Positions 1 to 64,000 of a stretch of 64,000 nt of DNA are shown one piece after another. The first letter of the stretch is position 1, and every line of letters starts with the position of its first letter. The translations under genes and the position numbers were made by a program. This stretch comes from Cubamyces lactineus (taxonomy: Eukaryota > Basidiomycota > Agaricomycetes > Polyporales > Polyporaceae). The stretch spans positions 1-64,000 of the forward strand of contig JACDTU010000030.1 in assembly GCA_022376465.1 (NCBI GenBank). Direction: 5' to 3'. Under the pieces are notes generated by a model, which saw nothing but the letters and a program-made list of their open reading frames with translations, was not told the origin of the DNA and searched no databases.

Positions 1-98
1 ACCCCCGACCATATGACCCCCTCCCGGTCTTCTCCCTCCGATCCCCCCAACACTCCCGTCCTCATCGTCCGACACAACGAGCTCAGCCGCAAGTCTGA

Positions 99-1324
99 CT
101 ACGACCGCTGCCGTTTCCGCCGCCGTCCACCCCCCTCCGACTCCCCATCGCTCTCCGCCGAGCTCTCGTCCTCGTCGACGTCCATCAGCATGTCGTCCCG
201 CCCCGACTTGAGCCCTTTCATCTTCCGCGTCTGCAGCTTGCTCAGGTCCTGCTTCCCCACATGGATCCTGCCCCGCAGGTCGCCCATCTCGTCCACCTCC
301 AGGTTCTTCCGCTTCTTCCCCAGGCCCTTCTCCACCTCCTGCTTCCGCAACTTCGGCCGCTTCATCGCCTGCTTCAGCAACTCCGGGTCTGCATCTTGGT
401 GTCTGCGCAGCGTCAGGTCGATGAACGGTCCCATCGGCGTAAGCTCCACTCGCGGGATGCGCGTTCCAGATTTGAGTAGTCGGATAGTGTACCCACGAAT
501 GTGTACCTTGGGGAGCGAGGCGGGATTTTCAGCAGAAGCGGCGGAAGAGGAGGCTTGGAGGGTCGTAGAGGCGGCATTCAAAGAGGGAGGAGTTGGGCCA
601 AGGGAGATGCTAATGACATGCTCAATACCCGCGAGACATATTTGGTCGATGACCTCGCCGTTGAAGAAGTCCATGAGCATCGATTTGAGCTGAACGAAGC
701 GTGGGTGCGTGTCGAACAGCTCCGAGGCGAAGTGCAGCAACGGCTTGTGTCCCGGCGTCGCCTTTGGTGTCTGCAGAAGCCATAGCTGAGAAAAAGTACA
801 GAACACTTCAGTAATACAACGCAACGCACCTTGAACTCAGCCATGCTCTTGAACATGTCTACACCAACCTCGCACATGTCCAACACGCGGTAATCGAACA
901 TGCGCACAAACGTCAACCCATCCGGCCGCTTCTTTGTGCTCTGACCAACAAGGAACAAGCTTGCGTCGTTCTTGTTCGCCCAGAACTCGAGCGAGGACGC
1001 ATCCTCGAACGGGCGGACAGTGTTTTTCTTGGAGAAGGAAATCGCATGGGGTCGCTTGAGAGCCATCTGCACATGGTTTCGCGCCATTTAATCAACGTCC
1101 ATACCATAAGGACGGAAAGACATACCAGCTCCTTCATGACACCGTTCACCTTCTCTCCCGTATGTGTACCCTTGACGAAGATGGCCGTGCGGGGATCCTC
1201 GACCTCCTTGGGCTCACGGGCCTGCAGCGCACGCTTCGACCGCGCATTTTTGGGTTTTCTGCATGGCTCTATGTCAGACAGTGCACATTTACCCCATAGA
1301 GATGCCTTACACTGTCCGCAACAT
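99..1324 (-). CDS. RPF2: Ribosome production factor 2 homolog (Brix domain)
   Basis: Role (family knowledge): nucleolar Brix-domain protein that with Rrs1 brings the 5S RNP into pre-60S particles. Seen: exons complement(99..770, 830..1066, 1126..1258, 1311..1324) give 351 residues with all phases consistent. The 14 nt first exon encodes MLRTV, joined to KPKNARSKRAL, which matches the yeast start MIRTVKPKNARAKRAL as I recall it. Further family signatures are FDTHPRFVQLKS, EHVISISLG, RIPRVELTPMGP and the C-terminal block GRIHVGKQDLSKLQTRKMKG, followed by an acidic and basic tail typical of nucleolar proteins. The last acceptor is the least certain choice: a site 15 nt upstream is also in frame and would add LWLLQ. 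The gene is divergent from DBR1. No defects seen. Confidence 0.93.
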
Positions 1325-1595
1325 CGTTTGGAGAAGGGAACGGCTAGACCGAAATTTTGGGAGAGAACGAGGAGGACAAGTGCGGAAGCGCCCGTCGATC
1401 GTGCACTTGATGGGCGCTTCTCGCTCGCAATGCGAGATTCTCGGACTGCTGCAGCTATCTCGACCTCGTCCGCTACCAGACTCTGCAAACGACGACCTCG
1501 TGCGGCTCCATGAACACATACGATATCTGATAGTAGACAAACATTAAGACAGACCACAGCCGAAGTATATTTACGGCCAGATCCAATCGTCCAGC
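1325..1595. promoter_or_regulatory. Divergent promoter interval between RPF2 and DBR1
   Basis: The two start codons face away from each other across 271 bp with no other gene, so both promoters must lie here. I see no clear TATA box on either strand. The arrangement suggests coordinated housekeeping expression of ribosome assembly and intron turnover; that is inference. Confidence 0.6.
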
Positions 1596-3457
1596 ATGAA
1601 GGTACGCTCGCGCTACGATCCGTCCATCCTTTGCAGCCCAATTCACTCAACCACCCACATTCAGATCGCCATCGAGGGATGCTGCCACGGGGAGCTCGAC
1701 GCGATCTACAGCGAGATTACGCGCCTGGAGAGTGAGAACGGGTACAGAGTCGACCTGCTCCTCATCTGCGGCGACTTCCAGGCGGTCCGCAACCACCGCG
1801 ACCTCGCATGCATGGCCGTCCCAGACAAGTACAAGAAGCTCGGCGGGTTCGCGAAGTAGGTGGGCCCATTCTTCTCTGGCATGCTTGGCGAGCTGTCATG
1901 GTAAGGAGAGAACATGTTGTTGATTGGCGAGCATGGACGACTGGTAGGTACTACACGGGTGAGGCGAAGGCGCCGGTCTTGACACTCGTCATTGGGGGCA
2001 ACCACGAAGCATCCAACTACTTCTGGGAGCTGTAAGTCGACGCACGCACTCACTTACAACTTTCTCACATACCCTCTCCCCCATCCTAGGTACCATGGTG
2101 GTTGGCTCGCACCCAACATCTACTTCCTCGGCCATGCGGGCTGTGTGCAGGTCAACGGCGTGCGCATAGCGGGTGCGTCGGGCATCTTCAAGCCAGGAGA
2201 CTTCCATCTAGGTCAGCGACGGCGAACAAATGCTTGCGGTTCATTCACTGAGCGAGAGCTTCAGGACACTTCGAATGTCCACCCTACAATCACGGTACGA
2301 TGCGCAGCATATACCACATCCGCGAATATAACATTCGCCGGCTCTCCCTCGTAAGCTATCACGCTACATACTCTCAACAATCAATCTGCTCAACTGTACA
2401 ACTACGTTAGCTCTCGTCCCCCACAATCTTCCTCTCGCACGACTGGCCACAAGGCATAGAGCACCACGGTGACCTGCGCGATCTCCTCAGGCGAAAGCCT
2501 TACTTTCGAGAGGACATCAACAAAGGTGTCCTTGGCTCGCCTCCTATGATGGGTCTCATGCGCACTCTCCAGCCTGCGTGGTGGTTCTCGGCGCACCTGC
2601 ACTGTCGCTTCGAAGCGACGGTAGTACACGGGGGCGGTCAAGATGACGGTGTGTCAGACGATGCCCCTGTGCGCGGCGCGGAGAAAACGAACCCGGACGA
2701 GATCAACATTGATGACGATGAAGGCAGCGCGGATGGACCCGCAAAAGCAAGCGAGACGGGAAAGAAGAGTGTAGAGAAATCGGCGGCGGCGGCATTGAAC
2801 CCTGACGAGATTACATTGGAAGATGAGGAGGACGAGGTGGAAGCTCCGCCGCCACCACCACCACCACCTTCCAGAAAGACCCAATTCCTAGCGTTAGACA
2901 AATGTCTCCCCAAACGGCGATTCTTGGAGGTTTGTGCCCATCCGTCCCGATGCTCACCTGTCCGTTACTGATCGTCTGACGCCGACAGGTCATCGACGTT
3001 GATGCTCCGTCTTCATCTTCTCCTGGCTCCCCAGTACTCTCGTTCGACCCTGAGTGGCTCGCGATCACCCGTGCGTTCAACCAATACATGTCTCTCGAGC
3101 GGAAGCAGTGTACATACCCAGACGAGGGCCCCGCACGAGACGCTGTCCAACAATCGCTTGAATGGATCAACGCGCACCTCCTCGCTGGCAAGGAAGACGG
3201 CCAGTTGAAAGTGGAGGATATTCAGCAGTTCTCCATGACTGCGCCAGGGCCTGCAAGCAATGAGCCGAAGACGCCGCGTGAGTCCTGTTCTGTGGTGGTG
3301 GCAGAGATGTTCAGCGAGCGTGTGGAATGCTGACCGACGTGTTGATGCAGCGCCGTATTATCCCAATCCGCAGACGGCGGCATTTTGCTCGCTGTTACAG
3401 ATTGAGAACAAGGTCGACTTCCCACCTGCCGCAGGTAGCAGCTCAGGGAGATCATGA
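1596..3457 (+). CDS. DBR1: RNA lariat debranching enzyme
   Basis: Role (family knowledge): cleaves the 2'-5' branch of excised intron lariats in the nucleus. Seen: exons 1596..1601, 1665..1855, 1948..2031, 2090..2211, 2265..2350, 2411..2929, 2989..3277 and 3351..3457 join in phase into 467 residues. The first exon holds only ATG AAG. Metallophosphoesterase motifs occur in order: EGCCHGELD near the N-terminus, [29 protein letters not shown] and [11 protein letters not shown] (the H-x-H metal ligands). An acidic, proline-rich insert lies between the catalytic domain and the conserved C-terminal region [18 protein letters not shown]. The last residues after ENKVDFPP are poorly constrained and the final exon could differ. 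Eight exons in a gene that processes introns is normal for basidiomycetes. Confidence 0.93.
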
Positions 3458-6400
3458 TGAGGCGCCGTGGTTGAACGCGCGAGGTCTTGCAGCCTCTCGC
3501 CCTAGGGGCACCTCTCGCACCTCTTTCGCTGGTGCTGAACGACTACTCGCCTAATAGGACCAATCTGAACATGTCTGTACTACCACCATGCGCGTACACC
3601 GATCTGCCGGCTATTCCATGCTCTCTGTCCCGTCTCTGCTGTCCGCCCTGTCCATCAATCCTGATCCCTGCCGTCTGTCCGTGCGAACAGCGTTCTATCT
3701 TGTCCTCGATGGTCTGATGCTGTCAGCTCCAGCACACATCTGAAACGATCTCCTCCAAGATCGTCCTCCTCTCCCGCACATCTCCGCCGGCCCTCCATCT
3801 TCGATGTTTACAATGCCGAACGTCTGCTGTCCCTTACACGCCCGTGCGAACGCGAGGTCCAGACGCGTGAATGACAGAACGTTGAGCATTTCTGACCCCC
3901 GCAATCACCCCTCCAGACGGCTCAGCTTGTTGATCTGCCCCGTCTGATCGTCCGTCCGTCCGACTAGACCCGACCCAGGGCGTGCTGCGCGTCCCTATCC
4001 TTAGGCTCAGGCGGCTGTTGATCATGTAGGTTCAGTCGAGAAAGTTGGGGCTGTCAGTGTAATGTCAAATGCGGCCAACGAGACAGCCTGATAGGTGCTC
4101 GAGCGCTGCTGAGCCTATGTCTTGACCTCCGTACGTGCCGCTGCCTGCCGCAACCCGTGCATGTGTTGAACGAGCTTGGGAAGAACGTATCCCGGCCAGC
4201 GTGGCAATTTGCTTGCTTTACGTTCGGCCTGTTCGACCTCCTGATGCATCGTGCTATCGACGCCGCACACTCGACGCAACCCTTACGGACGGTGTTCCGT
4301 CCCCGCGCCGCGGATAACGCACTCGGATTCCTTCGACGCCGCGCGTAAATGTTGTGTGTGCACTCGGCAGCCGGGCCGCGGCTTGTCATTGCTTTTGTTA
4401 TTGATGCAGCAGCTTCTTTGACAGTGGGCCGTATACGGCATGGAAAGATTGGTCACGCCGAGCACTCTATCTTCGCTCGCGCGTGAACCCTGCCTTGTAT
4501 TCCTCCTCCCTCAGCCATGCTAGCGACTTTTCCAGATGCACTCATTCATTCGCTCGCCCACACCGGGCCCCGGTCAGCGCACTGTCTCCGCGAGTCCATG
4601 CGCTCGCCATCCAACTTCCAGCGCTCGCATCACGCCCGCCGATTACTCGACTCGAAATGGCTCGTTTGCAACATCAAGCCTTACCCTCATCAGTCGCCCG
4701 AGCCAGATCGGGTTCATCAGGTACGGATAGATGCGACGCTTGCCCCATCTAGACTTGTTTGCTCACGTCCTCCCCGGAGCCTCCGCAGCGTGTCCTCGTA
4801 CTACTTAGATGTCGGCCAAGCCCCCGAGGCTTCAAACCGTGTGCCACATGCTCACGTGTAGGCCGCACGAGGCCTTCCTCGGCGAGGATTCTCCACTTTG
4901 CTCTCGCCGAAGCGTCCTTCGGCGGATACGAGGGAACGTCGAGCGTTCAGATAGGCAGCGACCAAGCGCAGCTTGCGCTCCACGCAAGTCTAGAGAATAA
5001 CCGCGGGAACGGCGGACGCAAAAGTCAGACGCACCCTCTGAACGTGAGCGGATCGTCCGGGCCTACCGCGAGAGAGGAAGCTGACACATTCGTTCCCAAC
5101 CCGGCACGAGCGGTCGCATGAAGGCCGTGCACTGCATGCCGTGCACGTCGAGCATGACGGCGATGAGCATCCTCCAGCACCCACAATCGTCCTCCGTCGC
5201 GCACAGGCTTCCACGCCCTGACCTGCGCCGTCGCGAACTCAAGCTCCGCGCGCGTGAGCGAAGCTATTTCCGCCGTGTCACCGCATCACTGCAAGAGCGT
5301 GCAGTTTGGGTGCGTGTACCACACGGGTGCAGATGCTTGTGCTATCCATGGACCGTGGTACGCTACTTACTACATTCGCAGGGTCTACAGGCTCGGACGC
5401 GCGCGGCCTATCCGGGCTCGAGACGGGTCACGAGTGGCAGAACATCTCAGGCAATCCTTGTCCCCGGTGGATCAGCTCGGATGCTTGGCGTACACAGGCT
5501 TCAGCCACGAAACGCTGAACTCTAGCTGCACTCTCCAACGCAGACAAAGTTCTCCTGTCCGATTGCTCTCATATCGGCGCTCGCATCAACTCCGCCGATC
5601 CAATTGATTGCACGCCGCGCTGCCGCGGTTCATTGACCTGATGGCAGGCATGAATACGAACGAATGTCCGTCATTCAGTGGTTGTACGTTGGTCCGTAGC
5701 GGCCTTCAAGCTTCTGAGGAGTACAGCTTGTGAGTCGGCGGCTCGAAGCACCGGAGGCGTGGGGCAATTTGCTCGACTTACGTCGAGCGTGTCTTCGTCG
5801 GCTCTATCTTCGGAGGGGAGGAGGCACGGCCTGTGCGTAGCAAAATACCCTGTATGCTAGAAGGCTCCTGCGACGCGCACGCACCGCAAGCTTGATCCGC
5901 CCGTGCTCAAGATAGTTTGCGACTGTCGACGGACACTCACTTTTCAATTTGGGCGCGATGACCGCTCAGCGAGGCCGATCTTCAAACCTTCACGCCTCCT
6001 GCGTGGGCCTTCCCGTACAAGCTCGGCGCATTCGCACGCCACAACGCGTCTGGATACCTCGAGAGGAGCTACCATCGAATCCAGGGCTGCAGCGCCAATG
6101 TACTCGTGTTCTATCCGTGCAATACTCGTCGCTCTTGGCGAGGTGCGAAGAGGGAAGAGGCCTAACCGCAACTCGTAGACGAAGGCCGAGCTCGCCGCTC
6201 GGGAGACGGGTGGGGGCCGTCCGATAGCCTACGAGCCGACCGATACGGGCACCAGCGTGCTGATGCCGCTCGGGGGGTTCATCGGCGAGTTAACATCTTT
6301 AGTGCGCATGGCTGAGTATGGGCATCATGGGACTTGGGGACCTGGGACAGACGTTCAGGTCTCAGTCCTCAGGCTCTGACGGAGGGCGAGTCGGAGTGGT

Positions 6401-9400
6401 GCGTCGTACTGAGCTCACGTAGGATCTAGTCTCCCGTGCATCTCTGACGGGATCGAGACAGGTTTGAACACGGACGGACGGACGGAGAGCGTTCGGTCAG
6501 GTCTGGGATTGGCTAGGCTTGTTCTCAGGTAAGCTGTCTCCCACAGGATCCCAACGTCCCATTGTTGAGATGACTCAGCCACTCGGCGCGCTAGGTCCAG
6601 GCAATGCTGGTACTCATCCCAGATCGAGGTTGCACCGCCAAGCCGTCAAGTGCAAGGTGGTAGAAATCGTACGGATACGCCAAGTGCTCGGAACACCGCC
6701 CTTGCTCTTGATTCTCGACTGGCCATAGTAGGCCCGTCCAACTTCGGCGTTTGCCCACTGATCAATGCGACAGCGAGTCCAATCACTCAATGACAGTCAT
6801 TCTCCGATCCGCTCGCTGAAATCGCTAGCTATAGTCCTGACGATCGACCAGACAGGTCAAAACACCACGATCTCCTTCGCGACCCGTAAGTCTCCCTACA
6901 CACGCGTCTGGCCATATACAGCGCAAGCCGCCGTCGAGACAGGCGTGCACAAAGCCGCCCGGGGTCGGACTCGGACTTGACCTCGAAGCCGGACATAACG
7001 GCAGGCTGTCCGCCTCGACGCCCCTTGCCGGTCAATGTTTGAACTGCGAAGGACCTTCCTGTCTTCCTACGAAGAGGGACTAGGGACGAGGGGGGCGCGC
7101 ATGATAGGCAAGATATAAAATAGAATTCTTGCGGTGAGCGCTGCTTGAAGTGGTCTATCACGGGTTACCGCGGACGCGTCTAACCGTGCGCCCTACGCCG
7201 ATCGGGCGGTCGGTTTCTCACTCTATCAGCTGTACTTACTATCAGGAATTGAGAGGAGGGTCCTGAGTGCCTAGAACTCCCTCCGTCGAACGTACTCGTC
7301 AACTACGAATCCTTGCCAACGCGAAGCCACACAACGCTTCTGCGTCCCACCAGTGTGCTTCGCCCGGTCAGTTCCTAATCCTCCAGGGGCACGATGCGCA
7401 GGTGGATGTGGGGTGCGGGGTACGACGCTGCGTGACAGGACGGGACTACCGGAGCTGCAGGTCCAAGCCATAGTACGAACCTAGTGTTCATCCAATCGCA
7501 CAGGGGTAGATGCTGACTACTCACAGCAGTAGTAGCAGGCTTCTTCTACTTCTCCAGTCCCTGGTCGCCTCGAGAAGCCTGAAAGCCTGAAGAGCCTTGA
7601 GGCTTTGGATTCAGCATTGCGAGTGACGGCGAGTACGTACATCCCGACTCCCGGACCCGAACTCGCTGCTCAGGATCTCACGTCCACGTCCGGCGTCACT
7701 TGTCAGCGACACCCCTTGCACATCAGGTCTTCAGGATCTCAGGCCCAGGGCACATAACCTATAGTTGCTTGTCTCGCCTTGCCACCACCCTTGTTCCTCT
7801 ACTTCCCGAGCCATTGAATTTCTGTCTGGTGCGAGACTGACGCACCGCCAGACCGCAAACCCCGGACATACATGCCCACACACACATCGGTCGAAGGCGA
7901 AGGGGGCCGGCGGACTTGGCGAACTTGTCGAAGACGGTTATGCGCTGTTAGCCATCCATACGATCCGCGTTCGACGCCTAACGCTCGACGTCTCCGCAAC
8001 CCAACCATTCCCGTGCCGACCTGCCTACACCATTGCGTGGTACTGAGCTACGACGCGGAACTTGTATGTCACTGCAGTTGGGCAGACGTTCCCAAGGGTA
8101 GCAGCCAATTTGCGAAGACGTCGGCACATGGGCCAACGCTCCGCCGTTGCATCTTGACTATACTCGTCGCAAGCTAGCACCTGTCCCTGAGCAGCCAATG
8201 CAGCTCAGACTCTGCCGCGGGATCTAGTCCCAGAACACAGGCTGCGAAGCGCTACGGGCGCCAGTCAACACCTTGTACTCGACACGATCGAACCTAACTC
8301 TGCATTTACACTCCAGTTCATTTAGCAGGCATCCTACTCAAACCGGACCTGCAGAGCCCCGAGAAAAACAAGCGCGTACCTGGGACACTCTAACGGACGG
8401 GTCAAAGTACAAGGTTCGACAGGAGGGCCTGCTCACTAGTCACCACTAGCAGACTAGCCTATTTGCAATATAAGTGCTTCAACGAGAGCGTTCGCGATCG
8501 ATGCTCGAAGCAAGAAGCCCGAGCTCGGAGACATGTCCGCACCGGGACGCGACGACGTGGGGACATACGCGGACTGCGTCTACGCTCGCGGACGACGTCG
8601 GTAGGTACTTGTGCCGGTCGCGCCAGGGTGTGAGTACGTAGGACGCTCTATGAATATGCACAGCGGAGTTGAGTATAACAGGGACAATGTGACAAGATGC
8701 GAGCACTGAGCGGGAATCAGCGGACAAAAAGCAGGCGTAAAGCCGCGACAGAGAGCACGAGGACCAGCGCAGCGCAAGACAGCTCGTCCGAACAGGAGGG
8801 TGCTCTGTGGCGAGTGGAGGCAGCTGGGAGCCGCAGCAGCTGAGGAGGAGAGAGGACGAATGGCGGGAAGGGAGAGGAAGGACGAGGTACAGGCACGCCA
8901 ACAGCGAACACCGAAGCGCGGGACATTGACAGGCGACCTTTGACGCGAACGGCCTGCGCATGCACCGTGTGTGCCTTGCGCTGCCGGCGGGAACGCTCGC
9001 TCGGGCCTCCGCTCCTGTCCATCTTCATCTTCACGGCTCGAGGTGGCTGATGGAGATGCGGACGACACGCTTCTCCCAATCTCGTACGTCCGATGGGCTG
9101 ATCCATGATCCATGGATCAGACGAGCCTGACGGGGCTGCGCTCTAGCTGGACACACGAACGTTTGAACATCCGCGCAGCGAGCACTGAATAGTACTGAAC
9201 AGTCAAGTACTGATCCCGGACGCGCGCGCGCGGGCGTATTCGTCGACATCGACATCTTTGATTCGGTGATGTCGCTCCCGGCCACGACTTCCAGCCATTG
9301 ACCGTGAACGCCGCATACATACTCGTCCGACGCACTATATCAAAGGCCCGCGGCGCGGGCATACTTGCGCACCCAGGAGCGATACGCTCGACGGTGCACG

Positions 9401-12400
9401 CTGGCGTCGAACTGGTGCCGAGCACGCGTGTGATGGCTCCCATGGGTTTACATACGCCGCGGTGCTTGCGCACGGGCAGTCCCGTCCAGGCCCCGGGTAG
9501 GGCGAGTAAGCGTGCGGAGAGACGTTCTGCGTTCTGTGCCTGGGCAAACGGCGCACGGTGATTTGGCCTCCCTCAGGCGGCGTTGAGCGCAGCTGGCAAG
9601 CGAGTGTGGCAGATCTGGATCGCAGGGCGGTGAGCTGGCGCACTCGAGCCGGGGCTAGCTGCATTGAGAGGAGTTCCTGGTCTAGCATGGGCTGCGCTGA
9701 GTGGCTGCGAAAGACCGGTCGGTGGAAGGCGAAGGAGGAAGAGAAGGGAGGACTGAAGCTGGCGTGGGATGTGTACGTACGTGTACGGTGGATCGTCTGC
9801 CACCCGACCTCGTCCGCTTCTGGGGAGATGTTCTGGAGTGCCTGGCATTGTGCTGTGGAAGGATGTGCGATTGGCGGAGGTGGGCTGCTGTCCGAACGCG
9901 GTACAAGGCCACGTCCGCTGCGCACCAGGCGTTCAGTATGAATTCCCGGGCCGAGCGACGCAGATAAGATGCTCGGATCCGAGGAAAGTGTGAGCTGGCG
10001 TCTGCGTCTATTTCCTCCGTACCTGGCAGATTGAGTTCTCGATGCCCTCTCCAGAGCCATTCGCACTAGTCCTGCCCCAACATCATTAGTACGAGCATCA
10101 TGGTCAGAGCATCAGCACTCACCTCAACGGAATTGCTCGAGCATCTTCAACGAAAACCTGACGAAAGTGCGATGTATTGTCAGCCATGGCCATACCACGC
10201 AAACTCCGTCCCACGCACGGACCGACGCCGGATCCTCCTTCTCGACCTCCGCCCCCGTCCTCGGCCGCGTCCGCCTCTCTGCCCGGAGTCCCCGCGCACA
10301 AACCGTACACACCATGCATCTCCCCGGATAAGTGCCGCCGCTTTGTCAGACCGCGCACTCCCCGCTCTCCGCGTCCCGGATGGGCCTCCCGCGCACACGG
10401 CGCGCAAAAGACCGCACGATCGCGCGAACGAAACGCAGGAAAACTTGATCATCCAGCTAGCCAGACCCTCGCTCACCTCGTGCTCCCGCGGACGTAGTAC
10501 GGCACACCGCGGCCGCGTCCAACCTTCACTGATCCATCGCTCACCGCCTTTGGCGCGTTTTGGACATGCCAAGCATGCACTCCGCCGCACTTTGCGCACC
10601 GTCTGTCCCAGTCCTCGTCCCCGTCGGCAGTTCCAACGCGAGCCAAGCGAGGGCCACAATAGTATGCACCGCTTCGCTGTCGATACACTGCAGACGCGCA
10701 CGCCACCGCGTGCTACCCGGGCCACGCCTCCGTACGTGCGCCGGCCACAGCTCGCTGCGCATGCATCCAGCCAGAAGCACGCCTCAGAAGCAGACGCAGG
10801 ACGCCCAAGAAGAGCGAGAGAAGCAGAGGTATCAGGTGAGGAACAGAGGTCGGGAGCAGATGCCAGTGCACAGTGTATAGACTGATGCCCTCAGCTGGAA
10901 CGCAAGTCGCGAGTCGCCGGATAGCTATAGCCCCAGTCCCGCACTTTAACTCGAGAACCCGAAGAAGTTGAACACGACGAGAGCAGAGAAGACCAGTTGA
11001 ACAGGATGGGAGCCAGAACGTTAACAGAGCAGTACGTGCGCGGCCATCTGACCGCGCTGCCCGGCCATGGCCATGGCCTATATGAATGCACCCGCGTACA
11101 GGGATGCATGCGTGCATGGAGGGGAACCAGTGCCAATACAGTCAACGCCATATAACTCGCACTCTTGTGATATTGGCGACGACGACTCGGGGCCTGTCGA
11201 TCAGGCCCAGGGGCGGTATCCCCTCCCCGCAGCGGCAAGCATGCATCCAGATATCCAAAATCGCACGCACTGCGTATCCCATAGCCCATCGCAATCATTC
11301 GCGATGCGATGACCAAAGCCAGCCTCATCTACCGTGCACCAGCAGCCACTTGCCCTATAGCAGCCGCGCTTTACTTCACAGACACAGGTCCCTCCAGAGC
11401 GCCCAAAGCTAAGCTGGACAGCACGCGGGGAAGAGAGCGCAAGACTCGAGAGAGGGCCCGGCCGCCCTGGGACCTGTGCCAGCCAGGCACCGAGGGAGGT
11501 CGAGAGGCGAGAGAGCCCCGGTCGGCGTGCCAGCGCGCTATCCCCGCAGCGCGCTATCGCCGTTCGGGCACATGCCACTGCTAGTCACGGTATTGGTACC
11601 GGTACCAAGTAGTGAGCATGTTGCCCGAAGCGGCATAACTTGCCTTTGGCGAGTCCTGAGTTCTGAGGTCTGAGCGCGTGAGGCTGGAGGCTGGAGGCTG
11701 GAGGCTTGAGCGGATTTGCATCCGGACACGGAGTGCTGTCGGACATAATGTACCGCCCTGCGGGCGAGCTCCTGCGCGGGCGCCTTCGCCGTTGAACGTT
11801 GAGAATCCGTCCAAGTCGACGTCGAATCAGCAAGATGAGATCCGGTGAGCTACAGACCGCGCAAGCCACCCGTCCGTCCGTCCGTCTGCCCGAATCCGTC
11901 CATATGCATATGTGCGGTCGCCCGGTGTACGTCGGTGCCTTGCAATAGGCTTAGCACACTATCGGCATTCGCACCTGACCTGTACATGTATGCATGCACG
12001 CTCGCACTCGCGTCCGGGATTGTGATCGGTCTGAACGACCCGACGCTGATGCCGCTCTGTCAGGACGCGCGGTTAGCGGACAGAAGCAGAAGCAGGAGCA
12101 GAGGAGGGAGGGACGCGAACGAGGTTGAGATATGTACTAGAGAACGCGCGAAGTAAGGTGCGGTACGGCCGCTCGCGATGAGCGTGCGAGAGCGCGCAAA
12201 TCATCCATTTACCCCTAGTGCCGGCAGCCGAGTCCTCGTTCTCATTCTCGTTCTCGTTCTCGTCCCTGTCCTGCCCTATCTTGCAATACTGCAAGCACTG
12301 CTTTATGCAGCAACTCAGGCCCGAGTCGTATTCGCAACGAACGGCGCTCAGCACGAGCCTCGCAATCACACACGCACCTCCCGTACATGGCGATATCTCC

Positions 12401-14661
12401 TGATGCAATCCCAATCCGACCCGTACGTTACTACGTACGTACGTCTTCGTACGCCTGCCGCGTCGAGCATATGGCGCATCTCGTTACGCCTCGCCTGCGC
12501 CGCGCCTCGTCGCGTCGCGTCGCGTCACAGCCCCGCCCCTTAGGCTTCGCACGAGCCCACGGGTCCACGGGCAGAGCGGGACGGAGCGGGACGGGGCGCA
12601 GCGCGTCGAATGTCCACTGACCGACCGTACTTAGGGTTCACGTCCTCTCCACACCGGGGGAGGGGAAGGTTGGTTAGAGTTCAGCACGCGCCTCGCGAGA
12701 TGGGCGATATTGCGCGCAACTCCGTGAAACGACGCGCTCCTCCGCGCGTCGAAATTCCCTGCGCCTGGGGTCTGGAGTCTGAAGTCTCGAGTCTGATGAT
12801 CCTGAGGCTTCTTCTTGGAGAGGTCGCAGAGTCGGCGAGTTGCGTGCCTGAGGGCTGCTGGCGTGTGACGGGGCAGCCTGACAGTACGCTCTTTTTTGCG
12901 TTTGCGTTTGCGAAATCCGCATCGAGATCGCCGGTGGGTGTCGCACTTTTAACAGCACCGTGTACGAGAGGTCGATTTCGAATGAGAAGCCGTCTGGGAG
13001 GAAGACGCGCAGTGTGTGATTGAGCGCGCCGATCGCGAGGAGCACTTGCCGAGCGTGTGCAAACGAGACAGTTCGATAGCAGTGAATCCCACCCCAGTGC
13101 GTGCATCAAAGCCAGACAGCCAGCCAGGACCAAACAAGATTCCGAGCTCGCCCACGAAAACAAGCGCAAGACGGAGACGACCGAGAGCGCAGCCACCGGC
13201 CTGAGCGTGCAGTACAGAGCCAGAAGAGCGAGCGAGCGCGGCCGAGACGGGGGTCGAGCAGATGGACGTCGACGGGCGTGCGAGTGTGTTTCGGGTCGAC
13301 ATCGGACGCTGGCGGGGTGACACTTGGTGTCAGCACTCTACGCTGTACACCCAAACCGACCTTGCGCTGCCAATAAACGCGAAGCTTGAACTTGGCGAAG
13401 ATGATGTGTCGATCGTCGAGCTCGAGTGCGCTGTGCAGTGCGTGTCGAACACGACGTGGAAAAGTCGCCCGGGGAGGCCGAGCGCCGGACGGGGGGACAA
13501 AGGGATGAGCCCCAGTTCCCCGTCCCCGCCGGCCCAGATATGGCGTTCGCCCTCCACGTGCAGGCGTCGTTCGATCGGCCGCGCGGATTGGCTGCGAGGG
13601 ACGCGGGGACACAGCCACTAAGGGGCGAGAACGCTGCCTGAGGCCATCCCCTGCCAATCGCGTCCGTACGTACTGCCCACCTGCACTTGCGCTAGCTTCA
13701 TCGCGACTTGGCCACAACGCGTCGGCCAGGCTGCACAGCTTCTGGACGATCCACTCGCAGCTGGTCTGGACGCGTCCGAAAACCCGCCGTGTCGCGTCCG
13801 GGGGCAGGAGCTCCGGACGGGGACGGGGCAGAAGTCGGTGGGTGTGTACAACACCCGTGGTCCCATGTCATGTCAGATCGCGTCACCCCAAGAACCGCCC
13901 GGGCAGGTATATGCATGGACAAACACGCCTTTGTGCGGAGACAAACGCGTCTGCGCGTGCGTGGGACGCGCGGAGCGACTGAGAAGATCTGGCAGGGAGC
14001 GGGGGAAGAGGGAGACTGAATGTGATCTGTCAGCGGAGGGGTGCAGGGGTGGGCGTCCGGTGGGAGTGGTACGCGTCGGTTGTGGGCGATAGATGGACAT
14101 GCGCAGCGGAGATGGGCCATCGCACGACGTTCAAAGGACACACACACATAGAGGCATGCATGTACAGAGCATGGCGAAGGGCGTGCGTTACGCGACGCGT
14201 GCGCGGATGGAAATGCAGACGTGGGAGGAGATGTATGTACGAACATTCGAGGCGGAGAAGCGGACGGAAGCAAACGGGGAGGAATGGAGGGGGGGAGGAC
14301 AAGACGGAGGAGAGGGAATGTATGGGATCGGAGGACGAGTGGGGAAGGTTAACGTTTGGGTGAATGCACGGACTGAGGACGAGGAGGATAAGGCGAGGAG
14401 GTGAGACGGAGGCGGAGGCGGAGGAGGCCACGCGCAGGAGACGGGAATGATTGGCCCAAACGGGCGAGTGCACGTGGATATAATCCAGCATTTCGCCGGG
14501 CAGGCGTTGGGAGATGGGAGGAACTAGATTCGGTACCGGAGACTGGCATGGTGCCTGAGCCGGGGGAGCGGTAGGAGAGGGATTGGGACTCCGCCTGAAA
14601 AGTGCCTTAATTGAGATTTCAGGCACCTTTTAGGAAGGGCTGGTGGAGATGGACTCGCCCA
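3458..14661. other. 11.2 kb interval without a recognisable gene
   Basis: Open frames here are short, overlap on both strands and have no family-like motif, codon bias or plausible splice chains. I saw only local simple repeats: three copies of ggctggag near 11681-11704, ttctcg-type repeats near 12236-12275, gcgtc repeats near 12515-12530, and acgg repeats near 6472-6485. No LTR, tRNA or rRNA was recognised, although tRNA detection by eye is unreliable. It may be a long regulatory domain for the zinc-finger gene downstream, a site of non-coding transcription, or an eroded transposon; the sequence does not decide. Confidence 0.5.
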
Positions 14662-17390
14662 ATGGACAGCCAAAAGTCCCCGCCCGACGCTCCTCCTCAC
14701 AACATCCCATCCCCTCCTCCCTCCAACATGGCTGCCCTCGTCGCACAGCAGCCCTTCAACCCTCCGCCCCCCGACTCCCGACCCAACCCCCCCAACGCCA
14801 GCGCACCCGCCGTCGGAAAGTCCCGCTACCGCCCCGCCCCAGCCAAGACCTTCCAGTGCAGGGGCTATGGCGAATGTAGGATGGTCTTCAGCAGGAGCGA
14901 GCATTTGGCCAGGCACATCAGGTACATCCTCTCCTCCTCCCGTCATCTCCGTTTTCCTGGATCTACGCGTCCGTTCACGCGCCCGTATCAACGCCATGCT
15001 CATTATCGCCCATATTCCCCAGGAAACACACCGGCGAGCGTCCCTTCACCTGCCACTGCGGCAAGCAGTTCTCCCGCCTCGACAACCTCCGCCAGCATGC
15101 TCAGACCGTCCACGCCGACAAGCAGGACCAAAACGAGCGCATGATGCAGGAGCTCACCTCCCTCCACGCCTCCATGACCGCCGCCGCAAAGGGCGGCCAG
15201 TCCCGCAGCAAACGCGGCCAGGCCGCTTCTTCCGCCATCTCTCCCACCGGAGCGCCCTCTCTCAACGGCTCCCTCCCCTCCATGGCCGTCAAGCAAGAGG
15301 ACGTCGTCGGCCACGCCATGCACCCCATGGCCCAGCGTCCCGGCACCAGCACAGGCTACGAGGGCGCGAATGCCTTTCTTCACCAACCAGGCAGCACTTG
15401 GCAGATTCAGACGTCCCCCGTCGACAGACCCAACATCCGCCCCACCAACAGCCATTCCTTTCGTGACCCCGGCCAGTCCTTTCGTGCCCCCTCATCATCC
15501 GCTCCATCTCCCACCACCGCCGCCCCCGCCACCGGCCCTCTCTACCACCAACAGCTCCAGCACCACTCGAGCCAGTCCTTTCTCGTCCCCTCCGCCGCCT
15601 CCTTCAACTTCGGTCTCACCGATCTCCCATCAGCCCCACGCCCAGGATCTAGCAGCGGCCCTTCAGCAGCAGCAGCAGGCCCAGGGTCCGACCCCGCTCG
15701 ATCCCTCCCACCCCTCAGTGCCGTCGTCGCCTCATCCCTCCCTCCCGTCCACTCAACAGCAGCACCATCCTTTGGGTCGCTCTCCGCCGCACCACAGCAG
15801 CAGCAACAACAACAACCCCTCACACACTCACATGTACTACCATTACCCACCCCATCAGGGCCTTACGGACGCAGACCCTCCACAGCTGCTCGGCCAGGGA
15901 CAGCTCCAGCCTCCTACTACTACCCACCCGGCTCTGCAGGCTCCGGGGCCCCAGCCGCTTTCGCTCCAGGACCTGGGGCAATACCAGGCTTGGGCGCAGG
16001 CTCAGCTCGCCCAGAGCTATCGCTACGCTTTGCCGTCGGACATGGACGGCTCGGCGCTCTCGAGCCCATACGCCGAATCGGCAGCGGCTATGGAGGCGGC
16101 GAGGATGCACCACCACCACCGTCCGCAGGAGGAGACGAGCCGACGTCTCCCGGCGGAACAAACGACTCTCCGTTTTCCTTCCACCCACCCCCATCAGCCT
16201 CCGCCACCGCCCACTACGCAACCTCCGCAGGGTACGCGCCGTACGCCGCCACAGCCATCCCACGCAAACGACCTTACTCTGGATCTGACGACGACGACGA
16301 TGGGCCACGCGAGCGCGGAGATGTTGGCCGGCCCGCTAGCAGCGGGTTCGGCGCAGGCGGCGAATACGACTACGGCTCAGAGTCTCGGCCCCAGTCTCGA
16401 CGGCTCTCCGTCATGGAACTCTGCAATGAACCAGCTCCAGATGCAGCAGCTCGACCATTTATACCACTATCAGCGGGTAGCTCAGGCCCATCAGCAGCAG
16501 CAACAGCAACAGGCGCAGCAGGTGGCGGCGGCGCGGGCGCAGGCGCACTCTCGCGGCCCACCACATCATCCGGACTCGTCACTTCCGCCGCGCAACTCGC
16601 ACTCGTCGATCGGCCCAGCGTCAGTCCCCCTCCGGCAGCAGCTCGCGCAGAACCCGCATCTGGCGACCCAGGCGCAGCACTATTCGCTCGAGCTCCATCG
16701 GCAGCAGCAGGAGCAGCTTCGCCAGCGTCTCCAGCAGGCGCAACAGCAACAGCAGCGCGAGGAGACGGCGGAGCGCGAGCGCAGGAACTCGGAGGAGGAG
16801 TACATGAGGCGCCTCGCGGAGAGGTATGGGGGTCCGCTTTCGACGGGCAGCCCGGCGGCGCATATGGGCGGTATGCAGTACTTCCCGGACATGACCAGCA
16901 ACGGTCATACGCCCAACAACAACAACAATCCGGGTTCCACTACCAACAACAACAGCAACAACACGCACACCAATGGCAGCAACCCGGATGGGGCGCATAC
17001 GCCGCTGCACGCTCGCCATCCTACTCAGCAGCCTCGCCAGGGAGTGGGAGCGCAGGGACGGCCTCCCCATCCGTCGCATCCCGCACACCTCGCGCATCCC
17101 CTGGTGGGTCACCCCTCCTCCATGGTGGTGGGAGTGCCCATGCTGCCTTCGGTGGACGGCTATCCTCCCCTGCCGTCGGACGGGGTGGGTCCGGATCCCC
17201 TGGACATCGCGGCGATGGGGGGCATGCCGCCGCCGCCTCACCAGCACCCGCATCAGCACCCGGGGCAGGGCCAGATGGTGCTGGGGATGGGAATGGGCAT
17301 GGGGGTGGGAATGGGCTTGGAGGGGAGCCCCACGGGGATGGTGGGGCTCAACAAGTACGACTCGCCGCTGCCGTTGGAATGAGGGCGTGA
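14662..17390 (+). CDS. C2H2 zinc-finger transcription factor with long low-complexity tail
   Basis: Seen: exons 14662..14921 and 15023..17390 give 875 residues. The intron interrupts an Arg codon between two adjacent C2H2 fingers: [22 protein letters not shown] and [23 protein letters not shown], linked by KHTGERP. This tandem pair resembles the fungal Usv1/Rsv type of nutrient and stress regulators (family inference). The tail is rich in Ser, Pro, Ala and Gln, with islands that look conserved: [41 protein letters not shown] and [17 protein letters not shown]. From about 15640 the codon third positions of this frame lose their strong G/C bias, while an overlapping +1 frame (15370..17382) stays open and shows that bias, so the C-terminus is uncertain. 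An out-of-frame ATG at 14649 lies 13 nt upstream. Confidence 0.8.
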
Positions 17391-20300
17391 GCGCGCTGCA
17401 TCGGCGTTGTTGTCGTCGTCTGCGCATGCGTGGACGTCGATGTCGATGTGGGCGCGCCGCCCTTAGGACTTCGGGAGGGGCGTCGTCGTCGCCATATACG
17501 CGAACGTTCGTCCGACCGACCGTCTCTTTTTTTTCGGTTTCGTGTTCCCCGCTCCCCGTCCCCCGCTCTCCGCTCCGCTTCGCCCCGAAAGTAAACTGTG
17601 TGCACATACGTACTGACCGCGCCTCTCGTCCGATCGACTTGACTTGACTTGAATTGACTTGAATTACACGTACATACTGTATATCCTCGGCCGTCCGCGC
17701 CCGCTCCTCGCCGCACCGCAACGTCCCGCATACCATACATACCTGTACGCACCCACGCACCTGTAATGCTGCTGCTTGCTGCTCGAGCTCCCTGCTTCTC
17801 CTTTGCCCTTTCCGCGTCTTTTCTCCCTCCCACTCCACCCTACGCTTCGTTACCCCAACCACCACCGATACCGCCGCATTCGTCTTTTCACCTTTTTTTT
17901 CTCCTTTGTGCCGACACTTCAACATTCAACGTTCGTCCCTCCCCTTTCGTGCGCGGCGGCGTCGCCTGTCCGATATCATTATCTTATGTCTCGTCTTTCT
18001 GCTGGATCATACAAGGGTTTTATTGTTTGTCGTTTGCCGTTTGCCGTTTGTCGTTTGCCTGTTTTTTTGTCTCTGTCTCTGTCTCTTTATATACATCATA
18101 TCTGCTCCTCCTCCGCCTGCTATCGTCGGGTCCGACCGTCGTTGTCGGCGTCGCCTCTTCGCGAACGTCGCAGACCCCGGCGAAGTTCTGGACTCTGGAC
18201 TCCGAAGTTGTAAGGTAATCCGCTCCGTCCGAGCTTGAAGCTTGAAGAATGAGAATGAACCATCACGCGTGCAATAATAGTACGCGGTGCATATTGCTCA
18301 AAGAATTCTCAGTTGGGCGAGTCTTGGTATGTTCGCGTGCGTGCATGCACGAACTCAGGATCTTTTACTCCGTTGACAAGCGACGACGTCATGGTGTCTC
18401 GGTGTCTCGGCTGGTTGGGTCTCTCGCTCATCTTTGAATATTCCGCTGGCTGACTTCTGTGTATACAGGATATTGATATTGTAGTGCATACACTATAGTA
18501 TACGCTCCTCATCCGGTCCGACTTCTATTCCTTTCCAAGTTCCAACGCACGAAATTCCCACTGAAACTATCGGACGCGAGGCAAATAGTATCGTCCGAGC
18601 CAAAAGTCCCGGACGTTCGTCGGCGTCGGCGTCGGCGTCGTGATGACGGCAAGCTTGCGTGCTCACCAGCACACTGTAACCGATATCCACTGATCGGTCT
18701 CTGGATCGCTCAGCGCAGCTCGCAGCGCGCACAATCCACCACGCCGACCGGCAAATTGTAGGACTCAGATAACCGTCATGGCGGGCATCCTTCGAGTCCC
18801 ACCATATCGACCAGTTTATCGACGCAAAGATGCGTCGAGTCCGTGAGATGCACGAGGTGCGCGGTGCGCGACGCACGATGCCACGGCGAACAGTGAACGG
18901 GGAATCGTCAGCGAGCGACCAGGCTCCCGCGCAGTGCGTGCGTGCGTGCGTGCGGGCGGGCGGGGCAACTTGAGCCCTGTCGATCGTGTGGGTCCAATAG
19001 CGGTGAGTCGTCCAGGCTCCGGGTCGTTTCCGGCACGCCAAGCCTTGCGAGTTGCCGAACGAAAAGCTCGAACGGCATGCTCAGTGTTCTTGCCTCAGGC
19101 TTCGTTCGTCCTAGCCTCTAGAAACACGCTCGAACTCTTTGGGACTCTTGCGCGTCGTGCATCGGTAGAGACTCAACTAGAGCCTCAGCCCCATACGCGT
19201 TCCCGCGATGCACGACATCGTTCATGTCGTCGAATGAACTTGAAGGAGTGGAGCGGATGTGTGGATGGGCTGGGAGATGGGTTTTGGCACGGCAGCGAAG
19301 CGACGATCGGGAGCGGTTGCAGATGCAGTTGCGCGGGTCGATCGTTCTTGCTCGCATGGAAGGCTCAGAGATATGTTTATATGTTCATAACATGTGCACA
19401 GTGCGCGGGAGAGGGATGGTCCGTGCGTCGTTAGCGTTAGCGTTGTTGGACTGTGGGGGTCCTCGCTTCGATTCAGCATCTAGTACATAAACTTACATAC
19501 GTATGATGGGGTGGAGCGGATGGCTAAGCACGATCTCTCGGATGTGCGACAACCGACAGGTCATTCGTCGCTTGGCTGGAGGAGTGTTCCGCATCCATAG
19601 CGGCAGGCGGCGGGCCGCGCACCGATTGGCACGGACTGGTCGTCTGGGGACAATGCGGAGGGCGGGGAAACGTTTCGGCATCAGACACGGCATGGACGTC
19701 GAGGCGGGAGACTGGCCGAGCAGACTAAGCGATCGACGTTGAGGCGTCTCGCAGTCTGTGCACATCGCGCGTTCACGCTCCAAGTTCCACGGCCGACGTT
19801 ATCGGTATGCCCCCGAAGCTAGAGCGCATTCATCGCGCACGTCCAGTGTACTGTTCGCGAACGTGAAATAGCACGGGCCAATTGCCAGACGATCGCGAGG
19901 GTCGGACGTCGGATAGCAACTTGCAAGCGCATGGATGGGTGCTCATGGAGGAACGGAAGACGGGGCTAGCTATATTGGTGGGATAGGGGACGGGATGGGT
20001 TGTGTCATATGTGCATGCGGCTTTGAGGTTGTGTATCTTCCGGATGAACTACGCGTCTGATCAAACACTCGCAACAGCCCCTGTCCAACGGCATCAACTA
20101 GGCTCTGCTCAGTGGACGATGGCGCTATCGGTTGCATCAATTGCTACCTCACATGCACAGGGGCAGCGCGTTAGTCCAAGTCGGCCCCTCCAAAGAAAGC
20201 TATATGGTGGGTGAGGAGGAGTTGTGGGTGGGTGAGTGCTCTTACCAGTGCGCGGGAGAAGCTCGACTTTGATGGGCGCCTACCCACCAAACGCGAACAC

Positions 20301-21166
20301 GTGCCTTGACTGAGCTCTCCTTCAAACGACGACGACGGCGGTCTCCTCCACCCAGCTCCTCTCGCTCCTGAGTCCTGTGAACATACCGTCCTCCACTCTC
20401 TCGGATGCACCTTCGACGCGCTGAGAAGATGCTGTCAATGAGACGAGCGGGTTCCGCTAGGCTGGGCCAGGAACGTCGCGGGGCCATCTCAGTCTGCTCT
20501 CATCAGCGCCCTCTCTCTCCCTCCCACCCATTTCGAGTCTTCTCTGCCCTCCGGGAGTCAACCGCCTCCGCCACTTCCTCCTCCTCGCCAGCCACCGCGC
20601 ACCATGGCAACCACGCTACTCTCCTCCACCCCTCCCTTCCCGACTGCCTCTCTGCACCGCGTCGAGGAGGATCTGCATCCTAGCCCGTCCTCCACCTGCC
20701 ATCATAGATCCAACCCTTCCCTTCTTTCTGCATCAAACACATCAATTTCAGCACATCCACCGCGCAGCCTGCTTGCCAGAACACCGCTCCGGCTCTTTCT
20801 CTCTTGCTGCCCTCTCCGGTCTCTACCTTGCCTCCGCCTTGTCTAGATCTCCTGATCCCAGCAGCCCCCGCCCGTTCCTGGTTCCTCCCGCTCTTTCAAT
20901 CCAGCTCTTTCCAAGCGCTTTCTCTCCCCCCTGCCTTTCCCTCAGCCATCCATCACCCCTCTGCCGTCTTTCGCTTCCCCCCGCCTCTCCTTACTCGCCT
21001 AGCTTGCGCAGCACTTCCTCCTCTCCTTCCTCTCTGAGCTGTCCCGCTCACGACGGTCTATGTCCGTCCCCACCCGTCCCCGGATCGAAGCTCTCCAGAG
21101 ATCCTTCTCCTGCTGAACCTTCAATCGCTTGTCTTGCCGACCGTCTCTCGCCTTTGACGACCGACT
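17391..21166. other. 3.8 kb intergenic stretch
   Basis: It holds the presumed 3' UTR of the zinc-finger gene (pyrimidine-rich from about 17766 to 18110) and the C/T-rich leader of the membrane protein gene (about 20500-21150). Between them I see only short frames without family character and simple repeats such as gtgc and gggc units near 18940-18965. Confidence 0.5.
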
Positions 21167-22924
21167 ATGAACTTCACGCTTGATGACTCTGATCCGTCCT
21201 TGTCATTTTCTACCAGCGACTGGGCGATCCAAAACTCTTCAGATCCCTACCTTGACCGGTTCTTCGACAACACGTACCATGTCGCTCAGCGCGACGGGGC
21301 CACAATCTCTTTCCAGTTCCAAGGCTCCGGCTTTGCGATATACGGCTCCACAGGGCCTGGTCATGTAAGTCTCTCTCTTCTACACCGCGTTCCCTCCATC
21401 GCACGACCAACACCTCGTCGCGCACCCGCACAGGCCAAGTTCTCGGTGCAGTACGACAACGTCGTTGCCAACAATCTCGACGCCTCCGCGTCGCAGACCC
21501 GCTTCCGGCAACAGCTCTTCGCACATACATTTGGGTCCGAGTCGCAACCGCACACCGTCAAGCTCACTGCCGTCCTCACCGGAGTGGGGCTCGCGGGCGA
21601 GTGGCTCGACGTCGACTACATCACGCTCACATCCCCTGCGAATGCAAGGTGCGTCTTGCCCGCCCTTCGATCTGTGATGCGCAGATTTCGTCCGCGCGTC
21701 TCTGTGTGTGGATTCGATCATCCTGACCTCCTGTTCTTTCTGCGTGTGTGCGAACAGTACAAGTTCGGGCTTGCCCACTGTGACCGCCGTCCCACCATGG
21801 CTCTCAGGGTGAGTGCATTATATTGATCTCTTCGTGCTCGCGTTCCTGGCTCTTGTTCTCGATCCGTGCGGTCCGCTTGTGCGTTGTCGGGCGTGTGCGC
21901 GGGGCGAGCAGAGGTAGCGCATGTCGGACGTGCGTGAGATTGCGTCTGCCCGTATCGGACGTGTATCTGTGGGAAGACGATGGGGACTGCCTTGGGCCGT
22001 GCGTCTGTCTGCGCCACCCACATCGCCCCTTGCACTTCCATCTCGCAGAACCGCGCTCGATCGCACCCGAGCACACGAGCGTGCTTGCTCGCCGCCAGGC
22101 CGTGGCTCAATTGCGTGAACATGTCGCTAAACATGGTGCGCGTCTGTCCAATATAGGTCCTCGAGCACAAGCACATTGCTCGCATTCACGCCAACAGGCA
22201 GGCCGGACTCTACGTACGTCTCGTCTCCTGATTTCATACTGCCTAGCATCTGCTCATCAGTGCCACCGCCATCTTCAGTTACTCGTCGTCATCGTCATCG
22301 AAAGTGCCCACCATACTCGCGGCGCTATTTGGCTCCCTCATTGGCCTCGCGGCGCTCCTCCTCGTGCTCTACTGCGTCCTCCGCCGGATCTACGAGCGAC
22401 GCCGTGCACGCGAGCGCGCCTTCCGGTACGGCCAGTCCTCCGCGAACCCCTCCGTCTCCCTCGCCGGCACATACGCGCCCTCATCCGGAGGGTCCGCCAA
22501 GGGCAGCGGCTTCGGCCCGGGCGCGATCCTCGACATGGTCGGCATCGGCGGCGGGGGTGGCGGCGGGGGTGGAGGGAGCAGCGCAAATGGCAACGGGGCG
22601 CGCGACGGGTCCCAGAGGAGCGCGCCGTACTCGCACTCGCACGCGCACGCACACTCGGGGAGCAACGGCGGGAGCCTCGCGAGCCACGCCGTCGAGATGC
22701 GGAGCTTCTCCACGGACGTGCACCGGGACCCGCCGGATCGAGATCGAGACAGGCTGGAGAGGGAGGCGCGGGAGAGGGAGGGCGCGGGGACGCCGACGAC
22801 GGCGCAGGTCCTGGCGACGCGGCCGCTGCTGAGCGCGTCGCCGATCGCGTGGACGCGGCAGAAGGTCGGCGGGGGGCATAAAGGCGACGCGGACTCGCTC
22901 CGGACAGATTTCCTGCAGGTGTAG
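21167..22924 (+). CDS. Single-pass membrane protein with extracellular ligand-binding-like domain
   Basis: Seen: exons 21167..21364, 21434..21648, 21758..21808, 22157..22213 and 22261..22924 join in phase into 394 residues. Residues 1-150 (from FTLDDSDPSLSF to EWLDVDYITL) follow the beta-sandwich pattern of a large agaricomycete family: an ordered FTLDD start, GATISFQFQGSGFAIYGS, and a closing DVDYITL. A Ser/Thr-rich stalk follows, then a transmembrane helix at about residues 192-212 and a basic stop-transfer cluster (RRIYERRRARERAFR). The cytoplasmic tail is Gly, Ser and His rich. No cleavable signal peptide is visible, as often in this family. Likely role: surface sensor or adhesin, function unknown. 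The 348 nt third intron is unusually long here and could hide a further exon. Confidence 0.75.
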
Positions 22925-24064
22925 TGGGTGTCGGATACCATACCATACCATAGTAGTAGCAGCGGCAGTAGTGGTGGTTCAGTCAGCGTCGGGGATCTCG
23001 TATACTTCTAGTATAGCAGCGGGTGCGCGTATTGCATGGTTTTTGGATTTTTGGTAGTTTGGCGATGGGTACACGTACCAGCCTAGCCACCCCCAGCAGC
23101 ATGCAGAGTCCTTGCACGCATTCCACTCCACCTCGGATACCGTGTACGCGAACCCGCCGGTCCACCCATCTCATTCCAAGTCCTCTCGACTTTTGGCCGG
23201 GTCGCTCCCCAAAGTCTGAGGCGTGCAGCTCCCGACAGCGTGCGCAGACGTTGTCTGGTCGGACTCGGAGTCGGAGTGATCGTTACGTGCTGCTGACGAT
23301 GGGCAATGGGCCGCACGCCGAGAGGAGGGAATTGGTCAGGGCCAGTGGAAGGAACCTCGAAGGGCTGGAGAGACTCGGCAGTGCTGAGAGTTGATGGTAG
23401 AGTGAGAGAGAGAGAGAGGGGGGGGGGGGGGGAAACAGGACGGCTCCTGATGAGGGGGCACGTCAAGGGAGAGCGTGTCTGAAGATGATTATATGCCTTG
23501 TGCGGCGACTCGGTGGACGTGAGCCTTGGCTGCCGAAAGACGTCGCGGAGCAGTCGGAGGGGTGCGCGGAGGGTCGTGTACAGGCGCCAGGCGCTCCATT
23601 GTACAGGAGTGAGAAGTTGTAAAGATGAGGGGTGCAGATGTTACCGGCTTTTAAAGTATGCGAACGAAGAGGACAGTATGGAAAACGCGCTCTCGGGGTG
23701 CTGAGGACGCGTATGAGTAGCTGCATGCAGCAGTGCTTCGCCTGGAGGAACAGATATGGTGGCCCGTGTGAGGTATGTGATTGAACGGTCGATTGGCAGA
23801 CGGACGGTGAGTAGCGAAAACGCCTAGAGTTACACCAGTACATAGGACCCATGTCAGGCTGTCAATGCAGCTCGCGTCCTAAGCCTTGATAGAGGAACGT
23901 ACCTTCCGTAGGGTCAGATTCATAGCATGACTTCCGCATGCAGATCATAATCTCCGTGTCCGCTGGACAGCCTATCGACTTATGATGCCTTCGCACGAGT
24001 GCTATGGATTCCTCAACCATGTCTGAGGCCTTCTACGAAGGACATGCTGACCTTACGCGATTAG
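22925..24064. other. Intergenic stretch with GA/G tract
   Basis: No gene recognised. A purine tract of repeated ga followed by about 15 consecutive G lies at about 23402-23433 and may be unstable or form quadruplex-type structure. A 130-codon minus frame at 23463-23852 has no family features. Confidence 0.5.
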
Positions 24065-24760
24065 TCAAGGAGCGCAGGTGTGTACTAGCCGAGGAGATGA
24101 GAAGCCACCAGGTGGACAAAGCAGGCTCACGATACTAGGCCGCAGCCACCGGAGCAGCGCCTCCACGATTACGTGAAAGAGACAGTGCCTGAGGTTCAGC
24201 GTCTTGAGTCTAGGGAGGTTGCCGCTTGCCTCTGGCAACGCCTCCATGCTCGACAATAAGGGGACAGGTCTAGTGAACCGGTGCCACGAGGAAACGACAA
24301 AGACGTGCACTCCAAGTGTTCTAGTCGAAGCAGGCGACTGATGACATGCCAAAGGATTCCGTCCTCATCGACTTCATCCTCCAGTGCACCACCGAGCAGT
24401 TTGAGTTTGCGCAGCTCTGCCATGAGGTAGAAGGGAAGTATGGTGGGTGCTGAGACGTCCATAGTTGAGCTATCAGATGAACCACCGCTACCCTTGGCAA
24501 AGGACCGGGTGAAGAGGAGGTTGACGCTCATGGAGAGCGATTTAGTGGCTTGAGCGAGCTCGAGGCTGATACGAGATACGAAACGTCCTAGAGAGTAGCA
24601 GAACGCTGGAACTAGATGACCTGGTGAAGCGAATGTTCCTGTACCGGTGATCCCGAGCAAGACATAGCAAGTGACTCTCACGGCCGGCGAGAGCACATCG
24701 GTGCAAGGCGGGTGGAGCAAACACCTAGCCGTCCCAAGAGATGAAGGCGAGGGTGAGATC
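24065..24760 (-). pseudogene. F-box/LRR-like gene remnant
   Basis: Seen in different minus frames: FAPPALHRCALAGRESHLL at about 24660-24724, which has the form of an F-box helix end (a C-x-L-x-x-R type core), then LRR-like segments ELRKLKLLGGALEDE, ISRLLRLEHLECTSL and LPRLKTLNLRHC. Homologous pieces fall in different frames with no convincing splice chain, and no start methionine fits. A similar CALAGR segment occurs at 33644-33880. Known: basidiomycete genomes carry hundreds of such F-box genes and many decay. It could instead be an intact gene with introns I failed to place. Confidence 0.45.
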
Positions 24761-25253
24761 CATGATCTGTGGGGGGACGCAATCTTGAACTGGTGGTGGT
24801 GTGCAAGCAAGTACGTACGATGCATTGGAAGCAGGAGTACTGCGTGCCCGGAAGTTGCCAGGCACGCCTAATTATCCAGTGACGGACGCGACGCGTCGAG
24901 TGCCCATCATATTGACGAATCACTCGAACCAGTACAGGGGGGCCTTGAACTGTTGTCTGCAGACACAGAATACCAGGAGAATTCTGCGCTACAGCGATGT
25001 TTACGCCGAGTTGTCCCTGGAGAATTGTTCGTCAGGAGATCGTGTTTGCCGCAGGCTACGTGAGCCGTTAGCGTTACTTTCGGATGGACCAGTGGCAGCG
25101 TATCGCATAAAATGGTACTACTGAGGGTTACTTATGGAGCGTCTCAACGTTCTCAGTAACAGTGCTGAAAGCCGATTCGACTCTCAGCACGATCGTTACA
25201 CGAGTAGGCAATGTGCAGGCGATCAAGTGACATGACTCGGATTCTGACGGTAC

Positions 25254-28200
25254 TCAGTACTGGAAGGAAGAGATGGGGAATTCAAACCTAGAGCATCAAG
25301 AGTCATCAGCAACTGACGTTCGACTAGTGACATGGACTTGGAAGGCACTCAGAGCACTCACGCAAGCCACACGTCGAAGCTCTGCTCTTGCTCGTTCAGA
25401 GGCGGCTTCACCGGGATCGCCCGCTCTCCAAACCGGCTCGCCAACCACGCGTGCCACGGATAGTCCACACACCCGTTGGGGAGCAGCTTGGGCTTCGCGC
25501 GGAACATGGTTGTACTGGGGGCACCTGCATCAGTCGAGGGTTCGGACTGGACCTTCCAGAGCGGGCCGTGCTCGTGCAGCGCCGGGACGACTACGCGTTC
25601 GGTGTTTCGGGAGACATATGGCTCCGTGAGCTCTTTAGACTCGTCGATGGAAGTGACTGAGTCCGGGAACCAGCGCTGTGAGAGGCACAATGGACAATCA
25701 GTGACTGAAAATTGAAGATTGATTGAATCGGGGCGCACCATGCCCGCTGTTCCGCCACCATTGGCGATGCAACAGTGAATCTCGCAGAACGGTACCGTGT
25801 CGTGGATATCTACGAAAGTGTTTTTGGGCATCAGCACTCGAAACGCGCGCTACGGGCCCCAGACGAGTGGCTACGTACGGAATCGCGCCTACAACGAACA
25901 TGCAAGGGATACCCACAAGTCAGCCTGATTCAAGCGAGGGACCTATCGACCGTGTCAAGTTGCTTACTGTTTCGTACAGACCGAGGGTCCACAGCTGTAT
26001 ATGGCACACCTTGTCCATGGCGTCGTCGCCGAAGAAGACGTGGAAGCCGGTCATGTTGTAGAATTCGAATCCGTCCCACTTACCGCTGCTCGCCCAATCG
26101 AGCGTCTCGACCTTGGCGAACGCGAACTTCATCGCATTCACATCGGGATCTATGATGCCTATTCCCGGGACGTCGTGATCGACAGGAGGAGCCTGAGATT
26201 GTTGCGATACGGAGGCAGCCTGAGGGAAGATGTTGGCGATAGGAAGGTCCTTCATGGTGCGGAACGGCCCTTGGGAAGCGCCTGAGAGGTACTCCATGCG
26301 CAGGAAGACTGCGCCAGAGGGCCCAGCGGTGAGCGCGCCATCTTGTGAAATGATCTGGGTCGTCGCTGCCTTGTGCCGGTCCGGCGCAAGACCGCGGTGA
26401 ACGGAGACTCCCTGAGAGTCTTTCATGATGACTTCCCCTGGGCGGAAGGGGTGAGTCCGTGGAGTAAAGGGAAGGAGGTGTCAGGCTAACCATGCATGAC
26501 CTTGACTGCGTCTCTCTTGTCAAGTATCAGTGTCGCGTTCGGTGCGACAACGTATACATGCATCCGGTATCCGGCGACGATGATCATTGGCATCGAACGA
26601 AACGCCGATGCTGAGATCACCGTAGAGGGCGCATCCGAGGACGCCGTGAGAGTGCTAGGCCTCGGGATCAACAGAAGCACCCCCTTGTCGAGCCGATGTG
26701 CGCGTATGTCATCGCGCGACTTTGCCTCGAATTGGGGCGGTGGCACAGGCGTGGAGAGGACATCGTTGGGATCGATGCGAATGCTTGGGCGCTCCGGACC
26801 GGTGTGGTAGCCCGGGACGTAGTAAGAGATTGACGCAATATCCTGAGAGGGAAAATAGGTGAGCTTCGTCAAGGATACTAGAAGTAACGATGAGAAACAT
26901 ACTAGCTTGGTGTTGGTGAAGGCGGCTATTGCGAGGCGGCCAGCGGAACGGTTTGACACCTTCATTCGGCTGAACCGGCCGGTCTCGAGGTTGATCGGTC
27001 TGTATATATAAATACCTTCATTTTCCGCTGCAGAAGGGTGCGTTGGACATATGCACGGGGCAAGTGGAGAGAAACAAAGCAAACGTACGCTTTCCGATCG
27101 CTGCAGATCATCCGTTGCGAATCATCAGTATCAAGCAGGCAGCGGAGATGAGAGATACACCTACGTGCACCCATGCACGCAATAGCAAATGCGTCCACAC
27201 CCTTCCCATCGAAGTCTCCGGTCGCGACATGGTGTATAGTACCTGTATGCCCCTTTGGATCGAGCGGCCCGAAGAAGTGCGTGTCATCGAGAACGATGCG
27301 AGTCCAGTACTCTGAACCCTTGAGCAGGGATGCCCGGCCTTTCGGCGCATCAGGCTTCTTGATATATACGGAGACGACGTTGCCGTGAAAGCCCTGCACA
27401 GGTCACCATAGGCCTCAGCATATGCTCATGCGATCGCGCCGACGCGGAGAGAGAGCGTACATACCTCGCATGTCGCAATGTAGGCAATCGGATCATCGCG
27501 CGTCCTTCCGACATCTACAGAGCCAGAACCCCAGTACGGGTTGTCCTGCGATGGCAGAAGGCCTGTCCCTATGGTAACATACCTCCACGCTTTCGCGGAC
27601 TTTGAGAAGTACAAGTGAGATATGCCTTCGCGTCCCGCGACAAGCGCGGAGTCGAGGCTATCGTCACCGTCGATGGCGCCGGTTGCAGCGGGGATGACCT
27701 TGATGTCATGGATCAGCCTGAACTCGCAAGAGAAGAGAACGTCCCTGCGCCATGTCTGTGGCCCTGCAACTGCTGTGGCGGTGCTGTACTCGGGCGTGAA
27801 GATAATGACGGGTGCCGGAGACGTTAGGTCGTTCGACTTGGGTATAATGGGAATCGCGAGGATTTGGAAGTTATCGGCTCTGGTGAAATGTCCAACTGGA
27901 TAAGGGGATTAGAGCGCACAATAACACAATCAGGCCGCGATGTTCTACAGACCCTCGAGCCTGCACGCGAAGACAACGTTAGGGCTCACGGATCTCGGCA
28001 CTGACAGACTACGACTTCACCTATGCATGCCGGTAGAGTTACCAATGCGGCGAGCTTGCCATTCCTCCTTGGCGAAGCGGCTTCCCGGATTACTTAGCCA
28101 TTGGACGCGGCCGCCGTCGTTGTTATTGGCATCCCATAGCTGCAGGAGTATGAGGGTATAGTGGCTACGCAGTGGAATCACGAGCCTACGTTAGACATGG

Positions 28201-28671
28201 TAGGACCGTAACGATCACAGATGATGACTGCGTGTTGGAAGAGGGGTGAGCGTGGATATGTTGCTATAATCAAAAGAAAGACATACTATCGTTGAAGCCA
28301 TCGCCAGTCAAGTCCGCTGAAGACATGGAAACAGGATAATCCATTGTTCGGATAGGAATAGCGGTCCACGAGGTCGCATTGGGTTCCCTGTGCAGTAGAC
28401 GCTCAGTACACGAGAATGGTTTGAATGAGTTCGAAGATGCTCACTCGGCATTCTTTGGGTTGATATAGAGCGTGATCGTCGCAGACTTGTCTTGGAAACC
28501 GAGACCATATCCGATGAGATCTGGGTACTCGTCTTTCTTGTGGAAGTGGAACGCCTGGAGCCAGTAGCCGTCAGGTAGATTGTGAGCAACGAGCGCTTCT
28601 CTGGGGTTGGGAATGAGGGTTTTGCACGTCAACTTGGACGAAGAAAGAACTGCGCGGTGTCCACCACACAT
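25254..28671 (-). CDS. AUDH: Aldos-2-ulose dehydratase (pyranosone dehydratase)
   Basis: Role (known for the Phanerochaete enzyme): dehydrates and isomerises glucosone to cortalcerone and 1,5-anhydrofructose to microthecin. Seen: 14 exons, complement(25254..25287, 25362..25675, 25739..25809, 25879..25888, 25968..26437, 26491..26842, 26903..27027, 27165..27393, 27465..27895, 27953..27960, 28021..28139, 28190..28227, 28287..28387, 28445..28671), give 842 residues with every phase consistent. The N-terminal beta-propeller shows LPDGYWLQAFHF, GDGFND, GMHRLEVGHFTRAD, NPYWGSGS and GDFDGKGVDAFAIACMGA. The C-terminal cupin-like part has HIHDTVPFCEIH and PALHEHGPLW (likely metal ligands), then DYPWHAWL and FDVWLAFEFP. 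The protein ends ten codons later, so the C-terminal lectin-like extension I recall in Phanerochaete is missing. The start is the first ATG downstream of a TATA box. Two exons are only 8 and 10 nt. Divergent from pyranose 2-oxidase. Confidence 0.92.
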
Positions 28672-28730
28672 GATGCGGAGAACGGAGATTCGTAGGGAGT
28701 TGAGCCGAGAATGCATGAGAAACCCAGGCT

Positions 28731-28740
28731 CTTTATACCC
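28731..28740 (-). promoter_or_regulatory. TATA box of AUDH
   Basis: The minus strand reads GGGTATAAAG here, about 60 nt before the chosen ATG at 28671. The next upstream in-frame ATG (28716) would be only about 15 nt from the box, probably before the transcription start, which supports the chosen start. Confidence 0.6.
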
Positions 28741-30196
28741 AGGGATGTTGAGCCACGTAGCTGCAAGAAGCAGTTCAAAGAGCAGGGAGAATGCGACTTT
28801 GGACAGTAAACTGGACGCATGCCGGTGCCAGTGGGCGATGCCGTTTGCACAGAGAGTGCCCATGGGCTGGAGTGGGGCATCGTGCTTGCCAAAGTTAGAA
28901 TTGAGGGCCAGTGAGCTCAGAAGGAAGAGAAGAACACACATGGCATCCGGTGATGCGAGTGCACGCATCAGACTGAAAATAGCTCGCCGGGGAATATGGG
29001 CTGCGGAGTTCTTCGAGGGAGGGATCGGAGTAGAATTTGAAGTTGGATAGCACAAAGAAAACGAGAAGGACCTGGTTGACAGACAACACTGACATTTCAA
29101 AGCAGCGCCAGCCGTAGTGACGATTTTACTTCACCGGGGATCGGAATGAGCGGATGGTGCGTGCCGGGGTGGAGACTCGGATGTGAGACTGTATGTCAGA
29201 GACTGGACTCGGAGCACCGGCGATGTCGATGCGTTGGAGGATATCTGTGTACTGACGGCCCGTGCTGGTCCACATCTGCGCCCGCGGTGCGCTGGTTGAT
29301 TGCCCGGGTCAAATAGTGGAAATGGACCGAAGACGAAGAGGTCAGTGCCAAGTATGCGTTAGTAGTATCCTCGTTGGGGTTTGTTTACACCTGTTGTATA
29401 TCCCGCGGCTAGCGCTCACGGGCGCATCAAGGTCACCAAGAGTGTGTAGCTACTCGCTAGTACCGTGTACGCGTGACTTACTCTCACCATCTTGCCGCCG
29501 CTCAACTGTACACAAAAGGTCTCTTCCATGCTTGCTGTAGCTCCAAGCTCATGTATCTGGCCGAAGAGAACTTGGTTCAGTGCTTCCGCTTCAGTGGGGT
29601 CACCTCTGATCTGGAGCCCGACCGGGATCCTCGCGTCATTTGTAAGCCTCCTCCTGTGCCGGATGGTGTGCAATGTGGATGTTAAGAACCACAGGAGACA
29701 GCCATACCCTCTACGTGGAAGTCTTCTGCTTCCGTGTCCACTCGCCAGGCGTCATGGGTCGATCACTGACTACTGTACATGTGCAGCGCCAACTGCCGTG
29801 GTTCCCGGGGTTGCCCCAATCGTGATCGTGGTCCCAGATGTCCGAACGAGCGACAATCCTCCCAAGGCTCAGCGTCACACACCAGTCACACAACCGCGTC
29901 TACCATGACCTCTGCGATGCCGGTGAGTAGTCCGTAGGGAGAGCTTGAAGCACTCGACCGACCTCACATCTGCTGACCACCTCATTCAGTCGCCTTGGTT
30001 GGGACCACCCGCCCGATTTTAGGATTGTGATTGTGGCGGAGCGGTATCAACCGGCCCGTGGCAGTCGACCGAGGCGCATCTGTGTCCTCAGCGGCACAGG
30101 CCAGCTTGGGCGTCGCTAATCAATCTCCCCTTCATATGCCGCGGGCCGTGATGGTAGACTTTGATTTCGGTCACGTTCACAACGTCTGCTCGGTGA
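28741..30196. other. Divergent AUDH / pyranose 2-oxidase interval
   Basis: About 1.5 kb between the two TATA boxes. It should carry the shared regulatory sites; I could not recognise a specific operator by eye. The AUDH reading frame stays open upstream to 29100 without a plausible start. A minus-strand segment at 29471-29663 looks coding and is listed separately. Confidence 0.5.
29471..29663 (-). CDS. Possible exon of an unidentified small gene
   Basis: A minus frame of about 60 codons has protein-like composition (for example ARIPVGLQIRGDPTEAEAL and QIHELGATASMEETFCVQL) and ends at ATG followed by gtgaga, a plausible donor. A second protein-like minus segment (GRIVARSDIWDHDHDWGNP) lies at about 29770-29880. 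I do not recognise either and could not connect them into a full gene, so this may be a relic or chance. Confidence 0.25.
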
Positions 30197-30204
30197 TATA
30201 AATA
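30197..30204 (+). promoter_or_regulatory. TATA box of pyranose 2-oxidase
   Basis: TATAAATA occurs 77 nt before the start codon at 30281, a normal distance for a strongly regulated fungal gene with a short leader. Confidence 0.65.
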
Positions 30205-30280
30205 CCGGGCGAATGGTCCTCGGGACAAGCAAAATCGAGCAGACCCTCCCCCCGACCTCAACTTCGATAAGAACGCACAA

Positions 30281-33156
30281 ATGATCCCTACCAAGCCCTC
30301 CGACACTCCACTCGACATCGAGGAAACGGGCTGGAAGAGCAAGGCCGTCGCTGCTATCCCTTTCGCCACTGGCGCACTCCAAGGCAAGCTCGCCCGCGAC
30401 CTCCCTGCCCTCCCTGGCCCCGGCGATTCCCCAGTCGTGTGTACCATCCTATACTTCTCTGATAAGTACAGGAATGCTGATGCACGAAGATAGGGTGTTC
30501 CATCGCAATATGATATCGTCATCGCTGGTTCCGGCCCTGTCGGTTGCACCTACGCTCGTATCCTCGTCGAAGCTGGGTACAACGTTGCTATTATCGATGT
30601 TGGTGAAATGTAAGGCCCTATCATCTCCTTGTGGAGTTGATCCTCTAACCAAACCATTGGCAGGGATTCGGGCCCCAAAATCGGTTCCCACAAGAAGAAT
30701 GTTCGTCGTTGAATGCTAATCTGCCTCCTTGTGTCGTGGAGCTGATATTACCTTGAGACTAGACTGTTGAATACCAGAAGAATATCGATAAATTTGTGCA
30801 GTGAGTAGGACGTGACGCTACCGAGTTCCATTCCTCCCCTTACACATCCCGTCCCTCTCTAGCGCGATCCAAGTGAGTGCAGATAGAGTAGCACCTTGTT
30901 GCGAAGTATTCTGACGTCATCATCATAGGGCCAACTCATGCCCGTCTCCGTCCCTGTCAACAAACTCGTCGTTGACACGCTCAGCCCTGCGAGTTGGCAG
31001 GCGTCCAGCAATTTCGTACGCAACGGTGCTAACCCAGGTATGTGCACCCACGACCAAGAACACCGATCAATCGCTGACGATTGTATGAAGGTCAAGACGC
31101 GTTTCGTAACCTAGGAGGGCAAGCAGTGACGCGCGTTGTTGGCGGTATGGCTACCCATTGTATGTCCACGATGTCCTATAGAATACACCCCGTCCGCTCA
31201 CTGCCTTGAAACCGTACAGGGACGTGTGCAACACCAGAATTCCATAAGGCAGAACGCCCCAAACTCATCAAGGACGACGACCAGGAGGACGATGCCGAGT
31301 GGTGCAGACTGTATGGAATCGCGAAGACGTTTATCAGGACCGGTCACGATCAGTACGCCAGATCCATCCGGCACGGGCTTGTCCTCGACGCGCTTTCGGA
31401 AGCGTACTCCAACGAAAATACTGATGAGACGGAGCGCCATTTCGAGCAAATCCCACTTGCGGCCACACGAATCAACCCGCGCTTTGTCGAATGGAGCTCA
31501 GCACACACCGTGTTTGATCTTGAAAACAGACCCAACAAGGAGAAGCCCAAGGAGCGCTTCAACCTGTTCCCGGCCGTCATCTGCGAACGTGTCGTCCGCA
31601 CCAATCGAAACCAGAAGAGCATCGACCGGATGGTCGTTCAAGACCTCATCTCTGGGAAGCGTTACGAGATCAAGGCAAAGGTGTTCGTTCTTTGCACAGG
31701 CGCAGTTCACAACCCTCAGGTACGTGTGCTCTATACCGCTGCGCCCTTTCAATGGTTGTCTGTGCCCAACTCTGATACTCACTCGGCTACTGCAGATTCT
31801 TGTCAACTCGGGCTTCAACCGCCCGGGACGCCCAGATGCCTCTGAGCCTCTGCCAGCAGAGCTCCCTTACCTCGGATCATTCATAACCGAGCAAACGCTC
31901 ACGTTCTGCCAGACCGTGTTTAGCACGACGCTCATCGAGAGCATCAAATCCGACCTCATCATCGTCGGCAAACCTGGCCAGGTGGGGTATAAGGTCTCAT
32001 TTACGCCTGACGACCCGAACAACAAGCACCCGAATTGGTGGAATAGACGTGTAGTGGAACACATGATGAAACATCAAGAAGATCCTCTCCCGATTCCTCT
32101 CGACGATCCAGGTGCGCCCAATATGCCATAATAGCAAAATATCATAGCAATAGGCTGATGAGAGTAACCGTCTTTTCGTAGAGCCTCAAGTGACGACCTT
32201 ATTCCGAGAGGACTACCCCTGGCACACTCAGGTATGTCTATCCGATGCTCTCAGTAAGACACGTCCAGCATTCTGCGCAGCGCCACATGCATTACCGAGC
32301 GCATTCTCACCCATCCACATGCAGATCCACCGTGACGCGTTTAGTTACGGAGCCGTTGCAGAAAGCATCGACAGCCGGCTCGTCGTCGACTGGCGGTTCT
32401 TTGGGCGGACCGAGCCGGTCGAATCGAACAAGCTGTGGTTCTCCAACGTGTATACCGACCAATATGGTATGCCACAGCCGACGTTCGACTTCAAGTTCCC
32501 CGCAGGCCGCACGAGCGCGGAGGCCGAGCGGATGATGACGTGCGTTTGCAGCTGCTGAGTGTTGTCTGTTTCTCGCGAGAATCGGAAGATGTTGACATTC
32601 CCTTCGTTTCAGGGACATGTGTAAGATGTCGGCCAAGATCGGCGGATTGTGCGTCGTCTCATTTGCCTCCCTACGTTTCCTATGGGAATCAGTGCTGATT
32701 GAACGTCGTCCTCGGACATGATACGCTAGCCTCCCTGGCTCATACCCTCAATTTATGGAGCCGGGTCTTGTCCTCCACCTCGGTGTGAGTTCCTACCGTC
32801 TGTTCTGCTTCCGCTCGCTACGGCTTGCGCCCTAGCTGTCTAGTACCCTGGCAGATGTTGAACCTGCCCCACAGGGCACGCATCGGATGGGCTTCAATGA
32901 GGAGAAGGACAAATGCTGCGTTGACACGCACTCGCGCGTGTTCGGGATCGATAACCTCTTCCTTGGGGGATGTGGCAACATAGGGACCGCATACGCATCA
33001 AACCGTGAGTATCAAATCATTCTTCAAAGTATTCCGTTGCAGTGCCTGATGCGCACAATTTGGGTGTTAGCGACCCTCACTGCGATGGCGCTCGCGATCA
33101 AGAGCTGCGATTACATCAAGGCCAAATTTAAGCCAAGTGTTGCGACTCGGACGTAA
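30281..33156 (+). CDS. P2O: Pyranose 2-oxidase (flavin-dependent, GMC family)
   Basis: Role (known): oxidises D-glucose at C2 to 2-dehydro-D-glucose with O2 to H2O2; feeds lignin-degrading peroxidases and supplies AUDH. Seen: exons 30281..30436, 30494..30609, 30664..30700, 30763..30800, 30863..30872, 30929..31037, 31091..31159, 31220..31719, 31796..32111, 32182..32231, 32325..32539, 32613..32648, 32730..32784, 32875..33004 and 33071..33156 give 640 residues, the usual length. Motifs: dinucleotide fold [26 protein letters not shown], whose His is the covalent FAD site in the Trametes enzyme; the substrate loop [10 protein letters not shown]; catalytic HLGGTHRMGF; and the Asn of [27 protein letters not shown] differs slightly from the Trametes GCGNIPTAYGAN. 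One exon is 10 nt. No signal peptide, as usual. Appears intact. Confidence 0.96.
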
Positions 33157-34367
33157 AGAGAGGGTGAGATGCGCGCGAAAGGACGAAAGAGGACTCGCGA
33201 GCTAGAAATGATGATGTTGGACGTAAACCAGATTCGGAGCTTGTGTCGCCACGGTCGTACGTGCAGTAGTATGTTGTACTAGTAGCAATGGGGATAAGAG
33301 TATGTATACATGGAGAATGTAGTACCTCTGGAAGGGGAATTGTGTAAGGATCGTGTATGGATCCGCTCTTGACAAGTAGCCGAGGCTGGGCTTTGCCAGA
33401 CAGATGGTAGCTTGTCGTTTCACAGGCCCCAGAGGATGCGATCAACCTGACAACAAGCTGCAGTGATTGTGACCACGTCTATGAAGTGCGAACGCTGAGA
33501 ACCAGTCGTGGTGCGTCATCAATGGCCACGAACGCCGTGCGCCATGTCGTGAGTAACGTCTCTTTGTCAATGCCAGTGGTCGGATATAAATGCCTAGTCT
33601 CCTACCCCCCATCCCACGGGATGCGATCCGCCCAATGATCGAGCTACAAACGGAACGCCAGACTACGGGTTGTGGGTATTTGCCACAAATTAACAAGCAC
33701 TCTGAAAAGCATGCTAGAAGCGCTTGGAGGGGGTGTGAGCGTCTCTGGTAGCAAGCCTGCGCTCGAATTAGGAATGTTCGTGAGATATATCTCCCTGTGT
33801 AGAAGACTTCGAGCGGAATTCAGCAGTTGACGATCGCGACCAGCGAGGGCACATGAGTACAATGTAGCCGCGGCGGACACCTTGTCGTCGCACGTTGAAC
33901 GGAGTAGGGCGAGATGTGGTCGACGACCTCCGGAGGAAGACAGAGCACAGATCTTATGTGGACATGAAGACGTCCTTAGACTCTATAATGGGTTTGAGGG
34001 CCCACAACGAACATACGAACGCTTGTTACACGACGGCATATAGTCCAAGTGTATAGGCTGCCTTGTACACGTGGTGGAAGTGCGGTCATGAGATTGGCAA
34101 TGGCATGAGTCATTCGGGGGCAGGGAGGGATCGGGGAAAGTCGGAAGGGGTGCTGAGATTGCCGGGTGGACACGCGCGCGCGTCGCTGCCGGCCGTGGAA
34201 AGTCTCAAAGTCTCAAAGCGACAGGCCTCGTCCCCATCCTCAACGTCCTCCCCCTCCGTCGTCGCCGACCCCGTCCTCGTCGTTGGACGTCGTCCAACCC
34301 CACCTCTGGTCAACATCGTTAGTGGGCAGCAGCGGGCTTGCATGCCACTGCTACTAGTTCCATTATA
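33157..34367. other. Intergenic stretch with F-box-like relic
   Basis: Contains the short relic at 33644-33880 on the minus strand. Otherwise there is only the leader of the PPR gene and short frames of no character. Confidence 0.5.
33644..33880 (-). pseudogene. F-box-like fragment
   Basis: A minus frame contains AAATLYSCALAGRDRQLLNSARSLL and then HREIYLTNIPNSS, the layout of an F-box helix pair followed by the first leucine-rich strand. No full gene surrounds it. The CALAGR core matches the relic at 24065-24760 on the other side of the P2O-AUDH pair, so both may derive from one family. Confidence 0.4.
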
Positions 34368-37300
34368 ATGCTCCCAAAGGTCGCGAACCACCTTATCCAC
34401 CACACCTCCCGCGCGGTCATCGCCGTCCAGAACCAGACCGGCCACACCCTCCGCAATGTCCTCCAACTCCAGTCCTCTTCTGGCCCCTCTACCGCCGTAA
34501 CAGGCTGGGGCTCATCAGTCTCCGGAGGGAGTGCGCACAGCGGCCCCGGCCCGTCCAAATTCCATACCAGCGCACGCTTGCACTCTACGCCCTCCGTAAG
34601 CATGCTCTCGTTTCGTTGATAATGCGGGGCATATACTCAATGTTACGACGCAGGGTGCCCCGTTGTCCACCTCACAAGTACGCGAGCGCGTAGAAAAGTT
34701 GAGCGCCTTCCGCGCTCCTTCCACTCAGCGGCCCCAGTCTGTTCTTGCCGATGCCTCCTCTGACGCATCCCAGCTCGTCCGTTCTGGCTTTGGCACTTAC
34801 GCTACTCTCATCAACACACTTACCGATCGTGACTTCGAAAACTACGAGGCCGTCCGCCGCGCTGAGGCTCGTCTTCGTAGACGCCGGCGCGCTGCTATTC
34901 ACGAAAACGTCGAGGAGGAGGAGAAGCGTATCGCAAGCCTTCGTGGAGATTCTCACTTCGCTTCCGCCTTTGCCCTCTTCCAAACCGCTGCCGTCAACCC
35001 GAACTCGAAGTTCCCTCTCCACATCTACAACAAGCTCCTCCGGTCCTGTGCTATTCACTCCAATGCCGACGCAGCTCGTGCCGTCTACGCCCACCTTGAA
35101 AAGCGCGCCGATATCAGTCCCGATGCGCAGACGTTCATCAGCCTCATCGCGACTTACGCCAGCAGCAAGGACGTGAAGGGCGCTGAAGGTATCTTCCAAA
35201 AGTTCAAGGATGCCTCGCGTCTCGATCGCGTGCAGTGGTCCTTCGACGCTATCCGCGGCGATGCATCATCTCTGGCAGTCCAGTACCGCCAGCGCGCCTC
35301 TCAGATGGCTGTTTGGAACGAGATGTTGGCTGCGTATTTCCGTTGCGGCCAACCTACGGATGCTCTGAGCTTGCTGGAGCAGATGATGGACACCACCTCC
35401 GGCGACGTGATCAAGGCCACGGATATCCCCCCGCCTTCATCGGCTACCTTCACATGTGCAATCACTGGCTTCTGTCAGCTCGGCGATGTGTCTACGGCTC
35501 TTTCGTGGTTCGAGCGGATGTTGCAGCAGCAGGATTCGGCTTCGCTGGACCCATATGAACCTACTCAGCTTCCCCGGCGCCCGGATCAAGCGACGTGGAC
35601 TGCCATGTTCGATGCACTCGCTGACGAAGGCATGGTAGCGGAATTGAACAGGCTGTTCGTACACTGGCTCGAGGTCGCTCCTCAGGACGGCACCGCCGTT
35701 TTGAGCGATCACCGGGACACAGTGCTCGCGGCGAATCTACGGTTTATGGACTCTCGCGCGGATCTGGATAATGCAAAGGCACTCGAGCTTCTGGACTTCC
35801 TCTCTGGACACGTTCTCCCCTGGGACACCAACAACGTTCACTTCACGTTCCAGCGCGAGACTTCGCGCGTCCTGTGCACGCGACTCGTCCTCCAGTACTG
35901 GACACGGGGTCATGCGGAGCAGGCGATCGATCTCGCGGAACGTATCGCATCACGGCAGCTCGAGATTCTTCAGTACGATCAGTCCCTCGAGACCTTCGAG
36001 TCGTCAAAGACGCAGGGGCGGATCGATGGTACGCGCCGCTTTGTGACGGATTTGGTCCACGGCATTCTCTCCGGCGATGCTCACGCTTCCCTGGCTCACC
36101 TGCTACGCCTCTCTGCTCTGCTCACGGACGTCGGCGCGCTTCATTCGACTGCGTTCTCTGAAGCTTGTCTCAGCACGTACGCTCTGCAGCGGAACACCGC
36201 TCTCACGCTCACCACGAGAGAGTGGGAGGGGCTTCTGGATGTAGTCCTCACGGCTGACGCGGACTCTACGGCTTCTCTGAACACGCTCGTGGACGACTTC
36301 CTGCAGCACTCGGTGGACATCACCCAGTTCAGTGACTCCGCCAAGGGCCAACTCGTCCGAAGCTTGTCTGGGAGCGATTCGAACTCGGTTCGTTTGCTGG
36401 CACAGCTCGGCGAGCCCTTTGCTAGTCGCTACGCCGAGCTTCAAAGCGTGCAGCAATCCCCCTCGTTGGCCTCCGCGCACTCGTTTGAGACCCCATCGGC
36501 TTGGGACGAGACCCCTGCGACGCCTCTTACACCCGTTTCGCAGGTTTCGGGCCGTATCGACAGTGCTCACAGCCATCTCATCGGCGAGTTCTTCCCTGGT
36601 GGCAACAGGACGGCCGTCCTCAACGCATTCGAACGGTTCAAGGACGGCGCGGAGAAAGGCATTTATCCTCGGTCCATCGTCGTCGCACGGCTCATCAGTG
36701 CCCTCGGTCGTCTTGGAGAAACCGAGAAGATCCAGGAACTCTACCACACCGCGCAGACGGTCCTGGCGGCTTTGGAGAACCCGAAGCAGTGGCAGCAGTC
36801 GGGCTGGTTCCTTGTCGAGGACCACATGGTCATCGGCCTGGCACACGCAGGCGACGTTGACGCGGCCCACGTCCACCGTCAGCGTATCCTTCAGCAGGGC
36901 GGCGTGCCCTCGGCTGACGCGTACGGCGCGCTCATACTCAACGTCAAGGACACGACGGACGACACGTCGAACGCGATGGCGCTCTACCAGGAGTCGCAGA
37001 CATACGGCGTCGTCCCGAACATCTTCATGTACAACACCGTCATCTCGAAGCTCGCCAAGGCGCGCAAGGCCGACTATGCGCTACACCTCTTCCAGGACAT
37101 GAAGGCGCGCAACGTCCAGCCGACGTCTGTCACCTATGGCGCAGTCATCGCGGCGTGCTGCCGTGTTGGCGACGCTGCGTCGGCGGAGCTTCTGTTTCAG
37201 GAGATGACGAGCGAGCCGACGTTCAAGCCGCGCGTCCCGCCGTACAACACGATGATGCAGCTGTACACGCATACTAAGCCGGATCGTGAGCGCGTGTTGC

Positions 37301-38204
37301 ACTATTACAACGCTCTTCGGGCAGCGAACGTCCAGCCTACAGCGCACACGTACAAGGTACGCTACTAATACGACTCCGACCACCTACGTGGCTAATATCG
37401 CTTTAAAGCTCCTCATTGACGCGTATGGATGCATTGAGCCTATCGATCTCCCCGCGATGCAGCAGGTCTTCGACGACCTCGTTGCGGACCGCAACGTCGC
37501 AGTACAAGGCACTCACTGGGCGGCGCTCATCAACGCCTGGGGCTGCGTGCAGAAGGACCTCGACCAGGCTGTCGCTATCTTCGACTCCATCGCGACGCAC
37601 CCGACGACGAACCCGCGTGGACCTCCTATGCCCGACGCCGTCGTGTACGAGGCTATGATCAACACGCTTGTGACCCTCCGGCGCATGGACCTCGTCCCGG
37701 CCTACATCGATCGTCTCCGCGCAAGCGGCGTGCACATGACGGCGTACATCGCGAACCTGCTCATCAAGGGCTACGCGTCCGTGGGCAACATTGAACGTTC
37801 AAGGGAGATCTTTGAGTCCCTCCAGGATCCCCAGGAAGGCGTCGCAGCGCCTCACAACCACGCACCTCACCAAAACAAGCCTCAGACGGCTTCCTCGGTT
37901 CCTGCCGATGCTCCGGTTTACCGCGAGGTATGTAGATTCGTTTCGCATGATATGTTGTGAATGAATTTGACGTTCTCGTTTTTAGCCATCGACTTGGGAA
38001 GCTATGGTCCGCGCTGAGCTCGGCAATGGCCAACGCGACCGCGCAGTCGTTCTCTTGCAGCGGCTGCAGGCGCGTATGTTCCCGCCCGCTGTGTACCAGC
38101 GGATAAGCGGGATCATGCTCGACGAGTCCGTCGCACCTTGGTCTGCAACATCGACGGACGCACCCGCGCCCGCGCCTGCTGCCTCTAGCCCGAGCTTTGC
38201 ATGA
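34368..38204 (+). CDS. Pentatricopeptide repeat (PPR) protein, probably mitochondrial
   Basis: Seen: exons 34368..34595, 34654..37356, 37409..37927 and 37986..38204 join in phase into 1222 residues. The first about 75 residues are rich in Ser, Arg, Thr and Gln and poor in acids, which suggests a mitochondrial targeting sequence. PPR units are visible by eye: FPLHIYNKLLRSCAIHSNAD, SPDAQTFISLIATYASSKDV, QMAVWNEMLAAYFRCGQP, and, most clearly, NIFMYNTVISKLAKARKADY followed by SVTYGAVIAACCRVGDAASA. Known: fungal PPR proteins of this size (for example Pet309/Cya-5 types) bind organellar transcripts for stability or translation. Orthology to a particular one is not shown. The N-terminal start is the first ATG after an open upstream stretch. 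No defects seen. Confidence 0.88.
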
Positions 38205-38800
38205 ATGGGGTCGTGCCAGGCTGGTGCCTGCACATCGTGTAGTGTTGTGACGGACTGATCTTCCCGCTGCGCTGTTTTGCTTACGCTTTCGTACGTTCAC
38301 TGTATACTAGGCCCTCTGCCACCCCACGCGACGCCCGCGCCGTACGGTTATTGTAGCATAGATAATGTCCCGACTCCCGCATACCTGCGCTTTTTGTAGC
38401 GCGAGCGCTGCTGTCCACCACACATACTTATGTCGCTTCTAGATGTTTTAGAGTACACCCCACGACTACCCGCATCCGCATCCACATCCGCATCCACATC
38501 CATCCTATATTCACACCCACGCTGTGTCCATCCATACATGCGTTATCCCGCTATCCTCGGAACTCCTTTGACACGACCGTCATGATGACCGCGATGACTG
38601 ACCGTACTGCTGCATATTGTTGAGGCTCTCGAATGTACTTCGTAGTCGAGATGCCCCGCGAGGGGCATGCAACCACCCCCCTTCTCTCGACGCTGTGTCT
38701 GACTGGAGTACTCTGCATTTACTAACGCAACATAGAGAGGTGGGCTGCTGTCCAGGAAAGCCTAGTCCGTTGTCGCTTGGTATTGCTAGGATATCGGAAG
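38205..38800. other. Intergenic stretch between PPR gene and HET remnant
   Basis: It holds the presumed 3' UTR of the PPR gene and a 6-bp-unit repeat (catccg/catcca) near 38470-38505. No gene seen. Confidence 0.5.
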
Positions 38801-39926
38801 TCATACAAGCTCTATCTCTACCCTCGGTGGCTGGCCTTTACCCATGTACGAGTGCAAGCCTCTGTCCCACAGCAATCCGACCCTCCGATAAACGACCTTC
38901 CGGCTTTCCTGGAAGACGTCCTGTTCCGCCCGAGTAATGAGGAGACCATACAGCTCCCAGTCCTCCCGTTGGTGCAGTGGAACGATCCAAAGGTCCTGCA
39001 AGCTGATATCCTCTTCATAATCCACAAATACGCGCAATGGCTCAAGAGCATCCGTTTGCGTGCGGAATGTGAAGCTCTGCACCCTCTGGATGGGCTCCAA
39101 GACGACATATCGGGACCCGTACGTGGTAGTACCTGCCCAGCGGCACGGCAACAGCATTGCGCGGAGGACAAGGGACCCGCCGATGACTGGGCCGAAGGGA
39201 AGATTCTCGTTTTGAAGCTTGACGGTGCAGTTCAGTACTTCCGCCAATGTTTCTCCATAATAACGATTGTCCCAGTCGGAGTGGGTTATCGCACCATCAA
39301 CAGACGCCCATGACCACGATGGAGCGATATACTCTTGCGGAACACGGCGTTGTTGGCCAGTCGAATGCATGTAGTTCAGTTTGTCATGGCGCAGCCATTG
39401 AAGATCAGAGAGGAGGGAATAACGCCATAATCCAGCTAGGTAGCCTGGGCCGAGCTCACGTTCGAACAGCTCCGCGAGGCCTGCGAGAGCTACGAGCTTA
39501 TCTGTTGGTTTCGAAAGCAAACGGCCTGAATAGTCGACGAGGATGGTCCTCCATATGGCGTAGGAGCTTGTATGATGCCAGGGATTGGGTAGAGAGGGGT
39601 CGAAGAGGATATCTGGTAGATGCACGGGGTCGTAGCCATCGGTATCGTCGTGCCTAGCTCCACCAACGTTCTGGGTTTGGGAATGACACCTGAGCTGGAG
39701 TGTCTCGGAGGTGAAGACCAGCGACCGAGTCGACATCAGCGTCTCTTGCAAACACCACGCTCGCCTTGCAGTGTAGCTTGCCTGAGCAAGAGCCCGCGAG
39801 TTGGTCGATACGTCCGACGACGTCTCGTTCTTCGACCTGGCATACAGTATCCCAATTTCGGGAGTGGCCTGCGTCGCCGATCGATCCAAGGGGCCATGGG
39901 GGAGAACGAACGGAAGAAGAGCCCCA
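38801..39926 (-). pseudogene. HET-domain gene, 3' part, broken by element 1
   Basis: A minus frame of about 375 codons ends in TGA at 38803..38801. HET family marks: ARRAWCLQE (usual form R-x-W-x-L-Q-E), LVDYSGRLLSKPTDKLVALA, GLWRYSLLSDLQWL and APSWSWASVDGAI. Known: HET proteins mediate non-self recognition and programmed cell death in fungi. The frame has no start codon here: it runs up to the target duplication CCCCA (39922..39926) of element 1 and continues in the same frame after the second CCCCA at 55963..55967. The gene is therefore split by at least 16 kb and very likely non-functional. Confidence 0.85.
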
Positions 39927-40123
39927 TGTTACGGCGTGTAGGCGCCTAACACGAGTCTCATGGCCACTCGTCTTGTACGGACCTGTTCTCGTGCCTCCAG
40001 TATTTAGGAGTCTCTTGCGTGGCTCATTGTCCAGACCATTCGAGTATGACGTCTTGTTCCTCTTGGCTAGCTCCGAGTGTACATAGGTCGAGTTCGTGCC
40101 GTTCTGTAACCTCGCGGAATCAA
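39927..40123 (+). repeat. Element 1, 5' LTR first 197 bp
   Basis: Matches bases 1-197 of the 3' LTR (55669..55962) with an occasional mismatch (for example ccattcgag against ccgttcgag). After GCGGAATCAA it switches into an inverted copy of the LTR 3' half. Confidence 0.85.
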
Positions 40124-40272
40124 ACTGTAATGGCGCAAAGCAAGAATGTTGAGGCGGCACGAGAGTCCGAGACGAAGCGAAGCGAGCGTGAGAGTGAGAG
40201 GCAAGAGGCGCCAGCACGGGCGTTGATTCCGCGAGGTTACAGAACGGCACGAACTCGACCTATGTACACTCG
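40112..40272 (-). repeat. Inverted LTR 3' half plus leader in element 1
   Basis: This is the reverse complement of about 40770-40931: the first bases downstream of the LTR, then the LTR end going inward. The junction on the left uses the shared word GCGGAATCAA. The next about 400 bp (40273-40675) resemble neither the LTR nor gag. Confidence 0.8.
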
Positions 40273-40675
40273 CAGGTGCGTACGATGGGTTCAAGAGTGT
40301 GTCAGAGGCGCAGTTCGACCTCGGCCGATGTGCGCATGACCGGATATAAGGGATGCACTGGGATCAAAAAAAAAAGAGGCGGATGGGCAGAGAGCAGGTA
40401 CATGGGGCGGAGCTGGTGGCTGAGCAATGACGAGCAGGGGGATAGGACCGAACATGAGGTCGGTATGCGGGGTGATATGGATGCTGTGATGCTCAATGGG
40501 ATGCGGATGATGTCGAAGTCGAGGCGCACCAGGGGAAGTGAACGCAGCAATGGTGTCGACAAGGCTTGAAAATGTCGAAATTTTGAAGGCATAAAAAGTT
40601 GAAAAAATCCAATGAACGCTGCTCGATGCGAGGCAGCGTTCACAAGGAGGGTGTGCGCGCCACGCCGTCTTGTAC

Positions 40676-40917
40676 GGACCTGTTCTCGTGCCTCCAGTAT
40701 TTAGGAGTCTCTTGCGTGGCTCATTGTCCAGACCGTTCGAGTATGACGTCTTGTTCCTCTTGGCTAGCTCCGAGTGTACATAGGTCGAGTTCGTGCCGTT
40801 CTGTAACCTCGCGGAATCAACGCCCGTGCTGGCGCCTCTTGCCTCTCACTCTCACGCTCGCTTCGCTTCGTCTCGGACTCTCGTGCCGCCTCAACATTCT
40901 TGCTTTGCGCCATTACA
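40676..40917 (+). repeat. Element 1, second 5' LTR copy, lacking its first about 52 bp
   Basis: Continues to the true LTR end ATTACA at 40917 and leads into gag. The probable primer-binding region starts with GTTTGATTCCGCC at 40918; I could not assign a tRNA. Confidence 0.85.
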
Positions 40918-40967
40918 GTTTGATTCCGCCCCAACGAGTCTTCGTTTGGTATCCCTTGTGCTTCGCC

Positions 40968-42230
40968 ATGGATCTTGATTTCCCTGGAGGACCTGCGGAG
41001 TGGGCTTCTAACAACCCCCCTAACTTGCCCACCGGCAATGCTCAGCAGCCCATCCCTCAACCTGGCGTACCTCCACCGGATGGGCCAAGTTCGCCTCAGC
41101 AGCCTACTCAGGCTCCGGAAACTACGCTCTCAGAGGCAGACATCATGCGTGAGTTAGTCAGATCTGTTGTGTTTCTCAGTCAAGATGCCGCGCAGACGCG
41201 CACTGTCCTCGGTCAGCAGTCTGAGCTCTTGCGAAGACTGCACGACCAATTCTTCCAGACCTCTCACGACTCGGCTGAGCTCACGCGCCGTGTTGCGGAC
41301 AACGCTGCGAGTGCGTTCCAAAAGCTCTCGTCGGCGTCCCCTGCCACTAGTGATCAGGCTCAGGGGTCTGCGCGTCCGGCAACTGTGAAGGTCCGAGAAC
41401 CTCACATGTTCTCGGGCAAGGCCGATGACGTCGAACCATTCCTACGGGAGGTTCAGGCGTGTATCCAGCTCCAGCGTGGAGGGTTCTCTAACGACAAGGA
41501 TAAGACCCTCTATTTCTCGCTCTACCTGAAGAGCGGTGCTGCGTTGTCATGGTATAACGCCGTGTGCCATAACCAACCTAAATTACTAACCAATTATGAC
41601 GCCTTCGTGCGCGAGTTTGTCAAGCGTTTCCAGACCACAGATCTAGCCGCCAAGTATCTCACCAAGATCGAGGCATTGCGTCAGACCGGCTCCGCTGCAT
41701 CCTACGCAAATCAATTCCTCGAGTACTTGGCCTACCTCGACTGGACCGAAGAAACCAAGCTTACGCAGTTCAACCGAGGCCTCAAGCCCGATCTCCTCCG
41801 TGCGTTGGCTCTCCGTGGCCAGCGCGAATCGACGCTCGAGCTCTGGATCCCGATCGTCATCTCTATAGATGACAATCTTTACGAGATCGAACAAGAGCTG
41901 AAGCGTCGTGGAGGCAACAAGTCCGGCCAGTCCTCAAAGTCGCCACATTCACAATCTTCAAGCCGGGCTCGCGACCACAACGACTCGGCGCGCGACACGC
42001 GTCAGACCAACCCCACTCCCACTACGACCTCGACCTCTTCGGGTGTTGTCCCCATGGATGTAGACGCGACCCGTCAGTCGCGTCCGAGGGGACCGCTCTC
42101 TGAGGCCGAGAAGGAACGTCGCCGCAAGAATAACCTCTGTTTCTATTGCGGCGAGGGCAGCCACTCGTTCAAGAACTGCCCGAAGAAAAATCCTGCCGCT
42201 CCGGCGTCCCGCTCTGCGGGAAAAGCCTAG
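40968..42230 (+). CDS. gag: Element 1 Gag
   Basis: A 420-residue protein. It has a Pro/Gln-rich N-terminus, a helical segment around residues 45-130, and the retrotransposon-Gag capsid region (HMFSGKADDVEPFLREVQ, YFSLYLKSGAALSWYN, AFVREFVKRF, SAASYANQFLEYLAYLDW). A C-terminal zinc knuckle CFYCGEGSHSFKNC (CX2CX4HX4C) is preceded by a basic Ser-rich stretch. The start is the first ATG after the LTR that fits. It ends GGA AAA GCC TAG, overlapping the pol frame. Confidence 0.93.
   Translation: MDLDFPGGPAEWASNNPPNLPTGNAQQPIPQPGVPPPDGPSSPQQPTQAPETTLSEADIMRELVRSVVFLSQDAAQTRTVLGQQSELLRRLHDQFFQTSHDSAELTRRVADNAASAFQKLSSASPATSDQAQGSARPATVKVREPHMFSGKADDVEPFLREVQACIQLQRGGFSNDKDKTLYFSLYLKSGAALSWYNAVCHNQPKLLTNYDAFVREFVKRFQTTDLAAKYLTKIEALRQTGSAASYANQFLEYLAYLDWTEETKLTQFNRGLKPDLLRALALRGQRESTLELWIPIVISIDDNLYEIEQELKRRGGNKSGQSSKSPHSQSSSRARDHNDSARDTRQTNPTPTTTSTSSGVVPMDVDATRQSRPRGPLSEAEKERRRKNNLCFYCGEGSHSFKNCPKKNPAAPASRSAGKA
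42218..42224 (+). promoter_or_regulatory. Predicted -1 ribosomal frameshift heptamer GGGAAAA
   Basis: In the gag frame it reads G GGA AAA, followed by GCC TAG. This is the X XXY YYZ form. Slipping back one base gives GGG AAA AGC CTA GGC, which is exactly the start of the long pol frame (GKSLGGCSVAV). No downstream hairpin or pseudoknot was folded. Confidence 0.75.
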
Positions 42231-44716
42231 GCGGTTGCTCCGTCGCAGTCCAGGAGCACCCGTCATCGCGTGGGACTGCAGCCCAAGCGACTGGGTCGTC
42301 TCCTACGCCGTCGCATATACGCTTCGACGACGGCTCGTATGTTCCTCGTCCTCTTTTATCCGCTCCTGTTTTTCGTCTTTCCTCTCACGTTCATGCATCT
42401 CAGTCTTCCGCATCTCATTTCTTTATCTCTATTTCTCTCTCTTTTCCCAATCGAAAACCTATCCACACGTTCGCGCTCGTCGACTGCGGCGCGACCGGTT
42501 CATGTATTTCTCTGTCTTTTGCCAACCGTCACAGCCTTCCGCGTCGTCTCAAGGACGAGCCAATCACTATCCGTGCTGTTGACGATCGTCCAATCGCGGA
42601 CGGTCTCGTTACACATGATGTCCTTGCTCAGCTAACCGTTCGCACTCATACAGAACACATTTCGCTTGCCATCGTCTCTGTCCCCTACCCAGTCATTCTT
42701 GGTCTGGACTGGCTCGAACGCCACAACCCATCTGTGGATTGGGTGCGGCGCGAGCTCGCGTTCTCGTGTTGTGGCGAGAATCTCATCGTCCATGCTCAGG
42801 AGGGAGATGAGCTCCCCTCCTTCAAGGTCGCTTCTGAAGCAGCACGGAAGTGTGCGGCGACCGCTCTGGGTCTTGGTACGAGTCCGAAGGACTCGTTGCC
42901 TGATCCAGCCCTCGATTCTTGTTGGCGCCCTGATCAAGCGCCTCTCCCCTCGCGTTCTTATCTATCAGAGGGTGTGCTTCCATGGCATGCGCCTCGTCTT
43001 GAGTCCCACATCGGCTTCGGTCGAGCCGGGGCGACCTCCTTGTGTACTCATAGTGTCCTTTTGCCCAGACTCTCCCCCACTATCGATGGCACTCGTCTCG
43101 GCTTCGGTCGAATAGAGTGTGCGCCACCCAAGCTACCCTCCGGTGAAGCTCAACCCGGCTGCGGTCGGACCGAGCCCGAGCCTGAATCCATCTCGACTCC
43201 AGCATCCCTCGACATCAAGTTCGTCAACTCAATGCGTTTCCGCAAACTCGCGCGCAATGCGGAGACAGCTGTCTTACGGTATCATCCCGTTGGGTCACGA
43301 GGCTACATCATCGCCTCTGCTCAACTCGACGCCCCGCCGTCCCCTGCACCCGACGATCCACCACCTCCTCAGCCTCCTCCTGATCCTGACCCTCACATTC
43401 CCGAGAAGTACCGCAAGTATGCTAACGTTTTCTCCCCTGTCGAGGTTGAACAGCTCCCACCTCATCGCCCTGGCTTTGATGCCGCGATTGAGCTGGAAGA
43501 CGGCGCATCACCGCCGTTTGGACCGCTCTATCACCTCTCCGAACAAGAGCGTGCCCTCGTCCTTGACTACGTCGAGACGAACCTCCGCAAGGGGTTCATT
43601 CGACGATCCTCTTCGTCCGCTGGTGCCCCGATCCTCTTCGCACGCAAGAAAACAGGCGAACTTCGCCTGTGCGTCGACTATCGTGGGCTCAACGCCATCA
43701 CGAAGAAAAATAGATATCCTCTCCCCCTTGTCAACGATCTCCTCGACCGCGTGCAGGGTTGTAAGGTCTTTACGACCCTTGACCTCAAGAACGCCTTCAA
43801 TCTCATTCGCATTCGCGAAGGGGATGAATGGAAGACGGCGTTTCGCACGCATCTCGGTCTCTTTGAGTATCTTGTCATGCCTTTTGGTCTTACTAATGCC
43901 CCAGGAACATTTCAAGCTTATATTCAAGACGCTTTACGCGACCTCCTCGACGTTGTTTGTGTTGTTTACATTGACGACATTCTAATCTTTTCTAGGACTC
44001 AGGCTGAGCACGACAAGCATGTGGCCATGGTCTTGGAACGTCTCCAGAAGGCTGGCCTCTTCGCTAACGCGAAGAAGTGCGCGTTCGACCAATCCGAGGT
44101 CGAATACGTTGGCTACCTCATCAATCGAGATGGTATCCGCATGGACCCCAAAAAGCTTAACACCGTGATCGACTGGCCGACGCCCAGCTCGGTCAAGGAA
44201 GTCCAATCTTTTCTCGGTTTCACTAACTTTTATCGTCGCTTTATTCAGAACTACGCTCGCATGGCACTGCCGTTGAATCGGCTCACCACGAAGGCTGTCA
44301 AGGGTGCGCCGTTCGTGTGGACACCTGAGGCAAATTCCGCCTTCGAAGCGCTACGCGATGCGGTGCTTACGGCTCCGGTCCTTCGTCACTTTGACTCCTC
44401 TCGTCCGTCTACCCTTTCTACTGATGCTTCAGACTTCGCCATTGCAGGTGTTCTCCATCAACCGGACGACGACGGCCTCCTCCACCCCGTCGCTTTCTTC
44501 TTTAGAAAGCTGACTCCGGCGGAGATCAACTACGAGGTCTATGACAAGGAGCTACTCGCAATTGTCGAGTCGTTCCGGTCGTTCCGCGCCTGGCTCATCG
44601 GCATGGATGATCCCGTCGCCGTCATCTCTGATCATAAAAATCTTGAGTATTTCATGTCTTCTCGTGTTCTCAATCGCCGCCAAGCACGGTGGTCGATGTT
44701 TCTTTCTGAATTCAAT
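42231..44716 (+). CDS. pol: Element 1 Pol, first part (protease, RT, RNase H), interrupted
   Basis: The open frame reaches back to 42146 in the -1 frame of gag. The protease-like motif FALVDCGATGSC has Cys where most have Ser or Thr. A long linker precedes RT (LRLCVDYRGLNAITKKNRYP, MPFGLTNAPGTFQ, YIDDILIFS) and RNase H (STDASDFAIAGVL, DKELLAIVESFRSF, SDHKNLEYF). Element 2 enters after SEFN within the target word TCAAT (44712..44716); the annotated stop at 44743 lies inside its LTR. The frame continues at 53607. Confidence 0.93.
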
Positions 44717-45258
44717 TGTTACGCTTTCGAGCGTGACTCTTAAACTATCAAGCCTTAAGACGTCAATGAATAGAGAGCTTGTATCTATTCAGCTACTAGC
44801 CCTAGCTTGTCGAAGATAAGCGCGTAGTAGTATTTACAGTTGAAAGCGAGTTAACGAGCAACCAAAGTCGTATTTCGCGAAGAGACTGAAAGCTGAGGGT
44901 CGCTCTATGGCGTCGCCTCTTATATACATGTACACAAGCCTGTAGACAGAATGTTCTAGCGTATACAAGGACTTTCTGGTACGTAGTAGCCAGCGCTAGT
45001 TGAACCTAGTAACACTGTGGCAGTGCTACTGTGGACTGTGCAGAAGCGCCTGTGCACTGCGCGGAAGCGACTGTGCACTGTACAGAAGTAACTGTGCATA
45101 GAAAGTCCTAGAGTGTCCTGGATAATACGAGACCATTCCTGTCTGTAAGAACCGTAGCTACAATCCTAGAGTCTACCACATTCGTATCGTACAGCGTAAG
45201 TATCAGACAACGTTACCAGTCCATTGAGATGCCGCAATACCTATCGTACATCGTAACA
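44717..45258 (-). repeat. Element 2, 3' LTR (542 bp)
   Basis: Read by eye it is identical to 53060..53601, with perfect terminal inverted words TGTTACG and CGTAACA. Confidence 0.95.
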
Positions 45259-45273
45259 TCAGCTCCCCCTCCG
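45259..45273 (-). promoter_or_regulatory. Element 2 polypurine tract
   Basis: The minus strand reads CGGAGGGGGAGCTGA directly before the 3' LTR, the expected plus-strand DNA primer site. Confidence 0.8.
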
Positions 45274-45292
45274 CTGAAGGTCGTCCTCGACC

Positions 45293-46570
45293 TTAGGCAT
45301 GCACGATAATGTTCTGGTTTCTCTCGACGACCTCAGGACGGAAAACGTCCAGCGAGATATTGACGAGGTCAGATTCATTACCTACCGCCCGAATGCAGTC
45401 CCACTGCGCCGACTCCGCCGCCGACATACCCAAAGCTTGGCGATAAGTCGTCGGGGTGCGTTCGGCCTCGATCTTGAAGGCAGGGAAGTTTCCTCGACGA
45501 GCGATGACGTCGTCGATAAGGAGCGATGCTGCCATAGTGGTTCTGACTGAAGCCTCAGGCCATCGAAGGTGATACGCAACCATGATACGAGTGGGTGAGA
45601 TACCGAAGGGGTTGTTGGGGACCACGAAGATGTCGCCGTTTGAGTTGACGTATCCAAGCCGATCGTCGCCAGTTCCTCGAAAAAAACCGCAACGCCCACG
45701 GGGTTCCTCGACGTTCTTGGTGACAGTTGTCGGGGGAGGAGGAGGAGGAGAAGGTGCCCGAACGGCGACCTTCAATGCCTCATGAAATTCGTCCTCCGAA
45801 AGCTCGTCGATGGTGCTAAGCTCGAGTTGTTCGAGCTCAGGCAAGAGGTCGAAAGACTCTACCTCAGAATAAGGTGAGTCGGAACTGGAGGAGGTCAAGG
45901 ACGGAGTCGACTCCTGAACCGAAGCCTGACCCCATTTAATAGCTTCTTCTTCAGGATCCGGGGTAGACACCTTCCAGGGGTCAGTTGAAGGGATTGACCA
46001 TCCGTCGTCTGAACTCACATCCGAAGAGTCTACCTCGATAGGCTCGGGGTAGTCGTCGAGACGTTGTGGCCAGAAAACGTGACCCCAGCTATGAGTGCCG
46101 TGTTGGTTACGAAGGGGCATTAGATCCGATAGAGCCCCCGCGATCTGAGGGTTAGCAAGCATAGAAAGAACTTTCTCTGCTGCTTGGATCACAGCCTGGT
46201 AGGCCTCATTCGCGACTTGGTCCACCTTCCTCTTCTCCGACTTGGGAGCCGACGTCTTCTTGTTGTATCCAACGATAGCCCCGTAAGATGGGGCGGCCCT
46301 AGCGAGGGCGCGGTAGACGTCGATGAGGTCTTTAACCTCGGGGAGATGAGAGATCCGAGCCTCGACGTGACTGTAGAGGTCGGGGTGAACGATAACCCAG
46401 CCGATGCGGTCGGCGAGGGTGCCTTCGTCATTGGCCGAGACAGTGTGTCGGGGAAGGTGGTTATAGAAAACCGTCCTCCGTTCGCGGATGAAGTTGGGGG
46501 GACGGGGAATGTTGCGTCTGGAAGCCTCAGAGAAGCGGCGACCAGTGAGATGAGTGCGAGTGTTGACCAT
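45293..46570 (-). CDS. Element 2 accessory ORF downstream of pol
   Basis: 425 residues, starting with ATG 66 nt after the pol stop and ending about 20 nt before the polypurine tract. The N-terminus is basic (MVNTRTHLTGRRF, RRTVFYNHLPRHT) and the middle is helical (EVKDLIDVYRALARA, ANEAYQAVIQAAEKVLSML). A strongly acidic, Ser/Pro-rich region spans roughly 165-285, then PPPPPPTT, and the C-terminal domain is compact (RRGNFPAFKIEAERTPTTYR, WDCIRAVGNESDLVNI). No transmembrane or signal segment is seen, so it does not look like an Env protein. I do not recognise a family. An intact 1.3 kb frame in a young element implies a role in the element's life cycle. Confidence 0.8.
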   Translation of the reverse strand: MVNTRTHLTGRRFSEASRRNIPRPPNFIRERRTVFYNHLPRHTVSANDEGTLADRIGWVIVHPDLYSHVEARISHLPEVKDLIDVYRALARAAPSYGAIVGYNKKTSAPKSEKRKVDQVANEAYQAVIQAAEKVLSMLANPQIAGALSDLMPLRNQHGTHSWGHVFWPQRLDDYPEPIEVDSSDVSSDDGWSIPSTDPWKVSTPDPEEEAIKWGQASVQESTPSLTSSSSDSPYSEVESFDLLPELEQLELSTIDELSEDEFHEALKVAVRAPSPPPPPPTTVTKNVEEPRGRCGFFRGTGDDRLGYVNSNGDIFVVPNNPFGISPTRIMVAYHLRWPEASVRTTMAASLLIDDVIARRGNFPAFKIEAERTPTTYRQALGMSAAESAQWDCIRAVGNESDLVNISLDVFRPEVVERNQNIIVHA

Positions 46571-46636
46571 AGTGAATATCAGAAAATGTTTAGAAAATTG
46601 GAGGGAATATTTGAGTGAGGAGTGGGTTGAGTCTTT

Positions 46637-49600
46637 TTACGACAATTTGTGCCTCTTCTTATAGTTGCGCAAGATCGACTGCGCATTCTTGAGATGTTTT
46701 TCTGGTTCCCAAGAATTTTCCGACGCGGGCCAACCCTTCCAAGCCACTAGATACTGTTTTCGGGTACCTCGGGTACGGTGGCTTAGGATTGCTTCTACCT
46801 CCCATTCCTCTCCTTCCGTCGAATCTGGAGTGGGAATCGGTGGAGGTCGGACGTAGTCTGGTCCGTGCTCCTTAGTTGTGTGGTACGGAGTAAGTAGCGC
46901 TGCGTGGAAGACGGGGTGTATCTTCCATTTCTCCGGGAGTTTTAATTTGAATGTAACCGGTCCCAAGACCTTGACAACTGTGAACGGTCCCACTCGTTTT
47001 GGAATCAACTTCCTAGAGACATATGGAAGCCTTAGGTTCTTTGTATCGAGAAGAACCTTGTCTCCAAGCTTCAGCGGAACTTGAGCAGCGGGGAGCCTTC
47101 TTGACATGGCTGCGGCGGCCTGCGCGTGCGCAGCTATTGTATTCTCCCTGGCTTCCTGAAGACTTTGAAGCCTCTGCTCCGTACTTGGATGCTTTGGGGT
47201 GGTTCGGACTGTCCCAGCGGCTTCTGGCTGAAACCCGTAGAGGAGCTCAAACGGGGATTTTCCCGTGACAGAGTGTGTCCGCTGATTGTGCGCGAATTCG
47301 AATTGAGGCAGCAGTTTGGCCCAGTTCTCCGGATTGTTAGCACAGTAGAGCCGAAGTGCTAAATCGAGTTCTTGATTGACTCGCTCCGTTTCCCCATCTG
47401 TCTGAGGATGGTAGGCCGTGCTGAGTGCCGTTTCAATTCCGAGGCTGTTGTGTAATTCTTTGAATGCCTTGGAGATGAACTGCGGTCCTCGATCCGAGAT
47501 GACCTTCGCAGGTAGTCCGAATCTGCGATATACATCCCTTTGCAGAATATCCATGGCTCCTTCTGCCGTAATATTCTTGGTGCAAGGGGAAAATACCGCT
47601 GCCTTGGATACATCATGGTCAACTACCACTTGGACGGCATTGAATCCATCCGACTCTGGTAGATCCGTGATATAATCCATTGTAATGGTCCGGAAAGGCC
47701 TAGTATCCCCACTGTGTTGAATGGGAATTAAGCCTGGTTTAATGGGATGCGTATTGACCTTGCTTGTTTGGCAAGCGGCGCAACCTTTGACATATTGCGC
47801 AATGAATTTCCGCATGCCTGGCCACATATATTCCCGTTTAACCAGATCGTAGGTTTTCTGGACCCCTGGGTGTCCCATAATCGGTGCGTCGTGATGCATC
47901 TTGACTATATCACGATACAATTGATTATCTGGTGGAACATATACCCTGTTCTTGTACAGGAGTATTCCGTCGTCGTCGGACCAATCTTCTGGTTTGCCGA
48001 ACTCTGGGCGTTTGGTAGCCTTTCCTTTTAGGGTAATGTACTCTACTACCGAGCTGTCCCGTAGCTTGCTATCGCGGATGCGCTCTTGTAGCTCAACGTT
48101 GACAGCTTTGGCAAAAAGTTCTGGTCCCAATAATACGACATCCTTGTTGTCATTTTCCCCCCCGTCATGCCCTAATCTCCGAGAAAGGGCGTCTGCTTGA
48201 GTGAGGGATTTTCCGGGTTGGTGCTTGATTACGATGTTGAACTCCGAGAGGAATAAATGCCATCGTGCCTGCCTGCGATTTAGCTTCTGCGCCGTACGGA
48301 AGTAGGTCAGATTTTTGTGATCTGATAGAATTTCTGTAGGGTGTGGGGAACCCTGCAAAAAATGCCGCCATGCTTCGAGGGCTCGAACAATGGCCAACAA
48401 TTCCCTATCATAAATCTGATAGTTCCGTTCCGCAGGAGTAAAGGACTTGGACAAATAGGCACAAGGATGCCATAGTCCGTCCTCTCCTTGCTGTCGTAGT
48501 ACAGCACCTGTTGCGACTTTAGAAGCATCGCACTCAATCTGAAATGGTTTCTCCGGATCCGGGATTTGCAGGATCGGTTCTTCAGTAAACCGCTTCTTGA
48601 GTGTGTCGAATGCTTTCTGACAATCAGGGGTCCACAGAAAAGGCTGGTCCTTCTTGGTTAATTCCGTGAGGGGTCGGACTATCTTTGAATAATCCCGAAT
48701 GAACCGTCGGTAGAAATTACCGAACCCCAGGAATGCCTGAACCTGCTTGACTGTTTTCGGTGGTTCCCACTCGATAATTGCCTTTAGCTTTACTGGATCC
48801 ATAGCGACTACCCCCGGTCGGATTATTGATCCTAGGAATTCGACTTCTTGTCTGTCGAATTCGCATTTTTCCGCTTTGAGGAATAGATCACTGTCTTGAA
48901 GTCGCTGTAAAGCTCTTCGCGTCCGCTCATGGTGATCCTCGACATTGTCTGAGAATATCAGGATGTCGTCCATATAAATGACCATCCATCCTTCCTGGAG
49001 CATGTCTCGGAAGAGGTCATTCATCATGTTTTGGAATGTGGCCGGTGCATTGCACAGACCAAAAAACATGACTGTTGGTTCGAACAATCCACTGGGTGTT
49101 ATAAACGCAGCTTTCCACTCATCACCCTCCTTGATGCGCACATTATTGTACCCTGCTCTCACGTCGAGTTTGGTGAATATTGTGGCCCCCTTCAGCCGGT
49201 CAATGATGTCGCTGATGAGCGGCAAGGGATATGCGTTTTTAATAGTCCCCTCGTTAAGAGCCCTGTAGTCTTGAACAGGTCGAAGACTCCCATCTTTCTT
49301 GGTGACAAAGAAAAATGGCGAGGCTAGTGGAGACTTGGATTTTCGAATGTAACCCTTCTCGAGGTTTTCCGCAATGAATTTGTCGAGTTCTATACGTTCC
49401 GTATAGGTCAGAGGGTAGATTTTCCTCCAAGACCCCTTGGTATGATGGTCGAAGTCCTTCTTGAATTCGATAGCATGGTCCCATGGTCTCGAGGGCGGAA
49501 ATCTACTTGCTGCCTTTTTCTCAAAGACCTGTCGATAGTCTTTTACAAAATCAGGTAGGATTTCGTCTAGGGTCTTCTCCTTCTGGTCTTTCTTCGCTGC

Positions 49601-50286
49601 TATAGCGATCTCCGTAGACTTATTAATCTTTCGGATTTTCTTCTTGCGGTACCATAGCTCGATGGCCCTCGAAGGATTAAATGTAAGCCTTTCAGAGTCT
49701 GGGTCTGCGTCGTCCTCGTCCGGTATAGCACGTACGAACGATACGACCAGGTCTTGATTTAGAGGTTTTACTGGGAAGTTCCACAGCATCCCTTCAGGTG
49801 GGTCGTGCTCGCATTGGTATTTGTGGATCTGCTGCTGTTTCTTGATAATATCCGACTTGAAAGTAATGCGACCACTTTCCCAGTCGATATTAGGATTGTA
49901 CTTGCGGATCCATGGCATGCCAAATAGGACATCGTCCCGCCCAATGTCAGCCACATACCAATTTGTTGGGAGCTTCTTCCCTTGGAGATTAAATGTCCCC
50001 TCCACCCGATGGGTAATGGTTCCCATGCTATTAACGCTATCGTCCGTGTTCCGGAAAGTCAGAGTCTTTGGTAGTCTGACTGTCGGAAGATTGTACTTGT
50101 CCACAATCTTTTTATTGACGATCACTGCGTCCGCACCAGTGTCGATGAGTCCCTTGATTTCGACGGCTTTGTCCTGAACCTGCATGTAACCGGGTATCAG
50201 CAGAGCACTGCGTCTCCGCTCTGTATTGGTTACAATAGTTACATGCAGTTCCTTGGGCAAGTCAGGCGTCGAGTCTGCTTGCCTGC
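46637..50286 (-). CDS. pol: Element 2 Pol (protease, RT, RNase H, integrase, chromodomain)
   Basis: About 1215 residues in the -1 frame of gag. No ATG occurs before codon 25 or so of the frame, in line with expression by frameshift. Counting from the TTG at 50260: protease DTGADAVIV at about 40; RT with PVQDYRALNEGTIKNAYPLP at about 328 and YMDDILIF at 429; RNase H ECDASKVATGA at about 576 and [10 protein letters not shown]; integrase zinc-binding H-x-H-C-C at about 789-830 (GHPGVQKTYD to CAACQ), core [19 protein letters not shown] and [16 protein letters not shown]; chromodomain from about 1145 (WEVEAILSHRTRG to YLVAWKGWPASENSWEPE). All catalytic residues are present and no stops occur. Confidence 0.95.
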
Positions 50287-52161
50287 CTAAAAACCCGTCT
50301 CAAAATCTGTAGCCCTGAGTGCGTTAATAGAAATATTGTCCTCTTCGTCCTCTTCGTCCTCTTCGTCTGAGATTTCTTCAGACTCGTCCTCTAAGTCCTC
50401 GTCGGTAACCTGTCGTACCTTCCGACTGACAGGTTTGCCGGGCTTCTTAGGTTTAGAAGGACAGTCTCTAGAAATATGTCCCGGCTTCCTGCACCGGAAG
50501 CATAGTCCCTTGTCTTGCAGCTCCTGTCTCTCCTTGACAGAGAGCTTGTTAATATCGAGCGAGTCGTCCTCGATATTAACCGTCTTGACGTTCTTCCTAG
50601 TCTTCAAGGTTTTGGCCTTGCGTCCTCTGCGATTAGCCAAAATCTTTTCCGTAAGGTGATAGCTATGGTCGATCTCCTTAGTCCTAGTCATCCACTCTTC
50701 AATGGTCGTCGGCGGAGGGTACGACATGGATATCTTCTTCAGTAAATATTCTGGAAGCGCATTCCTGTACAGGGCCAGTTGCGCTGCTGGGTCCAGAATT
50801 TTTCCCTTGAGAGCTAGATCCATGAACCTCGCATTGAACTCATCGACTGAAGAGTAGTCCTTGAGCTGTATCGTCGTGAGATTAACCATAGAGTCGTCCA
50901 CCTCGTCTACTGGGGCAAAGGCGAGTAGGAAATTCCTCTTGAAGACCGGCCAAGAGTCAAATCCTCGATAGACTCCCGGTCTAATTTCCTCTTCAGCTCG
51001 CTGAATTGTGATGTCCTTCCAGTAGTTTATATTGTCCCCTTCCATGAAGGATAGGGCCGTCGCCACCTTCGTGTAATCATTAACGAAGTCGTGGGGTCGC
51101 GCCGTGAACAACAGGAACAGTTGATTGAGGAAGGACCTGGTTTTGTCTCGGTCTCCGTTGAAGACCTCAGGGTCCTTGATCTTGCCCTTTCCGTGTCCTT
51201 GCGGCGCATTTCCTGGAGCTTCTTGCGGTTCCGGGTCTGGGTCTGGTCCTGGTGGTCCTCCTCCTGGGGAGTAGGGATCTGAAGGCTCAGGGTCAGGCCG
51301 ACCTCCGGGCCTACCTGGTCCGCCTCCTCCTCCACCTCCAGAAGGATTGATAACTCCTCCAGAAATTGCCGTTGCCCGAGGGGCTGGTCCACTTGATAAA
51401 GACCCGTATCTTTCTCCTTCTGAGCCTTGCCCTTGCGGAGTGAACGCATATCTATGGGCTCCAGAAATGGACTCTCCTGTCACTGTTCCCGACATGTACG
51501 ATGGTACTGATTTTCGTACAAATTCTGGGGTTGCGCTGCGACCAGTATACTCCAATTCAGATTTAGTCTCCTCGACCTCTGTCTGAATATGCTCTTCTCT
51601 CGGTTCAGGTGTTTCTGCCTCTACCCGAGTGTCTTCTGTTTTCGGTGCAGGTACTACGACCTTAATCCGAATAGTTTCTTCGATTTTCGGTTCAGGTGCT
51701 TCGACCGTCGTCCGAAAAGTCTCGTCCTCCTTGTCCGAGTCCTCTACCTTAGGCGGTTCGGTCTCCTTTCCTTTCTCCTTGAAGGATGGACCTGATTCCT
51801 TAGGTGATTCGGATTCTTGAGGTTTCGGGGTTCCTACTCTTGAAGTCGGAAACGATCCTGACACAACTCTCGGACTATTAATCCGACCAGTAGCTTTTCC
51901 AGCAAGTAGTGGCTTCTTGACTACCGCGGGTTGTCGTCCGTGGGTACTAGTAATATCCCGCTCTTGTGAGGAGTGTGTTAGGATTAAAGCCGATGCGTGC
52001 TTGACGTTTGGAACTTCCTTAGTGTTGTACCGAAGTGGACACCTTTCGTTGGTGCAAAAATTCCACTTGTCTACGCTTTCTCGATAGTATACGTCCCGAG
52101 CTTTGTCGGAGTTGTAGAGATGATATAACCTTGAACAACTATATGGTTCAGCTGAACTCAT
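50287..52161 (-). CDS. gag: Element 2 Gag
   Basis: 624 residues. The start ATG overlaps the stop of ORF1 as ATGA. The N-terminal half is disordered with acidic repeats and a Gly/Pro-rich stretch. The capsid-like region shows PEVFNGDRDKTRSFLNQLFL, YWKDITIQRA, SWPVFKRNFLLAF, VDEFNARFMDLALK and YPPPTTIEEWMTR. The zinc knuckle is CFRCRKPGHISRDC, followed by a basic then a very acidic tail. It ends ACG GGT TTT TAG. Confidence 0.93.
   Translation of the reverse strand: MSSAEPYSCSRLYHLYNSDKARDVYYRESVDKWNFCTNERCPLRYNTKEVPNVKHASALILTHSSQERDITSTHGRQPAVVKKPLLAGKATGRINSPRVVSGSFPTSRVGTPKPQESESPKESGPSFKEKGKETEPPKVEDSDKEDETFRTTVEAPEPKIEETIRIKVVVPAPKTEDTRVEAETPEPREEHIQTEVEETKSELEYTGRSATPEFVRKSVPSYMSGTVTGESISGAHRYAFTPQGQGSEGERYGSLSSGPAPRATAISGGVINPSGGGGGGGPGRPGGRPDPEPSDPYSPGGGPPGPDPDPEPQEAPGNAPQGHGKGKIKDPEVFNGDRDKTRSFLNQLFLLFTARPHDFVNDYTKVATALSFMEGDNINYWKDITIQRAEEEIRPGVYRGFDSWPVFKRNFLLAFAPVDEVDDSMVNLTTIQLKDYSSVDEFNARFMDLALKGKILDPAAQLALYRNALPEYLLKKISMSYPPPTTIEEWMTRTKEIDHSYHLTEKILANRRGRKAKTLKTRKNVKTVNIEDDSLDINKLSVKERQELQDKGLCFRCRKPGHISRDCPSKPKKPGKPVSRKVRQVTDEDLEDESEEISDEEDEEDEEDNISINALRATDFETGF
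50290..50296 (-). promoter_or_regulatory. Predicted -1 ribosomal frameshift heptamer GGGTTTT at gag stop
   Basis: In the gag frame the minus strand reads G GGT TTT with TAG directly after it. Slippage gives GGG TTT TTA GGC AGG, which enters the long pol frame without a stop. This matches the X XXY YYZ rule and parallels element 1. Confidence 0.75.
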
Positions 52162-53033
52162 ACACGTTGTGCTTGTCGTAGGAAAGCCTGATGTAGTTCC
52201 CTAGCTCGGAGGCAACTACGAAATTTCCTAAGATTTTCTTCGAGGTCTATATCTGCGTAGTTCTCCGGATTGAGGACCTTTGCTCGCAAGTAGTCAATCT
52301 GGTTCTGAAGATATCCCGCAAAGTTCCGTACCCTCGTTGGAGGCGTAACAGCTTGTCTTGGAATAAATTCGAGTGTCTGGATGACCTGAGTTATGTATCG
52401 ATGGGCTCGTTCGAGAGTCGCGTGATATCTCCTCGTGAAGTCTTCCTGTCCTAGTACTTCCAAGTTATCTGCTATAACTCGAAGTGTATCGATCGCGTGC
52501 ACCGGAAGCTGTGTTCTCCGATAGAATATCCCTGCCGTTGAGGATGCTTCTTCAACACTAGTTTCTGGAGTCGATCGATCCGAACTATCCGTTCCTGGAC
52601 TCGCTCGGGTTGGAATGGGTACGCCTATTGCTACTCCTGATTCCGCCTGAATGGCCAGAGAATTCCTATATTCTCTCCACTCTTGTGTTCGCTGAAACGC
52701 GGGTTCGTGGTCCGATACTCGAGTGCTCCGACCCGACGATATTGAACTGGTACTTTCTACGTAAGGGATTGTCGAGCTAAAACCTCTTATCAAGGGGAAT
52801 GGGGATCCTCTTGGCGAACTTGGGAGAGCAACTATATTCTCCGGGATCGCGAGTGGTGGTAGCCTCGGCAGTGTTTTGTTCCTTCCGTCTAGTACCCCGG
52901 GTGATTGTCGCAATGGGGGTTGTGTAGTTCCCTCCGTATTGACTATCGTCTCTCTGTACGTTACGAGCAAGAGAGGGTTCTGATGCGTTTCGTAGTCGTT
53001 GTCTTCCGACGTAGGCCTCTGCACTTTTAACAA
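52158..53033 (-). CDS. Element 2 ORF1, open frame without any AUG
   Basis: A 291-codon frame between the 5' LTR and gag, open back into the LTR, with no ATG codon anywhere. The first half is Ser/Pro/Thr rich. The second half is helical (HAIDTLRVIADNLEVLG, RRYHATLERAHRYITQVIQ, RNFAGYLQNQIDYLRAKV, RKFRSCLRARELHQAFLRQA). Its TGA overlaps the gag ATG in ATGA. It must start at a non-AUG codon, by splicing, or not at all; preservation of 291 codons in a young element favours expression. Family unknown. Confidence 0.6.
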   Translation of the reverse strand: MLKVQRPTSEDNDYETHQNPLLLVTYRETIVNTEGTTQPPLRQSPGVLDGRNKTLPRLPPLAIPENIVALPSSPRGSPFPLIRGFSSTIPYVESTSSISSGRSTRVSDHEPAFQRTQEWREYRNSLAIQAESGVAIGVPIPTRASPGTDSSDRSTPETSVEEASSTAGIFYRRTQLPVHAIDTLRVIADNLEVLGQEDFTRRYHATLERAHRYITQVIQTLEFIPRQAVTPPTRVRNFAGYLQNQIDYLRAKVLNPENYADIDLEENLRKFRSCLRARELHQAFLRQAQRV

Positions 53034-53059
53034 GTGGAGGGTTAAAGCTTTCAGTCTAA

Positions 53060-53601
53060 TGTTACGCTTTCGAGCGTGACTCTTAAACTATCAAGCCTTA
53101 AGACGTCAATGAATAGAGAGCTTGTATCTATTCAGCTACTAGCCCTAGCTTGTCGAAGATAAGCGCGTAGTAGTATTTACAGTTGAAAGCGAGTTAACGA
53201 GCAACCAAAGTCGTATTTCGCGAAGAGACTGAAAGCTGAGGGTCGCTCTATGGCGTCGCCTCTTATATACATGTACACAAGCCTGTAGACAGAATGTTCT
53301 AGCGTATACAAGGACTTTCTGGTACGTAGTAGCCAGCGCTAGTTGAACCTAGTAACACTGTGGCAGTGCTACTGTGGACTGTGCAGAAGCGCCTGTGCAC
53401 TGCGCGGAAGCGACTGTGCACTGTACAGAAGTAACTGTGCATAGAAAGTCCTAGAGTGTCCTGGATAATACGAGACCATTCCTGTCTGTAAGAACCGTAG
53501 CTACAATCCTAGAGTCTACCACATTCGTATCGTACAGCGTAAGTATCAGACAACGTTACCAGTCCATTGAGATGCCGCAATACCTATCGTACATCGTAAC
53601 A
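53060..53601 (-). repeat. Element 2, 5' LTR (542 bp)
   Basis: Contains a minus-strand TATATAAG at about 53262-53270 as likely promoter core, and is followed on the minus strand by TTAGACTGAAAGC, where a primer-binding site would lie. Confidence 0.93.
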
Positions 53602-53606
53602 TCAAT

Positions 53607-55607
53607 TTTCGTCTCGACTATGCTCCAGGTATCAAAAACCCCGCGGACGCACCATCAAGACGCGCTGACTTCGCGCCTCGAGAGGGGGATGCCGTCCTCA
53701 GCGAGAACCGAAAGGCGCTGCTGACGCCGGTTCACACTGAGCGGCTTTTTGACCCAGCTCGGCGCAACGCTCAGTCAGCTGCATCTCTCCGATTGGCCGC
53801 GCTCACGACCATTTCAATTGACCGGTCGGACTTCCAACAGCGACTTAAGGCCGCTGTCCGTTCGGACGTGGAGTGGCGCGAGGCCGTACGACAAGGCGAC
53901 CCGGACTTTACAGTCCAGGGATCGCTCGTCTATCACCGCGGTTTACTCTATGTTCCCCGTCCGTTGCGCGCTGACATCTTGTTTTCTCGCCACGATTCCG
54001 TTTCCTCAGGTCACCCCGGGCGCGAACGCACGAAGGAGCTAGTCACTCGTGACTTCTCCTGGCCAGGTATCTCGACCTACGTACGTCAGTACGTTGAGTC
54101 CTGCGACACGTGCGGACGCATCAAGGCGCCCCGACACAAGCCCTTCGGTCTTCTTCAACCCCTCGAGATCCCTCACCGTCCATGGCAGGACATTACCATG
54201 GACCATATAGTGAAACTCCCCCTTTCTCATGGCTACGACTCGATTTGGGTCGTGTGCGACCGTCTTACCCGTTATGCTCATTTTATTCCTTGTTCCGAGT
54301 CAACGGACGCTCCCGCGTTCGCTTGGCTCTTTCTTGACCGTGTTTTCCGTTACCACGGTATGCCTGAGAGCATCGTCTCAGATCGTGGTCCCTTGTTTGT
54401 TTCGCAATTTTGGAATGCACTGACCAAGCTTCTTCACACCAAGCTCAAGTTTTCGACGGCTTACCATCCACAGACCGACGGTCTCACCGAGCGGACGAAC
54501 CAGTCACTCGAGACGTACCTCCGAGCGTACGTTTCGAGTCAGCAAGACGACTGGGTCGACTACCTCCCGCTCGCCGAGTTCGCGTTCAACAACCATGTGA
54601 ACGCGTCCACCAAGCACACCCCCTTCTTCGCGAACCTCGGGTACCACCCGACGTTCGATCCCCTTATCACTCCCCCTTCCGTCACCGTTCCAGCTGCCGG
54701 CGACCTCGCTCAGCGTCTCACTCGTATCCATAACGAGTGCCGCTCGCAGCTACTCGCTTCCCAAGACCGACAATCTCGTTACTACAACGAGCGAGTCAAG
54801 GACGCGCCCAAGTTCAAAGAAGGCGACCTCGTTTGGCTACTCCGTCGCCACATCCGTACTACTCGGCCATCCGACAAGCTCGACCATCGCCGTCTCGGGC
54901 CCTTCCCCATTGAAACCAAGCTTTCCGACCTCGTCTACCGCCTTCGTCTCCCTGCTTACTTTTCCCGTCTCCACCCCGTCTTCCATGTCTCCCTCCTTGA
55001 GCCCTATACTCCTCATCCCGACCTTCATCCTGTGTCCGATCCTGTTCCTGTCGACATCTCTGATGACCTACCCCCTGCCGAACCCCATTCCATCCTCGAC
55101 TGCCGTCGTACTGGTCGCCGATTCGAATATCTAGTCCACTGGAGAGGTTTCCCTCCCGAGGAAGACTCCTGGACGCCCATCACCGACCTTCCATCAACGC
55201 CCGCTGTCAACGAGCTTCTTGAGCGTTGGCATCGTCGTCACCCTCGCGCTCCTCGTCCCCCGCGTTCGCTTTTATGGCATACACCTTCTATTCATACTAC
55301 TAACTCTACTGTACATTCCGAGCCTATCCCGTCGCAGGTCCCCGCCGCTGCCGCTGCTCCGCCGTCCTCCTCCGCTCCTGCCGAAGAAGACTCCCCGCCG
55401 TCGCCGCGCTCTCCTGCTTCCGTCGTCGCTCCGTCCCGCCTCGTCATCCGTCTCCCGCCGTCACGCCAGCCCGTCGCGCCCCGCTCCCGCCGCACGCCTT
55501 CGCCTGTACCTCAGCGCGAGAACCTTCGCGCTGAGTACACGCCGCCGACCCAGACCACGACTCGTTCCGGGCGTGTGTCACGGCCGGCCGCGAGATACGA
55601 TCCGTGA
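53607..55607 (+). CDS. pol: Element 1 Pol, second part (integrase and chromodomain-like end)
   Basis: It continues the frame of 42231..44716 with FRLDYAPGIKNPADAPSRR, the usual RNase H to integrase linker. Integrase zinc-binding (SSGHPGRERTKEL, CDTCGRIKAP), core MDHIVKLPLSHGYD, VSDRGPLFVSQF and [17 protein letters not shown], then GPFPIE and FHVSLLEPY. The chromodomain-like end has EYLVHWRGFPPEEDSWTP. A Pro/Ser/Arg-rich tail ends at TGA 55607. Removing element 2 and one TCAAT restores one frame from RT to here. Confidence 0.93.
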   Translation, partial: FRLDYAPGIKNPADAPSRRADFAPREGDAVLSENRKALLTPVHTERLFDPARRNAQSAASLRLAALTTISIDRSDFQQRLKAAVRSDVEWREAVRQGDPDFTVQGSLVYHRGLLYVPRPLRADILFSRHDSVSSGHPGRERTKELVTRDFSWPGISTYVRQYVESCDTCGRIKAPRHKPFGLLQPLEIPHRPWQDITMDHIVKLPLSHGYDSIWVVCDRLTRYAHFIPCSESTDAPAFAWLFLDRVFRYHGMPESIVSDRGPLFVSQFWNALTKLLHTKLKFSTAYHPQTDGLTERTNQSLETYLRAYVSSQQDDWVDYLPLAEFAFNNHVNASTKHTPFFANLGYHPTFDPLITPPSVTVPAAGDLAQRLTRIHNECRSQLLASQDRQSRYYNERVKDAPKFKEGDLVWLLRRHIRTTRPSDKLDHRRLGPFPIETKLSDLVYRLRLPAYFSRLHPVFHVSLLEPYTPHPDLHPVSDPVPVDISDDLPPAEPHSILDCRRTGRRFEYLVHWRGFPPEEDSWTPITDLPSTPAVNELLERWHRRHPRAPRPPRSLLWHTPSIHTTNSTVHSEPIPSQVPAAAAAPPSSSAPAEEDSPPSPRSPASVVAPSRLVIRLPPSRQPVAPRSRRTPSPVPQRENLRAEYTPPTQTTTRSGRVSRPAARYDP

Positions 55608-55652
55608 GAGCCACCTGGCTGGAATCGCGCGGTCGTACCTCTCGCGCTCTCC

Positions 55653-55668
55653 CTTGAGGAGGAGATAG
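55653..55668 (+). promoter_or_regulatory. Element 1 polypurine tract
   Basis: The GAGGAGGAGATAG region sits directly before the 3' LTR start. Confidence 0.7.
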
Positions 55669-55962
55669 TGTTACGGCGTGTAGGCGCCTAACACGAGTCT
55701 CATGGCCACTCGTCTTGTACGGACCTGTTCTCGTGCCTCCAGTATTTAGGAGTCTCTTGCGTGGCTCATTGTCCAGACCGTTCGAGTATGACGTCTTGTT
55801 CCTCTTGGCTAGCTCCGAGTGTACATAGGTCGAGTTCGTGCCGTTCTGTAACCTCGCGGAATCAACGCCCGTGCTGGCGCCTCTTGCCTCTCACTCTCAC
55901 GCTCGCTTCGCTTCGTCTCGGACTCTCGTGCCGCCTCAACATTCTTGCTTTGCGCCATTACA
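55669..55962 (+). repeat. Element 1, 3' LTR (294 bp)
   Basis: Complete LTR from TGTTACGGCG to GCCATTACA, bounded by the polypurine tract and by CCCCA. Contains GTATTTAG as a weak TATA-like word. Confidence 0.93.
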
Positions 55963-56088
55963 CCCCAGGATTGAGATCCCGTTGATTGTGGAGGAAGCCA
56001 TGAGACGTACTCGCAGCGCAGGCGGCGTCGATGGTGAGGTACGCATGGCGGTAGACACGGAGCATGCTCCCAATCTCGTGGTGCACGT
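55963..56088 (-). pseudogene. HET-domain gene, internal fragment between elements 1 and 3
   Basis: The minus frame reads VHHEIGSMLRVYRHAYLTI and then DAACAASTSHGFL, the classic HET-domain segment (position of x-MGxVYxxAxLTIxA). It joins in frame to 39926 downward after removing element 1 and one CCCCA (NPG then ALLPFVLPHG). At its upstream end it is cut by the LTR of element 3 at 56089; the first part of the gene is beyond the window. Confidence 0.82.
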
Positions 56089-56505
56089 TGTTACGACGAG
56101 CCTAGATCGGTCACAGCAAGCGACGTCCTAGGGATCGGACCAGAGGTCTCCAGTGGTTCGAGTCGAGTAGAGGTTCAAAGGAATAGGCAATGGATAACCA
56201 GGTCGAGCTGAGGATCCCGAGTGGATCCTCTGGTCTTAAATACAGGAAGAGAGACATGGACACGTCAGCGCCACGTAGGCGCCACGTACCGTGAGAGTCC
56301 AGTATAACTACGTAGAGTCAGGGCTGGGAGTACAGATGATGTGGCGATGACGTGGCGGAAGGTGATAGGGTAGTAATACAACAGCCGTGTGAACCGGTGG
56401 GAAAGGATGACGTGGCATGGGAAAGGATGACGTGGCATAACGGGGGCACGAGGAAGAGAGAGAAAAAGGAAACTGGGTGACCGTGACGTACTGAGCATCG
56501 TAACA
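56089..56505 (-). repeat. Element 3, 3' LTR (417 bp)
   Basis: On the minus strand it starts TGTTACGATG and ends CGTCGTAACA, with TATTTAAG at about 56236-56243 as TATA-like box and repeated ccacgtcatcctttccca units near 56407-56440. Confidence 0.88.
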
Positions 56506-56519
56506 TTACCCCCTTCGTA
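56506..56519 (-). promoter_or_regulatory. Element 3 polypurine tract
   Basis: ACGAAGGGGGTAA directly precedes the LTR on the minus strand. Confidence 0.75.
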
Positions 56520-56869
56520 TGCTTCTACGCTGTTCCATCAGCGGAATATCCAGCTCAACTCGTAAACCGCTCGTCCATGTCTTCTGGGCGCAGAGGGCAC
56601 TCCCATGGGTGATGGCCAGGGGCGGTGGCGCGACACCAGACACATCGCCAGTCTCTGCACCGCAGGTACTCGTGATCCAGTCGTGGTCACCACTCATTGT
56701 TAACAATAGCCCACCTAGGTAGCAAAACCATTGTGGAAGACGTGGCCACATCAAGTACAATGATAAAATGCCCACAAGGTTTGATAATGAAGAATCACTG
56801 AATTGTAATTGGACGTGGGCTCTTTGTCAATACAATATGAACAATCGTGGGGGTATTGTACATGGTTCT

Positions 56870-57720
56870 GAATTACAATTGGCCCACGTAGGGATGATAA
56901 TAGCTGCGTTGTAGATGTTCGTGGGGGTATTGTACATCGTCCTGAATGACAATTGGCCCACGTAGGGATGATAATAACTGGATTGTCAATGTTCGTGGGG
57001 GTATTGTACATCGTCGTAGGGGCATTGTACATCGTCCTGAATGACAATTGGCCCACGTAGGGATGATAATAACTGGATTGTCGATGTTTGTGGGGGTATT
57101 GTACATCGTCGTGGGGGTATTGTACATCGTCGTGGGGGTATTGTACATCGTCGTAGGGGCATTGTACATCGTCATGGGGGTATTGTACATCGTCCTGAAT
57201 GACAATTGGCCCACGTAGGGATGATAATAACTGGATTGTCGATGTTCGTGGGGGTATTGTACATCGTCGTGGGGGTATTGTACATCGTCGTGGGGGTATT
57301 GTACATCGTCGTAGGGGCATTGTACATCGTCGTGGGGGTATTGTACATCGTCCTGAATGACAATTGGCCCACGTAGGGATGATAATAACTGGATTGTCAA
57401 TGTTCGTGGGGGTATTGTACATCGTCGTAGGGGCATTGTACATCGTCCTGAATGACAATTGGCCCACGTAGGGATGATAATAACTGGATTGTCGATGTTC
57501 GTGGGGGTATTGTACATCGTCGTGGGGGTATTGTACATCGTCGTAGGGGGATTGTACATCATCGTGGGGGCATTATCAATGATCATGATTTACAAAATGC
57601 CCACGTAGGGATGATAATAACTGGATTGTCGATGTTCGTGGGGGTTATTGTACATCGTCGTACAGACATTGTACATCATTGTGGGGGTATTGTACATTGT
57701 CGTACAGGCATATTCAACAC
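56870..57720. repeat. Tandem-repeat array in left palindrome arm
   Basis: 21 bp units (form GTGGGGGTATTGTACATCGTC, with variants cgtagggGCAtt) occur in runs of 1-5, separated by a conserved spacer with GACAATTGGCCCACGTAGGG and GATAATAACTGGATTGTC. At least six spacer blocks are visible. Confidence 0.85.
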
Positions 57721-58610
57721 CTTCCTGCCACTCCTTCTCTAGGGCCACATTGGGGCACCCTGTTGGGCTAAATCTATATATAACATATATGTATTTGCTT
57801 TAACACATATATCTGTTTATAGCAACACATTTGGGCAGGGAAAGTAGCCTAAAAATGCGACCCTAGGGTAGGGGCCATCAGGAGGGGACCAGTGCAGGGT
57901 GCGTAGCATGGCTCCCTCTGGGTCAATTTCTATGAACAATATATCATTGGAAAGGTGCTTGAAAGGGCTTTCCAACGCATATTATTGCATGAGGAATAAT
58001 GCAGTATTGGTAGAGATATGGACCATCGCATTTTCGCCCAAAATGGCCATTTTGGTTCCTTGATTGCTTGGCAACCAGGCATTCCCTCATGCTCCCCTTG
58101 GTACCGTTGGATTCGCGTTTTTAAGGGCTATCTAATGGTAGTAAATACATGGTATTCTGACCACATGCATTGTCACCCTCCTCCTGCCCCTCCCCCACTT
58201 TACCACCTCATAGCTCTTGCAGTTCTTTGTCTTTCTCGGTAATCTCTTTTGATCCTTGTAGTATACATAGAGAACTATGTATTTACCGCTTTTTACACCC
58301 TAATATGGCCTACTCCCAATGGAATTCATGTAGGTGCATTTTCGCACTTTTCAGATTCTTCCCTCCATATCTCTGCACCCAGAGCAGATATTGACTTCGT
58401 TTTTGTTGCATTTTGTGCCTATAAACCTCTGCTATTGGGCTGTGGAAGCTCATCCTTATCGAATGCAGTGATCAGAATTGAGCTCCTTATCAGCTGGGGG
58501 AGGCAGATCCTGTTTTGGTTTACATCCAGCGAAATATTTTCTAATCAGATGGCACATTCATATTCTACTCGTCTATACCTACCTGGCACAACAAGAATCA
58601 TGAGATTTGG

Positions 58611-58754
58611 ATGAGTAGTTGCAGAGATATGGCTCAGAGGCACCAAATGCTGCCTGTTCAGCAATGCACTGCATGCATTTCCGGAGCAGTGCAACTGCAC
58701 ATCCTGCAACTTTGGGTGTCTAGGAGGTCCATTTCCTGTAGCTCACTCAGTTCT
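58611..58754. other. Unique core between palindrome arms
   Basis: About 145 bp not repeated in either arm. It would be the loop of a hairpin. It contains the short palindrome TGCACTGCATGCA-like region near 58664-58678 and no ORF of note. Confidence 0.7.
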
Positions 58755-59649
58755 TCACCAAATCCCATGATTCTTGTTGTGCCAGGTAGGTATAGACGAG
58801 TAGAATATGAATGTGCCATCTGATTAGAAAATATTTCGCTGGATGTAAACCAAAACAGGATCTGCCTCCCCCAGCTGATAAGGAGCTCAATTCTGATCAC
58901 TGCATTCGATAAGGATGAGCTTCCACAGCCCAATAGCAGAGGTTTATAGGCACAAAATGCAACAAAAACGAAGTCAATATCTGCTCTGGGTGCAGAGATA
59001 TGGAGGGAAGAATCTGAAAAGTGCGAAAATGCACCTACATGAATTCCATTGGGAGTAGGCCATATTAGGGTGTAAAAAGCGGTAAATACATAGTTCTCTA
59101 TGTATACTACAAGGATCAAAAGAGATTACCGAGAAAGACAAAGAACTGCAAGAGCTATGAGGTGGTAAAGTGGGGGAGGGGCAGGAGGAGGGTGACAATG
59201 CATGTGGTCAGAATACCATGTATTTACTACCATTAGATAGCCCTTAAAAACGCGAATCCAACGGTACCAAGGGGAGCATGAGGGAATGCCTGGTTGCCAA
59301 GCAATCAAGGAACCAAAATGGCCATTTTGGGCGAAAATGCGATGGTCCATATCTCTACCAATACTGCATTATTCCTCATGCAATAATATGCGTTGGAAAG
59401 CCCTTTCAAGCACCTTTCCAATGATATATTGTTCATAGAAATTGACCCAGAGGGAGCCATGCTACGCACCCTGCACTGGTCCCCTCCTGATGGCCCCTAC
59501 CCTAGGGTCGCATTTTTAGGCTACTTTCCCTGCCCAAATGTGTTGCTATAAACAGATATATGTGTTAAAGCAAATACATATATGTTATATATAGATTTAG
59601 CCCAACAGGGTGCCCCAATGTGGCCCTAGAGAAGGAGTGGCAGGAAGGT

Positions 59650-60720
59650 GTTGAATATGCCTGTACGACAATGTACAATACCCCCACAATGATGTACAAT
59701 GTCTGTACGACGATGTACAATAACCCCCACGAACATCGACAATCCAGTTATTATCATCCCTACGTGGGCATTTTGTAAATCATGATCATTGATAATGCCC
59801 CCACGATGATGTACAATCCCCCTACGACGATGTACAATACCCCCACGACGATGTACAATACCCCCACGAACATCGACAATCCAGTTATTATCATCCCTAC
59901 GTGGGCCAATTGTCATTCAGGACGATGTATAATACCCCCATGACGATGTACAATGCCCCTACGACGATGTACAATGCCCCTACGACGATGTACAATACCC
60001 CCACGATGATGTACAATCCCCCTACGACGATGTACAATACCCCCACGACGATGTACAATACCCCCACGAACATCGACAATCCAGTTATTATCATCCCTAC
60101 GTGGGCCAATTGTCATTCAGGACGATGTACAATGCCCCTACGACAATGTACAATACCCCCACGAACATTGACAATCCAGTTATTATCATCCCTACGTGGG
60201 CCAATTGTCATTCAGGACAATGTACAATACCCCCACGACGATGTACAATGCCCCTACGACGATGTACAATACCCCCACGACGATGTACAATACCCCCACG
60301 ACGATGTACAATACCCCCACGAACATTGACAATCCAGTTATTATCATCCCTACGTGGGCCAATTGTCATTCAGGACGATGTACAATACCCCCATGACGAT
60401 GTACAATGCCCCTACGACGATGTACAATACCCCCACGACGATGTACAATACCCCCACGACGATGTACAATACCCCCACGAACATCGACAATCCAGTTATT
60501 ATCATCCCTACGTGGGCCAATTGTCATTCAGGACGATGTACAATGCCCCTACGACGATGTACAATACCCCCACGAACATTGACAATCCAGTTATTATCAT
60601 CCCTACGTGGGCCAATTGTCATTCAGGACGATGTACAATACCCCCACGAACATCTACAACGCAGCTATTATCATCCCTACGTGGGCCAATTGTAATTCAG
60701 AACCATGTACAATACCCCCA
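59650..60720. repeat. Tandem-repeat array in right palindrome arm (inverted)
   Basis: The same units as the left array in inverse orientation, but the array is about 200 bp longer because of extra 21 bp units and an extra spacer block. Confidence 0.85.
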
Positions 60721-61810
60721 CGATTGTTCATATTGTATTGACAAAGAGCCCACGTCCAATTACAATTCAGTGATTCTTCATTATCAAACCTTGTGGGCAT
60801 TTTATCATTGTACTTGATGTGGCCACGTCTTCCACAATGGTTTTGCTACCTAGGTGGGCTATTGTTAACAATGAGTGGTGACCACTAGTGCGTGATCGGG
60901 TGACCCACAGACTAGGCAGCTGCGGCCAATAGGGTGGAGGGACGGCGGGGACTCAGGTCGGGCTGGCGAAGCGTCCATTGGGGCGGGCGAGGTGTCTCTT
61001 CGAGCTCTTACGTTACGCTCGTCGGGGGATGGATCACGGGGCCGACGGCTTCCTGCGGAGACTCTGGTGTGGAACAAGGGCAGATAGGTCCCTTGGCGTC
61101 GGGCTTCGCCGGGTACTCTTCTTGCCGCAGCTGGGAGTTCTCCGGGAGGTGGGGCCGCGTCATTGATGACCGAGGCCAGTGGCGCCATCCTTGCACGGAA
61201 TGCGGGGAGTTCGAACGTTTGTATGAGGAAGTTCCTCCATGTGCGCGTGGTCCGGGCGAGCCGTCGAGTGGTGTTCAAAGAGTGTCTTGCCAACCTCCGT
61301 AACTCGTGGGCATGGTGCCCGACGTTTTCGAGGGCGCGCGCCTGCCGTTCTGCGATGTCGTAGTCCGAGACTTGCCGTTGCTCCTCTTCTTCACCAAACG
61401 CCTCATGAAGAGCGTCTAAAGCGTCCTCTGCGATGTCAGCTGCGTCAACAAGGTTCCCTTCCAGTGCGTCCAGTTCCCGTTGCTCGTTGTAGAGGCATCG
61501 ATACTCTCTAAGGAAGTACTGCAAGCCTCGCTCGGTGGCATTGACGACTGGGGTAGGGTTGGTGAGGAGCGCACGGAGCAACTGGTTGACGTCGGGGTGC
61601 CGGGAGTGGTCTACCAGATGAGAGTCTTCGACACCAACCGTGCTGAGGTCCGACGTCGAGGAGGCGGGCGATGGTGACCTAGAGGTGTATTCCGGTGGGG
61701 GCGACGAGAGGCGTCTGGCGAGTGGGGGAGGAATGGGTAGCGGCTGTTGGTTTTCCTGGTCGCTTGCATTGTCGTCAGCGACTTGGGTGCTATAGAGGGG
61801 GCGGCCCATT

Positions 61811-61999
61811 CTACTCGTCCCAGCTGGAGTTATTGAGGGTGCGGTCGGCCTGGTCAAGCTTGTCGTTTACGGGGTCGAGAGGGTCACGGTGTTCGAGAGC
61901 AGTTTCGAGGATGTTGATGGAGAGGCGCAGGTGAGTGGCGATGAAGGCAAGGGCAAGGAGGTAGCCGAGGGTCATGCAGGTGAAGAGCGCGATGATCAT
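61811..61999 (-). CDS. Element 3 small membrane ORF, second (62 aa)
   Basis: Starts with ATG 5 nt after the stop of the 52 aa ORF and stops 1 nt before the ATG of ORF4. Residues 2-23 (IIALFTCMTLGYLLALAFIATH) form one predicted transmembrane helix. The rest is an amphipathic helix and an acidic tail (LETALEHRDPLDPVNDKLDQ) ending NNSSWDE. Codons end mostly in C or G as in pol. No family recognised. Confidence 0.6.
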   Translation of the reverse strand: MIIALFTCMTLGYLLALAFIATHLRLSINILETALEHRDPLDPVNDKLDQADRTLNNSSWDE

Positions 62000-62004
62000 G
62001 GGCT

Positions 62005-62163
62005 TCACGATCCCCACGCTGATCGGGATGGGTAGTCACGGCTGTGGAGGGTGTGCTCGATGATGCGGTTGAAGAGGTCGCGGAGGATATACCAGAGAAA
62101 GAGGAGGGTGATAGCGAGGAGGGTGAGGCAGTAGATGGCGAAGAGGATGGCGAGAGAGAGCAT
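62005..62163 (-). CDS. Element 3 small membrane ORF, first (52 aa)
   Basis: Starts with ATG 6 nt after the pol stop (TAA 62172..62170). Residues 2-27 (from LSLAILFAIYCLTL to LLFLWYIL) are one strongly hydrophobic segment, then a basic amphipathic stretch (RDLFNRIIEHTLHSRDYPSR). Too short for normal gene finders. Codons end almost always in C, which supports real coding. No family recognised; the size and shape recall viroporin-like or phospholamban-like miniproteins, but that is only analogy. Confidence 0.6.
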   Translation of the reverse strand: MLSLAILFAIYCLTLLAITLLFLWYILRDLFNRIIEHTLHSRDYPSRSAWGS

Positions 62164-62169
62164 TGCAGA

Positions 62170-64000
62170 TTACAGCAGCTTCTTCGCCCTTTTATACCGT
62201 TGGAGGATTTCTTTGGCATTCGGAATTAGAGCGGACTCGGGTTCCCATGTGTTCTCGGCGCTGGAGTAGCCTTTCCACTTGATTTGGTAGCGGATTCCGC
62301 CTCGTGTGGTCTTGTGTCCGACGATCGCTTCGACCTCATATTCTTCTTCTCCGTTGATAAGGTCAGGTGGTGGCCTCGTGTAGTTCGGTCCGTGGGTGTC
62401 GTTTTCCTTGTATGGGGTGAGGAAGCATGCGTGGAACGCGGGGTGTACCTTCCAGTGTTTCGGCAGCTCCAGCCGATAGGTCACGGGTCCAAGTACTTCG
62501 GTGATGACAAAGGGGCCTTCCCGTTTGGGTGCGAGTTTCCGGGATGCGTAAGCGAGCTTGAGGTTCTTCCCTTCGAGCCAGACCTTCTGTCCTTTCTTGA
62601 ATTGGACGAACTTTCCCTTGAATCTGTCGCGTATGACGTGTCGGGCTAGCTCGTGGGCTGCTAGGGCTTCGTCTCGGGCCTTCTGGAGGTTCACTAGCCG
62701 TTCTTGTACTGTCGGGGTGTTGGTCTTGGGGTATGCGATAGGAATCAGTGTCGGTTCGTACCCCATCATGAGGTAGAATGGTGATGCGTTCCGTGCTGAG
62801 TGGGTCCGTTGATTGTGTGCGACTTCTGCGTCGACAAGGTGTTCCGCCCATTCGTCTGGTCGGCCTTCGCAGAATATCCTGAGGTAGACTTCCAGTTCTT
62901 GATTCACTCGTTCAGTTTGTCCGTCGGTCTGCGGGTGATATGCGGTAGACGGGGAAAGGGTGATGCCTAAGAGTCTTCCTAGTTCGCGAGTGACGTTGGA
63001 TACGAATTGTGGCCCTCGGTCGGATATGATCTTGCTGGGTAGTCCAAAGTGTCGGTAGACATGCCGGTGGTAAAGCGCCGCTGTGCCGATTGCGTCGATC
63101 GTCTTCTTGCATGGTGCGAAAATCACCCCCTTCGTAAGGCCATGGTCGACCACGACCAGAATACTATCGTAGCCGTGGGATTCGGGGAGATCGGTGATGA
63201 GATCCATCGTGACGTTCTGGAATGGCCGAGTAACATCGTCAGCGGGGATTGGTTGTGGGGGCGGGGTGGTCGGGTGTGTGTTTGGCTTGTTCTGCTGGCA
63301 TGTGGCACAGCCTTCGACGTATCGGGATACCATGGCATACATGCCGGGCCACCAGTACGACCGTCGTATCAGTTCTAGAGTCTTGAATTTCCCAGGGTGT
63401 CCGGCTGCCGGGGAGTCGTGGTGTTGACTGATCAGGTCTCGTCGCAGAGCTTCGTCGGCCGGTACGTAGCATCGGTTCTTGTAGAAGATTAAGCCATCTC
63501 GTTCTTGCCAATCGGTGAGTGCACTTCTGATCGGGGGTGGTCCGTCGTGTTGGATGGCAGCAAGTGCGTCGCAAAAGAGTCTGTCTTGCGTGGCCAAGTG
63601 TCGGAACCTCGGTGCCAGTCGGGTGTCCACTAGTCGTACGAAGAGGTTGTCAGGTAGCATGGTTCGTTCAGTATTGTCGTCTTCTGATCCTTGTCGGTGA
63701 TCGGGTCTTCGGGATAGCGCATCCGATTGTACCATTGCCGTGCCGGGGGTGTGTACGAGTTGAATGTCGAACTGGGAGAGAAAGAGGGCCCATCGTGCTT
63801 GTTGCCTGTTCAGTTGTTGCGGGTTGCGCCAGTAGGTGAGGTTCTTGTGGTCGGATAGGATCGTAACCGGGTGCCCTGATCCTTCGAGGTAGTGTCGCCA
63901 GGCTTTCAGGGCTCGAATGATGCCAAGTAGTTCTCGGTCATAGATTTCGTAGTTCCGTTCCGCTTCGGTGAATCCTTCGGATAGATACGCGCACGGGTGC
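62170..64000 (-). CDS. pol: Element 3 Pol, C-terminal part (RNase H, integrase, chromodomain)
   Basis: The frame enters from beyond the window with [20 protein letters not shown] (RNase H) and [20 protein letters not shown]. Integrase: [33 protein letters not shown], core [26 protein letters not shown] and [17 protein letters not shown]. Then [31 protein letters not shown] and a chromodomain ([33 protein letters not shown]). No stop until TAA 62170. It is similar in layout to element 2 Pol but clearly a different lineage from element 1. Confidence 0.95.

Follow-up and report, generated by a model that had tools for sequence, protein, structure and literature searches.

Three consecutive open reading frames, here ORFs A, B and C, were found behind the pol gene of a chromodomain Ty3/gypsy LTR retrotransposon in a 64,000-nucleotide stretch of Cubamyces lactineus DNA (the window; contig JACDTU010000030.1, positions 1 to 64,000). 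All three are protein-coding and evolve under purifying selection, and stops and starts lie close together in each of three lineages. Since the row of ORFs is under selection and is common to a distant relative of the element, it represents a real accessory module. It is the conservation of frame and spacing, rather than the closeness of stops and starts by itself, that places the module beyond chance. The module is a clade-specific feature of a young element in which gag, a -1 shift and pol are followed by A, B, C and the LTR; this explanation as a whole, with the mechanism of expression and the membrane role proposed below, is in our assessment evenly balanced.

The element is present at high copy number in the fungal genome, and many of its copies are near-identical. 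LTR pairs were detected by self-comparison in nine of twelve ten-kb regions; eight pairs were of 417-418 bp and one of 385 bp, and the identity within the nine pairs was 99.0-100%. A 5-bp target duplication was present at all eight copies examined. Pfam domains RVT_1, Integrase_H2C2, Chromo, Retrotrans_gag, Ty3_capsid and zf-CCHC were identified in the element. Gag is of the ordinary type, carries its own zf-CCHC and lies upstream of pol, with a gag/pol overlap of -1. In the window, the C-terminal part of pol (integrase H2C2, core, SH3-like and chromodomain regions) is encoded on the minus strand at 62170-63735, where Integrase_H2C2, Chromo and SH3_Tf2-1 scored above the Pfam cut-off and rve just below it. 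The frame runs past the window edge; the complete frame, seen in copy L039, is of 1316 aa. Both the LTRs with their target duplications and the domains of pol and Gag place the element among the chromodomain Ty3/gypsy retrotransposons. It is like the basidiomycete chromoviruses in its LTRs with 5-bp target duplications, its gag with capsid and zf-CCHC, its -1 gag/pol overlap, its reverse transcriptase and its integrase with chromodomain.

The arrangement of the ORFs in the window copy was as the earlier note had described: on the minus strand pol, A (52 aa), B (62 aa) and C follow one another with gaps of 6, 5 and 1 nt. The pol stop codon TAA is at 62172-62170. ORF A (62005-62163) begins 6 nt past this stop in the pol frame, ORF B (61811-61999) begins 5 nt past ORF A, and ORF C starts at 61809, 1 nt past ORF B. 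The length of 344 aa given earlier for ORF C holds for 28 of the 30 copies fetched but not for the window copy, in which ORF C (60865-61809) has 314 aa because a nested palindromic insertion (56678-60890) interrupts it; the other exception, L016, has 345 aa and an altered end. The alignments flanking the palindrome share 7 nt, which suggests the overlap that a target duplication would give. The missing end of ORF C and the 3′ LTR of the window copy were located on the far side of the palindrome, at 56677-56089: the displaced 3′ end of ORF C, with the Cys/His part and the stop, at 56555-56677 (minus strand, ends worked out by hand) and the 3′ LTR at 56089-56505 (minus strand, positioned against copy L045, with ends again derived by hand). 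In the eight copies inspected of the twelve fetched for this region, ORF C stops 48-49 nt before the 3′ LTR. The module therefore occupies the interval from pol to the LTR.

According to the earlier note, the small ORFs would be refuted if other intact copies had stops or frameshifts in them or did not conserve the spacing; this check did not go against them. In all 30 fetched copies (window copy counted), A and B were open, an ATG started A and the gaps were 6, 5 and 1 nt. Protein searches across the genome gave 59 near-family rows for A, of which 57 were free of stops, and 58 for B, of which 56 were; these rows include fragments, and the two stop-bearing B rows are one copy. A neutral-placement test was carried out on 29 copies, in which distinct variants were counted relative to copy L010 and not to an ancestor (L028 was excluded for a 2-nt offset; pol used 25 of the 29 copies). 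Synonymous variants were in excess in A (6 synonymous, 3 nonsynonymous; P=0.032), B (9 and 5; P=0.0026) and C (63 and 33; 0 of 5000 simulations). The hydrophobic stretches together with this synonymous bias among copies bear out the proposal that both small ORFs encode membrane miniprotein-like products under purifying selection.

The same organization was observed in two further lineages. A diverged copy, C39, has all three ORFs with gaps of 6, 4 and 1 nt. The changes relative to it fall mostly at third positions of the A, B and C frames, and dN/dS was 0.124 (A), 0.137 (B) and, over the first 25 codons, 0.10 (C). The A-B spacer is of 5 nt in the near family vs 4 nt in C39, so that the two ORFs do not keep a fixed frame with respect to each other, which fits a start of each on its own AUG; frameshifting between A and B is ruled out by the same change. 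In a distant family, homologues of A, B and C are accompanied by a fourth ORF, X; in the one copy read, pol is followed at +10 by A′ (77 aa), at 0 by X (74 aa), at -4 by B′ (50 aa) and at -8 by C′ (434 aa). The spacing of the matched blocks of X and B′ was identical in all 14 distant-family copies having both matches (one of them counted after allowing for an alignment that stopped one residue early), and that of A′ and X in 14 of 15 copies. Chance ORFs are ruled out by the selection test and by this conservation in C39 and the distant family.

A and B each contain one hydrophobic stretch and are predicted to be single-pass membrane miniproteins. The maximum 19-residue Kyte-Doolittle mean was 2.68 for A and 2.36 for B, vs 0.86 for C of copy L010. 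None of 3000 segment-wise shuffles reached the score of A against the second unit of A′ or of B against B′. This supports the reading of A′ as an internal duplication, by sequence comparison, of A. A and B are at most candidate paralogues: the score of A was reached by 113 shuffles against B′ and 606 against B, and that of the second unit of A′ by 34 against B and 437 against B′ (n=3000 each), and hhalign gave a probability of 4.6% (E 0.0087). None of A, B, C, A′, X and B′ matched a Pfam family at its cut-off. In a protein collection, relatives were found for C (three), B (four) and A (four), one of them from Trametes cubensis, and the viral contigs searched with C and B yielded no relatives.

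ORF C is predicted to encode a protein that is soluble and mostly helical. Its N-terminal arm would be disordered and rich in proline and bears the PPxY, and in the near lineage a Cys/His cluster lies at the C-terminus. Its AlphaFold model was poor (mean pLDDT 47.7), too poor for a structure search. By pattern, the C-terminus in the near family consists of CX2CX4HX4C followed by a second Cys/His set. C had been described as a zinc-knuckle, nucleocapsid-like protein; the pattern agrees with this in the near family, but Pfam gave no zinc-knuckle match to ORF C, and the pattern, to which the end of C in C39 is similar, is absent from the one distant homologue read. The nucleocapsid reading is weakened because Gag has its own zf-CCHC, C is without a Pfam zinc-knuckle and the distant C′ is without the motif. 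C as the Gag of the element is ruled out, Gag being upstream with its own Pfam domains. The window holds another element, and a relation between its third ORF and C was rejected (BLASTP E 3.4).

A PPxY motif is present at residues 38-41 of C in all 30 copies (PPEY in the window copy) and at 39-42 of C′. It is also found at the matching position in P0001, P0002 and P0003, and x is E, S, N or P across the homologues. No PPxY occurs in gag or pol of copy L045. By shuffling, the motif arises in 3-7% of N-terminal regions and in 6-19% of whole proteins. The region around it has pLDDT below 50 in the poor model. C carries a conserved PPxY in a probably disordered region, as late-domain proteins and Rsp5/Nedd4 adaptors do.

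Synthesis of A, B and C would be explained by serial termination-reinitiation on one polycistronic RNA. We lean somewhat towards this mechanism, which the spacing of the codons suggests, and the short steps from A to B to C would be more secure than the entry from pol. The stop and restart codons are close and conserved (6/5/1, 6/4/1 and +10/0/-4/-8, the last in one copy). Most starts follow the stop, by 0-10 nt, and overlap is seen only at -4 and -8 of the distant family; overlapping stop-start codons, or a start before the stop, are the usual layout after long ORFs in the passages of PMC5972666 consulted. RNA folding of the segments upstream of eight junctions, under a pseudoknot-free model, showed nothing unusual (z -1.85 to +1.51). 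Readthrough of the pol stop would instead give a Pol-A fusion whose tail anchors integrase or Pol in the membrane, free A being secondary. A is in the pol frame with a gap of 6 nt in the near family and C39; however, an ATG that readthrough would not need opens A in every fetched copy, and the 10-nt gap of the distant family puts A′ out of the pol frame, so this explanation is very improbable.

A more serious alternative, though a doubtful one, is a short capped RNA, made from an internal promoter or by splicing, that carries A, B and C; A and B would then serve as short cistrons upstream of C, and C would be reached by ordinary reinitiation or leaky scanning. A retroviral parallel is the single mRNA on which a small membrane protein precedes Env. 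A TATA-like motif, GGTATAAAAGGGCGAAGAA, lies in the end of pol 33 nt ahead of the ORF A start codon (62180-62198, minus strand), and the same motif, with R variable, is found in L053 and L054. The sequence GGTATAAAARGGCGAAGAA is present in the three lineages read, 33-37 nt before A, and no other TATAAA occurs on the sense strand of the L045 pol frame. Between the starts of A and C in the three lineages there is no out-of-frame AUG beyond the next ORF's own start, and by the rule that ranks start contexts, those of B and X look weak and that of C strong. Against this, TATAAGAAG stands at the same place in the other element of the window, where the next ORF is 66 nt away. The motif encodes YKK of the pol C-terminus, and coding may therefore explain it. 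With a TATA only 33-37 nt ahead of its ATG, A would have almost no leader, and the avoidance of AUG in the small ORFs was not significant (P 0.43-0.81 per small ORF). Splicing would need a retroviral-type intron of about 5 kb, which is unusual in fungi.

Coupled termination-reinitiation is known from other systems. Like caliciviruses, influenza B, victoriviruses and SART1, the module places stop and start within a few nucleotides, and one junction of the distant family is a 4-nt AUGA overlap. Those systems, as far as the sources consulted in part describe them, couple one ORF pair that usually overlaps, whereas here three or four successive junctions, mostly with the start just past the stop, are predicted to be coupled; AUGA and UAAUG are among the overlap types named in the passages of PMC5972666 consulted. 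If true, a series of three or four coupled cistrons would be exceptional for a eukaryote, and the many near-identical copies make it directly testable.

As to function, a membrane-targeting or particle-release role, put forward in the earlier note, is plausible, and the conserved PPxY of C adds to it. C with A and B would connect cell membranes with the Gag particle or with a host factor, and the PPxY, a motif linked to Nedd4/Rsp5-type ubiquitin ligases, would recruit such a ligase; this reading of the sequences is tentative. A more elaborate form is improbable: a membrane-trafficking module of two or three miniproteins and a PPxY adaptor, expressed as a cascade of three or four cistrons on one RNA, would bring Gag to membranes and to ubiquitin/ESCRT and so move the retrotransposon of polypores within or between hyphae without Env. 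For the Env-like role also raised earlier, no positive evidence was found. An entry module by which particles pass out of and into hyphae would have its membrane proteins downstream of pol, where Env sits, and similar roles have been suggested, in the portion of PMC5408684 seen, for the smaller transmembrane-domain ORFs of bdelloid elements. However, none of the proteins resembles a fusion glycoprotein in size or in its parts. Downstream of pol there was no large glycoprotein that has a signal peptide, a cleavage site and a fusion peptide, A and B are far smaller than one at 52 and 62 aa, and C has no hydrophobic stretch or Pfam match above cut-off. We regard this role as quite unlikely. The same low probability is given to C as a second nucleocapsid-like RNA chaperone with A and B minor. 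The two Cys/His sets that end C, matched in C39 with 79% identity over query residues 6-48, speak for it; Gag already has a zf-CCHC, the distant C′ (434 aa, one copy) ends without the zinc-motif cysteines, no Pfam zinc-knuckle is found in C, and its Cys/His end gave a weak sequence match to 1r79, a C1-type domain (E 0.0011), so that any fold assigned to this end is provisional.

PPxY late-domain proteins are known from retroviruses and other budding viruses. The predicted likeness to them lies in a short PPxY with varying x in a proline-rich disordered arm; they carry it in Gag or a matrix protein, whereas here it is in a separate ORF behind pol. The order of a small membrane protein ahead of a larger ORF on the same RNA recalls Vpu, the retroviral small membrane protein upstream of Env, although C is not glycoprotein-like and no sequence relation is claimed. 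In the parts of PMC2864245 consulted, the majority of full-length fungal elements have one or two ORFs, a legend marks an additional ORF of unknown function, and neither membrane miniproteins nor a stop-start cascade is described. In other elements, additional ORFs in the sense direction follow pol ahead of the 3′ LTR, and some of them encode transmembrane helices (PMC5408684, PMC7264820, each seen in part). As described there, those ORFs are single and typically expressed via spliced messages, whereas here two or three miniprotein ORFs and a helical PPxY protein are packed stop to start. No description of such a miniprotein and PPxY module was found in the literature searched. If a fungal retrotransposon that stays inside the cell has conserved membrane miniproteins, one would ask why it needs membranes at all, and whether it acquired independently the trafficking or release of particles that is usually the business of Env. 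The module also shows that fast-evolving accessory genes, invisible to Pfam-based annotation, can lie between pol and the LTR of such elements.

On the minus strand of the window, pol of a chromodomain Ty3/gypsy element ends with a TAA (62172-62170) and is followed by three ORFs: ORF A (62163-62005, 52 aa), starting 6 nt past the pol stop, ORF B (61999-61811, 62 aa), starting 5 nt past ORF A, and ORF C (from 61809), starting 1 nt past ORF B. The earlier note had described this arrangement, and its numbers hold except for the length of ORF C, put there at 344 aa, which is 314 aa in the window copy. A 4.2-kb palindrome (56678-60890) sits within ORF C of this copy. Beyond it, at 56677-56089, lie the remainder of ORF C, the pre-LTR stretch and the 3′ LTR; the remaining part of the element extends past the window end.

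ORFs A, B and C are coding and under selection. All 30 copies fetched, one of which is the window copy, have open A and B frames with identical start and stop positions and gaps of 6, 5 and 1 nt; ORF C has 344 aa in 28 of them. In a protein search of the genome, whose rows include fragments, 57 of 59 near-family rows of ORF A and 56 of 58 of ORF B were free of stops, the two ORF B rows with stops being one single copy. Distinct variants were counted in 29 copies (25 for the pol end) and synonymous changes prevail over non-synonymous ones (A 6/3, B 9/5, C 63/33, pol end 62/46). Random placement of the same changes gave expected non-synonymous counts of 5.8, 9.8, 64.6 and 72.5, respectively (P = 0.032 for A and 0.0026 for B; 0 of 5000 for C and the pol end). 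Across L009-L038 and the genome-search rows, most differences from the reference copy L010 are C-to-T or G-to-A changes (139/227, direction unpolarised) and most stop codons of decayed copies are TGA, a pattern expected from deamination of methylated cytosines.

The same order is retained in a diverged copy on contig C39 (C39:140301-140850), where the pol TGA is followed by 6 nt, A (52 aa), 4 nt, B (62 aa), 1 nt and C. Its RT is 98% identical to near-family RT; 46/52 residues of A and 48/62 of B are as in the near family, and its C is 92% identical to P0002, a relative which shares 69-70% identity with near-family ORF C. Against the near family, dN/dS was 0.124 for A, 0.137 for B and 0.10 for C (first 25 codons only), and changes fall mostly at third codon positions (first, second, third: 6, 1, 11 in A; 6, 7, 22 in B). 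With 4 nt between A and B in C39 and 5 nt in the near family, the spacer has changed by one nt; therefore, the relative frame of A and B is not conserved and each starts on its own codon. Divergence climbs along the C39 copy (RT 98%, A 88%, B 77%, C about 70% through P0002), which may reflect either recombination with a breakpoint close to the end of pol or a module that evolves very fast.

A distant family carries four ORFs behind pol. In the one copy read, on C17, the pol TGA is followed by 10 nt and A′ (77 aa), whose TGA abuts the ATG of X (74 aa); X is joined to B′ (50 aa) via ATGA, and B′ to C′ (434 aa) via an 8-nt overlap, ATGCCTAG. The A unit is present twice in A′ and its second unit is homologous to A (0 of 3000 shuffles; segment-wise for homology), as is B′ to B (0 of 3000 segment-wise shuffles), and no relation of X to A or B was detected. 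Fifteen genomic loci match X, with RT genes nearby, paired by position, 85-91% identical to near-family RT; the longer C matches reach about 30-34% identity (27-39% counting fragments). Matched-block spacing is constant in 14/15 copies for A′-X and in 14/14 for X-B′, one of them after allowing for an alignment ending a residue early. X has a stop in 3/15 rows, and several C′ copies hold one to three stops. Together these ORFs form a real, conserved, clade-specific accessory module, which was detected in no family other than the near and the distant one.

All ten stop-start junctions across the three lineages lie within -8 to +10 nt. Such closeness is what coupled termination-reinitiation uses, and the layout supports coupled translation as the probable mode of expression. 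After long ORFs, overlaps or a start ahead of the stop are stressed for termination-reinitiation in the review PMC5972666; only 2/10 junctions overlap, and folding of the segments upstream of eight junctions showed no strong RNA structure. A, B and C may alternatively be served by an internal promoter, as a TATA-like GGTATAAAARGGCGAAGAA at the pol end (62180-62198, minus strand) is retained as nucleotide sequence in all three lineages read, although it falls inside a conserved YKK coding motif. Readthrough of the pol stop into A is a further, unlikely rival, and would apply to the near family and C39 only.

Hydropathy means over 19 residues are at least 2.36 in each of A, B, A′, X and B′, and only 0.86 in C. 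A and B each begin with a short, uncharged N-terminus, and their charged residues come after the hydrophobic stretch, which suggests an N-out/C-in topology. ORF C matched no Pfam family above cut-off, and the Cys/His cluster is absent from the C′ end in the C17 copy. The AlphaFold model of ORF C is poor (pLDDT 47.7; first 74-residue stretch below 50), although two long helices span residues 89-140 and 150-200. An annotated relative of ORF C in Trametes cubensis, 67% identical across 49% of the query, makes a polypore the likely host. A PPxY motif (x = E, S, N or P among ORF C and its relatives) occupies residues 38-41 of ORF C in 30/30 copies, the matching place in the relatives P0001, P0002 and P0003, and 39-42 of C′; P0002, P0003 and C′ have a second PPxY, and C′ also PSAP. 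No PPxY was found in gag/pol of copy L045, or in gag, pol and third ORF of the window's other gypsy element. Because shuffling yields PPxY in 3-7% of cases for the N-terminal 75-residue region and in 6-19% for the whole protein, the motif in ORF C is suggestive rather than proven. Membrane trafficking is our best guess for the role of the module.

The genome (36.3 Mb, 43 contigs) holds at least 40 element copies. An LTR pair with 99.0-100% identity was detected in nine of 12 ten-kb regions; the LTRs measure 417-418 bp in eight of these and 385 bp in the ninth. All eight copies inspected have a 5-bp target duplication, and in these ORF C ends 48-49 nt from the 3′ LTR; thus the interval from pol to the LTR is taken up by A, B and C. 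Measured stop to stop, the pol frame has 1316 aa and the overlapping gag frame 509 aa, the overlap (L039 7015-7120, minus) being in the -1 frame by coordinates. In copy L045, G GGT TTT within this overlap lies immediately 5′ of the gag TGA; we take it to be a fitting slip site under the frameshift rule, and it is likely the gag-pol frameshift site. Gag has Pfam matches to gag, Ty3 capsid and zf-CCHC, while the pol pieces scanned match RT, H2C2, SH3-like and chromodomain.

Additional ORFs behind pol are known from plant and rotifer elements (PMC7264820, PMC5408684), a figure legend on fungal elements shows an additional ORF of unknown function (PMC2864245), and two ORFs are the usual number for fungi according to PMC3248453. 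A literature search, with subscription journals mostly outside its reach, found no description of such a stop-start cascade. The window's other gypsy element (46637-52161) has a 425-aa third ORF (45293-46570, minus) starting at the first ATG past the pol stop, 66 nt behind. This ORF matched no Pfam family above cut-off and shows no similarity to ORF C; accessory ORFs at this position therefore occur in more than one family of this genome. RTs of this type, about 66% identical to near-family RT, number dozens among the matches listed.

The palindrome within ORF C of the window copy has two arm segments 99% complementary, a 147-nt centre and repeat arrays with 21-nt spacing, a structure that resembles either an inverted duplication or an element of the foldback type. 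The two alignments flanking it share 7 nt, as expected of a target duplication. A plus-strand retroelement (43232-44743 and 54198-55607) appears to have been split through insertion of the 44712-53354 element.
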